NCBI GenBank assembly: GCA_024636155.1
Contig: JAGXHM010000123.1
Span: forward strand, 1 to 49,036
Source of the DNA: Deltaproteobacteria bacterium
GTDB taxonomy: Bacteria; Desulfobacterota; Desulfuromonadia; Desulfuromonadales; BM103
DNA: 49,036 nucleotides
Direction: 5' to 3'
Positions 1 to 49,036 of the stretch are shown here, piece after piece (position 1 is the first letter of the stretch; each line of letters starts with the position of its first letter). The position numbers and the translations under genes are program-made. Below the pieces are notes generated by a model, which was not told the DNA's origin, did not search any database, and saw only the letters and a list, made by a program, of their open reading frames with translations.

Positions 1-150
1 AATCAATGAACTGGCTGCAAATTCGCCTGTTTGGACCATATCTCAGCTCCTTTTCGACCAATAGCTACGGCTATTACTCTCAAATGAGCTAAAATCTGGT
101 CTCAAACATCCAAATTTTCGCTTCAGCCCTGATTGTCCGACTGACTGCTA
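1..150 (+). repeat. Family A dispersed repeat, copy 1 (cut by window start)
   Basis: This stretch is nearly identical to 24726-24891 (inverted) and 42214-42379. Complete copies are about 165 bp and begin and end with inverted copies of a CTGTCGGACAATCA-like end. The left end of this copy lies outside the window. An internal hairpin (AATAGC-TACG-GCTATT) sits near position 60-77. There is no coding potential, so it looks like a MITE or REP-type element mobilised in trans. Confidence 0.8.
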
Positions 151-180
151 GCCATCGACAAAAACCAGAGAGCTGAAACC

Positions 181-867
181 TTGAAGCGACATGATCAGTT
201 TGAGAAATTCACCCATGAATGGCTGTTAAGTTACAGTGCGTCAGGCAAGACGATCTATTGTCGCGAAAACTGCTCGGGGTGTTGTCATCTGGCAGTGCAT
301 GCGACCTATCCAGAAGCGATTGCAGTTGCAGAGGCCTTAACTGAACCACAGCTGCAAAAATTATCAAGCTACGTTGCACGTCTGAAAAAGGCTATGCAGG
401 AATTGACCAACCTGAGAAGTTACCTCAAAAAACATCGTCAAGAACTAGGTCCTTGCCCTTTTCTTGACGCACAAGGGTCTTGTTCGATTTACACCATACG
501 ACCACTCGCTTGCCGAGCCTTGTTATCGACACGGCCAGCAGCGTGGTGTACAGTCGACTTCTCGGAGCTTGATCACTGGGACAAGCAGGCATATGAAAGC
601 GGTCTCGACCGTCAGGTGGTTGCCTGGCCGACGCACTATGTCGCAGCGACCCAGGACATCGGACGGGAACTGGAGAACACTCTGCTCATATCAATGCAAC
701 GGGAAAGGGGCTGGTCGCTGTCAGGAAACTTTGCCGTGATGGTCTGGCTTGAGAAAAAGGCTCAACTGAGCAAAGACAATGCTGCGATCACACAACAAGT
801 GCGCGATATTGTGACAGCGCACGGACTCAACAACCACCTGCTGCTGAATTTCACCGGCGACAGCTGA
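181..867 (+). CDS. YkgJ-family cysteine-cluster protein
   Basis: The 228-residue protein carries the CxxxCxxCC cluster of the YkgJ/CxxCxxCC family (Cys27, 31, 34, 35) and a second set of cysteines (Cys92, 101, 111, 123) in a CPFL...CSIYxxRPxxC motif. Together these eight cysteines are thought to bind a metal, either zinc or an iron-sulfur cluster, but the biochemical role of the family is not established. There is no signal peptide or membrane segment, so it should be cytoplasmic. The start is TTG at 181, with a weak purine-rich stretch upstream; no in-frame ATG lies nearby. It stands alone between a family A repeat and a family B repeat. The family call is confident and the function is unknown. 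Confidence 0.8.
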   Translation: MKRHDQFEKFTHEWLLSYSASGKTIYCRENCSGCCHLAVHATYPEAIAVAEALTEPQLQKLSSYVARLKKAMQELTNLRSYLKKHRQELGPCPFLDAQGSCSIYTIRPLACRALLSTRPAAWCTVDFSELDHWDKQAYESGLDRQVVAWPTHYVAATQDIGRELENTLLISMQRERGWSLSGNFAVMVWLEKKAQLSKDNAAITQQVRDIVTAHGLNNHLLLNFTGDS

Positions 868-883
868 ACCCAGCCTTATCAGA

Positions 884-1073
884 CTAACTAGTGCCCATCC
901 GGAAACTCCGGATGGTTAAAGTGTGGGTTTCTGGTTTGGAAACCAGCAATTTTTCGCAAGATCAAGGAAATCAAGTATTTGAGCGGAGGCGTAGTACTTT
1001 ACGCCGCACAATCAAATGCGCAGATTGACGCTGAGATTGCGGAAAAGGGCGGTTTCCGGACAGAAACTAACTA
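884..1073 (+). repeat. Family B dispersed repeat, copy 1
   Basis: A second copy begins at 48880 and runs off the window end. The ends carry imperfect inverted repeats sharing TCCGGAAAC (left near 898-906, right near 1052-1060). CTAACTA occurs on both flanks (884-890 and 1067-1073), which could be a target duplication. The middle holds a GCGGAGGCGTA...TACGCCGC hairpin (about 980-1005). It is non-coding and MITE-like, and it ends only a few bases before the ribosome-binding site of the next gene. Confidence 0.75.
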
Positions 1074-1084
1074 TCGAGGTAGAA

Positions 1085-1531
1085 ATGTTCAAACTGCATC
1101 CACGCCTGGCAGAAGACACATTTCGTGTCGGCGACTTCCCGCTCTGTCACCTGTTGTTGATGAACGACGCCAGCTATCCCTGGTTCATCCTGGTTCCACG
1201 CCGCACCGGTGTACGTGAGATTTTCGAACTTGAGCAACGCGATCAGCAGCAGCTTCTCAAGGAATCGTCACAGCTATCACAGTTACTAAACAAGCTTTTC
1301 CATGCTGACAAACTGAATATCGCCGCTCTGGGGAACATGGTGCCACAACTGCACATCCATCATATTGTTCGTTACCAGACAGATCAGGCCTGGCCAAATC
1401 CGGTCTGGGGGATCTTTCCTGCGCAACCTTATACAGAAAGAACCCAGCAGGAAATCTTTGCCGGACTTATCGATCATCTGGTCGACTTTACACCTGACAT
1501 CAGCTGTAGCTTGCCGCCAAGAATCTGCTGA
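1085..1531 (+). CDS. HIT-family nucleotide-binding protein
   Basis: This 148-residue protein belongs to the histidine triad superfamily of nucleotide hydrolases and transferases. The signature near residues 99-110 reads PQLHIHHIVR, that is Q-x-H-x-H, with Gln where most HIT proteins have the first histidine. The putative nucleophilic middle histidine is kept. The start at ATG 1085 is chosen because GAGGT lies at 1076-1080; an upstream in-frame extension would run into the family B repeat and is not conserved-looking. The substrate cannot be read from the sequence. The next gene begins 10 bp after the stop, so the two are probably cotranscribed. Confidence 0.85.
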   Translation: MFKLHPRLAEDTFRVGDFPLCHLLLMNDASYPWFILVPRRTGVREIFELEQRDQQQLLKESSQLSQLLNKLFHADKLNIAALGNMVPQLHIHHIVRYQTDQAWPNPVWGIFPAQPYTERTQQEIFAGLIDHLVDFTPDISCSLPPRIC

Positions 1532-1541
1532 GCAATCAACC

Positions 1542-2105
1542 ATGAACATCGCTGACCCGAAATATCTAGAGCACCTGCGCGATCTTCCCTCCGGTTACCT
1601 GCTCGACCTGGTGGCAGACAACGAGGATCTCGATGAAGAGTCGATTTACTGGGTGCTACAGGAACGTGGTCTGTCTCGCGAGGAGATTGCTCAGAAACTG
1701 CGGCGCAGGCGAAATTCCACTTGGCCGCGCACGTATACCCTGTGGGCGGCAGCGCGCTGGATAACACTTGTCAACGCCCTGATTGTGACATACTTCAACG
1801 CGACCGGTTTTTACCAAATACTAAACAGCGATCACGCATTCAAAGGCCCAATTCTCTTCCTTTCGCTTGGCAGCATGCTGTGCGGATTCTTCGTCGGATT
1901 CAAACTGACAACCCACCTTTACCAGGGTGGCAAATCACTCCTTTACTGCGGGTTTCCAATCCCGGTCGGCTTTGTAGAGCTACAGACAGGAGAGGATATT
2001 CTTAAGGACAAAGCCGCCATGATCCTGCGTATGGCTCTGAACGCCCTGGTCGGTGTCAGTCTGACTCTCTTCCCACTTATCTTCATCTACATGATGATGG
2101 ATTGA
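1542..2105 (+). CDS. Small integral membrane protein of unknown function
   Basis: The 187-residue product has a charged, helical N-terminal part (about 1-60, rich in Asp, Glu and Arg, with a pattern like DLxSGYLLDLVADNEDLDEES) followed by about four hydrophobic segments (near 68-90, 98-122, 128-145 and 160-185). I do not recognise a family. The ATG at 1542 follows the HIT gene by 10 bp, suggesting one transcript. An inner-membrane location is inferred from the hydrophobic segments. Confidence 0.7.
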   Translation: MNIADPKYLEHLRDLPSGYLLDLVADNEDLDEESIYWVLQERGLSREEIAQKLRRRRNSTWPRTYTLWAAARWITLVNALIVTYFNATGFYQILNSDHAFKGPILFLSLGSMLCGFFVGFKLTTHLYQGGKSLLYCGFPIPVGFVELQTGEDILKDKAAMILRMALNALVGVSLTLFPLIFIYMMMD

Positions 2106-2287
2106 CGGCCCTTTGCGCCTGAATTTACGACTCGAGATGATACAATCCGTAAGCACAAACATTTTCACCGCACAACATACTGTTTCACGGAAGCGACATT
2201 TCCTGACAACCCCTCCAAAGAGTTGACAGTGCCGCGACGAGCAGGTAATAAATGGCTTTCGCAAATTTACCAGGGAGGTACACAATT

Positions 2288-2668
2288 GTGACTCAGATTA
2301 ATTTTGCAAAGATGGGCGGCCTGATTCCCGCCATCATTCAGGACCACGAAAATGGCGAGGTCCTCATGGTCGCTTTCATGGACGAGAAGACTCTTGCCAA
2401 CACGATACGCGATGGCAAAACCTGGTTTTTTAGCCGGACGCGCAACAAGTATTGGATGAAAGGTGAAGAGTCCGGTAATACGCAGGACGTTGTCGAAATC
2501 CTCACCGACTGCGATGCAGACACCGTCGTGATCAAGGTCAAACAGAATGGTCCAGCTGCGTGCCATACCGGTAACCGCAGCTGTTTCTACGTTCGCTGGG
2601 AAGGCGATCAGTGGGTGGAGCATTCCAACCCGCTTTTTGATCCTGATGAAGTCTATAAGAAGAAATAA
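2288..2668 (+). CDS. hisI: Phosphoribosyl-AMP cyclohydrolase
   Basis: HisI opens the adenine ring of phosphoribosyl-AMP in the third step of histidine biosynthesis and acts in the cytoplasm. The 126-residue length is normal for a stand-alone HisI without the HisE domain. The metal-binding motif DCDAD (Asp74, 76, 78) and the zinc-ligand motif [10 protein letters not shown] (Cys92, Cys99) are intact. The start is GTG at 2288, nine bases after a strong GGGAGG (2273-2278); the longer reading from 2252 has no such site. hisG follows 134 bp later, separated by a palindromic repeat. Confidence 0.95.
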
Positions 2669-2673
2669 CCTTT

Positions 2674-2781
2674 TGCCACAGAGACACTGAGACACGGAGA
2701 GGAACAAAAACTTTAGGTTAACAGCTACAAGATCCCTGAGGGGTTAAAGATTTCCTCTATGTCTCGGTGCCTCTGTGGCCA
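2674..2781. repeat. CACAGAG-type imperfect palindrome, copy 1
   Basis: GCCACAGAGACACTGAGACAC at the left is matched by an inverted GTCTCGGTGCCTCTGTGGC at the right, with a short spacer. Similar palindromes occur at 28445-28535, 34290-34356 and, more degenerate, 44803-44878. It fills the gap between hisI and hisG and would fold into a long hairpin in the shared mRNA. Confidence 0.7.
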
Positions 2782-2802
2782 CTAACTTTATTGAGGTTTA
2801 AC

Positions 2803-3678
2803 ATGGCAAACGAATTGAAATTCGGCCTCCCGAAAGGGAGTCTGGAGAATGCAACAGTTGAACTCTTTGAAAAAGCCGGTTGGAAGATCAAAACATCTTC
2901 ACGCAGCTATTTCCCCACAAGTGATGATGATGAGCTGAAATGCAGCCTGGTCCGGCCCCAGGAAATGGCCAAGATTCTTGAGCGCGGCAAACTTGATGTC
3001 GGCATTGCTGGCCGTGACTGGGTCAAGGAAAATGATTCCGACGTCATCGAAGTCGGCGAACTGGTTTACTCCAAAGTTTCCCGACGACCAGCTCATTGGG
3101 TGCTGGTGGTCGGACCCGACTCCAAAGTTGAAAAACCTGAAGACCTCGCTGGTGCCACCATCTCTACGGAACTGGTCGGTTTCACCAAACGCTACTTTGC
3201 CGAACGCAACATCCCGGTCGAAGTCGAATTCTCCTGGGGTGCAACGGAAGCTAAAATTCTCACAGGGCTGTGCGACGCCATTGTCGAAGTCACAGAAACC
3301 GGCTCGACGATCAAGGCCAACAATCTGCGTATCGTCTGCGAACTGATGGAGTCGGTCCCCGTCCTGATTGCCAATAAAGAGGCCTGGGCAAATCCATGGA
3401 AAAGAGGCAAAATTGAGCGCATTCACACCATGCTGCAGTCAGCTCTTCGTGCTGAAGGAATGGTCGGTCTGAAGATGAATGCGCCAGGGGAGAAGATTGA
3501 AGAGATCATAAAGCTCCTGCCGAGCCTCAATCGCCCGACCATTGCCCATCTTTACCAGTCGGACTGGGTTTCGATCGAAACGATCATGCCGGAATCTGAA
3601 GTGCGCAAGATCGTCCCTGAGCTGATGAGCCAGGGGGCGGAAGGCATTGTCGAGTACCCGCTTAACAAAATCATCTGA
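2803..3678 (+). CDS. hisG: ATP phosphoribosyltransferase, long form
   Basis: HisG joins ATP and PRPP to give phosphoribosyl-ATP, the committed and feedback-controlled step of histidine synthesis. The 291-residue protein is the long form: catalytic domains to about residue 215, then a C-terminal regulatory domain that binds histidine, so it should not need HisZ. The N-terminal [11 protein letters not shown] motif and the internal GxxDVGIAGxDW and EVTETGST motifs (the last for PRPP binding) are present. The start is ATG 2803 with GAGGT just upstream; the longer reading from 2767 begins inside the palindromic repeat and is rejected. It is probably cotranscribed with hisI. Confidence 0.95.
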
Positions 3679-3765
3679 TTCAAAGCTGAACGCGTAAGGA
3701 GCTTGTCGGATCAATTTTATCTTAAAAAAATCATAGAAAATCGAATCACCTGCTTTTCCAAGGTT

Positions 3766-3797
3766 TTGAGAAAATTGTGAGTGTCTTGGTGTATAAT
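3766..3797 (+). promoter_or_regulatory. Candidate sigma-70 promoter
   Basis: A perfect TATAAT lies at 3792-3797, 54 bp before the next gene. The nearest -35-like hexamer, TTGAGA at 3766-3771, is 20 bp away, which is longer than ideal. The -10 box is convincing and the -35 is weak. Confidence 0.4.
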
Positions 3798-3850
3798 AAA
3801 CGGACATTGAAGTTTTAATCACGAACGCTGAAAAGACCGAGCAACCAATA

Positions 3851-4045
3851 ATGACAATTCAAGTAGAGATGGTAGATGGTACTATTTGCAGGGTGGTCCC
3901 GAAAGGGTTGGATCTCTTGCTGAACCGTGATCTGGTGAAAAGCTTCCGGCGTTCTTCAGGTTGGGCGGTCGTTGGCAAGGATCCGATTCGCTACCCGGGC
4001 AAGAAGGTCAGCTACAATGGCACGGAACGCCGAATAACTGCCTGA
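3851..4045 (+). CDS. Small conserved-type hypothetical protein (64 aa)
   Basis: The 64-residue basic protein has a beta-rich look, with a VEMVDGTxCRVVPKGLDLLL start, a FRRSSGWAVVG centre and a YNGTERR end. There is no signal peptide. It has its own TATAAT-type promoter and a strong terminator directly after it, so it is a genuine single-gene unit. I recognise no characterised family; a small nucleic-acid or ligand-binding fold is only a guess. The start at ATG 3851 has no strong Shine-Dalgarno sequence (GAGCAACC upstream). Confidence 0.75.
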   Translation: MTIQVEMVDGTICRVVPKGLDLLLNRDLVKSFRRSSGWAVVGKDPIRYPGKKVSYNGTERRITA

Positions 4046-4074
4046 TTTTTTCTATTATCAACCTATCGCTTCTC

Positions 4075-4117
4075 AAAAGGATGCGGGCGCATTTGTAATG
4101 TGCCCGCATCCTTTTTT
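4075..4117 (+). terminator. Rho-independent terminator
   Basis: A GGATGCGGGCGCA / TGTGCCCGCATCC stem is flanked by A's on the left and followed by six T's. It closes the 64-residue gene. Confidence 0.9.
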
Positions 4118-4220
4118 GCACGTCGACCAGCAATGCGTGCTCAGCATCGAATAATTCCCCCTTGCAGTATTAACGAATCATGATTAAACTATGTAAATTT
4201 CAGGGGGAGAGAGAACGGCG

Positions 4221-5174
4221 TTGTCCAAGAACCTTTCACAAAGAGCATCTTTACAATTATTTCTCTGGGGATTACTTCTGATTCCTTCTGCCTTTGTAGC
4301 AGACTCGATTCTCGATGCTGTTCTCTTTGGCGATGGCAGCGTACGGGAGCAATTGTTCTCACCCTCCTATCACGAGTTAGCCGTTCGCGCTCTTTTCAGC
4401 GTTTTCATTCTGGCAGCAATTTATCTCGGCATGCATTATTTGGCCAATACCGCTCAGAGAGAGAGTAGCCTGCAGCAAAGCAACAGAGACCTTGGGCTGG
4501 TCAGGCAAGATTTCGAGGAATTTAATGAGGATATATTACGACAGTTACGCAATACTTCTGCGGGGCTGTCGACCTCTGTTGAGCTACTAAAAGCCCAGTG
4601 TGGTCATAATCTTGACGAAAAAACCGAATTCTTCATGGAAAATATCTGCAACACCAGCAACAAACTGAACGAGCAACTTGAGATCTGTCTGGCGCTTAGC
4701 GAACTTCCCTTGGGCGAGCCACGACGTGCGCGGGTCAAGCTGGACACACTAGCTCTCGACGTTGCCGAAGAGTTAAAAAACAAACAACCGGACAGACAGG
4801 TTGAATTCAAGATTCAGCCTTGGATGACTGCCTGGTGCGATCAAATAATGTTTCGTCAAGTCATTTACAATCTGTTCAGCAATGCCATGGATTTCATACC
4901 CCCATCTCGTCAGGGACAAATCGAACTCGGCATGTTTCACAGAAATTCCCAGAAAGTCTTTTTCGTCCGTAACAATGGCACAGGCTTCAGCGAGGCACAG
5001 GCGAAACGCCTGTTCGATGCTTTCCGCGACAATCCTCAGGATTCAGCGCTGCCCACAAACACCACCAGGCTGGCTGGTGCAAGGCGCATCATCCACAGGC
5101 ACGGTGGTCAAATCTGGGCAGAAGGGATTCAAGACGCTAGCGGGACAATTTTTTTTACGTACGATAACGCCTGA
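4221..5174 (+). CDS. Degenerate membrane histidine-kinase-like protein
   Basis: The 317-residue protein has two membrane segments (about 11-30 and 56-75), a short helical linker (77-100), a HisKA-like dimerisation helix (about 98-160) and a HATPase_c-like domain (about 195-315). At the phosphoacceptor motif, normally H-[E/D]-L-R-N-P, it reads RQLRNT at 107-112, so the histidine is Arg107. The N-box (YNLFSNAMDF) is recognisable, but the G1 box begins NNGTG instead of DxGxG, and the GLGL-type loop reads RLAGA. It therefore probably cannot autophosphorylate; binding ATP or a partner kinase remains possible. The start is TTG 4221 after GGGGGAGAG. No response regulator is adjacent. Confidence 0.75.
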   Translation: MSKNLSQRASLQLFLWGLLLIPSAFVADSILDAVLFGDGSVREQLFSPSYHELAVRALFSVFILAAIYLGMHYLANTAQRESSLQQSNRDLGLVRQDFEEFNEDILRQLRNTSAGLSTSVELLKAQCGHNLDEKTEFFMENICNTSNKLNEQLEICLALSELPLGEPRRARVKLDTLALDVAEELKNKQPDRQVEFKIQPWMTAWCDQIMFRQVIYNLFSNAMDFIPPSRQGQIELGMFHRNSQKVFFVRNNGTGFSEAQAKRLFDAFRDNPQDSALPTNTTRLAGARRIIHRHGGQIWAEGIQDASGTIFFTYDNA

Positions 5175-5245
5175 TTCAAATTCTGGACAGCTCCGCTATT
5201 TAAGCGGTATCCTCCCAGCATCAATCTATGACCACGGAGGATGCC

Positions 5246-6004
5246 ATGTCGCCATCAAAACCAGCTAAGCCAGAACATTCCTGCTCAAGTTGCAGTTCTA
5301 TCTGGCAAAAACAGGGCACAACGAATTGTTGGAGCGACCCTGACAGCAAACCTGCCCAGCCGCCCTATTGCCCTTCTGAGCCCCACGCAGAAGCGATTTA
5401 CGACTCTTTCCAAAAATATCAGGGCGATGATTCTGATGCTCGCCTGGCCCGAGTTGCCGCCAAGGTCGAAGGTCTTTGTTACCAGCCAATTCCCGGTTCC
5501 GATGCAGTCAACGCGCGGTGGACCAGGATCGAAGATACGCTCGCCCTGGCAAGGTTGATGGGTTATAAAAAAATCGGCATCGCGACATGTATCGGCCTGC
5601 TCGACGAATGCAATCGGCTGAGCGACATACTCCGTGCCCAGGGCTTGGAGCCTTTTTCCGCATGCTGTAAAGCTGGCAGCATCGACAAGCTGGAACTAAA
5701 GCTGAAAGAAGAGGACAAAGTCAGACCAGGAACTTTTGAGCCAGCGTGCAATCCGATCGCCCAGGCCCGTATTCTGAATGCCGAAGGGATGGAGATGAAC
5801 ATCATCATGGGACTCTGCGTCGGTCACGACATGCTTTTCAACAAATACTCAGAGGCACCGGTTACCACGCTGGTGGTTAAAGACCGCGTCACTGGACACA
5901 ACCCGGTAGCGGTTCTTTATGGTCAGAATTTTTATTACAAACGCCTGCAGAAGCAACCAATTCTGAGCGATGAAGAGATTGCCAAGCATCAGGCCGAATG
6001 TTAA
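5246..6004 (+). CDS. DUF1847 domain protein, cysteine-rich
   Basis: The 252-residue protein matches my memory of the DUF1847 family: an N-terminal CSSC cysteine pair plus two more cysteines within the first 45 residues (a probable metal site), a TRIEDTLALARLMGYKKIGIATC strand-helix unit and further cysteines (CCK, CNP, MGLCVGHD). Such proteins are thought to bind metal, but their function is unknown. The start at ATG 5246 is preferred over ATG 5228 because GGAGG lies at 5236-5240. It is soluble and has no signal peptide. It sits 71 bp after the kinase-like gene and ends at a strong terminator. Confidence 0.75.
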   Translation: MSPSKPAKPEHSCSSCSSIWQKQGTTNCWSDPDSKPAQPPYCPSEPHAEAIYDSFQKYQGDDSDARLARVAAKVEGLCYQPIPGSDAVNARWTRIEDTLALARLMGYKKIGIATCIGLLDECNRLSDILRAQGLEPFSACCKAGSIDKLELKLKEEDKVRPGTFEPACNPIAQARILNAEGMEMNIIMGLCVGHDMLFNKYSEAPVTTLVVKDRVTGHNPVAVLYGQNFYYKRLQKQPILSDEEIAKHQAEC

Positions 6005-6045
6005 TCATCTGGAATTACTCAGGGCAGGCCCATCAGTAAAAAACT

Positions 6046-6086
6046 CGGGGGGACGGAATTCATTCCGCCCCCCCCTTTTTTTTCTT
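6046..6086 (+). terminator. Rho-independent terminator between convergent genes
   Basis: GGGGGGACGGAAT pairs with ATTCCGCCCCCC, followed by a run of eight or more T's. It ends the DUF1847 transcript just before the 3' end of the opposing gene. Confidence 0.9.
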
Positions 6087-6105
6087 CAAACCAACCATCT
6101 CAACA

Positions 6106-7083
6106 CTATACAGTCAGCACCGTTGACCCCGTCGTCTTCCGCGCTTCAAGATCCCGGTGCGCCTGTGCGGCATCACAGAGTGGATAACTTTGATTGACGG
6201 CGATTTTCACGTCGCCGGACGCAACCACAGCAAACAGATCCGAAGCGCTGGCCAACAGATCCTCACGCTCAGCAGTGTAGGTCATCAAAGTCGGTCGAGT
6301 CAGGAAAAGTGAACCCTTGGCTGCCAACACAGCTGGGTCAAAAGGGGCCACCGGACCGGAAGCTTGGCCAAAGCTGACCAACAAACCCAAAGGCCGCAGA
6401 CAGTCCAGAGACTTCATAAACGTATCGCTGCCGATCGAATCATAGACGACAGGCACACCCTCACCATCGGTAATCTCCCTGACCTTAGCGACCCAATCTT
6501 CCTCCCGGTAGAGCAGCGGGAAATCACAACCATGCATCTTGGCAAGTTCCGCTTTTTCCGGGCTCCCAACAGTCCCTATGACAGTTGCACCAAGGGATTT
6601 TGCCCACTGACAGGCAATCAGACCAACACCACCGGCAGCAGCATGGAAGAGGATGGTATCGCCCGGTTTGATGTGAAAGGTGCTTCGCAGCAGATACTGC
6701 GCAGTCATACCCTGCAACATCATTCCGGCAGCTTGCTGATCGCTGATCGCATCAGGCAACCGCACCAGTCGATGTGCCGGGATCAGGCGTTCTTCTGCAT
6801 AAGCACCAGGCGGCTGCCCCGCGTAAGCAACGCGATCGCCCACTGACAGGTCATCAACACCTTCACCCAGGGCAACGACAAGCCCCGCGCCTTCCATCCC
6901 CGGCGTTGCCGGCAAATCACCCAAAGGGTAAAGACCGGTGCGATGATAAACATCGATAAAGTTCAGACCGATCGCACTCTGACGCAGATGAACTTCTCCC
7001 GGGCCAGGCGCGCCGATTTTGATCTCTTCCCAACGCATTACTTCAGGGCCGCCGGTCTCATACAAACGAATGGCTTTACTCAT
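6106..7083 (-). CDS. qor: NADPH:quinone oxidoreductase (zeta-crystallin type)
   Basis: This is a zinc-independent medium-chain dehydrogenase/reductase that reduces quinones with NADPH. The 325-residue length fits the family. It has a GroES-like N-terminal half with GLNFIDVYHRTGLYP, the family signature HAAAGGVGLIACQWAKSLG, which is the nucleotide-binding loop, and the expected LRPLGLLVSFGQASGPVAPFDP strand. The zinc ligands of alcohol dehydrogenases are absent, as expected. The start at 7083 (MSKAIRLYE) is preferred because AGGAGGAG lies just upstream; an in-frame ATG-like start at 7104 lacks this. It is a single gene facing away from the TRAP operon. Confidence 0.9.
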   Translation of the reverse strand: MSKAIRLYETGGPEVMRWEEIKIGAPGPGEVHLRQSAIGLNFIDVYHRTGLYPLGDLPATPGMEGAGLVVALGEGVDDLSVGDRVAYAGQPPGAYAEERLIPAHRLVRLPDAISDQQAAGMMLQGMTAQYLLRSTFHIKPGDTILFHAAAGGVGLIACQWAKSLGATVIGTVGSPEKAELAKMHGCDFPLLYREEDWVAKVREITDGEGVPVVYDSIGSDTFMKSLDCLRPLGLLVSFGQASGPVAPFDPAVLAAKGSLFLTRPTLMTYTAEREDLLASASDLFAVVASGDVKIAVNQSYPLCDAAQAHRDLEARKTTGSTVLTV

Positions 7084-7341
7084 CAGGCTCCTCCTGCTTG
7101 TCATGCAGTTAAGTTTCAGTTGTCTTCACGATCAACGAGCAAATTCAGCTTTAAAGTTATCATCTACAAGGCCATCGTCAAGCATGACAAAACAGTCAAC
7201 CTGCTGAAAACATTATTGTGTCGGCATTGACAACCGTTGACTTTCAGGTAATAGTCTAAATCTATATTTTGACGTTTTTCAGGAGAAGCTTGGGGTAACT
7301 TCAGGCGTAAAGATCCCACCACACACGAAGGAGGAGAAGCA

Positions 7342-8460
7342 ATGAAACAGATGAAGTCTTTTCTAAAGTTGTTTACCGGGTTACTGGTCCTCATCACCTT
7401 CCTGGGCCTGACGGCCTGCGGTGAGCAAAAACAAGCACCAACAGCAGAAGTCGCGAAAGTGGAGAAAGAAGTTATTGTCTGGAAACTGGCCCAGACTTGG
7501 GGAACAGGCTTCCCCATCTTCGGTGATGCGGTTATCAAGATGGCCGACATGGTCAAGGCTATGTCCAACGGCGAGATGGAGATCCGGATCGACTCATCAA
7601 ACAAACACAAGGCCGCATTCGGCATCCTCGACATGGTCAACGCTGGCCAGTATGAAATGGGCCATTCGGCCTCCTACTACTGGAAAGGCAAAGACGCCAG
7701 CACCATGTTCTTCACCACCATGCCGTTCGGCATGATCGCTCCCGAGCAGTACGCCTGGTTCTATTACGGCGGCGGCATGGAATTGATGAAAAAGGTTTAC
7801 GACAAGCACGGCGTTTACTCCTTCCCCGGTGGCAACACCGGCAACCAGATGGGCGGCTGGTTCCGCAAGGAAATCAACACCCTTGATGACTTAAAGGGCC
7901 TGAAGATGCGCATCCCCGGTTTTGCCGGTGAAGTCCTCTCCAAACTCGGCGTCGTGGTCACCAACATCCCGCCAGGTGAGCTCTATACCGCGCTTGATCG
8001 CGGTACCATCGACGCCCTCGAATGGGTTGGCCCGTCCCTCGACCTCAATATGGGCTTCCAGAAGATTGCCCCCTACTACTACACTGGCTGGCATGAGCCA
8101 GCCACCGAGTTGCAGTTTTTGGTCAACCAGGCGAAATTTGACGCCTTGCCCAAGCATCTGCAGGAGATCCTGACGGTCGCCATGGAATTAGCAGCCTACG
8201 ATATGTACGCCCGCTCCTACCATGAGAGCGCGGTCAACTTGGCTTCGATCGAGAAGGATTTCCCGGAGGTTAAGATCCGCACCTTCCCAGCGCCGATCAT
8301 CGCTGCCATGAAGAAAGCCAACGAGGAGTTACTGACTGAAGCTGCTGCCAGCGACGCCTCTTTCAAAGAGATTCTTGATTCTCAGACGGCCTACATGAAA
8401 ATGGCCCGTCAGTGGACGGTGATTTCCGACTACGCTTATTTGAAGGACAACCTAGAATAA
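7342..8460 (+). CDS. dctP: TRAP transporter solute-binding lipoprotein, keto-acid type
   Basis: This is the extracytoplasmic receptor of a sodium-driven TRAP transporter. A lipoprotein signal ends at LTAC (Cys26), so the receptor is tethered to a membrane. The 372-residue sequence resembles the TakP-like branch that binds 2-oxo acids or related carboxylates: LKMRIPGFAGEVLSKLG contains the conserved arginine that contacts a substrate carboxylate, followed by DALEWVGPSLD and YYYTGWHEP. The exact substrate cannot be read. A strong site (GAAGGAGGAG) precedes ATG 7342. The membrane subunits follow after a stable hairpin. Confidence 0.92.
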   Translation: MKQMKSFLKLFTGLLVLITFLGLTACGEQKQAPTAEVAKVEKEVIVWKLAQTWGTGFPIFGDAVIKMADMVKAMSNGEMEIRIDSSNKHKAAFGILDMVNAGQYEMGHSASYYWKGKDASTMFFTTMPFGMIAPEQYAWFYYGGGMELMKKVYDKHGVYSFPGGNTGNQMGGWFRKEINTLDDLKGLKMRIPGFAGEVLSKLGVVVTNIPPGELYTALDRGTIDALEWVGPSLDLNMGFQKIAPYYYTGWHEPATELQFLVNQAKFDALPKHLQEILTVAMELAAYDMYARSYHESAVNLASIEKDFPEVKIRTFPAPIIAAMKKANEELLTEAAASDASFKEILDSQTAYMKMARQWTVISDYAYLKDNLE

Positions 8461-8466
8461 TCTGAT

Positions 8467-8500
8467 CCGGGCTCCCGGCTCCAACCGGGAGCCCGGTTAT
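8467..8500 (+). terminator. Intercistronic hairpin in TRAP operon
   Basis: A perfect 12-bp stem (CCGGGCTCCCGG / CCGGGAGCCCGG) with a 6-nt loop lies 6 bp after dctP. The T tract is short (TTAT), so it is more likely a partial terminator or mRNA 3' stabiliser that raises receptor levels over the permease. Confidence 0.75.
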
Positions 8501-8518
8501 TGCTGCGCAAGGTACCTC

Positions 8519-9061
8519 ATGCTCCTGAAACTGGAACAACACTTTAATCGCTTCTCCAACCTGATGGGCTGGATCGCCGGTTTTCTGAATCTGGTCATGC
8601 TGGTCAATGTCTTCTACGATTCCATCATGCGCTATTTTTTCAATACCGGCTCAATCGCCTTGCAGGAGATGGAGTGGCACCTCTTCTCCATAGTCTTCCT
8701 CTTCGGTATGGCCTATACGCTCAAGGAGGACGGTCACGTCCGGGTTGATATTCTGTACGATTATTTCTCGCCGCGCTGGAAAGCGATTGTCAACATCGGC
8801 GGTGTCCTGTTGTTCATCATCCCCTTAAGTCTGCTGATCATCGAAGGTTCCTTCTGGTATGTACATGAGTCCTACATGTCCGGCGAAATCAGCGGCGACC
8901 CCGGCGGCTTGAGCTATCGCTGGCTGATCAAGTCGGTGATCCCGGTTTCCTTTGTCTTCCTGATTGTCTCAGCCATCGGCTTTATCCTCCACAATATCAA
9001 CATCTTCAGAGGACTCGAAGCACCGCCGGTGCATCACATCAAGGACAAGGCGATCCTGTAA
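8519..9061 (+). CDS. dctQ: TRAP transporter small membrane subunit
   Basis: The 180-residue protein has the four transmembrane helices typical of DctQ (about 15-35, 52-70, 92-112 and 138-160). It includes the family's early YDSIMRYFF, EMEWHLFSIVFLFGMAYTLKEDGHVRVD signature and a C-terminal YRWLIKSVIPVSF. DctQ pairs with DctM in the inner membrane to form the transport unit. The start is ATG 8519 after AAGG. It sits between dctP and dctM on one transcript. Confidence 0.93.
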   Translation: MLLKLEQHFNRFSNLMGWIAGFLNLVMLVNVFYDSIMRYFFNTGSIALQEMEWHLFSIVFLFGMAYTLKEDGHVRVDILYDYFSPRWKAIVNIGGVLLFIIPLSLLIIEGSFWYVHESYMSGEISGDPGGLSYRWLIKSVIPVSFVFLIVSAIGFILHNINIFRGLEAPPVHHIKDKAIL

Positions 9062-9167
9062 TGCTGACGAAGAGGGCACCAGAACAGAGGCTTAATGATT
9101 TCATTGCACGCGGGGCCCTGAAACCCTACGGGCCTCCCTATTAAGAAACAACGGAAAGTCATCTGAT

Positions 9168-10463
9168 ATGATCGGTCTTATAATGTTTGGTGCCGCCCTC
9201 GCCATGTTGCTTTTAGGCTTCCCGGTGGCATTCACTTTCGGTGGCGTCGCGGTCTTCTTTGGCCTACTGGCCGAAGGAACCGCGATTTTCTCCCTGATGC
9301 CGCACCGCATCTGGTCGATCATGAACAACACCATTCTGATGGCAATCCCCCTGTTCATCTTTATGGGCATTGTCTTACAGAAATCACGGTTAGCCGAACG
9401 TCTGCTCGAATCGATGGGCTTCTTGTTCGGCGAGATTCGCGGCGGTATCGCCATCTCGACAATACTGGTCGGCGCCTTACTCGCGGCATCGACCGGTGTG
9501 GTCGGGGCCAGCGTGGTCGCCATGGGGGTTATTTCCCTGCCGGTCATGCTCAAGCATAACTATGACAAGCGGCTTGCCACCGGGTCAATCTGTGCCGCCG
9601 GCACCCTGGGACAGATCATCCCGCCGTCAATCGTCCTGATCATCCTCGGCGATGTCTTCCAGGAACCGGTCGGCGATCTGTTCAAAGCTGCACTCTGGCC
9701 GGGACTCTCTCTGGTCGTCTTTTACGTCGCCTACATTGTCATCATCACCATCATCAGAAAGGATCTGGCGCCACCGGTCCGCCTCGCGGCATCGAACGAC
9801 ACCAAGAGGCAGCAGATCGGTCATGCCCTCAAGGCTATCGTACCGCCTCTAGTCCTGATCATTCTCGTACTCGGCTCAATTTTGACCGGTGTTGCGACGC
9901 CGACCGAATCATCCTCGGTGGGCGGCATCGGCGCGATTGCTCTGGCGATGCTCTATCAGCAGTTCTCCTTCCGCATGCTCTGGGATAGCTCGCTGGAGAC
10001 GATCAAGATCAGCTCAATGGTCTTCGCCATCCTGATCGGCGCCACTGCCTTCTCGATGGTCTTCACCTATACCGGTGGCGACTGGATCGTTGAGCAATTC
10101 ATGATGGGGCTACCGGGCGAGAAATGGGGCTTCATTATCCTGTCCATGTTACTCATCATGGTTCTCGGTTTTTTTATCGACTTCGTCGAGATCTCCTACA
10201 TCATCGTGCCGATTTTGGCACCGATCGCCGCGAACCTCGGCATCAACCCGGTCTGGTACGCCATCCTCGTCGCCATGAACCTGCAGACGTCATTTTTAAC
10301 CCCGCCGTTCGGCTTCAGCCTCTTCTACCTGAAGGGTGTCGCGCCGCCGGAAGTGCGAACCATCGATATCTACTACGGCGTTATACCCTTTATCTGCCTG
10401 CAGGCGTTCGTACTCGGCATTCTGGTGGTGTTCCCGGAATGGTTCGGATTCGCTGCGCACTAA
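9168..10463 (+). CDS. dctM: TRAP transporter large permease
   Basis: DctM is the sodium-coupled translocation subunit. The 431-residue length and about 12 hydrophobic segments match the family. Conserved motifs include GFPVAFTFGG near the start, GVVGASVVAMGVISLPVM, GTLGQIIPPSIVLII, TPTESSSVGGIGAI and the C-terminal NLQTSFLTPPFGFSLFYLKGV, which is typical of DctM. The gap after dctQ is 106 bp and contains no gene. The ribosome-binding site before ATG 9168 is weak (GGAAAG), with a second possible start at Met7. Confidence 0.93.
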   Translation: MIGLIMFGAALAMLLLGFPVAFTFGGVAVFFGLLAEGTAIFSLMPHRIWSIMNNTILMAIPLFIFMGIVLQKSRLAERLLESMGFLFGEIRGGIAISTILVGALLAASTGVVGASVVAMGVISLPVMLKHNYDKRLATGSICAAGTLGQIIPPSIVLIILGDVFQEPVGDLFKAALWPGLSLVVFYVAYIVIITIIRKDLAPPVRLAASNDTKRQQIGHALKAIVPPLVLIILVLGSILTGVATPTESSSVGGIGAIALAMLYQQFSFRMLWDSSLETIKISSMVFAILIGATAFSMVFTYTGGDWIVEQFMMGLPGEKWGFIILSMLLIMVLGFFIDFVEISYIIVPILAPIAANLGINPVWYAILVAMNLQTSFLTPPFGFSLFYLKGVAPPEVRTIDIYYGVIPFICLQAFVLGILVVFPEWFGFAAH

Positions 10464-10470
10464 GCCATTT

Positions 10471-11202
10471 ATGAATATTCTCGGTATCGATATCGGCGGA
10501 TCAGCCATTAAGGCTGCTCCAGTCAACCCGGACGACGGCACCCTTGTCGGAGAGCGTCTAAGGATTGCTACGCCTGAGCCGGCGACTCCAGACGCCATCA
10601 CAGAATCAATCACTCAGATCATTGAGCATTTTAGCTGGAAAGGCTCTCTCGGTTGTGGCCTGCCAGCAGTCATCAAAAATGGCATCGTCTGCACGGCTAC
10701 AAACATTGACCCGGCTTGGATTGGCGTTAACATCGTCACACTATTATCGGCACGAACCAGACAAAAGGTTACGGTCCTTAATGACGCCGATGCTGCTGGC
10801 CTGGCCGAGATGCATTACGGCGCCGGCAAAAAAGTGTCAGGGACCACTCTTGTCGTTACGGCAGGCACAGGCCTCGGCACAGCTCTCTTTCGGGACAACA
10901 CCCTGGTGCCCAATACAGAACTCGGCCATTTACAACTGCACGGCAGGATTGCCGAACAGTTTGCCTCCGCTGCTGTTCGCACTACGCTGAATCTTACCTA
11001 TCGCGAATGGGCAACACGCTTCGACGCTTACCTTCATCGTCTCGAGGAACTCTTCTGGCCGGACCTCTTTATTATCGGCGGTGAAATCAGTAAAGACCAC
11101 GCTCAATTCTTTCCGCATCTGACGACTAAAACCACGATTCTGCCAGCAGCATTACGCAATGATGCCGGGATCATTGGTGCAGCCGTAGCAGTCTTGCGAT
11201 GA
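10471..11202 (+). CDS. ppgK: Polyphosphate glucokinase (ROK family)
   Basis: PpgK phosphorylates glucose using inorganic polyphosphate, and often ATP. The 243-residue protein follows the characterised actinobacterial enzyme along its whole length: GIDIGGSAIKAAPV at the start, ATPEPATPDAI, NIDPAWIGVN, the catalytic LNDADAAGLAEMHYGAGK, the TGLGTALFRDNTLVPNTELGHL loop, and the C-terminal WPDLFIIGGEISKD with PAALRNDAGIIGAA. It begins 7 bp after dctM and its stop overlaps the next start (ATGA), so it belongs to the TRAP operon. Why a sugar kinase is tied to a carboxylate transporter is unclear. Confidence 0.9.
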   Translation: MNILGIDIGGSAIKAAPVNPDDGTLVGERLRIATPEPATPDAITESITQIIEHFSWKGSLGCGLPAVIKNGIVCTATNIDPAWIGVNIVTLLSARTRQKVTVLNDADAAGLAEMHYGAGKKVSGTTLVVTAGTGLGTALFRDNTLVPNTELGHLQLHGRIAEQFASAAVRTTLNLTYREWATRFDAYLHRLEELFWPDLFIIGGEISKDHAQFFPHLTTKTTILPAALRNDAGIIGAAVAVLR

Positions 11203-12455
11203 GGTCAGAACAAATGTCGCTTCGCCCTCTTCTCCTGCTGCGCGTTTTTCTCCCTTTCGCTTTTGGCTTCTTCCTTTCTTATCTTTTTCGCACTGTAAAC
11301 GCGGTCATCGCTCCGGATTTAGTCCGCGACATTGGTGTTGATCCGGCAAGCCTTGGGCTGCTGACTTCAGCTTATTTCCTCGCCTTTGCCGCATTTCAAC
11401 TCCCTCTCGGAGTTCTCCTGGATCGTTATGGGGCACGCCGCGTTGAAGCCACACTTTTATTGTTCGCTGCCGCAGGCGCCTATGTTTTTGCGCAAGCCGA
11501 AACACTCACGGGGCTGATGATTGGTCGCGCTCTGATCGGACTTGGCGTCTCCGCCTGCCTGATGGCAGCGTTCAAAGCGTTCACTCTCTGGTTCCCCCCT
11601 GAACGACTTCCTCTGGCTAACGGCATCCAGATGATCTCCGGCGGTATAGGTGCTCTGGCCGCTACCACGCCAATAGAGCTGTCACTACAATGGACTGACT
11701 GGCGCGGAGTTTTTCTGATTCTTGCCGGAGTTACCGTCGCGGCATCAGCCTGTGTGTTTTTAATCGTTCCGGAAAAGGCAGGAACTCATCAGGGAGAAAC
11801 CTTTCGGGAACAACTTGCAGGCATCAGCAAGATCTTCACCAATAGGTTATTCTGGACTATAGCCCCGTGGGCGGTTGCCGCCCAGGCGGCCTATCTCTCT
11901 ATCGCCGGGCTCTGGTCGGGACCATGGCTACGAGACGTAGCGAATTACGATCGTATGGCCGTAGCCAACACCCTGATGGGCGTCTCACTCGCCATGATTG
12001 CGGGTTATTTTACCTTCGGCGCCCTGGCCGAACGCCTGGCTCGCCGCAACATTCAACCGATGGCTGTTGCCGCTGCCGGCATGCTGATTTTTATTGGCGT
12101 ACAATGTTTGCTGGTTCTGCAATTGACACTATTGACTTTGCCTCTCTGGCTGCTCTTCGGCTTTTTCGGAACAGCCTGTATCCTGCCCTATGCAGTGCTC
12201 TCTCAAAGTTTCCCAAAGCACCTGTCTGGCAGAGCGAATACCGGGCTGAACCTGCTGGTCTTTGTTGCCGCTTTTACTGCACAATGGGTGATTGGACTGA
12301 TCATAAACCTTTGGCCACAGACTCTTTCAGGGGGCTATAATGTCTCAGGATACAAGGCCGGTTTTGGCTTGATTGTGGCCTTACAGCTGGCTGCTGCTCT
12401 CTGGTATTTCTTCTCGGTTGGACGCAGTAAAATTTCCGGAAAGGTTGCGGAGTAG
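11199..12455 (+). CDS. MFS transporter
   Basis: The 418-residue protein has about 12 transmembrane helices and the major facilitator motif A-like loop GVLLDRYGARRVE between helices 2 and 3. The N-terminal part FLSYLFRTVNAVIAPDL resembles MFS carriers for organic anions or nitrate-type solutes, but the substrate cannot be assigned. The ATG at 11199 overlaps the ppgK stop by 4 bp; Met6 at 11214 is an alternative start. Coupling to ppgK and the TRAP genes suggests a shared pathway. Confidence 0.85.
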   Translation: MRSEQMSLRPLLLLRVFLPFAFGFFLSYLFRTVNAVIAPDLVRDIGVDPASLGLLTSAYFLAFAAFQLPLGVLLDRYGARRVEATLLLFAAAGAYVFAQAETLTGLMIGRALIGLGVSACLMAAFKAFTLWFPPERLPLANGIQMISGGIGALAATTPIELSLQWTDWRGVFLILAGVTVAASACVFLIVPEKAGTHQGETFREQLAGISKIFTNRLFWTIAPWAVAAQAAYLSIAGLWSGPWLRDVANYDRMAVANTLMGVSLAMIAGYFTFGALAERLARRNIQPMAVAAAGMLIFIGVQCLLVLQLTLLTLPLWLLFGFFGTACILPYAVLSQSFPKHLSGRANTGLNLLVFVAAFTAQWVIGLIINLWPQTLSGGYNVSGYKAGFGLIVALQLAAALWYFFSVGRSKISGKVAE

Positions 12456-12600
12456 CCCTTTGCTTGCCTGCCTTGTCCTTTTGTCCCACTTGTCTTTTCT
12501 GACCTGATCAGTTATATCTTATAGCTTAATCCGAATGAAGAGCTTCACCCTTCTTAAACGAACCGATCCAGAGCACCCAAGATTCAAGGAGTTTTTTGTC

Positions 12601-13863
12601 ATGCCCATGTCGCAATCTTTTCAGGACCGCCTCTTTCCCATAGCCGCCGATATAGCAGAGCATTACGGCACACCTTTCCATATCTACGATGAAGCAGGCA
12701 TTCTTGAAACGGGAGAAAAATTAAAAAAAGCTTTCGCCGGCATCGAAGGTTTTCGCGAATACTATGCCGTCAAGGCTTTGCCGAACCCTCGCATCCTGGA
12801 ATTGATGAAAGAGCTGGACTTCGGATTTGACTGTAGCTCGATTGCGGAGCTGATCTTGAGCCGGGAAGTTGGCGGCACCGGCGAAGACATCATGTTCACC
12901 TCCAACAACACGACCGAGGAAGAATTTCTTGCGGCTGCCGCTGAAGGTGGCTCCATCCTCAACCTCGACGATATCTCACTGCTCGCCAAAGTTCCGGAAT
13001 TTCCCGAGCTGGTCTGCTTCCGCTACAATCCTGGCCCGCGCCGAACTGGCAACATCATTATCGGCAACCCGGTTGAAGCCAAATACGGTATCACTCATGA
13101 GCAGGTGATCTCGGCATACAAGCTGGCACTGGAACGGGGCGCCAAACGTTTCGGCCTGCACACCATGGTCGCATCCAATGAAAGAGACTACACCTATATG
13201 GTGGAAACCGTGCGCATGCTCCTGCAGGTTTCAGCAATGGTCGAAGAGAAATTGGGAATCCGTTTCGAATTCCTCAACATTGGCGGCGGTCTTGGCATTC
13301 CCTACAAGCCAGAGGATTCTTCTCTTGATCTTGACTCCATGGCCAAAGAAATCACCGAGCTCTTCGACGACTTTAAATCAGAGCATGGCTATGCACCGCG
13401 TATGTACATGGAAAGTGGTCGTTGGATCACCGGACCGCACGGGGCATTGGTTACTCAGGCAATCAACCACAAAAGCATCTACCGCAATTATATCGGTGTT
13501 GATGCCTGTATGTCGTCTCTGATGCGGCCTGCCTTGTACGACGCGTATCATCACGTGGACGTCATTGGCAAAAGCGATCAGGAAAAATCAGAGACTTACG
13601 ACATTGCCGGCTCACTCTGCGAGAACAACGACAAATTCGCCATCCAGCGCAACCTGCCACCGATCCAAGAGGGGGACCTGCTGGCGATCCACGACACTGG
13701 CGCTCACGGTCACGCCATGGGTTTCCAGTACAATGGTCGTTTGCGCCCCAAAGAGCTGCTGTTGCGCACCGACGGTTCTGTTGAATTGATTCGCCGTGCA
13801 GAAACCAATGAGGACTACTTCCAAACGCTGAATTTCGAGAAGAATGTCTTGCCGAAAAAGTAG
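12601..13863 (+). CDS. lysA: LysA-type PLP-dependent amino acid decarboxylase
   Basis: This is a fold type III PLP enzyme of the diaminopimelate/ornithine decarboxylase group, probably making lysine from meso-diaminopimelate. The 420-residue sequence has the PLP lysine in YYAVKALPN (Lys58), the phosphate-binding GGGLG loop in FLNIGGGLGIPY, and the acidic CENND motif matching the substrate-side CExxD motif. It differs from textbook LysA in having ESGRWITGPHG where EPGR is usual, so a paralogue with another amino acid substrate is possible. ATG 12601 follows AAGGAG; the upstream reading from 12535 is rejected. No other lysine gene is adjacent. Confidence 0.75.
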   Translation: MPMSQSFQDRLFPIAADIAEHYGTPFHIYDEAGILETGEKLKKAFAGIEGFREYYAVKALPNPRILELMKELDFGFDCSSIAELILSREVGGTGEDIMFTSNNTTEEEFLAAAAEGGSILNLDDISLLAKVPEFPELVCFRYNPGPRRTGNIIIGNPVEAKYGITHEQVISAYKLALERGAKRFGLHTMVASNERDYTYMVETVRMLLQVSAMVEEKLGIRFEFLNIGGGLGIPYKPEDSSLDLDSMAKEITELFDDFKSEHGYAPRMYMESGRWITGPHGALVTQAINHKSIYRNYIGVDACMSSLMRPALYDAYHHVDVIGKSDQEKSETYDIAGSLCENNDKFAIQRNLPPIQEGDLLAIHDTGAHGHAMGFQYNGRLRPKELLLRTDGSVELIRRAETNEDYFQTLNFEKNVLPKK

Positions 13864-14179
13864 AGGGACTAAAGAGGTTCTGCGCTTCAGTGACAACGGT
13901 AACGCTGATCAGTTACTTACATAGGGGAGACGTCCATCTCTGAAGCGCAGGAGTCACTGACTGCTTACGAGGCTCAGGACGACCAAAATGAACCAGCGAC
14001 CACACCTTTACTTGACACGGAAGAGCCTGGCAGCACGGCAACAAAGAAAAAACTCCGGACGCACCAAACTAAAGTAATGATAAATGACAACTGCGCACTG
14101 GTTTTATTCGCGATAACCGGCAATGCCCTCTTTGCAAGTCTCATTGTGAATCTTCGAATCCCCCATCACAAGCGTATTT
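13864..14179. other. Intergenic stretch with inverted repeat and open frame
   Basis: An 11-bp inverted repeat (CTGCGCTTCAG / CTGAAGCGCAG) lies near 13880 and 13938. From about 13910 one + frame stays open into the next gene region and would encode an acidic, Gln-rich stretch and then a hydrophobic segment, but it has no usual start codon or ribosome-binding site before ATG 14077. I do not call a gene. It could be a decayed coding sequence. Confidence 0.4.
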
Positions 14180-14896
14180 ATGAACCTCATCCTCTTACAC
14201 AACGAAGACTTTACCGGCTCCAATCGGGTCAGATTATTTGGCCGCCGTTACGAACATGCCCGTGCAATCCTCAAGGTCACAAACGGCAAAACGTTACAGG
14301 TTGGCTTGCTTGGTGGGAGAACCGGTTATGGAATCGTTCTTTCAATTGATGAGACAAAGCTGGAGCTTGAAGTTATGCTGGAAGATGAGCCGCTGGAGCC
14401 GCTTCCTGTGACTGTCATTCTGGCCATGCCACGACCAAAGGTTTTCAAACGGGTCCTGCAGGGAATGACAGCCATAGGGATAAAACAGATTATCCTTCTC
14501 AATACCTGGCGAGTGGACAAGAGCTACTGGCAAAGTCCAACTCTTGAGCCAGCCGCCATTCAGGAACAGCTCATCCTTGGCCTGGAACAGTCTCGCGACA
14601 CAATTCTGCCCACGGTAAATCTACAGCCACGCTTCAAACCTTTTGTTGAGGATTCCCTCCCGGCAATGGCAAGCCAAACGTGTGCCCTGGTTGCTCACCC
14701 AGGTTCGTCACAACCTTGCCCGGTCAATGTGCCGCAAGCAGTAACCCTGGCAATTGGACCTGAAGGTGGCTTCACAGCTTATGAGATAGAGAAACTGGTT
14801 GCCGCTGGCTTGACTCCGGTTCATCTCGGCAACCGCCCACTCCGTGTCGAGACGGCTGTCCCAGCTCTGATAGGCCGTCTCCTGACCTGTTCCTAG
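14180..14896 (+). CDS. rsmE: 16S rRNA (uracil-1498-N3)-methyltransferase
   Basis: RsmE methylates U1498 of 16S rRNA with SAM. The 238-residue SPOUT-fold protein has an N-terminal PUA-like domain with HARAILKVTNGKTLQVG and, in the C-terminal half, the SAM-binding trefoil knot motifs LAIGPEGGFTAYEIE and LGNRPLRVETAVPAL, which are diagnostic of RsmE. The ATG at 14180 starts a normal-length family member. The ribosome-binding site is weak, so translation may depend on upstream context. Confidence 0.93.
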   Translation: MNLILLHNEDFTGSNRVRLFGRRYEHARAILKVTNGKTLQVGLLGGRTGYGIVLSIDETKLELEVMLEDEPLEPLPVTVILAMPRPKVFKRVLQGMTAIGIKQIILLNTWRVDKSYWQSPTLEPAAIQEQLILGLEQSRDTILPTVNLQPRFKPFVEDSLPAMASQTCALVAHPGSSQPCPVNVPQAVTLAIGPEGGFTAYEIEKLVAAGLTPVHLGNRPLRVETAVPALIGRLLTCS

Positions 14897-14916
14897 GCAC
14901 ATCTGCCAGCAGTTCA

Positions 14917-15100
14917 CAACCCCAAAAAAACGACGAAACAGCCTTTTAAACAAAAAAATTAATCAACAATAATATTAATTTAACAAAAAACACGGATTAA
15001 AATCATGCACTTAGAGTGTCAACACCTTGTAATCATTTAATTATTTTAATTTTAATCCTTAAATTAAATAAGATTAAATTATACATTTCTAACTGGACTG
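14917..15100. promoter_or_regulatory. Strongly AT-rich intergenic region
   Basis: Between rsmE and the next gene is about 180 bp that is far richer in A and T than its surroundings, with runs such as AATAATATTAATTTAACAAA and repeated TTAAAT/TTTAAT words. It probably holds the promoter of the downstream gene and may bind a nucleoid protein. No single promoter can be picked out. Confidence 0.4.
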
Positions 15101-15177
15101 GCGCCCGACAAATAGAGAGAATAGGCTACATTAAAAAATAAGATTCAAGACGAAATCGCAGAACTCGGGAGAATCGT

Positions 15178-15654
15178 ATGTTCCAGAAAATCAGAGTCGC
15201 AGTCATCAACAGCACCCGGCCGGTTTACATTGCAGGGCTTATGTCGACACTCTTTTTTGCTGTTGGCGTACAAAAGCTCGAAGCACATGCAGATCTGCTT
15301 GCCCGGCACAGCATCTATACCGGCATCTTTTTTGTTTGCCTGTGGACAGCCTGCCGTCTCTTTTCTGGCAGCCTGAATCGTCGCCTCGCACTTGAGGGTG
15401 TCTGCACCGAAACAGCAGGCGACATGATTTACACCTTTGTCATCTACCTGGAACTCATTAAGCATGTCGTTGGCGTAAGCTTTACACTCGGCTGGATTGC
15501 CGGAGTGATGTTCTGTTGGGATTACCTTGGACATCAGACATTCCTGGTTCCCGCTGGTGCAAGTCTGGCTGTTTCCATGGTGGCTTTTCTGGTGACTTAC
15601 GGTATCGCCTCTTTTGTCGACAACCTTCACTGGCCAGGCGCTGAGGAAGAATAA
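15178..15654 (+). CDS. Integral membrane protein of unknown function
   Basis: The 158-residue protein has four probable membrane helices (about 15-32, 45-63, 80-112 and 118-145) and a charged C-terminus. I recognise no family. The start is ATG 15178 after GGGAGAATCGT. It is a single-gene unit with a long AT-rich leader and a strong terminator after the stop. Confidence 0.7.
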   Translation: MFQKIRVAVINSTRPVYIAGLMSTLFFAVGVQKLEAHADLLARHSIYTGIFFVCLWTACRLFSGSLNRRLALEGVCTETAGDMIYTFVIYLELIKHVVGVSFTLGWIAGVMFCWDYLGHQTFLVPAGASLAVSMVAFLVTYGIASFVDNLHWPGAEEE

Positions 15655-15680
15655 GCTCAGCATTTGTCAAAGATACAAGC

Positions 15681-15712
15681 AAAAGGGCCAGCTGTTCAGC
15701 TGGCCCTTTCTG
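15681..15712 (+). terminator. Rho-independent terminator
   Basis: AAAGGGCCAGCTG pairs with CAGCTGGCCCTTT around a 1-3 nt loop, followed by T-rich sequence. It closes the membrane protein gene and may also serve the opposing gene. Confidence 0.85.
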
Positions 15713-15746
15713 TTTATTATGATGGAATGAACTGGTTGTAAAGTTG

Positions 15747-16265
15747 TCATGAAACTCCCAGCGGAAGTAGGGGCTGAATGGCACAGAGATCCGGGATGTC
15801 TGCCGGGTCAATAACCACCATATCGCGATGTACGCGAACCACATTCCCACAGAGATCAGCATCAAAAACAGAATCAACCAACCTGCCACTTACACATTCA
15901 ATCTGTACCGCACAGTCAAGCAGGCGAGGTGCAGCCGCAACGATACCCGAGACACAACGGTATCCCAAGGATTCCTCAGCGTTTAAACAGAGACTCCCCC
16001 GACTCATAACTTCCCGGATTCTACCCAGATCAGTCTCGTAGGGCATATTCAGGACAAAATCACCACCTGACCAGAAACGAGACATCGGCTCAGAGCGACC
16101 ATGCCATGCCGTTCGGATGCATGGTTTATCACCACCGACCAAAGCGACCCAAGCCGTCACCAGGGTAACAGCCGAGCCATCAGGCGCATACCAGCTGATC
16201 AATCCTGCAGGCAACCAGGCCACAGGGACCTTGATTTCAAAAGGCTGTTCAATCATATTCAACAT
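15747..16265 (-). CDS. Flavin reductase-like (FMN split-barrel) protein
   Basis: The 172-residue protein resembles the flavin reductase/flavoredoxin domain: an N-terminal PVAWLPAGLISWYAPDGSAVTLVTAWVALV region, a WSGGDFVLNMPYETDLGRIREV segment and a C-terminal CAVQIEC...DLCGNVVRVHRDMVV strand. Flavoredoxins of this type bind FMN and move electrons in anaerobes. The start is either ATG 16265 or ATG 16256; neither has a good ribosome-binding site. It is transcribed away from the Rrf2 regulator, and the shared upstream region could hold a common operator. Confidence 0.75.
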   Translation of the reverse strand: MLNMIEQPFEIKVPVAWLPAGLISWYAPDGSAVTLVTAWVALVGGDKPCIRTAWHGRSEPMSRFWSGGDFVLNMPYETDLGRIREVMSRGSLCLNAEESLGYRCVSGIVAAAPRLLDCAVQIECVSGRLVDSVFDADLCGNVVRVHRDMVVIDPADIPDLCAIQPLLPLGVS

Positions 16266-16336
16266 TTTTTGGCAATAAGAGTCCGTTAAGTATAAAGCAT
16301 TTCCGTCCTTAGTAGAAGTTTAACACAACTATGTTC

Positions 16337-16365
16337 TTGACAAGAGAAATAAACTTTACTAAAAA
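16337..16365 (+). promoter_or_regulatory. Sigma-70 promoter and possible operator for rrf2-cysK
   Basis: TTGACA (16337-16342) and TAAAAA (16360-16365) are spaced by 17 bp, 30 bp before the regulator gene. AAGTTTA (16316-16322) and TAAACTT (16350-16356) form an inverted pair around the -35 box, a plausible binding site for the Rrf2 protein itself. Confidence 0.6.
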
Positions 16366-16394
16366 GCTTAACAACATATATCAGGAGATTACCT

Positions 16395-16862
16395 ATGCGT
16401 TTATCTACAAAAAGTCGCTATGGTCTGCGTGCCCTCTTTGACATGGCCTATCATGCTGGTACCCTGCCCGCGCAAATCAAAGACATCAGCCGCCGCCAGA
16501 ACATCTCTCCGCGCTATCTTGAACAAATTTTTCAGGATCTAAAGCGAGGAGGCCTCCTAAAAAGCCGTAGAGGTCCCCAGGGGGGATATTTCTTGTCCCG
16601 CAAGCCTCACGAAATAAACGTTCATCAGGTCGTAACCGCTGCAGAAGGCGAAATGGCCTTGGTCGACTGTGTGAAGTCAGGTAAAGGATGTAAGAAAGAG
16701 TGCGAACTAAACAACGAATGCGTCACACAGAAAATCTGGATGGAAGGCAGCAAGCGCCTTAACGACTACCTGAGCTCTGTAACCCTGAAAGACCTTTGTG
16801 ACGACGCCAAAGCTATGGGCATGGAAAAGGAACTGGATCACCGCTTCATGTACTTTATCTAG
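16395..16862 (+). CDS. Rrf2-family transcriptional regulator
   Basis: The 155-residue protein starts with the family hallmark [18 protein letters not shown] and has a winged helix-turn-helix (about 25-63) including [29 protein letters not shown]. Cys92, Cys99, Cys103 and Cys109 could hold an iron-sulfur cluster, as in IscR, though the spacing differs from IscR. It lies 26 bp before cysK on the same strand, as CymR/IscR-like cysteine regulators often do, so control of cysteine synthesis in response to cysteine or cluster supply is likely. A good site (AGGAG) precedes ATG 16395. Confidence 0.9.
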
Positions 16863-16888
16863 CGCAATGTCCTAAGGAGACCCGACTC

Positions 16889-17800
16889 ATGGCAGAGAGA
16901 TGTTCCTCAATGCTCGATCGTATCGGCAACACACCCATGGTAAAAATTAGCACCCCAGAAGGATCGGCAACGCTATGGGGGAAGCTGGAGAGCGCCAACC
17001 CTGGCGGTAGTGTCAAAGACCGCATCGCCAAGGCCATGATCGAACAGGCCGAACAAGATGGCCTGTTGAAGCCGGGGGATGTGATTGTTGAACCGACCAG
17101 CGGTAACACTGGCATCGGCCTCTCTCTGGTGGGCGCAGTCAAGGGCTACCAAATCGTACTCATCATGCCCGACACCATGTCCATGGAGCGTCGTCGTCTG
17201 CTCGGTGCCTTTGGTGCCGAGTTAATCCTCACTCCCGGCGCACAGGGGATGCGAGGAGCGATAGAAAAAGCAGAAGAGATCGCTGCCGAACGTAAGGCAT
17301 TCATGCCTCAACAATTCTGCAACCCTGCCAATCCAAGAGTTCACCTGCGAACAACCGGACCCGAGATTCTGCGCGACCTCGACAATCAGGTCGACGCCCT
17401 TGTGGCCGGAGTCGGCACCGGCGGCACAATCACTGGTGCAGGGCAGGCAATTAAAGAAAAAAATCCTGAAGCACTCATTGTAGCAGTAGAACCAAGTGAC
17501 TCGCCGGTGCTCTCAGGCGGCGAACCTGGCCCACACAAAATTCAGGGCATTGGTGCTGGCTTTGTCCCTGATGTTCTCAACACGGACATTTTGACAGAGA
17601 TTATCACTGTCACTAATGAGCAAGCCATGCAAACAACCCGCGACCTTGCCCGCGAAGAAGGTCTTTTTGTTGGTATCTCTGCAGGAGCAAACGTCTTTGC
17701 TGCCCGTCAGATTGCCGCACGCCTCAAGCCAGGGCAGAATGTTGTCACGATTCTCTGCGACACCGGCGAACGTTATCTCTCCACCAACGTCTTTGATTGA
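16889..17800 (+). CDS. cysK: O-acetylserine sulfhydrylase (cysteine synthase A)
   Basis: CysK makes cysteine from O-acetylserine and sulfide using PLP. The 303-residue protein has the PLP lysine in NPGGSVKDR (Lys43), the substrate loop TSGNTG (70-75), the phosphate-binding GTGGT loop in [11 protein letters not shown], and the late GISAGANV motif. The length is normal. AAGGAG precedes ATG 16889. It forms an operon with the upstream Rrf2 regulator and ends at a strong terminator. Confidence 0.95.
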
Positions 17801-17826
17801 GCAGCTTTTTAACCATTCAAGAGCCG

Positions 17827-17862
17827 GGCGGCCTCCGGCTCACTGGCCGAGGCCGCCTTTTT
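17827..17862 (+). terminator. Rho-independent terminator abutting larE start
   Basis: GGCGGCCTC (17827-17835) pairs with GAGGCCGCC (17849-17857), followed by five T's (17858-17862). The larE start codon begins at the very next base, so the hairpin sits exactly where a ribosome-binding site would be. Confidence 0.85.
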
Positions 17863-18684
17863 ATGCAACTCGACACAAAACTTCAAAAGCTCAAACTCAT
17901 TCTGACTGAGTTAGGTTCAGCAGTGGTAGCCTTTTCTGGCGGCGTTGATTCAACCTTCCTGTTACAGATCTGCCGAGACGTGCTTGGCGCCGAACACGTT
18001 ATCGCCCTGACGGCCACCTCGCCAACCTACCCGAGCCACGAATTCAATGAAAGCGTAAGACTGGCAAAGGAACTTGGCGTTCAGCAAATTGTTGTTGACA
18101 GCAACGAGCTGGAAATTCCCGGTTTTGCTGACAATCCACCGCGACGTTGCTACCACTGCAAGAAAGAGCTATTCGGGATCTGCCTAAGCAAAGCCAGAGA
18201 GCTCGGCTACGCTGAAGTCCTTGACGGTTCAAACCTCGACGACTTGAATGACTATCGACCGGGCCGGGAAGCCGCCCAAGAGTTAAAGGTTCGCTCACCT
18301 CTGCTCGAAGCAGGTCTGACTAAGGAAGATATTCGTGCCCTGAGTCGCCAGAACGGTCTCTCTACAGCCGAGAAGCAACCCTTCGCATGCCTTGCCTCGC
18401 GTTTCCCTTATGGCACGCGTATAACCGCCGAGCGCTTACAGCAAATTGACCACTGTGAAACCTTCATGCGCGAAAAGGGCTTTCACACCTTTCGCGTTCG
18501 CTATCACAACGAAACCGCACGCATCGAAGTTGCTCTTGACGAACTATCGAGAATCATAAATGATAAGATGCGTCAGGAGCTACTGGCCGAGTTCAAGTCT
18601 GCCGGCTTCACCTACGTTGCCCTTGACCTTCAGGGTTACCGAACCGGCAGCATGAATGAGGGGGCGGCGTTAAATAACAATTAA
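17863..18684 (+). CDS. larE: LarE-type sacrificial sulfur transferase
   Basis: LarE donates sulfur to the pyridinium bis-thiocarboxylate precursor of the nickel-pincer cofactor. The 273-residue protein has the PP-loop ATP site SGGVDS (25-30) and the PFACLASRFPYGTRI motif whose Cys176 corresponds to the sacrificial cysteine of the studied Lactobacillus enzyme. A CYHC pair at 96-99 is also present. ATG 17863 is the first reasonable start but has no Shine-Dalgarno sequence, because a terminator hairpin ends at the preceding base. No larA, larB or larC is in the window, so they may lie elsewhere or the protein may serve another sulfur transfer. Confidence 0.85.
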   Translation: MQLDTKLQKLKLILTELGSAVVAFSGGVDSTFLLQICRDVLGAEHVIALTATSPTYPSHEFNESVRLAKELGVQQIVVDSNELEIPGFADNPPRRCYHCKKELFGICLSKARELGYAEVLDGSNLDDLNDYRPGREAAQELKVRSPLLEAGLTKEDIRALSRQNGLSTAEKQPFACLASRFPYGTRITAERLQQIDHCETFMREKGFHTFRVRYHNETARIEVALDELSRIINDKMRQELLAEFKSAGFTYVALDLQGYRTGSMNEGAALNNN

Positions 18685-18765
18685 AACTTGTTGATTCAGG
18701 AAGTTGTCGGACAATCCGTGCCTTAGTCGGCTTATGGATAGTGTGACACCCTGCCAGGAGAAATC

Positions 18766-19191
18766 ATGCTACGCAGCAGGATTTTGATAGCCGTCTGTTT
18801 CTGTGCCGGGATGCTCGGCGCTCTCTGCAGCAGCTTGGTTACATGGAAAGCAGGCCAAATGGGGCTCCCCGCGATGGTGAATGTGCAGATGTCGCCCTCA
18901 CTCTCCACAGACTGGCTTTATTCTCGACTGATATGGGGTGGCCTCTGGGGATTAACCTATTTCCTCACCGTTGCCTCGCTGAAGTCACGTCGCCACTGGG
19001 CCCGCAAAGGACTGTGGATCAGCCTGTTGCCCACCGCCTTTCAGCTCTTCTTCGTTTACCCCTACATGACTCGTCACGGATGGTTCGGTCTTGAACTCGG
19101 GCAATTCACACCACTCTTTATTGTGTTCTACAACATGATCTGGGGACTCTGTACTGGAATCTTCTGTCGCCTCTTCTGGGGACGCGGTTAA
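18766..19191 (+). CDS. Integral membrane protein of unknown function
   Basis: The 141-residue protein has about four hydrophobic segments (5-28, 52-70, 83-98 and 115-137) and a short basic loop (SRRHWARKG). I recognise no family. AGGAG lies just before ATG 18766. Its stop is followed within 3 bp by the next start, so the two genes are probably one operon. Confidence 0.7.
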   Translation: MLRSRILIAVCFCAGMLGALCSSLVTWKAGQMGLPAMVNVQMSPSLSTDWLYSRLIWGGLWGLTYFLTVASLKSRRHWARKGLWISLLPTAFQLFFVYPYMTRHGWFGLELGQFTPLFIVFYNMIWGLCTGIFCRLFWGRG

Positions 19192-19193
19192 CC

Positions 19194-19688
19194 GTGCGTC
19201 TTCTGGCCCCTCTTCTCTATCTGTGCTTCGCTCTGGCCTTACCTGCCTGCGCCGAGCAACCGACACCGGCCCTGCAAGGCACTGTCAGCTGGGTCTACGA
19301 TGGCGACACGCTCAAGGTTGATACCGTCGGCAAAGTTCGCTTGATTGGCATCGACACCCCGGAACGGGAAAACTCGCAGCGTGATAGTTACCTCATCGAC
19401 CAAGGTATCTCAGCCGCAAAACAACGACAGATTTACCAACGTGCCAAAGAATTCAACATCAAACAGGTCAAAGGCCAAAAGGTCACTCTATCGCTCGACG
19501 ATTCTCCACGCGACCGGCATGGCCGTCTGCTTGCCTATGTCCACCTCCCCGATGGGCGACTGCTCAATCGTCTGCTTCTTGAACAGGGATTGGCCGTTGT
19601 TTACAGAAGGTTTTCCTTTCACCTGAAACAAGACTTTTTGGCTGCAGAAGCTGAAGCCAGAGAGGACAAGCGCGGACTTTGGGAATAA
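19194..19688 (+). CDS. Thermonuclease-family (SNase) secreted lipoprotein
   Basis: The 164-residue protein is a staphylococcal nuclease homologue that should cleave DNA and RNA outside the cytoplasm. A lipoprotein signal ends LPAC (Cys19). The SNase fold shows WVYDGDTLKV, the catalytic VRLIGIDTPERE (Arg and Glu) and RDRHGRLLAYV (second catalytic Arg), with a calcium-site Asp in DGDT. The start is GTG 19194, 3 bp after the preceding stop. Confidence 0.9.
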   Translation: MRLLAPLLYLCFALALPACAEQPTPALQGTVSWVYDGDTLKVDTVGKVRLIGIDTPERENSQRDSYLIDQGISAAKQRQIYQRAKEFNIKQVKGQKVTLSLDDSPRDRHGRLLAYVHLPDGRLLNRLLLEQGLAVVYRRFSFHLKQDFLAAEAEAREDKRGLWE

Positions 19689-19695
19689 AGCAAGG

Positions 19696-19741
19696 GCTGT
19701 AAGCTGTAAGCTGTAAACTGTAAGCTGTAAACTGTAAACTG
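19696..19741 (+). repeat. Heptanucleotide tandem repeat
   Basis: Six full units of [G/A]CTGTAA and a partial seventh follow the nuclease gene, 26 bp before tag. Four units start with G and two with A. The tract is outside coding sequence and could vary in length by slippage. Confidence 0.85.
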
Positions 19742-19766
19742 GGGGTTGGAGGCTGGAGAGAAAATT

Positions 19767-20372
19767 ATGGCTGGTGAAGTGATAGTCAAACGTTGCACAT
19801 GGTGTGGCAGCGACCCGCAATATATCACCTACCACGACGAAGACTGGGGTGTTCCCGTTCATGATGACCGCCTGCTTTTTGAGATGTTGATTCTCGAAGG
19901 CGCCCAGGCCGGCCTCAGTTGGCTGACCATTCTGAAAAAGCGTAACAATTATCGTAAAGCTTTTCATGATTTCGATGCAGCCAGAGTTGCCCGCTACGAC
20001 CAGCAAGAGATCGATCGCCTGATGCAGGATGCCAGCATTGTTCGCAATCGCCTCAAGATCGAATCTGCAATCAAAAACGCACGGGGATTTTTACAGGTTT
20101 GTGAAGAGTTCTCTTCTTTTGCAGATTACCTCTGGCGCTATGTTGACGGCCAACCGATCATCAACTCATGGAAGAAGCACAATGACATCCCTGCCCTCAC
20201 CCCACTTTCCGATCAACTGAGCAAAGACCTTAAAACACGTGGTTTCAATTTCGTCGGTTCGACCATCTGCTACGCCTTAATGCAATCCATCGGCATGGTC
20301 AATGACCACACCACTGACTGCTTTCGTTATCGCGAGATCAACCGACTTGCAAGACGAAGAGAATCATCATGA
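19767..20372 (+). CDS. tag: DNA-3-methyladenine glycosylase I
   Basis: Tag removes 3-methyladenine from alkylated DNA. The 201-residue protein has the N-terminal zinc cysteine and family signature RCTWCGSDPQYITYHDEDWGVP, the ILEGAQAGLSWLTILKKRNNYRKAF helix-hairpin-helix region, and the C-terminal GFNFVGSTICYALMQSIGMVNDHTTDCF, which supplies the remaining zinc ligands. ATG 19767 follows GGAGAG. A heptamer repeat tract lies directly upstream. The stop overlaps the next gene by 4 bp. Confidence 0.95.
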   Translation: MAGEVIVKRCTWCGSDPQYITYHDEDWGVPVHDDRLLFEMLILEGAQAGLSWLTILKKRNNYRKAFHDFDAARVARYDQQEIDRLMQDASIVRNRLKIESAIKNARGFLQVCEEFSSFADYLWRYVDGQPIINSWKKHNDIPALTPLSDQLSKDLKTRGFNFVGSTICYALMQSIGMVNDHTTDCFRYREINRLARRRESS

Positions 20373-20692
20373 TTGCGGTTATCTTTGAAGTTAAAATCAA
20401 CGAAGGGAAAGAGGAAGAATATCTGCAAATTGCAGCACAATTGCGAGAGCATCTGGACAAGGTTGACGGGTTCATCTCCATTGAACGCTTTGCCAGCTTG
20501 TCTGAAGATGGCAAGATATGTTCCCTTTCTTTCTGGGAAGATGAGGCGTCGATCAAGCAATGGCGTGAGTTTGGTTTGCATCGTCTGGCACAAGAAAAGG
20601 GTAAAGCAGGGATCTTTTCTGATTTCAGGATTCGGGTGGCTGAGGTTGTAAGAGATTATAGGATGGGGGATCGGCGGGGAGTTCCAGATTAA
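20369..20692 (+). CDS. Antibiotic biosynthesis monooxygenase (ABM) domain protein
   Basis: The 107-residue protein has the ferredoxin-like fold of ABM/YgiN proteins: MIAVIFEVKINEGKEEEYLQIAAQL, then DGFISIERFASLSEDGKICSLSFWEDEASIKQWR and HRLAQEKGK. Relatives act as small quinol monooxygenases or heme-binding proteins, but many have no known role. ATG 20369 overlaps the tag stop (ATGA), which implies translational coupling to DNA repair. Confidence 0.85.
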   Translation: MIAVIFEVKINEGKEEEYLQIAAQLREHLDKVDGFISIERFASLSEDGKICSLSFWEDEASIKQWREFGLHRLAQEKGKAGIFSDFRIRVAEVVRDYRMGDRRGVPD

Positions 20693-20693
20693 A

Positions 20694-20721
20694 GGAGCTG
20701 CCCCAGCACAGGGACAGCTCC
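20694..20721. terminator. Hairpin between convergent genes
   Basis: GGAGCTG (20694-20700) pairs with CAGCTCC (20715-20721), with extra CCC/GGG pairing inside. No clear T tract follows, so activity as a terminator is uncertain. Confidence 0.5.
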
Positions 20722-20748
20722 TCGCTCGCACAGAAAATAGCCAACCAA

Positions 20749-23415
20749 CTACTTCATCAAATTCCGCAGCACGTAATTCAAAATTCCACCACTCTGGAAA
20801 TACTTCACCTCGTTGGCCGTATCAATGCGACAGGTCACAACGAGGTCATGGCTGCGGCCATCGGCGCGATTGACCCGCAGGGTGATGTCCTGGCCCGGCT
20901 CGATCTCGGTTTCCTGACCAATCAGGTCAAAGGTTTCGCTGCCATCGATACCAAGGGTTTTGCGATCATCTCCCGCTTTGAACTGCAACGGCAGGACACC
21001 CATACCGACCAGGTTGGAGCGATGGATACGTTCGTAACTTTCTGTGACCACCGCTTTCACGCCAAGGAGCAGCGTTCCCTTTGCCGCCCAATCGCGGCTT
21101 GAGCCGGTACCATACTCTTTGCCGCCAATGATAATCAAAGGCGTCTTTGCCTTGGCATATTTCATTGCCGCATCAAAAATGCTGACCTGTTCATCATCAG
21201 GAAGAACCTTGGTAAAACCACCCTCTACACCAGGTATCAGCTCATTTTTCAAGCGAATATTAGCAAAAGTGCCGCGCATCATCACTTCGTGGTTGCCACG
21301 TCGCGACCCGTAAGAGTTGAAATCAGCCGGGCCGATATCGCGTTCGCGCAGGTAAACTCCAGCAGGGCTGCTCGCCAGAATCGATCCGGCCGGAGAGATA
21401 TGATCGGTAGTGATTGAATCACCGAGCAGTGCAAGCAAGCGAGCCCCGGTGAAGCCTTCCAGGCCACTCGCCATTTTGTCACGAACCTCGAAGAAAGACG
21501 GTTGCTGAACGTAAGTCGATTGATCCTCCCAGACATAAGTCTCGCCTTCGGGAACCGGCAGGCTACGCCAGCTCTCCTCGCCGGCAAAGACATCGGCATA
21601 CTTCTCACGGAACATGTCAGCAGAAACCAGCTTGACCATCTCAGCCACTTCTTCATCACTCGGCCAAATGTCTTTCAGATAAACATCGTTGCCTTGTGGG
21701 TCCTGGCCAATTGGTTCAGTGGTCAGGTCAATGCACGTGTTGCCAGCCAGGGCAAAGGCCACAACCAGTGGCGGTGAAGCCAGCCAGTTGGCCTTGGTAT
21801 GTGAGTGGATCCTGCCCTCAAAGTTGCGATTGCCAGAAAGGACCGAGCAGACGGTCATATCCGCTTCGGTGATCGCATCAGCAATCGGCCCGGTCAAAGG
21901 CCCGGAGTTGCCAATACAGGTGGTGCAGCCGTAGCCGACAACATGAAAACCGAGCTGATCGAGATATGTCTGCAGGCCAGCCTTTTCCAGATAATCGGTT
22001 ACAACCTTGGAGCCCGGCGCCAGCGACGTTTTTACCCAGGGTTTCTGTACAAGACCTTTTTCAACCGCTTTCTTGGCCACCAGACCGGCACCCATCATAA
22101 CTGCAGGATTGGAGGTGTTGGTGCACGAAGTAATTGCCGCGATGACAACATCGCCCTGGCTTAACTTATAGTCAAAACCGGCAACATCAGCTCTCTTGTC
22201 AATCGCATCGGCTGCGATGACCGCCCTTGTGGCGTCTTTCATCGACTCAAGATCAACACGATCCTGAGGCCGTTTAGGACCGGCCAGACTTGGCTTGACA
22301 GAGCCCAGGTCGAGCTCCAGAACATCTGTGTACTCAGGATCACTCATACCGTCAAAACGCCACAAACCCTGCTTCTTGGCGTAAGCTTCAACCAGAGCAA
22401 CCGTTGCATCATCACGATTGGAAAGACGCAGGTAATCGAGAGTCACATCATCGATCGGGAACCAGCCGCAGGTCGCACCATACTCAGGGGCCATATTGGC
22501 GATAGTCGCGCGATCAGCCAACGGCAGCTTGCCTAGACCATCGCCAAAGAATTCGACGAACTTGCCAACCACGCCAAATTTGCGCAGCATCTGTGTCACT
22601 GTCAAAACGAGGTCCGTTGCCGTGACACCCTCACTCAGGCTGCCGGTCATGCGGAAGCCAACGACTTCGGGGATAATCATCGAAACCGGCTGGCCGAGCA
22701 TGGCCGCTTCGGCCTCGATACCACCAACGCCCCAACCGAGTACGGCCAGGCCGTTGATCATGGTGGTGTGGCTGTCGGTACCAACCAGGGTGTCCGGATA
22801 CGCGACCTTTTTGCCGTCACGCTCTTCCGACCAGACCGTGCGCGCCAGATATTCAAGGTTCACCTGATGACAGATCCCTGTACCCGGCGGCACGACGCGG
22901 AAGTTATCAAAAGCCAGCTGTCCCCACCGCAGGAAAGCATAGCGCTCGAAGTTGCGCTCCATCTCTTTATCAACGTTATAGGCAAAAGCTTCCGGCATGG
23001 CGTACTTATCAACCATAACCGAATGATCAATCACCAGATCCACCGGAATCTGCGGATTGATCTTCTGCGGATCACCACCAACCCGGGCAACCGCGTCGCG
23101 CATCGCTGCCAGATCGACAACCGCCGGTACACCAGTGAAGTCCTGCATTAAAACTCGCGCCGGGCGAAACGCAATCTCGTGATCAGAGGTGCGCTGATCA
23201 AGCCAATCAACGACCGCATTAATATCTTTCTCGGTCACCGAATCGCCATCTTCATTGCGCAAAAGGTTTTCCAGCAGGACTTTGAGCGTAAGCGGTAAAC
23301 GCGTCACTTCATTGCGTTTTGCAGCAAGGGTTTCCAAACAAAAATATTCATAAGCCGTGCCGGCGACATCGAGGGTCTGCCGAGCATTAAAACTGTTGCG
23401 ACTGTCGTTACTCAT
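20749..23415 (-). CDS. acnA: Aconitate hydratase A
   Basis: AcnA interconverts citrate and isocitrate in the TCA cycle, which these organisms use to oxidise acetate. The 888-residue length and layout match the AcnA/IRP type. The [4Fe-4S] ligands lie in SCTNTSNP and GYGCTTCIGNSGPL. The LVGTDSHTTMINGLAVLGWGVGGIEAEAAMLG and C-terminal GSSRDWAAKG swivel-domain motifs are complete. AAGGAGAGAGAAG lies just before ATG 23415. It is a single gene with a divergent mscS. Confidence 0.97.
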   Translation of the reverse strand: MSNDSRNSFNARQTLDVAGTAYEYFCLETLAAKRNEVTRLPLTLKVLLENLLRNEDGDSVTEKDINAVVDWLDQRTSDHEIAFRPARVLMQDFTGVPAVVDLAAMRDAVARVGGDPQKINPQIPVDLVIDHSVMVDKYAMPEAFAYNVDKEMERNFERYAFLRWGQLAFDNFRVVPPGTGICHQVNLEYLARTVWSEERDGKKVAYPDTLVGTDSHTTMINGLAVLGWGVGGIEAEAAMLGQPVSMIIPEVVGFRMTGSLSEGVTATDLVLTVTQMLRKFGVVGKFVEFFGDGLGKLPLADRATIANMAPEYGATCGWFPIDDVTLDYLRLSNRDDATVALVEAYAKKQGLWRFDGMSDPEYTDVLELDLGSVKPSLAGPKRPQDRVDLESMKDATRAVIAADAIDKRADVAGFDYKLSQGDVVIAAITSCTNTSNPAVMMGAGLVAKKAVEKGLVQKPWVKTSLAPGSKVVTDYLEKAGLQTYLDQLGFHVVGYGCTTCIGNSGPLTGPIADAITEADMTVCSVLSGNRNFEGRIHSHTKANWLASPPLVVAFALAGNTCIDLTTEPIGQDPQGNDVYLKDIWPSDEEVAEMVKLVSADMFREKYADVFAGEESWRSLPVPEGETYVWEDQSTYVQQPSFFEVRDKMASGLEGFTGARLLALLGDSITTDHISPAGSILASSPAGVYLRERDIGPADFNSYGSRRGNHEVMMRGTFANIRLKNELIPGVEGGFTKVLPDDEQVSIFDAAMKYAKAKTPLIIIGGKEYGTGSSRDWAAKGTLLLGVKAVVTESYERIHRSNLVGMGVLPLQFKAGDDRKTLGIDGSETFDLIGQETEIEPGQDITLRVNRADGRSHDLVVTCRIDTANEVKYFQSGGILNYVLRNLMK

Positions 23416-23607
23416 AAGCTTCTCTCTCCTTCGTTAATCATGGCATAACGCCGTGGATTTTCTATCGTAACCATTCTATCATAAACTCTCAGAATCATTC
23501 GACTCCCGGAGTTATTTACAGACACTATCCGCAACCTTGCTTTTGACTATTTCATCTGGTAGCTTAAGACCTTGAATTAGTTGAGTTGTCACTGACAGGA
23601 GGGCGCA

Positions 23608-24753
23608 ATGCCAGAGTGGATGAACAATCAGGTGCTTGGCAGCACCATCGGCCAATACGCCACAGCCCTTGGCATTATCCTCGGTGCCTATATTGCCAAA
23701 AAGCTCTTCGCCTACCTCTTCATCAAAACCATACTGCCGCTGGCGCAAAAGACCAAGCGAGAAATCGACGATCGCTTTTTTGCCTGCCTGCAGAAACCAG
23801 CAGAATTCCTCATTTTCCTGATTGGCTTGTTCATCGCCATAAAAGTTCTACAACTTCCCGCCGAACCTTTTGATTTCGACAAGCTTGCGACTGCGTTGCT
23901 CAAGGCGTTGGTCATCTTCGATATTGCCTGGTTCCTTTTCAACATGGTCGACTCAGTTGATCATTACCTGAGCAAATGGGCAGAGCGCACCAAATCGACC
24001 CTTGATGATCACCTCGTCCCCTTGCTGCGCAAGAGCCTGCGCATCTTCATTGTCTTCATGGCTGGTCTCATGGCCATCCAGTCGTTTGGTTACCCGATCA
24101 CCGGAGTTCTCGCTTCTCTCGGCATCGGCGGTCTAGCCATCGCCCTGGCCGCCAAAGACACGGTCTCCAATATCTTTGGTTCACTCAATATCCTCTTCGA
24201 TCGCCCCTTCCAGGTTGGCGACTGGATCAAAGCCAACGATATGGAAGGAACCGTCGAAGAAATAGGCTTTCGCTCGACTAAAATCCGCACCTTCGCCAAG
24301 ACGTTAATTTCCGTACCGAACAACATCGTCGCCAACCTGGCTCTCGACAATTACAGCCGCATGCCCAAGCGACGCATTAGCCTCACGGTCGGTGTCTCCT
24401 ACGACGCCACCCCCAAGCAAATGCGTGCAGCGATCAGCCGGATTCGCGAACTGTTAAAGACTCACCCGGCCATCGATCAGGAATTTTTCCTCGTCAACTT
24501 TACCGGCTTCGGCGCATCCTCTCTCGACATCATGGTCTACTGCTTTACCACCACGACTGTCTGGGGCGAGTTTCTTGAAGCCCGCGAGGATCTTTGTTTG
24601 AAGATCATGGACACCCTGGCAGAGTTGGGGCTGGAAATCGCCTTCCCGAGCACAACCGTCTACCTGCGCAAGGATGACGCGGAAACAGCAGAAGCAATCC
24701 CTGAGAAAAAACTGCTTCAAACTTCTAGCAGCCTGTCGGACAATCAGGGCTGA
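23608..24753 (+). CDS. MscS-family mechanosensitive channel
   Basis: The 381-residue protein opens under membrane tension to release solutes. It has about five hydrophobic segments, ending with the pore helix GVLASLGIGGLAIALAAKDTVSN, then the beta domain FDRPFQVGDWIKANDMEGTVEEIGFRSTKIRTF and PNNIVANLALDNYSR, and a C-terminal alpha-beta domain. AGGAGG lies just before ATG 23608. The last nine or so residues and the stop codon fall inside a family A repeat, so the natural C-terminus was probably replaced by the insertion. Confidence 0.93.
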   Translation: MPEWMNNQVLGSTIGQYATALGIILGAYIAKKLFAYLFIKTILPLAQKTKREIDDRFFACLQKPAEFLIFLIGLFIAIKVLQLPAEPFDFDKLATALLKALVIFDIAWFLFNMVDSVDHYLSKWAERTKSTLDDHLVPLLRKSLRIFIVFMAGLMAIQSFGYPITGVLASLGIGGLAIALAAKDTVSNIFGSLNILFDRPFQVGDWIKANDMEGTVEEIGFRSTKIRTFAKTLISVPNNIVANLALDNYSRMPKRRISLTVGVSYDATPKQMRAAISRIRELLKTHPAIDQEFFLVNFTGFGASSLDIMVYCFTTTTVWGEFLEAREDLCLKIMDTLAELGLEIAFPSTTVYLRKDDAETAEAIPEKKLLQTSSSLSDNQG

Positions 24754-24891
24754 AGCGAAAATTTGGATGTTTGAGACCAGATTTTAGCTCATTTAAGAGT
24801 AATAGCCGTAGCTATTGGTCGAAAAGGAGCTGAGATATGGGCCAAACAGGCGAATTTGCAGCCAGTTCATTGATTGTCCGACAGGTTGCTG
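24726..24891 (-). repeat. Family A dispersed repeat, copy 2 (complete)
   Basis: This is the best full copy. Its ends are inverted: AGCAGCCTGTCGGACAATCA at the left and TGATTGTCCGACAGGTTGCT at the right. It lies in reverse orientation to copies 1 and 3, and its first 28 bp form the end of the mscS reading frame. Confidence 0.85.
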
Positions 24892-24896
24892 GCAAA

Positions 24897-24933
24897 GGCA
24901 TTTAACGCAAAGACGCAAAGGTTAAGAGAAAGA
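24897..24933 (+). repeat. Half of an AACGCAAAGACGCAAAGG-type repeat
   Basis: The direct repeat CGCAAAGACGCAAAG directly follows the family A copy. It resembles one arm of the CACAGAG-class intergenic palindromes, but the matching second arm is not present here. Confidence 0.45.
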
Positions 24934-25013
24934 ACCCCAGGAAAGTCTTTATTTAAGTCAAAATATTTTCAAAACTTTCATTACCTTTATTTGTTTAATC
25001 GATTAGGAGGAAG

Positions 25014-25289
25014 ATGATGCGCAAGTTGATCTTTTGGGTTGTACTGGTTGCTCTTCTCAGCGGTTGCACACCGTGGATTGGCTTACACAAGGTAGAGCTT
25101 GGCATGACCAAATCTGAAGTCATGCAGCAGATGGGCAACCCGAGTAACGCTTCTGGGAGCGGCAACGAAGAATATCTCTGGTACATCCCTGTCAACCGGT
25201 TTTGGGAACGCTATTACGTCCACCTGGTCAACGGCAAGGTCGAAGCCTACGGACAACTCGGCAAGCAGGAAGCACAACCAGCGCGGTAG
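25014..25289 (+). CDS. BamE/SmpA-like small lipoprotein
   Basis: The 91-residue lipoprotein has a signal ending LLSGC (Cys18) and a single SmpA/OmlA-like domain. The telltale sequence is GMTKSEVMQQMGNPSNAS followed by an aromatic strand (YLWYIPV) and a VHLVNGKVEAYG strand. Members of this fold are outer-membrane lipoproteins, BamE itself being part of the beta-barrel assembly machine, but short orphan versions like this have no known function. AGGAGG precedes ATG 25014; ATG 25017 is equally possible. Confidence 0.8.
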   Translation: MMRKLIFWVVLVALLSGCTPWIGLHKVELGMTKSEVMQQMGNPSNASGSGNEEYLWYIPVNRFWERYYVHLVNGKVEAYGQLGKQEAQPAR

Positions 25290-25379
25290 TGTCGCTCTAT
25301 AACGAGATCATTCTCACGTGTGGTACTAAGCGACAACGCAGGACAATTTCCGCCCAAAAACTTAGCACCGGAGGCATCA

Positions 25380-26507
25380 ATGGCTGCGCAAATTTATTTC
25401 GCTGATATGCGTGCAGGAATGCGGGAGAACCTGCACACCAAACTGGAAAGGCTGACCGAACTGGCCGGACTTTCCAAGGTGATCTGCAGTGGTGACCTGG
25501 TTGCCATCAAGATGCACTTTGGTGAAAAGGGTGGCCACGCCTATATCAGGCCAACCTTCGTCCGCCGCATCGTCGACCAGATCAAAGCTCTCGGCGGCAA
25601 ACCTTTTCTTACCGATTCAAGCACCCTCTATCCAGGGGAACGCAAAGAAGCCGTCTCCTCCCTGACCTGCGCTATCGAAAACGGCTTTGCCTACGCCGTT
25701 GTCAACGCCCCTCTCATCATGAGCGACGGGCTGCGTGGCCATTCGTCGCAGAGGGTTGCGGTTGCCGGAGAACTCCTTGCAGAGGTTGATATCGGGCGCG
25801 AAATCATCGAAGCCGATGCCCTGATCGTACTTTCCCATTTCAAATGCCACGAGCTGACCGGCTTTGGCGGTGCGATCAAGAATCTCGCCATGGGCTGTTC
25901 GAGCCGCACAGGAAAACTCGAACAGCACTCCACTCTGGGACCGACTATTTCGGCAAAGAAATGCACCTCCTGCGGAGCCTGCCTCAAAGCCTGTGCCCAT
26001 GATGCAATTGATCTGAGCAGCGGCAAAGCGGTACTCGATGCCGTACGTTGTGTTGGCTGCGGCCGCTGTATCACGGTCTGTGAACCAAAAGCAGTTCAAA
26101 TCCAGTGGAACGAAGAATCCGCCCTGGTGATGAAGAAGATGGCGGAGTATTCCTTGGGAGCCATCTCAGGGAAAGACAAAAAGCTACTCTTTGTCAATTT
26201 CATCACCCAGGTTTCACCGGCCTGCGACTGCTACGGCCACTCCGATACCCCAATCGTTGCCGATATCGGCATACTCGCCTCAACTGATCCGGTCGCCCTG
26301 GATCAAGCGTGCGCCGACATGGTAAACCAGGCGCGCGGTCTTCCTGGGACAGCGATGGCAACGGGTCATGAAGCTGGCGGCGACAAGTTTCGAGGAGTTT
26401 ATCCTCATATTGATTGGGAAGTGCAGTTGGAGCATGGGGAGAAGGTTGGGTTGGGTGTGCGGGCTTATGAGGTTGTCGTTTTGCAGCCGGTCGGGGAGAA
26501 GTGGTGA
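25380..26507 (+). CDS. DUF362 protein with two [4Fe-4S] ferredoxin motifs
   Basis: The 375-residue protein joins a DUF362 domain to a ferredoxin insert. The DUF362 features are VAIKMHFGEKGGHAYIRP near the start, the SHFKCHELTGFGGAIKNLAMGC centre, and the late DPVALDQACADMV. The insert has two complete CxxCxxCxxxC clusters (CTSCGACLKAC and CVGCGRCITVC). It has no signal peptide and is likely cytoplasmic. The family is common in anaerobes and probably redox-active, but no reaction is proven. ATG 25380 follows GGAGG. It faces a second DUF362 gene on the other strand. Confidence 0.88.
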   Translation: MAAQIYFADMRAGMRENLHTKLERLTELAGLSKVICSGDLVAIKMHFGEKGGHAYIRPTFVRRIVDQIKALGGKPFLTDSSTLYPGERKEAVSSLTCAIENGFAYAVVNAPLIMSDGLRGHSSQRVAVAGELLAEVDIGREIIEADALIVLSHFKCHELTGFGGAIKNLAMGCSSRTGKLEQHSTLGPTISAKKCTSCGACLKACAHDAIDLSSGKAVLDAVRCVGCGRCITVCEPKAVQIQWNEESALVMKKMAEYSLGAISGKDKKLLFVNFITQVSPACDCYGHSDTPIVADIGILASTDPVALDQACADMVNQARGLPGTAMATGHEAGGDKFRGVYPHIDWEVQLEHGEKVGLGVRAYEVVVLQPVGEKW

Positions 26508-26553
26508 GTTACTCCACTTACCTGAGATCAGCCACAAGCCTGTCAGAAAGGTT

Positions 26554-27477
26554 TCAAACCATTCTCACCTGGCTCAGATCCATAACCCCCAACCCTCTCC
26601 TGGCGGCAGCAACAACAGTTGCGACATCTTCCGGTTTAAGGCCAAAGAGGGTTGTAGCATAGGCATCAGCAGCGACCATATCGGGCGAAGCAATCAGCGT
26701 GTTTATGACACGGACATCCTCGACCCGCCCGCCCTGTGGTCCGTTGGCAATCAGGATACGGGTCGCATCAATGACGGTGAGATCAGCATGGATAACCGTT
26801 GCGATGTCCGTAAGCGCCTCAGCTATATTATGATGCATCCTTCCCCGGTTGCCACCAATCACGCCCATCAGGTTTTTCATGCCAAGGGTCAAACGGGAAA
26901 TCGAGTGATGCTTGGCAATTGGCACATTGATCAATCGGTCAGCTTCAATCGCTGGCATGTAGAACTCCCACCGCTCAAATGCCTGCCCGCCACGAATCTC
27001 CAACTCTTTGTAAGCGCGCCGATCCATATATTCGAGGCTGATGCGATCCGACTTGATCGATTCGAGCGCAGCGCGAATACCACTCTGCGTGTAGCAACGC
27101 CGTTCATCATTGCAAGGGCGATCAAAGATACGCACCTGCTTGGCACCGGCATCGAGGCAAAGTAGCGCCAAAGCCTTGACGACATCGGGATGTGTATTGG
27201 CGGCCAGCTCAACCGTACGATCCCAGCCGATATTTGGTTTAAGCACAACGATATCGCCCGGCTTGACGAACTGCTCCAATCCCCCCAGTGCGCTCAAAGT
27301 TTCTTTAACCAGAAGCGGTATATCCTGCCCCTTACGCACAGCCAGGGATGGGGCCTCTGCAGCAGAAGCGGGGGCAGCAAAGGGACCGATTGCGGGCAGG
27401 CATCCAACGGCGGCGATCGCTGCTGCGCTTTGAATGCTCTGGCGTATAAAGGTTCGGCGATCAATTCTGGTCGTCAT
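26554..27477 (-). CDS. Tat-exported DUF362 protein
   Basis: The 307-residue protein begins with a twin-arginine signal (RRTFIRQ at 7-13, then a long hydrophobic stretch), so it is probably exported folded, with a cofactor. The DUF362 body shows GDIVVLKPNIGWDR, an internal NVPIAKHHSISRLTLGMKNLMGVIGG and a DMVAADAYATTLFG end. It has no ferredoxin insert, unlike the neighbouring convergent DUF362 protein. It is the last gene of the - strand beta-helix/beta-sandwich cluster, 62 bp after gene B3, and may be cotranscribed with it. Confidence 0.85.
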   Translation of the reverse strand: MTTRIDRRTFIRQSIQSAAAIAAVGCLPAIGPFAAPASAAEAPSLAVRKGQDIPLLVKETLSALGGLEQFVKPGDIVVLKPNIGWDRTVELAANTHPDVVKALALLCLDAGAKQVRIFDRPCNDERRCYTQSGIRAALESIKSDRISLEYMDRRAYKELEIRGGQAFERWEFYMPAIEADRLINVPIAKHHSISRLTLGMKNLMGVIGGNRGRMHHNIAEALTDIATVIHADLTVIDATRILIANGPQGGRVEDVRVINTLIASPDMVAADAYATTLFGLKPEDVATVVAAARRGLGVMDLSQVRMV

Positions 27478-27539
27478 GGGCTCATCTCTACAGAGAAAAG
27501 GTTAAAAGAATGGTTGCGTGATGCTGCCTGTTACGGTTG

Positions 27540-28400
27540 TTACCAATCACTTATCTGGACTGGTCCGACCAGAGGCTTTGGAGCTGTGACAAGCCCCAGA
27601 CGGGTATCAATTTTCTTGTCCAGGAAAGTTTCACTAATGATCGCTTGATCCTGCGTGCCCCACCAGTTTTTCGGCAGGGTCACTGCCCCCGGCTGCTGCC
27701 AACCCAACTTGACGTTATATTGGCGATTACCGGTAATGTTGTTCTCTTCAATACGCGTTTTATCCTCCGAGCGGGTCACCACGAACAGACCAATATCATT
27801 ATCGCGGATATCGTTGTGATGAATAAATGCTTCACCGCCGCGCTCTTCGAATCGCAATCCATGCCGGTTGTTGTACATGCTGTTTCCGGCGGCAAAGAGA
27901 TTCACAGTAGAGAATCTCAAGCCATCCACATTGTAGCGAAAAATTGAATTGGTTACCCGCGCCCGACAAAAATGAATTTGCAATCCGCTGTAAGCGTACT
28001 CGGAAATAATGTAATCCAGCTCTGCCTGCCGGGCAAAATCGAGGTAAAGATATTTCCAATCGGAGAGCTTCGGTTGTTTGGCCGCACTCGTAAAGAGGAT
28101 CGGGGCCGCTGCTGTGCCGCGAGCTATCAAAGCACCTTCAACCAGGAGCTCCGCATCCCCGATGCCGTCTCCGTCCTCGTCTTTGGCAACAAAATAAACC
28201 TGCGTGCCAGGCTCAATGGTCAGCTGCCCGGACTTTTTAACTGTGACCACACCTTCAACCAGAACCTTGCCACTCCAGACCACCGCGCCTTCGATAACTT
28301 TACTGTTCACTTTAAGGGTAGGCACAGTTGTCGTGCAACCGATAAGCAGACAGAGCAGAGTGAGAGAAAAGCCAAAGCGGATGAGATTCGTTAAGAACAC
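27540..28400 (-). CDS. B3: beta-helix lipoprotein
   Basis: This 286-residue protein has a lipoprotein signal (LLIGC, Cys22). The N-terminal unit, W-S-G...VTVKKSGQLTIEPGTQVYF, is a typical opening of right-handed beta-helix surface proteins, and NosD-type repeats with N-x-I/N-R hot spots follow (for example HNDIRDNDIGLFV and ENNITGNRQYNV). It ends with a LPKNWWG motif shared with B1 and B2. An outer-membrane or periplasmic location is inferred. Unlike the other A/B genes it is separated from its upstream neighbour by a palindromic repeat (28445-28535). Confidence 0.85.
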   Translation of the reverse strand: MFLTNLIRFGFSLTLLCLLIGCTTTVPTLKVNSKVIEGAVVWSGKVLVEGVVTVKKSGQLTIEPGTQVYFVAKDEDGDGIGDAELLVEGALIARGTAAAPILFTSAAKQPKLSDWKYLYLDFARQAELDYIISEYAYSGLQIHFCRARVTNSIFRYNVDGLRFSTVNLFAAGNSMYNNRHGLRFEERGGEAFIHHNDIRDNDIGLFVVTRSEDKTRIEENNITGNRQYNVKLGWQQPGAVTLPKNWWGTQDQAIISETFLDKKIDTRLGLVTAPKPLVGPVQISDW

Positions 28401-28444
28401 GTCATTCCTTAATGTTATAGACCAACAACCAGAACAAAAGCTTT

Positions 28445-28535
28445 ACCACAAAGGCACAGAGCACACAGAGAAGGTCACAATAGCATTACCCATTGATCTT
28501 GTTTTCCTCTGTGTCCTCTGTGACTCTGTGGTTCA
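28445..28535. repeat. CACAGAG-type imperfect palindrome, copy 2
   Basis: ACCACAAAGGCACAGAGCAC at the left pairs imperfectly with CCTCTGTGACTCTGTGGT at the right. It lies in the 178-bp gap between genes A3 and B3 and may separate or modulate their expression. Confidence 0.7.
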
Positions 28536-28578
28536 AATTCCTTTGTTCGGCTTCAGCATTTTTTCGATTACAGAGCCG

Positions 28579-29619
28579 TTAAAAAATCGCGACCGGCTCC
28601 ACGACAATACGCACCCGATCAAGGTTTTCGCCTTCCTCCAGAGTCAAGCCATGATCGGCGCTAACCTCATACATACCGAACAATTCTCCAGGGGCAGGTG
28701 AATCACCGTAAGCCTCCCGGGCACCGACATAATAAGTCCCCGGTTCCGGTAAGTTGACGACAAAACGGCCGTCATCAGTGGTCGGTGTGGAAATGGCCGC
28801 TGGCCGCTGGTGGCCTATGACCCGGTCAACATAAGCAAAAACATGCACACCGGAGACACCCCGACCCGAGGTATCCACCACCGTCCCGCTCAGTACTGGG
28901 CCGGTGGCCCGACCAAAGGTTTCACTTTCGGTGGTATCTTTAAGCTTTGCAACGCTATGCAGGACAACTTGCTGCACCTGCCCGGATTTAGCAGTCAGTG
29001 GATTGCCGGGATAGATACCGAACAGATCACCAGCCAGGACCGGCCCAACACGCTGACCATTCTGACGATGTCGCACAACCAAAAAATAGTTACTTTCCGA
29101 TAGCCCGTCAAAACGAAAATAGCCTTCTTCTGTCGTCGGCTGAGAGAGCCGATACCCATGGCCCTTAAGATCCTCAGCAACATCCAGGTAGAGATAGACA
29201 TAGGCGCCACTTAAGGGTGCGCCATCATGCAAAACCTGCCCTTCTATTGCGGCACTATATTCATCGTCGTAGACGGCAGACGTCGGTTTTTGAACCGGCA
29301 CAGCTTGCAGTCCGGCCCAGACCGACGCCTCTGCCACATTGACTGGATTGCGGCCGCAAAAGGCAAAATAGCTGCGGTCGGCACTCCAACCGAAGAGAGC
29401 GTAAGTGCCCTTTGCCACTTCCAACGAGTAATAGCCATCACTATCACTTATTGCCGAGGAAGCGAAAGCTTTTGCGGTAAAATCCAGTGAAGCATAAACG
29501 TTAACCACAACCCCTGGCAACGATTCATCGCCATGAACCACGCGACCCTCAATCATCGCTGCGGAAAGCAGGGCCGGCACGGCCAACAGGGCGAGCAGCA
29601 GGAGTAATCGTTTCATCAC
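28579..29619 (-). CDS. A3: exported three-domain beta-sandwich protein
   Basis: The 346-residue protein has a Sec signal (cleavage near residues 18-20, ALLSAA) and three tandem carboxypeptidase-regulatory-like domains of about 110 residues, starting near 24, 128 and 240. Each has a G-x-V...G-x-x-V/Y-Y strand set, a T-DGYF-type turn and a (Y/F)-x-G/R-N-P motif; in domain 2 this is GDLFGIYPGNPL. Domain 1 has the variant CGRNPV. The fold resembles adhesive surface domains. The start overlaps the B2 stop by 4 bp. Function is unknown. Confidence 0.82.
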   Translation of the reverse strand: MMKRLLLLLALLAVPALLSAAMIEGRVVHGDESLPGVVVNVYASLDFTAKAFASSAISDSDGYYSLEVAKGTYALFGWSADRSYFAFCGRNPVNVAEASVWAGLQAVPVQKPTSAVYDDEYSAAIEGQVLHDGAPLSGAYVYLYLDVAEDLKGHGYRLSQPTTEEGYFRFDGLSESNYFLVVRHRQNGQRVGPVLAGDLFGIYPGNPLTAKSGQVQQVVLHSVAKLKDTTESETFGRATGPVLSGTVVDTSGRGVSGVHVFAYVDRVIGHQRPAAISTPTTDDGRFVVNLPEPGTYYVGAREAYGDSPAPGELFGMYEVSADHGLTLEEGENLDRVRIVVEPVAIF

Positions 29620-30977
29620 TTATCCAAAGGACCGGCACCGCTTACCGGACCATCCAACCACGGCGAAAAGAGGATCCAATCAAGTTGGTAAACACCGGGA
29701 CCATAATCCTCGTAAGTAACTTCCGGCTCATCGTGACGATCATAAAAGAGCGCGCTGTTGCCATCTGCGCCGGTCTTGACCAGTTGCGCCGTATCATCTC
29801 CCCACCAGTTGCCACTGACATCAACAAAATCGTCGAAAGTTTCCGGCGCTTTCGCAAGCATCGGGTTCTGACTTTTGCGAGACGTCGCTTCTCGCTGCAT
29901 AATTTTTTTTGACCCGGAGCGTTTCTCCCAATCGGCACTTTGGTAAATACCGAGTTTGACACCGTTGATGTTGCCGAGGAAATTGTTCTCTTTAACGTCC
30001 GGGTACGCAGAGAAGTCGCAGTAGAGAGCCAGCGTGTTCTGCTCAAAATTGTTCAGGCGTACCTTGGGATTTGATTTGCGATAGCTATACAGTGCCGTTT
30101 CATTGTCGCGAAACAGGTTGTTTTCAACGAGAGGTGAACCATACTGGTCATTATGTACCGCCGTCATGTTAGCGATAAAGCGGTTGTTTCTGATCGTCGG
30201 ATAAGAGAAGGAAAAGTTCATGACACCATAAGCGTTACGCTCAAACAAATTCTCTTCGATCAACGGTGAGCTCTTGGTCTGATTACAGTAGATAGCGACT
30301 TCATTTTCAGTAAAAGTATTGTTACTGACCCGGTCCGGATAATTCTGCAACAGGGTGACGCCCTGCTTATTTTTCACAAAGGTGTTATCGACGATCAATC
30401 CTTTGCTGTTGTGCGAGGCGAGGATTGCAGAGCGAGCCTGATTGACAAAATGGTTGCCACGGATTTCCGGTCCGGATTTCATTTCGTTGGCAACCCCGAC
30501 CTGGTTGTTCTCGAACGATGAGTTCAGAATAACCGGGTTTGATTCGCGAAGCAATCTGACGCCGAATTCATTTTCTTTAAAAGTACAGTTCTCCACTCTG
30601 AAATCGGTAGCAAAGCTACTGATCGCAGCTTGAGCAGAATGGAATTGCGCCCACCGGAAAAAGCTGCCAACAGGAGCTTCCATGAACTCAACGCCGGCCC
30701 AACCGGTTGGGCCGGAGAAGAGGACCGGAGCGGAAGCACTTCCTTCCACCTGCAAAAGGCCTTGCACGCCTATCTTCACCTGAGTATTTGCTGCGGTAAC
30801 CCGCGTTCCTGATGCAACGGTCAGGGTCGCACCCCGACCCACCACAACGGATTCTTGCAAATCAATCAGGCCCGACCAGCGAACCTCTCCAGACAATTCC
30901 TTGGCGTCGCAATAGCCAGTGAGAAAAAGAACAACGATTCCAGCCAAAAAGCTAGTCAGTACCTTTCGGTGCCACAT
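29616..30977 (-). CDS. B2: exported beta-helix protein
   Basis: This 453-residue protein has a Sec signal (about 1-25, ending CDAKEL) and an N-terminal W-S-G...ATLTVASGTRV unit. Many beta-helix turns of about 22 residues follow, with N-x-F and N-N-x-F stacks such as ENNLFRDNETAL, EENLFERNAYGV and RNNRFIANMTAV. Near residue 392 it has the VSGNWWGDD motif shared with B1, preceded by a charged insertion. It overlaps A2 by 26 bp at its start and A3 by 4 bp at its stop. Such folds bind or process polysaccharides in many proteins, but no catalytic site is recognisable here. Confidence 0.85.
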   Translation of the reverse strand: MWHRKVLTSFLAGIVVLFLTGYCDAKELSGEVRWSGLIDLQESVVVGRGATLTVASGTRVTAANTQVKIGVQGLLQVEGSASAPVLFSGPTGWAGVEFMEAPVGSFFRWAQFHSAQAAISSFATDFRVENCTFKENEFGVRLLRESNPVILNSSFENNQVGVANEMKSGPEIRGNHFVNQARSAILASHNSKGLIVDNTFVKNKQGVTLLQNYPDRVSNNTFTENEVAIYCNQTKSSPLIEENLFERNAYGVMNFSFSYPTIRNNRFIANMTAVHNDQYGSPLVENNLFRDNETALYSYRKSNPKVRLNNFEQNTLALYCDFSAYPDVKENNFLGNINGVKLGIYQSADWEKRSGSKKIMQREATSRKSQNPMLAKAPETFDDFVDVSGNWWGDDTAQLVKTGADGNSALFYDRHDEPEVTYEDYGPGVYQLDWILFSPWLDGPVSGAGPLDK

Positions 30978-31995
30978 GGATCACAACCTCCATTTTTTGA
31001 CCTGAGACGGAAACCGCCTGAGGGTCGCCGCCAGGCTTTTGCAGCTTACCATACAATTCATCCCCACCAGCCGGGCCACCAAAGGCCTGTCGCGCCAGCA
31101 GATAATACGGACCACCCTCTGGCAGCGCGAGCTCAAAACGACCGTCCGCTCCGGTCGGCGTTGAGAAAAAATCGGGCGTTCCTGTCATCTCGGCTTGTCG
31201 GTAGGCAAAGACATAGAGCCCTGTTTGAAGTGCTCCCGCAGCGTCGACCACTTGGCCACTGACGCCTTGGAAATCAACAACATCTTCCTCAAGCATCGAA
31301 AGCCGGGTCACGGTCTCAATCTTGACTTCGTGGAGCTGGCCTGACTCAATGTGGACCGGATTACCGAAATAGTAATTGAAATGATCACCGATTTCTATCG
31401 GTCCAAACTGGCCGCCCCGCGCGCGCTTGCGAGCTAACAGGTAGTAATCGCCAGGCGGCAGGTTAAGACGGAAGCTGCCACGGAGAACTGGCTGGATAAA
31501 ATAACCAGGGCCCTTGAAGCCTTTACTCGGATCCTTGTAGACATAGAGATAGGCTTTTTCCAGCAGCTCGCCCTGATAGGAAAGCTGGCCATAGATTCCT
31601 GAACGCTCCGCCTCTTTTACAGCTTCTTCATCAGGCACGCGGATCAGGTTGAAGCCAACATTACGATAGCCATGGGCTGGCACCTGAATCGGGCTACCAC
31701 TGTAATAGCAGAAGAGGTCGCCTGGCTTGAGGAGACCAGATCGGCTGCTAGCCGTCAGCACATAATTGCCAGGTGCAAGTTCAAGCTGATAGATACCATC
31801 CAGATCGGTCGGCGCCGAAACGGCAATGGGCTTGGCTCCGGCGATATCTTCAATCTGTCGATAAGCCTGAACGGTGATCTCCGGGATCAACTCACCGCGC
31901 CAGGCGACACGCCCACGGACACCGCTGTCAGCAAAGGCCGGAACCGCGAGCAGACAGATCAAAGTGCAGGCAAAAAAGATTCGACACCAATTCAT
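30952..31995 (-). CDS. A2: exported three-domain beta-sandwich protein
   Basis: The 347-residue protein has a Sec signal (AFADSG end, near 22) and three carboxypeptidase-regulatory-like domains starting near 24, 130 and 245. Domain 1 contains GDLFCYYSGSPI, domain 2 GDHFNYYFGNPV, and domain 3 a diverged YGKLQKPGGDP version. Each domain also has a YxLLAR/LTASSR-type strand before this motif. It starts at ATG 31995, overlapping the B1 stop by 4 bp (ATGA), and overlaps B2 by 26 bp, implying tight co-translation. There is no catalytic site, so an adhesive or scaffolding role is inferred. Confidence 0.82.
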   Translation of the reverse strand: MNWCRIFFACTLICLLAVPAFADSGVRGRVAWRGELIPEITVQAYRQIEDIAGAKPIAVSAPTDLDGIYQLELAPGNYVLTASSRSGLLKPGDLFCYYSGSPIQVPAHGYRNVGFNLIRVPDEEAVKEAERSGIYGQLSYQGELLEKAYLYVYKDPSKGFKGPGYFIQPVLRGSFRLNLPPGDYYLLARKRARGGQFGPIEIGDHFNYYFGNPVHIESGQLHEVKIETVTRLSMLEEDVVDFQGVSGQVVDAAGALQTGLYVFAYRQAEMTGTPDFFSTPTGADGRFELALPEGGPYYLLARQAFGGPAGGDELYGKLQKPGGDPQAVSVSGQKMEVVIHVAPKGTD

Positions 31996-33182
31996 CGCTT
32001 CATCTCTGTCAAGGGTGATTCACTCCAGGGGATATGGGCAACTTTATCCAGGGGAAATTCCTCCCCGGCGTCGACAAATGTCGCCTGATCTCTGCCATCG
32101 TGGATGAAGGAGGGATTGCCTAGCGTGCCGATCTTTTTCAGTTCAGCCGTGCCCTCATCGCCCCACCAGTTGCCTTTGGCAGCCACAGTTCCATCCATGC
32201 TTTTGGCGCGACGGTCATCCTCAGTCACGCTACGCATACCCTGACCGGCAAAAGCACTTTTTGCCGAGGTTTCTCCGGCTCGGGCATCCGCACCGCGCTG
32301 TGATTCCCAGGCAGACGACTGGAACTCCAGTTTGAGCGCCATCTCGTTGGCCAGAAAGTCGTTGCCTTCTATCTTCGGGTATGAAGAATAAGCGACCAGC
32401 AGCCCAACACCATTCGCCTCGATGCGGTTTGCACTGATCACCGGATCGGAACGCCGATAGATATAGAGGCCAGTCTGATTGCCACGCAACAAATTACCAT
32501 GAATCAGCGGACGAGCAGCACGATCCACCTGTATGGCAACCTCATTCTTTTCGAAGCGATTGTCACTCACCACCGGATCACTACCGTGATAGGCGATCAT
32601 CAAACCGATAGCATTGCCGGTAAAAAAATTACCTTGGAAAGTGCGCGGCAATGCGTGATAGAGATACGCACCATAGAGACTGTTGTTTTCAAAGCGACAA
32701 GCAACAACAGCGGTTGTGCTGTCATCTTTGACAAAGAGTCCAACCTTGCGGTTGTCAACAAAGCGGCAGTTAGCAATTTTGCCAGCAGCCTTGCCGCGCA
32801 ACTCAATGCCAACTTTGTTGTCAGAGAGCGTTAGCCCTTCGAGAAGCGGGGCGCCACCCTGCACAAAGATACCGGTCTCAGCCCCCTTGATCACACAATC
32901 AGAAATGCGGGTTGTGGCGTCAGTGCCTTTCAGGCGCAGACCTTCCCAGCTTTCTCCTGAGAACTCAGCACCCTGTGCCACCAGGCGACCGGATATTTCC
33001 AGTTTCCCTGCTGTGAAATGAATGGTCGAACCGGGGACGACGGTCAGAGTCACCTCAGGCATGACGCGAACATCCTCCGTAAAGAACTGCTCACCAGTCC
33101 ATATCGTATCCTTGTCCACCACCAAGGCCATTGCAGGCATCGCGCAAAGCAGAGCAAAGATTATGAGGAGACAGAATCTCAC
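31992..33182 (-). CDS. B1: exported beta-helix protein
   Basis: This 396-residue protein starts at GTG 33182, overlapping the A1 stop by 4 bp. It has a Sec signal (about 1-20, ending AMAL) and a W-T-G...VTLTVVPGSTIHF opening, then regular beta-helix turns with SDNRFEKNEVAI, SANRIEANGVGL and EGNDFLANEMAL repeats. A charged, Ala/Arg-rich insertion (about 305-340) leads to KGNWWGDEG. The similarity to B2 in order, insertion and NWWG motif shows that they are paralogues. Confidence 0.85.
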   Translation of the reverse strand: MRFCLLIIFALLCAMPAMALVVDKDTIWTGEQFFTEDVRVMPEVTLTVVPGSTIHFTAGKLEISGRLVAQGAEFSGESWEGLRLKGTDATTRISDCVIKGAETGIFVQGGAPLLEGLTLSDNKVGIELRGKAAGKIANCRFVDNRKVGLFVKDDSTTAVVACRFENNSLYGAYLYHALPRTFQGNFFTGNAIGLMIAYHGSDPVVSDNRFEKNEVAIQVDRAARPLIHGNLLRGNQTGLYIYRRSDPVISANRIEANGVGLLVAYSSYPKIEGNDFLANEMALKLEFQSSAWESQRGADARAGETSAKSAFAGQGMRSVTEDDRRAKSMDGTVAAKGNWWGDEGTAELKKIGTLGNPSFIHDGRDQATFVDAGEEFPLDKVAHIPWSESPLTEMKR

Positions 33183-34264
33183 CAGAACTCCTTTACAATG
33201 ATTGCACCGAGATCAGCATTGGAGCCTCGCGCAACGGTCACTTTGTGATCAGGCTCACCATCAAAAGTTCCCACCCACTCGCCTGGCTCCAACGGCCCGC
33301 CAAAGGCACTGCGGGCGCCAATATAATAGGTACCGCCATCGCTGAGGAAGAGCGAGAAGTGGCCATCGGCACCAGTCGGAACGGACATATGCACCGGTTT
33401 GCCAACCATACGGCTGTCGAGATAAGCGAACAGATAGACATCGCTGACTGGCTCGTTATCGGCGTTAACAACCTGGCCATGCAGCAAGGTCTCCGTCTTG
33501 GCAAAAATCCCCTCTGCCTGGCGTTGTGCGTGAACAACCGCGTCTACCGTCTCCAGAGAAAAATCACCCAGAACCAGGCGTTCGCCACTGCTAACCTTGA
33601 CTGGGTTACCCGGGTATGGTGCGTTCAGATCACCAGGAGACAAAACTCCGGAACGGCCGCCGTCTGCACGCTTGCGTGCGACCACGGAATAACTTCCAGC
33701 GGGCAGGTTGATCGTAAAATATCCTTTTTTATCAGTCTGCACGGCCTCGCCATATGATGGGCCAATCAGGCCGACATCAGTTGCGGTGTAGATATAGACA
33801 TAAGCGCGGGATACCGACGCACCTTGATAAGTGATTTGACCAGACACCCCGGTAGCAGCATCCGCCATCAGCAGACCTTCACGCCCCATTTCGTGTAAAT
33901 TGAAGGTTGCCACCTGAGATATCACGTCCCCCACCTGATGTGGATTTGCCGGTGACTCTGCCATCAGCATACGGGTCCGGCCGTCATCGGTTGTTTCCCG
34001 CTTCTTGCCGATCACAAAATAGGAGCCTTCTGGCAGAGAAACCTTATATCGCCCTTCGCCATCAGTGACGACAACAGCAAATGGCTGAACAGAACGATCC
34101 TTGTCTGCCTTGAGATAAATCTCTACCTGCGCTGACAATAGCGGTTGATCCCGAAAAAGCAACTGCCCACTCAATCCGCTTTCGCCATCGGGGGTGCATG
34201 CTGATAGCAAAAAAAGCAGAAGGAGAGCCAATATCGGGCGGGCATATTTCAACAATAAATTCAT
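33179..34264 (-). CDS. A1: three-domain beta-sandwich lipoprotein
   Basis: The 361-residue protein has a lipoprotein signal (FLLSAC, Cys23) and three tandem beta-sandwich domains starting near 30, 150 and 260. Domain 2 has GDLNAPYPGNPV; domain 1 carries the weaker AESPANPHQV. Domain 3 has the YYIGARSAFGGP strand shared with A2 and A3. It is probably anchored in the outer membrane and is the first of the six A/B proteins to be made. A 4-bp overlap with B1 couples their translation. Confidence 0.83.
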   Translation of the reverse strand: MNLLLKYARPILALLLLFLLSACTPDGESGLSGQLLFRDQPLLSAQVEIYLKADKDRSVQPFAVVVTDGEGRYKVSLPEGSYFVIGKKRETTDDGRTRMLMAESPANPHQVGDVISQVATFNLHEMGREGLLMADAATGVSGQITYQGASVSRAYVYIYTATDVGLIGPSYGEAVQTDKKGYFTINLPAGSYSVVARKRADGGRSGVLSPGDLNAPYPGNPVKVSSGERLVLGDFSLETVDAVVHAQRQAEGIFAKTETLLHGQVVNADNEPVSDVYLFAYLDSRMVGKPVHMSVPTGADGHFSLFLSDGGTYYIGARSAFGGPLEPGEWVGTFDGEPDHKVTVARGSNADLGAIIVKEFW

Positions 34265-34289
34265 CGAAAACTCACAACAAGATTAAACC

Positions 34290-34356
34290 TTGCCACAGAG
34301 ATAAAGAGGAGAAACTGATGCTTTTTGCTTTCTCTGTCCCTCTGTGTCTCAGTGGC
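34290..34356. repeat. CACAGAG-type imperfect palindrome, copy 3
   Basis: TTGCCACAGAGATAAAGAGG faces CCCTCTGTGTCTCAGTGGC with a short T-rich spacer. It fills the 102-bp gap between the membrane enzyme gene and A1. Confidence 0.7.
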
Positions 34357-34366
34357 GAATATCATT

Positions 34367-36796
34367 TCAACCAGAGTACCTACTTTTAAAAACCGGAATC
34401 AGAGCCAACAAGTAAAGCAATGTACCAACTAACAAAGTCACGGTAAAACCGGCATTCATAGCAACAATAACCGCCAGAATTGCGCCAAGCACGCTCGTGG
34501 CGCTATTCACCCCCCAACTCCAGGGGACCAGATCGTTACTGTCATGAAAGAGTCGCATACCGAGAGGTAAAGGCATGCCCATCAAAAGCCCCAACGGCAC
34601 CAGTAGCACCCCGGCCATCATGCAACGAGCAAAAACCGGCAGTCCCATATAAGGATCAAGTATCCAGGTGAGACCGAAGACATAGAGGAGAGAAAGCAAG
34701 ACCAGTGCCAACAGAATTCTCGGCAACCAGCGACGCAGAGCTGCAGACGGCAAACGGGACGACAGGAGCGCACCGAACCCGGAACTGATCAGAAGCGAAC
34801 AGAGGATCACCGCCAGAGAGTAGATCGGTGGGCCAAGGAAAAGGATGAAACGCCGCAGCAGACCAATCTCGATGAACATGAAGCCAAGCCCGAGTGAAGC
34901 AAAGTAGAGCACCCGCCAAGCGCTAGCAGACGTTCTCAACCCTGCGCGACGCCACAAGAGCAATGGCAAAATCAAAAAAGCAGCAACACAAGTGCCAACC
35001 ACAACCAGCAGGTTGCGCAACGTCATAAGCGCACGATCTTCAAACTTGCCCTGTTCCGGAAAGCTAAAAAGCTTTATGAAATCAGCAGGTTTAAGCATGT
35101 AATAGAAAAACGGTCGGTCATCAGTTACAGGTCGGATGTCGAAGGGAAAGCTGGCGTAGAACTCGGCACTGCCATTGGCGCGGATCAGGTCATGAAAAGC
35201 CCCTGTCCCGTCACGGCGGTCGGGCAGAAAGACTTCCTGAAATTCCATATCTGCCATCAGACCCCTCAGCTTTGACAGTTCGTCAACCGAGAAAGGCGTC
35301 CGTTTAAGCATGAAATTGGCGAGACCGCGTTCGCGGACCACTGCAATATGCGCCGCCGGGTCGGCAACCCCTTGCTCTTGCAGAAGAGCCAGGCCGAGAG
35401 AGACCAGACGCAACGTTTCACGTTCAAAGATGAAGCGCGAGATTGTCAGGATTCCGTCATCGTCAAGGTGGTCCCAATAATCGGTAAACGCCTCCAGCGT
35501 ATAGAGGTTGTTTTCCGACAGGGTGAACGCCCCGGCTGCAGGGGCCATCCGTCCAAAGACCGCAGACGCCTGAATAATATCGTAGCGGTTAGGATCGCGG
35601 CGTATAAAGCTGCGCCCTTCATCAACCACAGATCGGACCTTGGGATGCCGATAGAGTTCACCAGTCAAAGCTCCGAAATGATCATTAACAGCGTCAACAA
35701 TCAATTGATTAACTTCAACAGCGGTCACCTTGACCGCGCCGGACGCGAGCGCGGTCAAGACATCTTTGCCACCGCCAGGACCAATCACGAGAGAGACTGG
35801 CTGCTCCTTGAGCTGGTAGGCCAGACCGATGACATTTTTGCGGAAGAAATCCTGGCCGGTCTCACGATCCCAGCGATACATGGTCGTGTAGCCGGTATCG
35901 TCAACTACCATGCCTAGTTGATCGGGGACCGGCCCCCGATAGGTTCTTGATAAACCCCAGGCCTGATCCTTGGCTTCCCATTCCGAAGGATAAACCGCTA
36001 CACGCGAAAATGAATTCCATGCACTCCACAGCACGTTCGGCTCATAACGACCACGTACAAATTGAATCTCGGCAAACCCGGTCAAGGCATGAACGCAACC
36101 GATGCCAAGCAGGAGAACAAGAACCAGAGCAGCGCCCCGACGGTGTATAGAGGCGACATCACGCGGCAGTAACAGCAGGGCACTGGCAATACCCACCGCT
36201 GCAATCATCAGCAGTGAAGTGATCCCGCCGAAGAGCTTGAGAAGCAGAATAATCAGCAGACAACCACTACCAGCGCCAAGCAGATCGTAAAAATAGAGCC
36301 GGCTGAAATCTGCATGATAGCGGCCGAAAAGAACTGTCAGAGAAATCCCGGCAAAGAAGAATGGCAGGGCAGTCACCAGATAGAGACAGGTCAGGGCCAC
36401 CAGCATACCAACTGGCAGGGTGCTATCAGCACCACCTTGCTGAAAAGGCTGATAGAAGGGCTGATGAAAGAAAGAAAGGACCTTGAAACCGAGATGAGGT
36501 TGCCAGCGAAAGAGCACGAAGACCGCAAAGAAGAGTGCGACACTCAGGCCAAACAGGATCGCACCACGAGCGGCCACAAATCGAGCATCTGCACCTTGAA
36601 ACCAGCGCGGTCGCAACTGCACAGTCAAAGCAGCGACACCCATACCAAACAAGGCAAGTGAGATGGCCATCGAGGCAAAATGGTACCACATCAGTACTGA
36701 GAATATCCGCGTCAGGATCAACTCGTACATCAAGGTTCCCAAACAGAGGAGATAGACTCCCCAGCAGACAAAACGATTTGCTGACTGGTTAACCAT
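34367..36796 (-). CDS. Membrane protein with spermidine-synthase-like domain
   Basis: The 809-residue protein has about eight hydrophobic helices in its first 240 residues, a soluble Rossmann-type domain (about 290-570) and a second hydrophobic block (about 590-805). The soluble domain has the SAM-like motif LVIGPGGGKDVLTALASGAVKVTAVEVN and YDIIQAS, as in spermidine synthase and SAM methyltransferases. Whether it transfers an aminopropyl or methyl group is unknown. It opens the - strand cluster; the 102-bp gap to A1 suggests cotranscription, but this is inferred. No clear Shine-Dalgarno sequence precedes ATG 36796. Confidence 0.8.
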   Translation of the reverse strand: MVNQSANRFVCWGVYLLCLGTLMYELILTRIFSVLMWYHFASMAISLALFGMGVAALTVQLRPRWFQGADARFVAARGAILFGLSVALFFAVFVLFRWQPHLGFKVLSFFHQPFYQPFQQGGADSTLPVGMLVALTCLYLVTALPFFFAGISLTVLFGRYHADFSRLYFYDLLGAGSGCLLIILLLKLFGGITSLLMIAAVGIASALLLLPRDVASIHRRGAALVLVLLLGIGCVHALTGFAEIQFVRGRYEPNVLWSAWNSFSRVAVYPSEWEAKDQAWGLSRTYRGPVPDQLGMVVDDTGYTTMYRWDRETGQDFFRKNVIGLAYQLKEQPVSLVIGPGGGKDVLTALASGAVKVTAVEVNQLIVDAVNDHFGALTGELYRHPKVRSVVDEGRSFIRRDPNRYDIIQASAVFGRMAPAAGAFTLSENNLYTLEAFTDYWDHLDDDGILTISRFIFERETLRLVSLGLALLQEQGVADPAAHIAVVRERGLANFMLKRTPFSVDELSKLRGLMADMEFQEVFLPDRRDGTGAFHDLIRANGSAEFYASFPFDIRPVTDDRPFFYYMLKPADFIKLFSFPEQGKFEDRALMTLRNLLVVVGTCVAAFLILPLLLWRRAGLRTSASAWRVLYFASLGLGFMFIEIGLLRRFILFLGPPIYSLAVILCSLLISSGFGALLSSRLPSAALRRWLPRILLALVLLSLLYVFGLTWILDPYMGLPVFARCMMAGVLLVPLGLLMGMPLPLGMRLFHDSNDLVPWSWGVNSATSVLGAILAVIVAMNAGFTVTLLVGTLLYLLALIPVFKSRYSG

Positions 36797-37080
36797 AGAT
36801 TCACTTATAACAACAAGGATTCAACCAACGCGAAAGGATAAATACAATTATCACCGAGGTCAAATTTCCAGAGTTGGTCGATACCGGCAGATAGCGATCC
36901 ACTCAATTCGTCAGAATGCCGTCTATACACACCACAAGACGGCGAAACTTTATCAGTCCAAAACGGAGAGAGCCAGCGACGGGACCTGTTTTTACAATAG
37001 TTAGATAACGCTGCAAGAGGTAAACCAATTCTCTTCTTTTCCGTTAGATTACTCTTCAAAGAACAACCTGGAATGGATCA
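36797..37080 (-). promoter_or_regulatory. Leader region of the A/B cluster
   Basis: No convincing gene is present; an 84-codon open frame (36805-37059) has only a TTG start and no ribosome-binding site. A hairpin GCCGTCT / AGACGGC (36918-36924 with 36937-36943, 12-nt loop) would be in the leader RNA of the downstream membrane protein. I could not match it to a known riboswitch. A promoter is likely here, but none is clear. Confidence 0.4.
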
Positions 37081-37086
37081 ACAAGC

Positions 37087-37127
37087 AAGGCCCTGTCTGG
37101 TTGACAAGGCCTTGCTTCTTTCATGTA
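37087..37127. terminator. Hairpin after gloA
   Basis: AGCAAGGCC pairs with GGCCTTGCT. The T-rich side (TTCTTTC) faces the + strand, so it would terminate - strand transcription only weakly. It probably acts as an insulator between gloA and the upstream region of the A/B cluster. Confidence 0.55.
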
Positions 37128-37140
37128 GATTTTTTACCCC

Positions 37141-37521
37141 TCAGAGCTTGACAACCTCAACCAGATAGCCGTCCGGGTCGGCAAGAAAATAGAATCGCGC
37201 GCCCTGACCCGGCAAGCCCTTAAGTGGCTTGGGCGAGAGGCCCATCTCGGCATGCATTTTATGTGAAGCTTCCAGATCAGCAACACCAACCGCCAGATGG
37301 GAATAGCCATTACCCAGATCATAAGGCTCAGCCTGATCCTGGTTCCAGGTCAGCTCAAGTTCAAACTCGCTTCCTGGAGAACGTAGATAACTGAGGGTAA
37401 ATTTATACTCGGGAAAATCCTTGCGACGAACGACTTCAAAACCAAGAGCATCTTGATAAAACTGCTCAGATTTCTCAAGGTTCATAACCCGAAGACAGGA
37501 ATGAATCATCTGATAAGACAT
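37141..37521 (-). CDS. gloA: Lactoylglutathione lyase (glyoxalase I)
   Basis: GloA converts the methylglyoxal-glutathione adduct to lactoylglutathione. The 126-residue length is typical of the Ni/Co-type bacterial enzyme. The four metal ligands are all present and at near-identical numbers to E. coli GloA: His7, Glu56, His75 and Glu122. The start at 37521 follows GTAAGGAG. It lies 2 bp after the stop of the upstream membrane-protein gene, so the two are cotranscribed. Confidence 0.95.
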   Translation of the reverse strand: MSYQMIHSCLRVMNLEKSEQFYQDALGFEVVRRKDFPEYKFTLSYLRSPGSEFELELTWNQDQAEPYDLGNGYSHLAVGVADLEASHKMHAEMGLSPKPLKGLPGQGARFYFLADPDGYLVEVVKL

Positions 37522-37523
37522 GC

Positions 37524-37904
37524 TTACTCCTTACCTTTCGCTTTCGCTTTCTCTTTCTTTCTGCCGAGCTCAAATGGACGGGCCTGACGGCTGATGATAA
37601 AATCAGCAAAGATTTTCATCCAGAGCGTCACGCCAGCGATAGAACTCCACGTCTTGTAAGGGAAGAGCGCAAAAATGACACCAACAATAGTTATAAGTGC
37701 CGCTGCCCCTGCGACGAGGTTAATGATACCCGTTGCTGGAGCCCATTTTTCAGGATCTGGAGGAGCCTCACCACCCTTCAGGGCGACTTCAGAATAATCG
37801 CGCTTGATGAAGATCTTCCATGCACGCCGCAGCCAGATAAATGCCATGGGAGAGAGGGCGAGGAACAACATCCATGTGATCGCGATACTTATATCAAAAA
37901 CCAT
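37524..37904 (-). CDS. Small membrane protein of unknown function
   Basis: The 126-residue protein has three hydrophobic segments (about 5-27, 58-82 and 88-107) and a charged tail ending in a Lys-rich run (KKEKAKAKGKE). I recognise no family. It is translated just before gloA with a 2-bp gap. The start is ATG 37904 after GGGAGTAATGA. Confidence 0.7.
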   Translation of the reverse strand: MVFDISIAITWMLFLALSPMAFIWLRRAWKIFIKRDYSEVALKGGEAPPDPEKWAPATGIINLVAGAAALITIVGVIFALFPYKTWSSIAGVTLWMKIFADFIISRQARPFELGRKKEKAKAKGKE

Positions 37905-37995
37905 TCATTACTCCCGGTGACCCTGTAAATGCAGGGTGTCGATAAAAACGTATTCTCTTGTACCTGACGGCACAAAGGCAAGCAAACTAATTTTG

Positions 37996-38026
37996 CAAAA
38001 AAACCCCGCCAGACTGGCTGGCGGGG
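37996..38026 (-). terminator. Rho-independent terminator of the symporter operon
   Basis: Read on the - strand, CCCCGCCAG pairs with CTGGCGGGG around a 5-nt loop, followed by seven T's. It closes the DUF4212-symporter transcript. Confidence 0.92.
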
Positions 38027-38068
38027 TCAGATAATCAGGCAATAGCCGGATTAGATATTCACTAAAAG

Positions 38069-39895
38069 TTAGTGAGCGTGGGTACCATCAACAGCTTTGG
38101 CGCCGCGCGGGGTGCGCACATTTTCGACCATGTGCTGAATGTGCTCAGGGCATTCCGGAGTGATCTTGCTGACCACGTAGGCAACCGCAAAGTTAACCAG
38201 GGCACCGATCGCGCCAAACGCGTTCGGCTCAATACCCAGGAAGAAGTTGGCCTTGCCACCGAACAGACCGAGAAATTCGGTCCCCGGGATGAAGAAGAGG
38301 CCTTTGTGGGCAAAAACGTAGAGCATGGTAATGCCGAGACCAGAGAGCATACCAGCCATTGCGCCTTCTTTGTTCATCTTCTTGTTGAAGATACCCATCA
38401 TCAGAGCCGGGAAGATCGAACTGGCGGCGAGACCGAAGGCGATGGCCACGGTACCCGCTGCGAAGTCCGGAGGATTAAGACCGAGATAACCGGCGACCAC
38501 GATGGAGCAACCCATGGCGATCTTACCAGTCATCAGCTCATTCTTCTCACTCATGTCAGGCATAAAGATGTTCTTGAAAAGGTCATGCGAGATCGCCGAA
38601 GAGATCGCCAGCAGCAGACCAGCAGCGGTCGAGAGAGCAGCAGCCAGACCACCAGCGGCAACCAGAGCGATAACCCAGTTAGGCAACTTGGCGATTTCCG
38701 GGTTAGCGAGAACCATGATGTCCTGGTTAACCGTCAGCTCACTGCCTTTCCAGCCAGCAGCCGTGGCACCAGCGGGAGTATTCTTGGCGTTGTAGTACTG
38801 GATGCGGCCGTCACCGTTCTTGTCTTCGAACTTGAGCAGGCCAGTGGTTTCCCAACGCTTCATCCAATTGGGACGCTCATCGTACCTGATGCTGTTTTCT
38901 TCTGCAAACATCGCAGTAGCGCGGGCTGCATCAGTGGCGTAGTTCTGCTTGACAGCCTTGTTAACCGAGGCATGCAGGTTCAGACGTGCCATAGCAGCAA
39001 CTGCAGGAGCGGTGGTGTAGAGGATCGCGATAAAAACCAATGCCCAACCAGCAGAGGCGCGCGCATCTTTAACCTTGGGAACCGTGAAGAAACGCATGAT
39101 AACGTGTGGCAGACCGGCTGTACCGATCATCAGTGACATGGTGTAGACGAACATGTTCAGCGTGCTGATACGGGTCATCGTGGTGTACCTTGGGAAACCG
39201 AGGTCCATAACGACCTGGTCCAGTTTACCCAGCAGAGTCATGTCGGTACCGACAAAATCGCCACCCAGGCCAAGCTGTGGGACTGGATTGCCGGTCAGAG
39301 TCATCGAAATAAAGATGGCAGGAACCGTGTAAGCCAGGATCAGGACGCAGTACTGAGCGACCTGAGTGTAGGTGATACCCTTCATGCCGCCGAAAACCGC
39401 GTACATGAAAACGATAGCCATACCGATGAAAACACCGGTGTGGTTGGAAACCCCAAGGAAACGGGAGAACGCAACACCGACACCGGTCATCTGACCGATG
39501 ATGTAGGTGAGCGAAGCCGCCAGCAGACAAAGAACCGCCACGCAGCTTGCTGCTTTGGAGTAAAAACGATCCCCGATGAACTGAGGCACGGTAAACTTAC
39601 CGAACTTACGCAGGTAAGGCGCCAACAGCATTGCCAGGAGAACGTAACCACCGGTCCAACCCATAAGGAAGAGACCACCGCCGTAACCCATGTTAGAAAT
39701 CAGGCCGGCCATCGAGATAAAGGAAGCGGCAGACATCCAGTCAGCGCCAGTTGCCATACCGTTTACGATGGGGTGTACACCGCCCCCGGCAACGTAGAAT
39801 TCACTGGTGCTGCCCGCACGGGCCCAAATAGCGATACCGATGTAAAGAGCAAAGGTAGCGCCGACAACGAGATAGGTCATAGTTTGAAGTGTCAT
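38069..39895 (-). CDS. Acetate-type sodium:solute symporter
   Basis: The 608-residue SSS-family permease probably imports acetate or a similar monocarboxylate with sodium, as the Geobacter homologues beside DUF4212 do. It has about 13 membrane helices, the early GADWMSAASFISMAGLISNMGYGGG motif, and sodium-site-like GLAAALSTAAGLLLAISSAISHDL. An unusual external loop of about 70 residues holds DKNGDGRIQYYN (358-369), which resembles an EF-hand calcium loop except for Asn at position 12. AAGGAG precedes ATG 39895. It is 11 bp after the DUF4212 gene. Confidence 0.9.
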   Translation of the reverse strand: MTLQTMTYLVVGATFALYIGIAIWARAGSTSEFYVAGGGVHPIVNGMATGADWMSAASFISMAGLISNMGYGGGLFLMGWTGGYVLLAMLLAPYLRKFGKFTVPQFIGDRFYSKAASCVAVLCLLAASLTYIIGQMTGVGVAFSRFLGVSNHTGVFIGMAIVFMYAVFGGMKGITYTQVAQYCVLILAYTVPAIFISMTLTGNPVPQLGLGGDFVGTDMTLLGKLDQVVMDLGFPRYTTMTRISTLNMFVYTMSLMIGTAGLPHVIMRFFTVPKVKDARASAGWALVFIAILYTTAPAVAAMARLNLHASVNKAVKQNYATDAARATAMFAEENSIRYDERPNWMKRWETTGLLKFEDKNGDGRIQYYNAKNTPAGATAAGWKGSELTVNQDIMVLANPEIAKLPNWVIALVAAGGLAAALSTAAGLLLAISSAISHDLFKNIFMPDMSEKNELMTGKIAMGCSIVVAGYLGLNPPDFAAGTVAIAFGLAASSIFPALMMGIFNKKMNKEGAMAGMLSGLGITMLYVFAHKGLFFIPGTEFLGLFGGKANFFLGIEPNAFGAIGALVNFAVAYVVSKITPECPEHIQHMVENVRTPRGAKAVDGTHAH

Positions 39896-39906
39896 CGATA
39901 ACTCCT

Positions 39907-40161
39907 TTATTCTTCGTGAACGTCAAATTTTTCGTCGAGTTTGCCCATGAGATGTGCATAAACAAAAATCATGATGACGAAACAGTACATAGCACCTTGC
40001 TGCGCAAACCAGAAACCCAGCGGATAACCACCCACACTGAAGCTGTTGAGCGCATCTGCGAACAGAATGCCGCAACCGAACGAGACAAAAAACCAAACTG
40101 CCAGAACTTGGATTATCAACGTACACGTTGCTTTCCAATACGCTTTACCACTTTTGTCCAT
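39907..40161 (-). CDS. DUF4212 symporter small subunit
   Basis: This 84-residue protein has two membrane helices (about 14-35 and 50-72), the family's early YWKATCTLIIQVLAVWF and the GYPLGFWFAQQGAMYCFVIMIFVYA signature. DUF4212 proteins are encoded directly before ActP-type symporters and probably form a complex with them. AGGAGG precedes ATG 40161. The two genes are one operon. Confidence 0.93.
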   Translation of the reverse strand: MDKSGKAYWKATCTLIIQVLAVWFFVSFGCGILFADALNSFSVGGYPLGFWFAQQGAMYCFVIMIFVYAHLMGKLDEKFDVHEE

Positions 40162-40752
40162 AATAACCTCCTTCAGGTTAGATAAAAAAACTACGAATCA
40201 TTGCCAGACGTAAACTTCCTTACCACCTCCTTAACTTTGCCCGGAAAAATACTGGAAATAACTCCGATGCGTTTTGGTCTCACTGAGTCGGCAAAGAAAC
40301 GAGCCAGGAGACAAAGTTTTAATTATCCAGTTACAACGTTTTATATCAGGGCCTTTAGCTAACAAATAAAACCTGCAGAAGCATACTTTTTAAATGACCA
40401 AGTTAAGCAAAGTTTAACCAACATTCTCTTTTTGTAAATCTCTACTCCCACTAAAGATGCAGATTGAAAGAGAAGATAGCTTGAGTCTCCCGACTGAGTC
40501 AATAAAAAAATATAACGTTGTTTCGTTTCCGCTAAATCCAGACCGAATGGCACGGGCCAACGGCTCCTTTCAGCGTTTCAAGTTTGTCTTGTGGGAAGTA
40601 TATCGACAAAACACAAGTTTGCCAGTAAATGCACTGTTATTCCTGTCAGCATAATGTTTTACCGGTCTTACCGAAGAGAACGAACAGTTGCATAAAACCC
40701 TAAAAGCGTTGACAATGTCTCAATTTATTACTGTTTTATTTTCGGAGCCTTC
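40162..40752. promoter_or_regulatory. Divergent regulatory region of the symporter and CBS-DUF294 gene
   Basis: This 590-bp AT-rich region has no gene. A TTGACA (40709-40714) with TGTTTT 17 bp on is a modest promoter candidate for the CBS-DUF294 gene. An inverted CTTGTG / CACAAG pair (near 40588 and 40614) and the paired words TTAAGCAAAGTTTAA could be operators. I found no sigma-54 type GG...GC promoter. Confidence 0.4.
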
Positions 40753-42209
40753 ATGCCTGACAGCAACTTCAACGAGGAGAGTTTTTTCTTCCTGCACACT
40801 GCGAGCGTCTGCCGCAGCCCTGCCGTCACTTGTGCCCCTGATATCAGTGTCATTGCAGCGGCCCGTATAATGTGCGATCAAAACCTTGCCGGGCTTGTCG
40901 TGATTGCAGAGGGGGCCCCCATTGGTATCCTCTCAGTACGTGACCTGCGCGACCTGATCGCTACCGCAGGTGAAAGCATTGCTGGATATAAGGTTTGCGA
41001 CATCATGCATGTTGGCGTGATAACTGTCAGTCATCAGGCTTACGTTTTTGAGGCCATCTTTAAAATGGCCAAAAACAACATTCATCATCTGGCCGTGTTA
41101 ATGATGATCAAGAACTGGTCGGCGTTATCAATGCCATCGATTTGCTCAGCCAACAGACTCGCAGTCCGCTTTATCTGATCCAGGAGATGGAGGCGGCTGA
41201 ATCGATTGAGGAGCTCAGAGAGATCAACGGTCGCATTCTTGAGATGGTAAGAAGCGCCATGAGTGCCGGAGCCGAGACCAGAAGCCTGGTCCACCTGATT
41301 GCCCACTTCAATGATGGCTTCACGCAACGCATCATCTCACTTATGGAGAGCCTGGAAGGGATTGTTCTTCCAGCCAAGGCAGCCTACCTTGCCCTCGGTA
41401 GCGAGGGGCGCGGAGAGCAGACCTTACGTACCGACCAGGACAGCGCCTTGATCTATGCTGATGATATTTCGCCAGCAGAGCTAAACGACTGCACCATCTT
41501 TGCCAACCGGTTGGTAGAAGCGCTCGAGTTTGTTGGCATCCCCCGCTGCCCCGGCAACACCATGGCAAGCAACCCTCAGTGGCAACACAGCCTCACCGAG
41601 TGGCAGCAGCTCCTAGAGCAGTGGATCTCCGTGCCCACCGGAGAGCACATGGTCAACTTCGGCATGTTTCAGGATTTCCGCACAATCCATGGCGATAGCT
41701 CTCTGGAAAAACATCTGCACGAGTTCATACATGCGACAACTCAGAGGAACATGCTTTTTTTCCCTTACGTCGCCAAGAACATTGTCCGTTTTCCCGCACC
41801 ATTGGGAATGTTTGGCCGCATCAAAACAGAACGCAGAGGAGCCAATCGGGGCAAGGTTGACCTCAAGAAATCGGGCATCTTTGCACTGACAAGCGGGATC
41901 AGTTTGCTCGCTCTGGAAAATAATGTAGATAAGGGAACAACCTGGGACAAGCTCGAAAAACTTGGACAGATGGGAGTTCTCTCAACCAAGAGTAGCGAAA
42001 CGCTCAGCGAAGCGTTCACACAACTGGTTAATCTTCGCCTGCAACGTCAACTAAGCGATCTGGCTGCGGGGCACAAACCGAGCAACGCTATCGACCCGCT
42101 GCGTTTGCCTTACAAGATGCAAAACCAACTTCGCGAAGCTTTGCGCGGCGTCAATCAACTCTTGCGTATTCTTCGCGACCATTACCGGCTCGATTCCATC
42201 TCCCGTTGA
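40753..42209 (+). pseudogene. CBS-pair/DUF294 nucleotidyltransferase-like gene, frameshifted
   Basis: The intact relatives have two CBS domains, a nucleotidyltransferase-like DUF294 domain and a C-terminal domain, and sit beside ActP/DUF4212 in many genomes as probable regulators of the transporter. Here the first frame runs to 41178, but the coding sense leaves it near 41098. Inserting one A in GTGTTA|ATGATG restores NDDQELVGVINAIDLL and joins the downstream frame (41100-42209). The NTase motif LGSEGRGEQTLRTDQDSALIY is intact downstream. Unlike many relatives it has no N-terminal cyclic-nucleotide domain. It could be a pseudogene, a sequencing error or, less likely, a programmed shift. Confidence 0.8.
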
Positions 42210-42213
42210 CCCT

Positions 42214-42379
42214 GGCAGTCTGTCGGACTATCAATGGACTGGCTGCAAATTCGTCTGTTTGGCCCATATCTCAGCTCCTCTTCGACCAATAGCTACGGCT
42301 ATTACTCTCAAATGAGCTAAAATCTGGCCTCAAACATCCAAGTTTTCGCTTCTGCCCTGATTGTCCGACAGGCTGCTAG
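42214..42379 (+). repeat. Family A dispersed repeat, copy 3 (complete)
   Basis: It starts about 5 bp after the DUF294 stop codon and ends at a palindrome. It shows the same inverted ends and central AATAGC-TACG-GCTATT hairpin as copies 1 and 2, with scattered differences. Confidence 0.85.
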
Positions 42380-42416
42380 ATAAGAAGGGCCGGCAAATTT
42401 GCCGGCCCTTCTTATC
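42379..42416. terminator. 38-bp perfect palindrome, likely bidirectional terminator
   Basis: The two 19-bp halves are exact reverse complements, centred at 42397/42398 (AAATTT) and containing GGGCCGGC. It lies between convergent genes, with T-rich and A-rich shoulders, and would terminate both. Confidence 0.8.
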
Positions 42417-42434
42417 TCAATATTTAAATTGTCA

Positions 42435-42680
42435 CTATTGGACAGCCGGATCAAAAAACCAAATGCTCTGTTTCTTGCGCCAACCTTCCTGCCACATACA
42501 GCTTTCATAGCTCATCCGCTCTCCACCTGACTCTATCACCTTGGATGCACCGCCTGTCTCTGCCTGGCAACTTCTGTCATCCGCATAAAACTCAGAGGTC
42601 CGCTTGGTCGAATGCTCCCAACGGGAAGCACAGCCACTCAGAAAAAGCGCAAAAAAACCAATCAAAACCCAACGCATCAT
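42435..42680 (-). CDS. Small lipoprotein of unknown function
   Basis: The 81-residue product has a lipoprotein signal ending FLSGC and a short mature part with three more cysteines (RSCQAE and ESCMWQEGW) and a WEHSTKRTSEFYADD start. I recognise no family. The start at ATG 42680 is preferred over a longer reading from 42713 because AAGGAG lies just upstream of it. An outer-membrane location is inferred. Confidence 0.7.
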   Translation of the reverse strand: MMRWVLIGFFALFLSGCASRWEHSTKRTSEFYADDRSCQAETGGASKVIESGGERMSYESCMWQEGWRKKQSIWFFDPAVQ

Positions 42681-42798
42681 TGCCCGACTCCTTACCGCAA
42701 AATTCATATTCATCGACAGTCCCTAAATTGACCCGAATTATACCATCCTTATCAGCAATTGAAAGCTGCCTCAATGGCAACTAACAAAGAAAAAAACC

Positions 42799-42827
42799 TT
42801 GACCTGCTGAATTAAATTGTCTAAATT
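42799..42827 (+). promoter_or_regulatory. Sigma-70 promoter for the cytochrome c7 gene
   Basis: TTGACC (42799-42804) and TAAATT (42822-42827) are 17 bp apart and 43 bp before the start codon. Confidence 0.5.
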
Positions 42828-42870
42828 AGCCAGTACTTATTGTCTTGCACTAACCACCAAGGAGAGAATC

Positions 42871-43143
42871 ATGAAGAAACTGATGATTGCTGTAATGCTG
42901 GTCGCGTTTACCCTTACCTTCACCCTGGCCTACGCTGCCGACACGGTAACCTATGACAGCAAGAAAGGTGCGGTTACTTTTGACCACAAGGGGCACAGTG
43001 ACAAGATGGATTGTGCCGTCTGCCACGAGGGAACTCCAGCCAAAATTGCCGTGGACAAAGCCGCAGCTCATGGCGTCAGTTGCAAGGACTGCCACAAGAA
43101 GGACGGCGGTCCCACCAAGTGCAACGATTGCCACAAGAAATAA
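42871..43143 (+). CDS. ppcA: Triheme periplasmic cytochrome c7 (PpcA type)
   Basis: PpcA-type cytochromes carry electrons across the periplasm to outer-membrane reductases in metal-reducing Desulfuromonadales. The 90-residue precursor has a Sec signal (cleavage after about residue 22, AYA). The mature part has three CxxCH heme sites (CAVCH 48-52, CKDCH 71-75, CNDCH 84-88) and the extra axial histidines His39, His42 and His67, giving bis-His ligation. GGAGAG precedes ATG 42871. It is a single gene with its own promoter and terminator. Which of several paralogues it is cannot be told. Confidence 0.9.
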   Translation: MKKLMIAVMLVAFTLTFTLAYAADTVTYDSKKGAVTFDHKGHSDKMDCAVCHEGTPAKIAVDKAAAHGVSCKDCHKKDGGPTKCNDCHKK

Positions 43144-43163
43144 AGCCAGCCTTATGCAACCTC

Positions 43164-43193
43164 AAAAGCCTCCCACCCGGGAGGCTTTTGTAT
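43164..43193 (+). terminator. Rho-independent terminator after cytochrome c7
   Basis: AAAAGCCTCCC pairs with GGGAGGCTTTT around ACCC, ending in a TTTTGTATTT tract. Confidence 0.88.
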
Positions 43194-43272
43194 TTCAGCG
43201 TCAACCAAGCGATTTCCTCTATCAACAAAACCATCACACAACGCTTGACGAAGAGACTCATTTGGTCATAAA

Positions 43273-43300
43273 TTGCAGGGAATTTACATTATGATATACT
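43273..43300 (+). promoter_or_regulatory. Sigma-70 promoter for desulfoferrodoxin
   Basis: TTGCAG (43273-43278) and TATACT (43295-43300) are 16 bp apart, 30 bp before the start codon. Confidence 0.5.
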
Positions 43301-43329
43301 CCCGACAACTTCTAACCTTAAGGAGATAA

Positions 43330-43713
43330 ATGATGCCCCAGCTAAATGAAGTTTACAAATGCGAGATGTGCGGCAATATTGTTGAGCTTGTGCATGGCGG
43401 CCCGGGTGCCTTATCCTGCTGCAATCAAAAGATGGTAAAAATGACGGAAAACACAACTGACGCCGCCCAGGAAAAACACGTACCAGTCATCGAAATCAAC
43501 GCCGACAACATCACCGTCAAGGTCGGCAGCGTTCCCCATCCCATGTTGGATGAACATTCCATCGAGTGGATCGAGTTGATTGCCGACGGTAAAGTCTATC
43601 GCCAGAACCTGCAGCCTGGTAAAGCTCCGGAAGCCACCTTTCCCGTCATCGCCCAACAAGTAACCGCTCGTGAGTACTGCAACTTGCACGGTCTCTGGTC
43701 AGCAAAAAGCTAA
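43330..43713 (+). CDS. dfx: Desulfoferrodoxin (superoxide reductase)
   Basis: Dfx reduces superoxide to peroxide without making oxygen, which suits anaerobes. The 127-residue protein has the N-terminal desulforedoxin FeS4 centre (Cys11, Cys14, Cys30, Cys31). The superoxide-reducing centre follows, with its histidines in EKHVPV (His50), PHPM and DEHSIEW, and the C-terminal CNLHGLW (Cys and His). Both centres are complete. AAGGAG precedes ATG 43330, with ATG 43333 as an alternative. Confidence 0.97.
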
Positions 43714-43740
43714 TTGTCATAGCAAAAAATCATCATTATG

Positions 43741-43760
43741 GGGGGCACCTTTGTGCCCCC
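43741..43760. terminator. Short GC hairpin after dfx
   Basis: GGGGGCAC pairs with GTGCCCCC around CTTT. There is no T tract, so it may be a stabiliser or a factor-dependent end. Confidence 0.55.
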
Positions 43761-43900
43761 GCCATTAAGACGACTGAGACCCAACAAAAACGATCAGATC
43801 AAAACGGAAAAAAGGATTAATCGGCCGAAGGTTGACCGTTTAGTCAGCAACTGGCAGAATATCCGTGCATTGACATCAACCCACGGAGAGACAGGCCAGC

Positions 43901-44770
43901 GTGAACACAACTTCTCGTCCCAAGCGACTTTTGAAACCCCAGCCCAAAAGCAACCGCACAGCAGCGGATTGGCGACTGCGTCTGCACGAGATCATCTTCG
44001 AGGCCGACACTCCTGCCGGCAAACTCTTCGATATTCTGCTCATCGTTGCCATCATCCTGAGTGTTATCACCGTTATGTTTGACAGTGTTGCCGATATCCA
44101 CGAGCAACATGGCGAGACGCTCTACATCATTGAGTGGTTTTTCACTCTTCTCTTTAGCGTTGAATACATCGCCAGAATCATTTCTCTCAGACATCCGGCG
44201 CACTATGCAAAAAGCTTTTATGGCATCGTCGATCTCATCTCTGTCTTGCCGACTTACCTCAGCCTGCTGCTTCCCGGATCACAATATCTGATGACCATCA
44301 GGATCCTGCGTCTCCTGAGAGTTTTCAGGATCCTCAAGCTGGCACAGTACCTGAATGAATCCGAAATCCTGCTCAAAGCGATGCGCGCCAGCCTTCGTAA
44401 AATTTCAATTTTCCTCTTTGTGATTCTGACCCTGGTTTTGATTTTCGGCTCACTTCTCTACATCATAGAAGGCGATGAAGGCGGCTTCACCTCTATCGGC
44501 ATCTCATGTTACTGGGCTATCACCACCCTGACAACGGTTGGCTATGGTGATATCTCGCCCCAATCGCCGCTAGGTCGCGCAGTTGCCAGCATTATAATGA
44601 TCATGGGTTATGGAGTGATTGCGGTACCGACGGGAATTGTCACAGCAGAACTGGTAGCACCAATTACGGGAAAAGTTTCAACCCAGGCCTGCCCGGATTG
44701 CGGTTCCGAAAAACACAGCTATGATGCTCTGTTCTGTAAATATTGCGGAACCGAATTGAATCCTGACTAA
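43901..44770 (+). CDS. Voltage-sensor-type potassium channel with C-terminal zinc ribbon
   Basis: The 289-residue protein has six membrane helices of the Kv type. The S4 helix RILRLLRVFRILKLAQYL has arginines every third position (Arg134, 137, 140, 143), and the pore has the potassium filter TVGYGD (212-217). A C-terminal CPDCG...CKYCG zinc ribbon (Cys264, 267, 279, 282) follows the last helix, in place of a nucleotide-binding or RCK domain. The start is GTG 43901; the ribosome-binding site is weak (GGAGAGAC some way upstream). The gene stands alone. Confidence 0.9.
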   Translation: MNTTSRPKRLLKPQPKSNRTAADWRLRLHEIIFEADTPAGKLFDILLIVAIILSVITVMFDSVADIHEQHGETLYIIEWFFTLLFSVEYIARIISLRHPAHYAKSFYGIVDLISVLPTYLSLLLPGSQYLMTIRILRLLRVFRILKLAQYLNESEILLKAMRASLRKISIFLFVILTLVLIFGSLLYIIEGDEGGFTSIGISCYWAITTLTTVGYGDISPQSPLGRAVASIIMIMGYGVIAVPTGIVTAELVAPITGKVSTQACPDCGSEKHSYDALFCKYCGTELNPD

Positions 44771-44802
44771 CAGTTTGATGCACGCGCAAAAAAACCATGG
44801 AC

Positions 44803-44878
44803 AGCCACAAGGGCTCCAAGGCACAAAGCTAACCTGCTGAATTTATTTTTTATTCTTGGTGTCTTAGGGTCTTGGCGG
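44803..44878. repeat. CACAGAG-class imperfect palindrome, copy 4 (degenerate)
   Basis: CCACAAGGGCTCCAAGGCAC faces GGTGTCTTAGGGTCTTGGCGG. It is less regular than the other copies and is the main content of the 320-bp gap between the K+ channel and the FKBP genes; the rest of that gap shows nothing I can name. Confidence 0.5.
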
Positions 44879-45045
44879 CGCGCACCCTGCTTTTGCGCGA
44901 GCTTCACAATTTGCAGACTCAGCCTTCAAGCTTCATACTATCGAGAAAACTTTTCCGTCGCAAGGAACATCCCGCCAGCGTGTTAGCGTGACACCTCACA
45001 CGAATCAACGAGCAAAGCTGTTTTTATACTTACACCGCACAACGG

Positions 45046-45074
45046 AAAAGGGCCGCCTGGAAAGGCGGCCCCGG
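45046..45074 (-). terminator. Rho-independent terminator of the FKBP operon
   Basis: On the - strand GGGCCGCCT pairs with AGGCGGCCC around TTCC and is followed by TTTTCC. It lies just after the SlyD-like stop. Confidence 0.85.
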
Positions 45075-45090
45075 TCATTTAACGATTGGT

Positions 45091-45534
45091 TCAGACAAAT
45101 TCTAGCATCTCAATCTCAAAATGCAGTTCTTTACCCGCCAACGGGTGGTTGCCATCAAGGGTCACTATAGCATCAGAAAGTTCCACAACCTGAACCTCCA
45201 GAGTCTGGCCATCTTCCAGACTAACCTCAAGCATACTGCCAAGAACCAGTTTTTCACTGTCCGGGATCAGATGCCGCTCTACCTCAGCGACCATCTCCGG
45301 CACGTGAGCGCCGTAACCATTTTCCGGGGCAATCACAACCTTGCAGCCCTCCCCCGGCTTCAGGCCGACAACGGCCTGGTCAAACCCTGGGATAACTTGC
45401 TCGGCACCGACAGTGAACTCAAGAGGCTCACGTCCTTCTGAAGAGTCGAACGTAGAACCATTCTCAAAGCGGCCAGTATAATTGACCCGAATCTGGTCGC
45501 CAGCAGCAACAACGCGTTCCTTCTGGCCACTCAT
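45091..45534 (-). CDS. SlyD-like FKBP-type peptidyl-prolyl isomerase
   Basis: The 147-residue protein has an FKBP core split by an insert-in-flap chaperone domain (about 72-125), as in SlyD: NYTGRFENGSTFDSSEGREPLEFTVG, then VIPGFDQAVVGLKPGE, and after the insert GNHPLAGKELHFEIEML. It lacks the His-rich metal-binding tail of E. coli SlyD. Its ATG overlaps the stop of the upstream FKBP gene by one base (TGATG), so the two are co-translated. Confidence 0.9.
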   Translation of the reverse strand: MSGQKERVVAAGDQIRVNYTGRFENGSTFDSSEGREPLEFTVGAEQVIPGFDQAVVGLKPGEGCKVVIAPENGYGAHVPEMVAEVERHLIPDSEKLVLGSMLEVSLEDGQTLEVQVVELSDAIVTLDGNHPLAGKELHFEIEMLEFV

Positions 45535-46250
45535 CAGTTCGATCCTTTTTCCACGCTGATCAGCTCCACATCAAAGATCAGGGTTGCATTGGGACCGATA
45601 TCCTGACCTGCACCACGCTCGCCATACGCAAGCTCGGCGGGGATGACAAGCTGCCATTTCGCGCCAGGACTCATTAACTGCAACGCCTCAGTCCAGCCGG
45701 CAATGACGCCGCCAACAGGAAAGGTTGCCGGTTGGCCACGATCGTACGAGCTATCAAACTGAGTGCCGTCGACGAGAGTGCCACGGTAATGCACAGTTGC
45801 GACATCTGCTGCTCCTGGCGAGTCACCCTTGCCTGGCTCAAGGACCTTGTACTGCAGGCCACTTTCGGTGACCACAACACCTTCCTGTTTAGCGTTTTCA
45901 GCCAGGAAGGCTTCTCCTTCCGCCTGGTTCTTCGCCACCATACCTTCCATCTCGGCAGCCATCTTGGCCTGCATCTCCTGCTGGAAGGTCTGGATCTCAG
46001 CAACCATCTCCTCTTCTGTGAGGCGCAACTCCTTACCGGTCAGGCTATCTTTCATTCCCATCAAGAGGATATCAGCGTCGACATCCATCTTCTGAGTTTT
46101 AAAATCCTGGCCGATATTCACACCAATCGTATAGCTGATACGGCTTTTCGGCGTATCCAACGTAACTTCTGGAGCAACTTTAATCTCTTCGGCGGCACAG
46201 CCGATAACAAACATCAGTAGAAACATCACGGAAATCAATCTGAAGTACAT
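45534..46250 (-). CDS. FkpA/Mip-type FKBP lipoprotein
   Basis: The 238-residue protein has a lipoprotein signal ending FVIGC (Cys18), an N-terminal helical dimerisation region (about 35-120, with a long charged helix EEEMVAEIQTFQQEMQAKMAAEMEG) and an FKBP domain (about 130-235) with VHYRGTLVDGTQFDSSYDRG, FPVGGVIAGWTEALQLM and IPAELAYGERGAG. It probably folds exported proteins in the periplasm. The mature part lies outside the cytoplasm, whereas the next gene encodes a cytoplasmic isomerase, an odd pairing within one operon. Confidence 0.92.
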   Translation of the reverse strand: MYFRLISVMFLLMFVIGCAAEEIKVAPEVTLDTPKSRISYTIGVNIGQDFKTQKMDVDADILLMGMKDSLTGKELRLTEEEMVAEIQTFQQEMQAKMAAEMEGMVAKNQAEGEAFLAENAKQEGVVVTESGLQYKVLEPGKGDSPGAADVATVHYRGTLVDGTQFDSSYDRGQPATFPVGGVIAGWTEALQLMSPGAKWQLVIPAELAYGERGAGQDIGPNATLIFDVELISVEKGSN

Positions 46251-46349
46251 AGGGAATCCTCTCTTAGATAGTGTTTATGGAATCAAGCAGTAAAGATAAC
46301 CACGAGCCAGTTCAGTGTCAACACAAACCAGCAGAAAAAAACGTCCACG

Positions 46350-47510
46350 TCATAGCGCGACAGCATTCTGTTCTGTACGTAAGATGGCGGCCAGGCGTGA
46401 CAAGCGCACCGCTAACAGCAGTGCGATCAACACAACAACAATCAGCACGGTTATGAAGCCACCCCAACCGAAACCTCGATAGGCATAACCGGGGAGGTAG
46501 GAACCGACCGCACCACCGCCATAGTAAAAAGCAACGTACAGTCCATTGACTACACCCTTGTGCTGTGAAATGTGCCGATTCAGGTAACCGGTTGCCGTGG
46601 CATGGGTCAGGAACGAGGCTCCGCAGAGCAAAAACATGCCGCCAACCAGGGCCGCGACCTGCGGTACAGTCATAACCAGCAGGGCAATGACAAAAAAGAC
46701 CAGACCACCGACCATGACCCGTTCCGCACCACCAAAGCGTTGGTGGATGCGCACCGCATTTAACGAGACGACGATCCCCATCAAGTAACCGGAGTAAGCC
46801 AGACCAATGCGGAACTCATCGGCATTGGGACTCAGCTCCGTCAAACGGAAAGGCAGATAGTTCATCATGGCGGCGAAAGCCAGAAAAAAGCAAAAGACCA
46901 TGGCGTAGGCGGTTCGTACCATGGGGTCGGCCAGCACCTTACCGACAGCTTTCAGATTGGGGCGTGCGACCTTCACAGAACCAGCATCAGCAATACGACC
47001 CAACCAGAACCAGGCAACGAGCAAACCAAAACCGAGCAAGAGAAAGCTGAAACGCCAGTGCAGCAGACTGGCAATCAAGCCCGAGAGAGCACGGCCCGCG
47101 AATCCGCCGAGGATTGTCGCGGCAATGTACCAGGCCATAGCCCGGGCCATGTCATTCTTCGCCGTAACCTGCGAGGTATAGGTCATCAACGACGTCAGCA
47201 TCGCCGGTATCAACAAGCCCTGAAGCAACCGTATCACCATCAACCAGGCAAAGGGTTCGACAACGAACATCAAACCCTCGGTGACGGCCAGAAGTAATAC
47301 TGCCAGGCGCAACATGCGTCGTGCCGAAATCGTTTCGAGTAAGGCCCCGTAAAAGAGCGGCGCGAGACTTAAAGGGATAAAGGCAATGGTGGTCAACAGA
47401 GCGGCCGTTTCTCTGGCGATGCCGAACTCGACACTCAAAAACGGCAATAACGGCTGCGGCAGATAAAGGGCAGAAAGCGCCAGAATTGTGGTAAAGAGAA
47501 TCGCGGCCAT
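46350..47510 (-). CDS. MFS transporter (YnfM/Bcr-like)
   Basis: The 386-residue protein has about 12 membrane helices. It resembles the YnfM-type drug-efflux-like branch in having a short N-terminus, LPQPLLPFLSVEFGIARETAALLTT and TATGYLNRHISQHKGVVNGLYVAFYYGGGAVGSYLPG. The substrate is unknown. Its start codon is 4 bp after the M48 protease stop, so the two genes are cotranscribed. Confidence 0.88.
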   Translation of the reverse strand: MAAILFTTILALSALYLPQPLLPFLSVEFGIARETAALLTTIAFIPLSLAPLFYGALLETISARRMLRLAVLLLAVTEGLMFVVEPFAWLMVIRLLQGLLIPAMLTSLMTYTSQVTAKNDMARAMAWYIAATILGGFAGRALSGLIASLLHWRFSFLLLGFGLLVAWFWLGRIADAGSVKVARPNLKAVGKVLADPMVRTAYAMVFCFFLAFAAMMNYLPFRLTELSPNADEFRIGLAYSGYLMGIVVSLNAVRIHQRFGGAERVMVGGLVFFVIALLVMTVPQVAALVGGMFLLCGASFLTHATATGYLNRHISQHKGVVNGLYVAFYYGGGAVGSYLPGYAYRGFGWGGFITVLIVVVLIALLLAVRLSRLAAILRTEQNAVAL

Positions 47511-47514
47511 GGCC

Positions 47515-48759
47515 CTAGCTCTGCTTATTGTCGCCGGACAGCCGAGCTATCCTGGCAACCACCGGTGGATGTGAATAGTAGAACCAGGCATAGAGAGGAT
47601 GTGGATGAAGATTGCTCAGGTTTTCTTTGCTGAGCTTGACCAGAGCCCGGGCCAGAGGCAAGGGGTCACCGGTCAGCTCGCAGGCGAAGTGATCCGCCTG
47701 CCACTCATGCCGGCGAGAAAGCCCACTTGAAAGCGGCGTCAGGGGAAAGCTGGCGAGGCTGGCGAGGAATCCAAGCAGAAACACCTGGCCGACAAAGCTG
47801 AGCTGGTCAAGACCGAACCAGTTTGCCAACCCACCCCAACTGAGCAATTGCCAAGCCAGCCAGCAGACCGCCAAAGAGACAAGTTCCATAGTCAGCAGAC
47901 GCTTCCAGATGTGCCCCAGTTTCCAGTGACCGGCCTCATGAGCCAGAATACCGATGATCTCGTCATCACTCATCTGCTCGAGCAGGGTATCGAAAAGGAC
48001 GATGCGTTTGACACGACCAATGCCGGTGAAATAGGCGTTTGAATGTTTGCTGCGCCGTGAAGCATCAACCTGTTGAACCCGATCAACCTGCAATCCAGCC
48101 TGGCCCATGACGACCTTGACCCGCTCTGCCAGCTCTTCTTTTTGCAGCGGTTGAAACTTAAAGAAAAGCGGTTCAATCAACACCGGAGAGAGATACATCA
48201 ACAGTAACGTAATCAAGGCAAGAAAGCCCCAGACCCAAAGCCACCAGCTATTCGGACTGGCCTGTACCAAGGCGAGAGCTCCAGCCGTAATCAAGGACAA
48301 CAGGAGACAACCGAGGGCAAGAGACTTCAGCAGATCAGTAAGCCAGATTCGCGGCGTTGAAGTGTTGAATTGAAAACGTTCTTCCAGAACAAAGGTCCGA
48401 TACAGGCTGAAAGGCACGTCAAGGGCTGCCTGGATCAGAGTCAGACCAAGCACAAACAACACACCCTGAACAACGAAGGATGCAGTCAACTCGCGGATCC
48501 AGCTGTCGTACCAATCGATCAGGCCGCCGAAAAGAAAGAGCAGCAGCAACACGCTGCCAAAAAGCGACTCAATCAATCCAACCTGGCTGTTCGCCAAAGT
48601 GTAGTCCGAAGTTTTTGCGAGCAACTTCTGATCAACAACCTCGGCAAAACCAGCAGGCACTTTGCGGCCATGCTGCCGCAGATGCTGTAGGTTCAGATGA
48701 CGTAGCCAGAGTCGAAAAGCAAAAACCAGAAGATAGAGAGCGAGCAGAAGCCATTTCAT
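47515..48759 (-). CDS. M48 (Ste24-like) membrane metalloprotease
   Basis: The 414-residue protein is a multi-pass protease of the CAAX prenyl protease 1 type. It has about seven membrane helices, the zinc motif HEAGH near residue 275 (ILAHEAGHWKLGHIWKR) and the third-ligand EWQADHFA further on. The N-terminal part LYRTFVLEERFQFNTSTPRIW is typical of the family. In bacteria its role is probably membrane-protein quality control. The start at ATG 48759 (MKWLLLALYLL) is preferred over a longer TTG reading from 48804. Confidence 0.92.
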   Translation of the reverse strand: MKWLLLALYLLVFAFRLWLRHLNLQHLRQHGRKVPAGFAEVVDQKLLAKTSDYTLANSQVGLIESLFGSVLLLLFLFGGLIDWYDSWIRELTASFVVQGVLFVLGLTLIQAALDVPFSLYRTFVLEERFQFNTSTPRIWLTDLLKSLALGCLLLSLITAGALALVQASPNSWWLWVWGFLALITLLLMYLSPVLIEPLFFKFQPLQKEELAERVKVVMGQAGLQVDRVQQVDASRRSKHSNAYFTGIGRVKRIVLFDTLLEQMSDDEIIGILAHEAGHWKLGHIWKRLLTMELVSLAVCWLAWQLLSWGGLANWFGLDQLSFVGQVFLLGFLASLASFPLTPLSSGLSRRHEWQADHFACELTGDPLPLARALVKLSKENLSNLHPHPLYAWFYYSHPPVVARIARLSGDNKQS

Positions 48760-48837
48760 GGTGTGAATGATAACAAAAGATGAGGCGCGTGGCGAGTAGC
48801 GCAAAACAAGAGAGGATGTTCAGATGCTTTAAGCTTT

Positions 48838-48866
48838 GATTTTATCCTGTTCATCCTGTCCATCCC
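48838..48866 (+). repeat. TCCTGTTCATCCTGTCCATCC-type repeat
   Basis: This stretch, TTTTATCCTGTTCATCCTGTCCATCC, has the internal near-repeats (CCTGTTCAT, CCTGTCCAT) of a short intergenic element I recall from many environmental bacterial genomes. Only one copy is in the window. Confidence 0.4.
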
Positions 48867-48879
48867 TCGCACCCTTTTT

Positions 48880-49036
48880 CTAACTAGTGTCCATTCGGAA
48901 ACTCCAGATAGGTTCCGCGTAAGTTTCTGATTTGGAAACCAGCATTTTTTCGCAAGGTCAAGGAAATCAAGTATTTGAGCGGAGGCGTAGCACTTTACGC
49001 CGCACAATCAAATGCGCAGATTGACGCCGAGATTGC
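48880..49036 (+). repeat. Family B dispersed repeat, copy 2 (cut by window end)
   Basis: It is aligned end to end with 884-1039, including the CTAACTAGTG start, the TCGCAAG(A/G)TCAAGGAAATCAAG block and the GCGGAGGCGTA...TACGCCGC hairpin, with about a dozen differences. The right end lies beyond the window. Confidence 0.8.

Follow-up and report, generated by a model that had tools for sequence, protein, structure and literature searches.

The accessory genes of nitrous oxide reductase systems, the nos genes, encode exported beta-helix proteins (NosD) together with polyferredoxins of the NosR/NapH type. In the Desulfuromonadia, porin-cytochrome conduits such as Ext and Omb-Oma-Omc bring envelope genes into the vicinity of multiheme cytochromes in metal-reducing lineages. 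The membrane polyamine aminopropyltransferases (PRK03612, NF002956) consist of N-terminal transmembrane helices followed by a SpeE-like domain, and TTR-like folds are found among the partners of redox enzymes, for example as chain Y of the multiheme hydrazine dehydrogenase complex (PDB 6hif). The locus described here resembles each of these in part.

The window, the whole 49,036-nucleotide stretch of a Deltaproteobacteria bacterium contig (JAGXHM010000123.1) that was analysed, carries on its minus strand between positions 26554 and 36796 the genes MP-A1-B1-A2-B2-A3-B3-Tat-DUF362, where MP is a spermidine-synthase-like membrane protein, A denotes proteins built of TTR-like domains and B denotes beta-helix proteins (Table 1). 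The order and positions of these eight genes are all as given in an earlier reading made from the sequence only, which had also ascribed Sec or lipoprotein signals to all six A and B proteins; lipoboxes are indeed present in A1 and B3, and Sec-type N-termini can be read from B1, A2, B2 and A3. The envelope location proposed for these proteins is supported by such predicted signals. The DUF362 protein has the twin-arginine motif RRTFI, which all 19 of 19 orthologues examined keep. Convergent with its gene, on the plus strand at 25320-26507, is the gene of another DUF362 protein, this one carrying two 4Fe-4S motifs.

Table 1. Features of the window (positions in the 49,036-nucleotide stretch)
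Feature	Position	Strand	Description
Tat-DUF362 (D362)	26554-27477	-	307 aa; PF04015, E 9e-47
B3	27540-28400	-	286 aa, GTG start; beta-helix lipoprotein (PF13229), lipobox LIGC
A3-B3 gap	28401-28578		178 bp; two inverted CACAGAG repeat copies (28447-28530); DUF3467 gene here in relatives
A3	28579-29619 (GTG) or 29616 (ATG)	-	346/345 aa; exported TTR-domain protein, PF13620 in three stretches
B2	29616-30977	-	453 aa; exported beta-helix (PF13229); start overlaps A2 by 26 bp
A2	30952-31995	-	347 aa; exported, three TTR-like domains (PF13620)
B1	31992-33182	-	396 aa, GTG start; exported right-handed beta-helix (PF13229/PF05048)
A1	33179-34264	-	361 aa; lipoprotein, TTR-like CarboxypepD_reg domains (PF13620), lipobox LSAC
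MP-A1 gap	34265-34366		degenerate copy of CACAGAG repeat
MP	34367-36796	-	809 aa; 14 transmembrane helices, SpeE-like domain at about residues 240-584
Neighbouring block	37141-48804		glyoxalase, symporter, DUF294, c7 cytochrome, channel, two FKBP, MFS, M48; context, outside the array

In the window, A1 and B1 overlap by 4 bp, as do B1 and A2, and A2 and B2 by 26 bp. The B2/A3 overlap depends on where A3 starts: it is 4 bp from the GTG at position 29619, or 1 bp from the ATG directly after. Orthologues mostly show 4 bp, which favours the value originally reported; the overlaps of the earlier reading (4, 4, 26 and 4 bp) are real. That between A2 and B2 (30952-30977) is unusually long, and among 24 orthologous junctions 18 have one of 20-26 bp; as gene order and even the length of this overlap are conserved, the arrangement goes beyond chance. 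The proposed coupled operon structure is supported, the overlaps from A1 to A3 being consistent with translational coupling; A3 and B3 are uncoupled. The repeat present in the gaps on either side of A1-A3 has 22 matches genome-wide at up to two mismatches, against none for a reversed control; no coding remnants of DUF3467 or SBP genes were seen in the gaps of the window beyond short flanking matches.

About 40 loci share this gene order at MP identities of 34-88%, including loci whose MPs are only 34-47% identical, and so the adjacency of A and B genes is not restricted to the source genome. Within the Desulfuromonadales, A and B alternate strictly in the array. Orthologues of A1 (52-80% identity) were found in 25 of 58 other genomes of the order (order-mates), with more A genes regularly spaced. 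Scanning named genomes for MP returned 47 loci, most of them with array genes as far as the contig extends: examples come from Geothermobacter hydrogeniphilus HR-1, a Malonomonas rubra MAG, and Geopsychrobacter and Desulfuromonas MAGs, and distant ones (35-43% identity) from a Deferrisomatales MAG, the Proteobacteria MAGs SZUA-204, SKW176 and SKW305, and a Rokubacteria MAG.

The full cluster in relatives, with genes called by homology, comprises an AAA ATPase, FmdE, an ArsP_1 permease, an ASPIC/FG-GAP protein, A0, B0 (a lipoprotein combining a beta-helix with a PQQ-type propeller) and MP, followed by A1, B1, A2, B2, A3, DUF3467, B3, an SBP (OpuAC), Tat-DUF362, a NapH-like polyferredoxin and DUF3047. 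Gene content varies by genome; relatives in genus g1, for instance, have neither ASPIC nor A0 in the cluster. The DUF3467 gene, of about 100 codons, separates A3 from B3 in most long clusters (for example at 18384-18865 of locus L059), and NapH proteins are among the parts retained across clusters. The array is the core of a large, anciently conserved and apparently undescribed gene cluster: in keeping with the earlier remark that no system with this layout was known, a search of open-access papers yielded no account of it, and almost nothing on DUF3467.

The genes listed by the sequence-only reading are real, but the unit is longer than 26554-36796 and lies partly on another contig of the source genome; the redox genes of the cluster were out of sight of that reading. 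This contig (C62, locus L164) holds AAA, FmdE, ArsP_1, B0, DUF3467, SBP, NapH and DUF3047, a content complementary to that of the window, which has MP to B3 and DUF362; relatives of the same genus carry the cluster in one piece. The split looks like the product of duplication followed by complementary loss, or of rearrangement; assembly error is another option, because the assembly is fragmented (137 contigs, 72% complete).

Each position of MP-A1-B1-A2-B2-A3-B3 forms its own orthologue group. In Pfam, A proteins match CarboxypepD_reg (PF13620) and B proteins Beta_helix/NosD (PF13229/PF05048). The AlphaFold2 model of A2 (pLDDT 88) is a string of TTR-like domains, of which the first matches the TTR domain of carboxypeptidase D (Z 10.9) and chain Y of 6hif (Z 8.9), the latter being a match of fold at 15% identity which does not imply a shared function. 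With whole-length A2, Foldseek matched pilins and adhesins at low TM-scores only, leaving the per-domain TTR match as the usable result. No heme or FeS motif was found in the A and B proteins themselves. In the A tree, A1 (support 97) and A2 (support 99) each form one clade across all lineages and A3 nearly so, with A0 grouping with A3 and A1 with A2; in the B tree, B0 and B3 fall together (support 100), apart from B1 and B2, making B0 the nearest paralogue of B3.

These trees bear on the model first put forward for the array, in which three A:B heterodimers of fixed stoichiometry, arisen by duplication of an A-B unit, form an envelope assembly. The A and B trees are congruent, which is compatible with such a duplication, but the argument is a weak one, as four-tip topologies agree by chance one time in three. 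That congruence, the strict alternation in Desulfuromonadales and the gene overlaps would all suit heterodimers; however, A1 is directly followed by A2, with B1 missing, at loci L087 and L091-L093, both B1 and B2 are missing from otherwise intact A1-A2-A3-B3 arrays at loci L089, L090, L094 and L136, and the DUF3467 gene parts A3 from B3 in most long clusters. Obligatory one-to-one pairing is not supported, because distant clusters keep A1-A3 without B1 or without B1 and B2, and the heterodimer model as a whole appears improbable.

The matches of the B proteins to NosD, together with the NapH-like polyferredoxins, SBPs and ArsP_1 permease of the cluster, could alternatively indicate a maturation system resembling the nos accessory genes, in which an exported enzyme has its metal cofactor supplied or reduced by NosD-fold proteins and FeS proteins of the NapH/NosR type, while FmdE, ArsP_1 and the SBPs handle metal or ligand. 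By contrast with NosD, however, the B proteins score far below the TIGR04247 cut-off of 300 bits (56 for B1 and B2, 21 for B3), neither a NosFY-type ABC transporter nor NosL was seen among the scanned cluster genes, and A2 has no conserved His and a single invariant Cys. No nosZ was found among the scanned genes; a search for the nosZ propeller gave no match, its control being likewise silent. We know of no Nos counterpart of the TTR-domain proteins or of MP, and consider metal maturation an unlikely role.

The AlphaFold2 model of MP (pLDDT 84.8, pTM 0.87) comprises seven transmembrane helices, a SpeE-like domain and seven more transmembrane helices. The best Foldseek matches are all spermidine synthases (E 6e-8), and there is a profile match to 1inl (E 1e-7); the match to Pfam Spermine_synth falls just under the curated cut-off, and that to NCBIfam SpeE is also weak. 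The designation of MP as a spermidine-synthase-like membrane enzyme holds for its fold and membrane helices but probably not for its catalysis: the catalytic Asp pair (DxxD motif) is absent from 35 of 35 homologues, the region reading QASAVFGRMAP or similar, and, from the positive-inside count over the 35 sequences (17.1 K/R on the N-terminal side versus 2.8 on the other), the SpeE-like domain is predicted to face the periplasm rather than the cytoplasm, where decarboxylated SAM is found. With these residues missing and the domain predicted to be periplasmic, MP is probably not a spermidine synthase or other aminopropyltransferase, and it differs from PRK03612/NF002956 on the same grounds as well as by its seven further helices. 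Divergent relatives of MP also exist without the array, and the neighbourhoods examined around them have no shared neighbour that would explain function.

A second module, also present in the source genome, consists of an EB_dh heme-binding protein (PF09459), a short A protein, a HEAT protein and a second NapH-like protein, often accompanied by beta-helix proteins and a PhnD-type SBP. Among the 58 order-mates, 30 have both array and second module (29 with array genes proper and one, G035, with A0 only), one (G011) has just the second module and 27 lack both, and in no case does the array occur by itself; Fisher's test gives a p value of 1e-15, which ignores phylogeny and is not readable as a probability. 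Phylogeny enters through just two within-genus contrasts: genera g1 and g9 hold both presence states, with array and second module concordant, such that G002 is without both, unlike its genus-mates, which carry the two together, and G042 carries both where G022 and G054 have neither. The second module adjoins the array, divergently or convergently, at L053, L057, L080, L094, L172 and L175, while at L140 and L141 its HEAT and short-A genes stand in among those of the array. Array, second module and membrane FeS proteins are strongly linked.

In several genomes, that of the source included, GGDEF and sigma-54 regulators lie beside the second module. Along with the frequency of beta-helix and TTR/pilin-like folds in adhesins, these regulators would accord with a cell-surface or exopolysaccharide system, in which the TTR and beta-helix proteins act as adhesins or bind glycans at the surface, MP and the lipoproteins see to their assembly, and the redox genes either support oxidative folding or are simply carried along. 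The conserved genes scanned, however, include no glycosyltransferase, polysaccharide lyase or sortase, and the NapH proteins are among the parts that clusters retain; we consider this reading, too, unlikely.

The cluster also tends to lie near giant multiheme cytochromes. The cytochrome motif PF09698 was found in 23 of the 30 carriers versus 6 of the 28 other order-mates; the motif occurs without the system in G015 and G040, and the system without the motif in G037, a genome estimated to be 100% complete. Cytochromes with 34 CxxCH motifs and about 2,700 aa directly follow B3 in G034 (at 0.4 kb) and G050 (at 0.1 kb), and it is only in family f14 that cytochromes touch the cluster. In G001, G006, G020, G025 and G051, cytochromes with 14-54 CxxCH motifs are encoded at distances of 0.3-10 kb from copies of A0, ASPIC or both that stand apart from the array; these loci were picked for A or PF09698 matches sharing a contig and are examples, not a sample. 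Giant cytochromes of 2,600-3,850 aa with 34-55 CxxCH motifs were noted at L180 (3494-15043), L182 (10647-18824) and L185 (12149-19999), one of the three having MtrC-like domains.

The block next to the array in the window is syntenic, gene by gene, with G001, G005, G006 and G009 of the same genus, and leads to A0 and ASPIC in G001, G006 and G009 and on to giant cytochromes in G001 and G006. The array lies 344 bp from this block in the window and is not present at that place in G001. The contig ends short of the expected position of A0, and the incomplete source genome yielded no close copy of ASPIC. A small c7-type triheme cytochrome encoded in the block (42817-43143, plus strand) is kept in the relatives. 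Identity with a porin-cytochrome conduit was considered and rejected, since such a conduit combines in one operon an outer-membrane porin with multiheme cytochromes of the inner and outer side: Pfam revealed no porin family in the scanned cluster proteins, and the cytochromes are neighbours rather than core components, adjacent only in G034 and G050.

As the cluster holds membrane FeS proteins and tends to occur close to giant cytochromes, it may have a role in moving electrons out of the cell. Our best, still tentative, guess is an envelope apparatus, linked to quinol, that serves large extracellular cytochromes. NapH-type polyferredoxins, and possibly EB_dh, would relay electrons between quinone pool and periplasm; MP, with its non-catalytic periplasmic SpeE-like domain, would provide the inner-membrane base; and the A and B proteins, some of them lipid-anchored (A1, B3 and B0), might form a long scaffold, or a structure for docking, that spans the periplasm or sits on the outer membrane. 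The client would be the large extracellular multiheme cytochromes, which the apparatus may assemble, anchor or feed with electrons. Several points count against the proposal: it is not obvious where FmdE, ArsP_1, DUF3467 and AAA would fit into electron transfer, the A and B proteins have no heme or FeS motif of their own, cytochromes touch the cluster in one family only, and system and PF09698 motif do not always go together. It can be stated more ambitiously, and with appreciably less confidence, as a porin-independent route of extracellular electron transfer, or its assembly apparatus, of about 28 genes, in which NapH-type proteins connect the quinone pool with giant extracellular cytochromes of 30-55 hemes, with TTR and beta-helix proteins arranged around a 14-helix MP whose retired SpeE domain faces outward. 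It is the gene set that appears new, no described system having been found in the literature searched; the mechanism is what we infer from it.

The cluster is a fixed unit in dozens of bacteria, several of them from metal- and sulphur-reducing lineages. If the cytochromes are its client, it would offer a handle on how proteins with 30-55 hemes are assembled, anchored at the surface and supplied with electrons. Whatever its function, DUF362, DUF3047, DUF3467, FmdE and ASPIC are tied by it into one co-inherited context.
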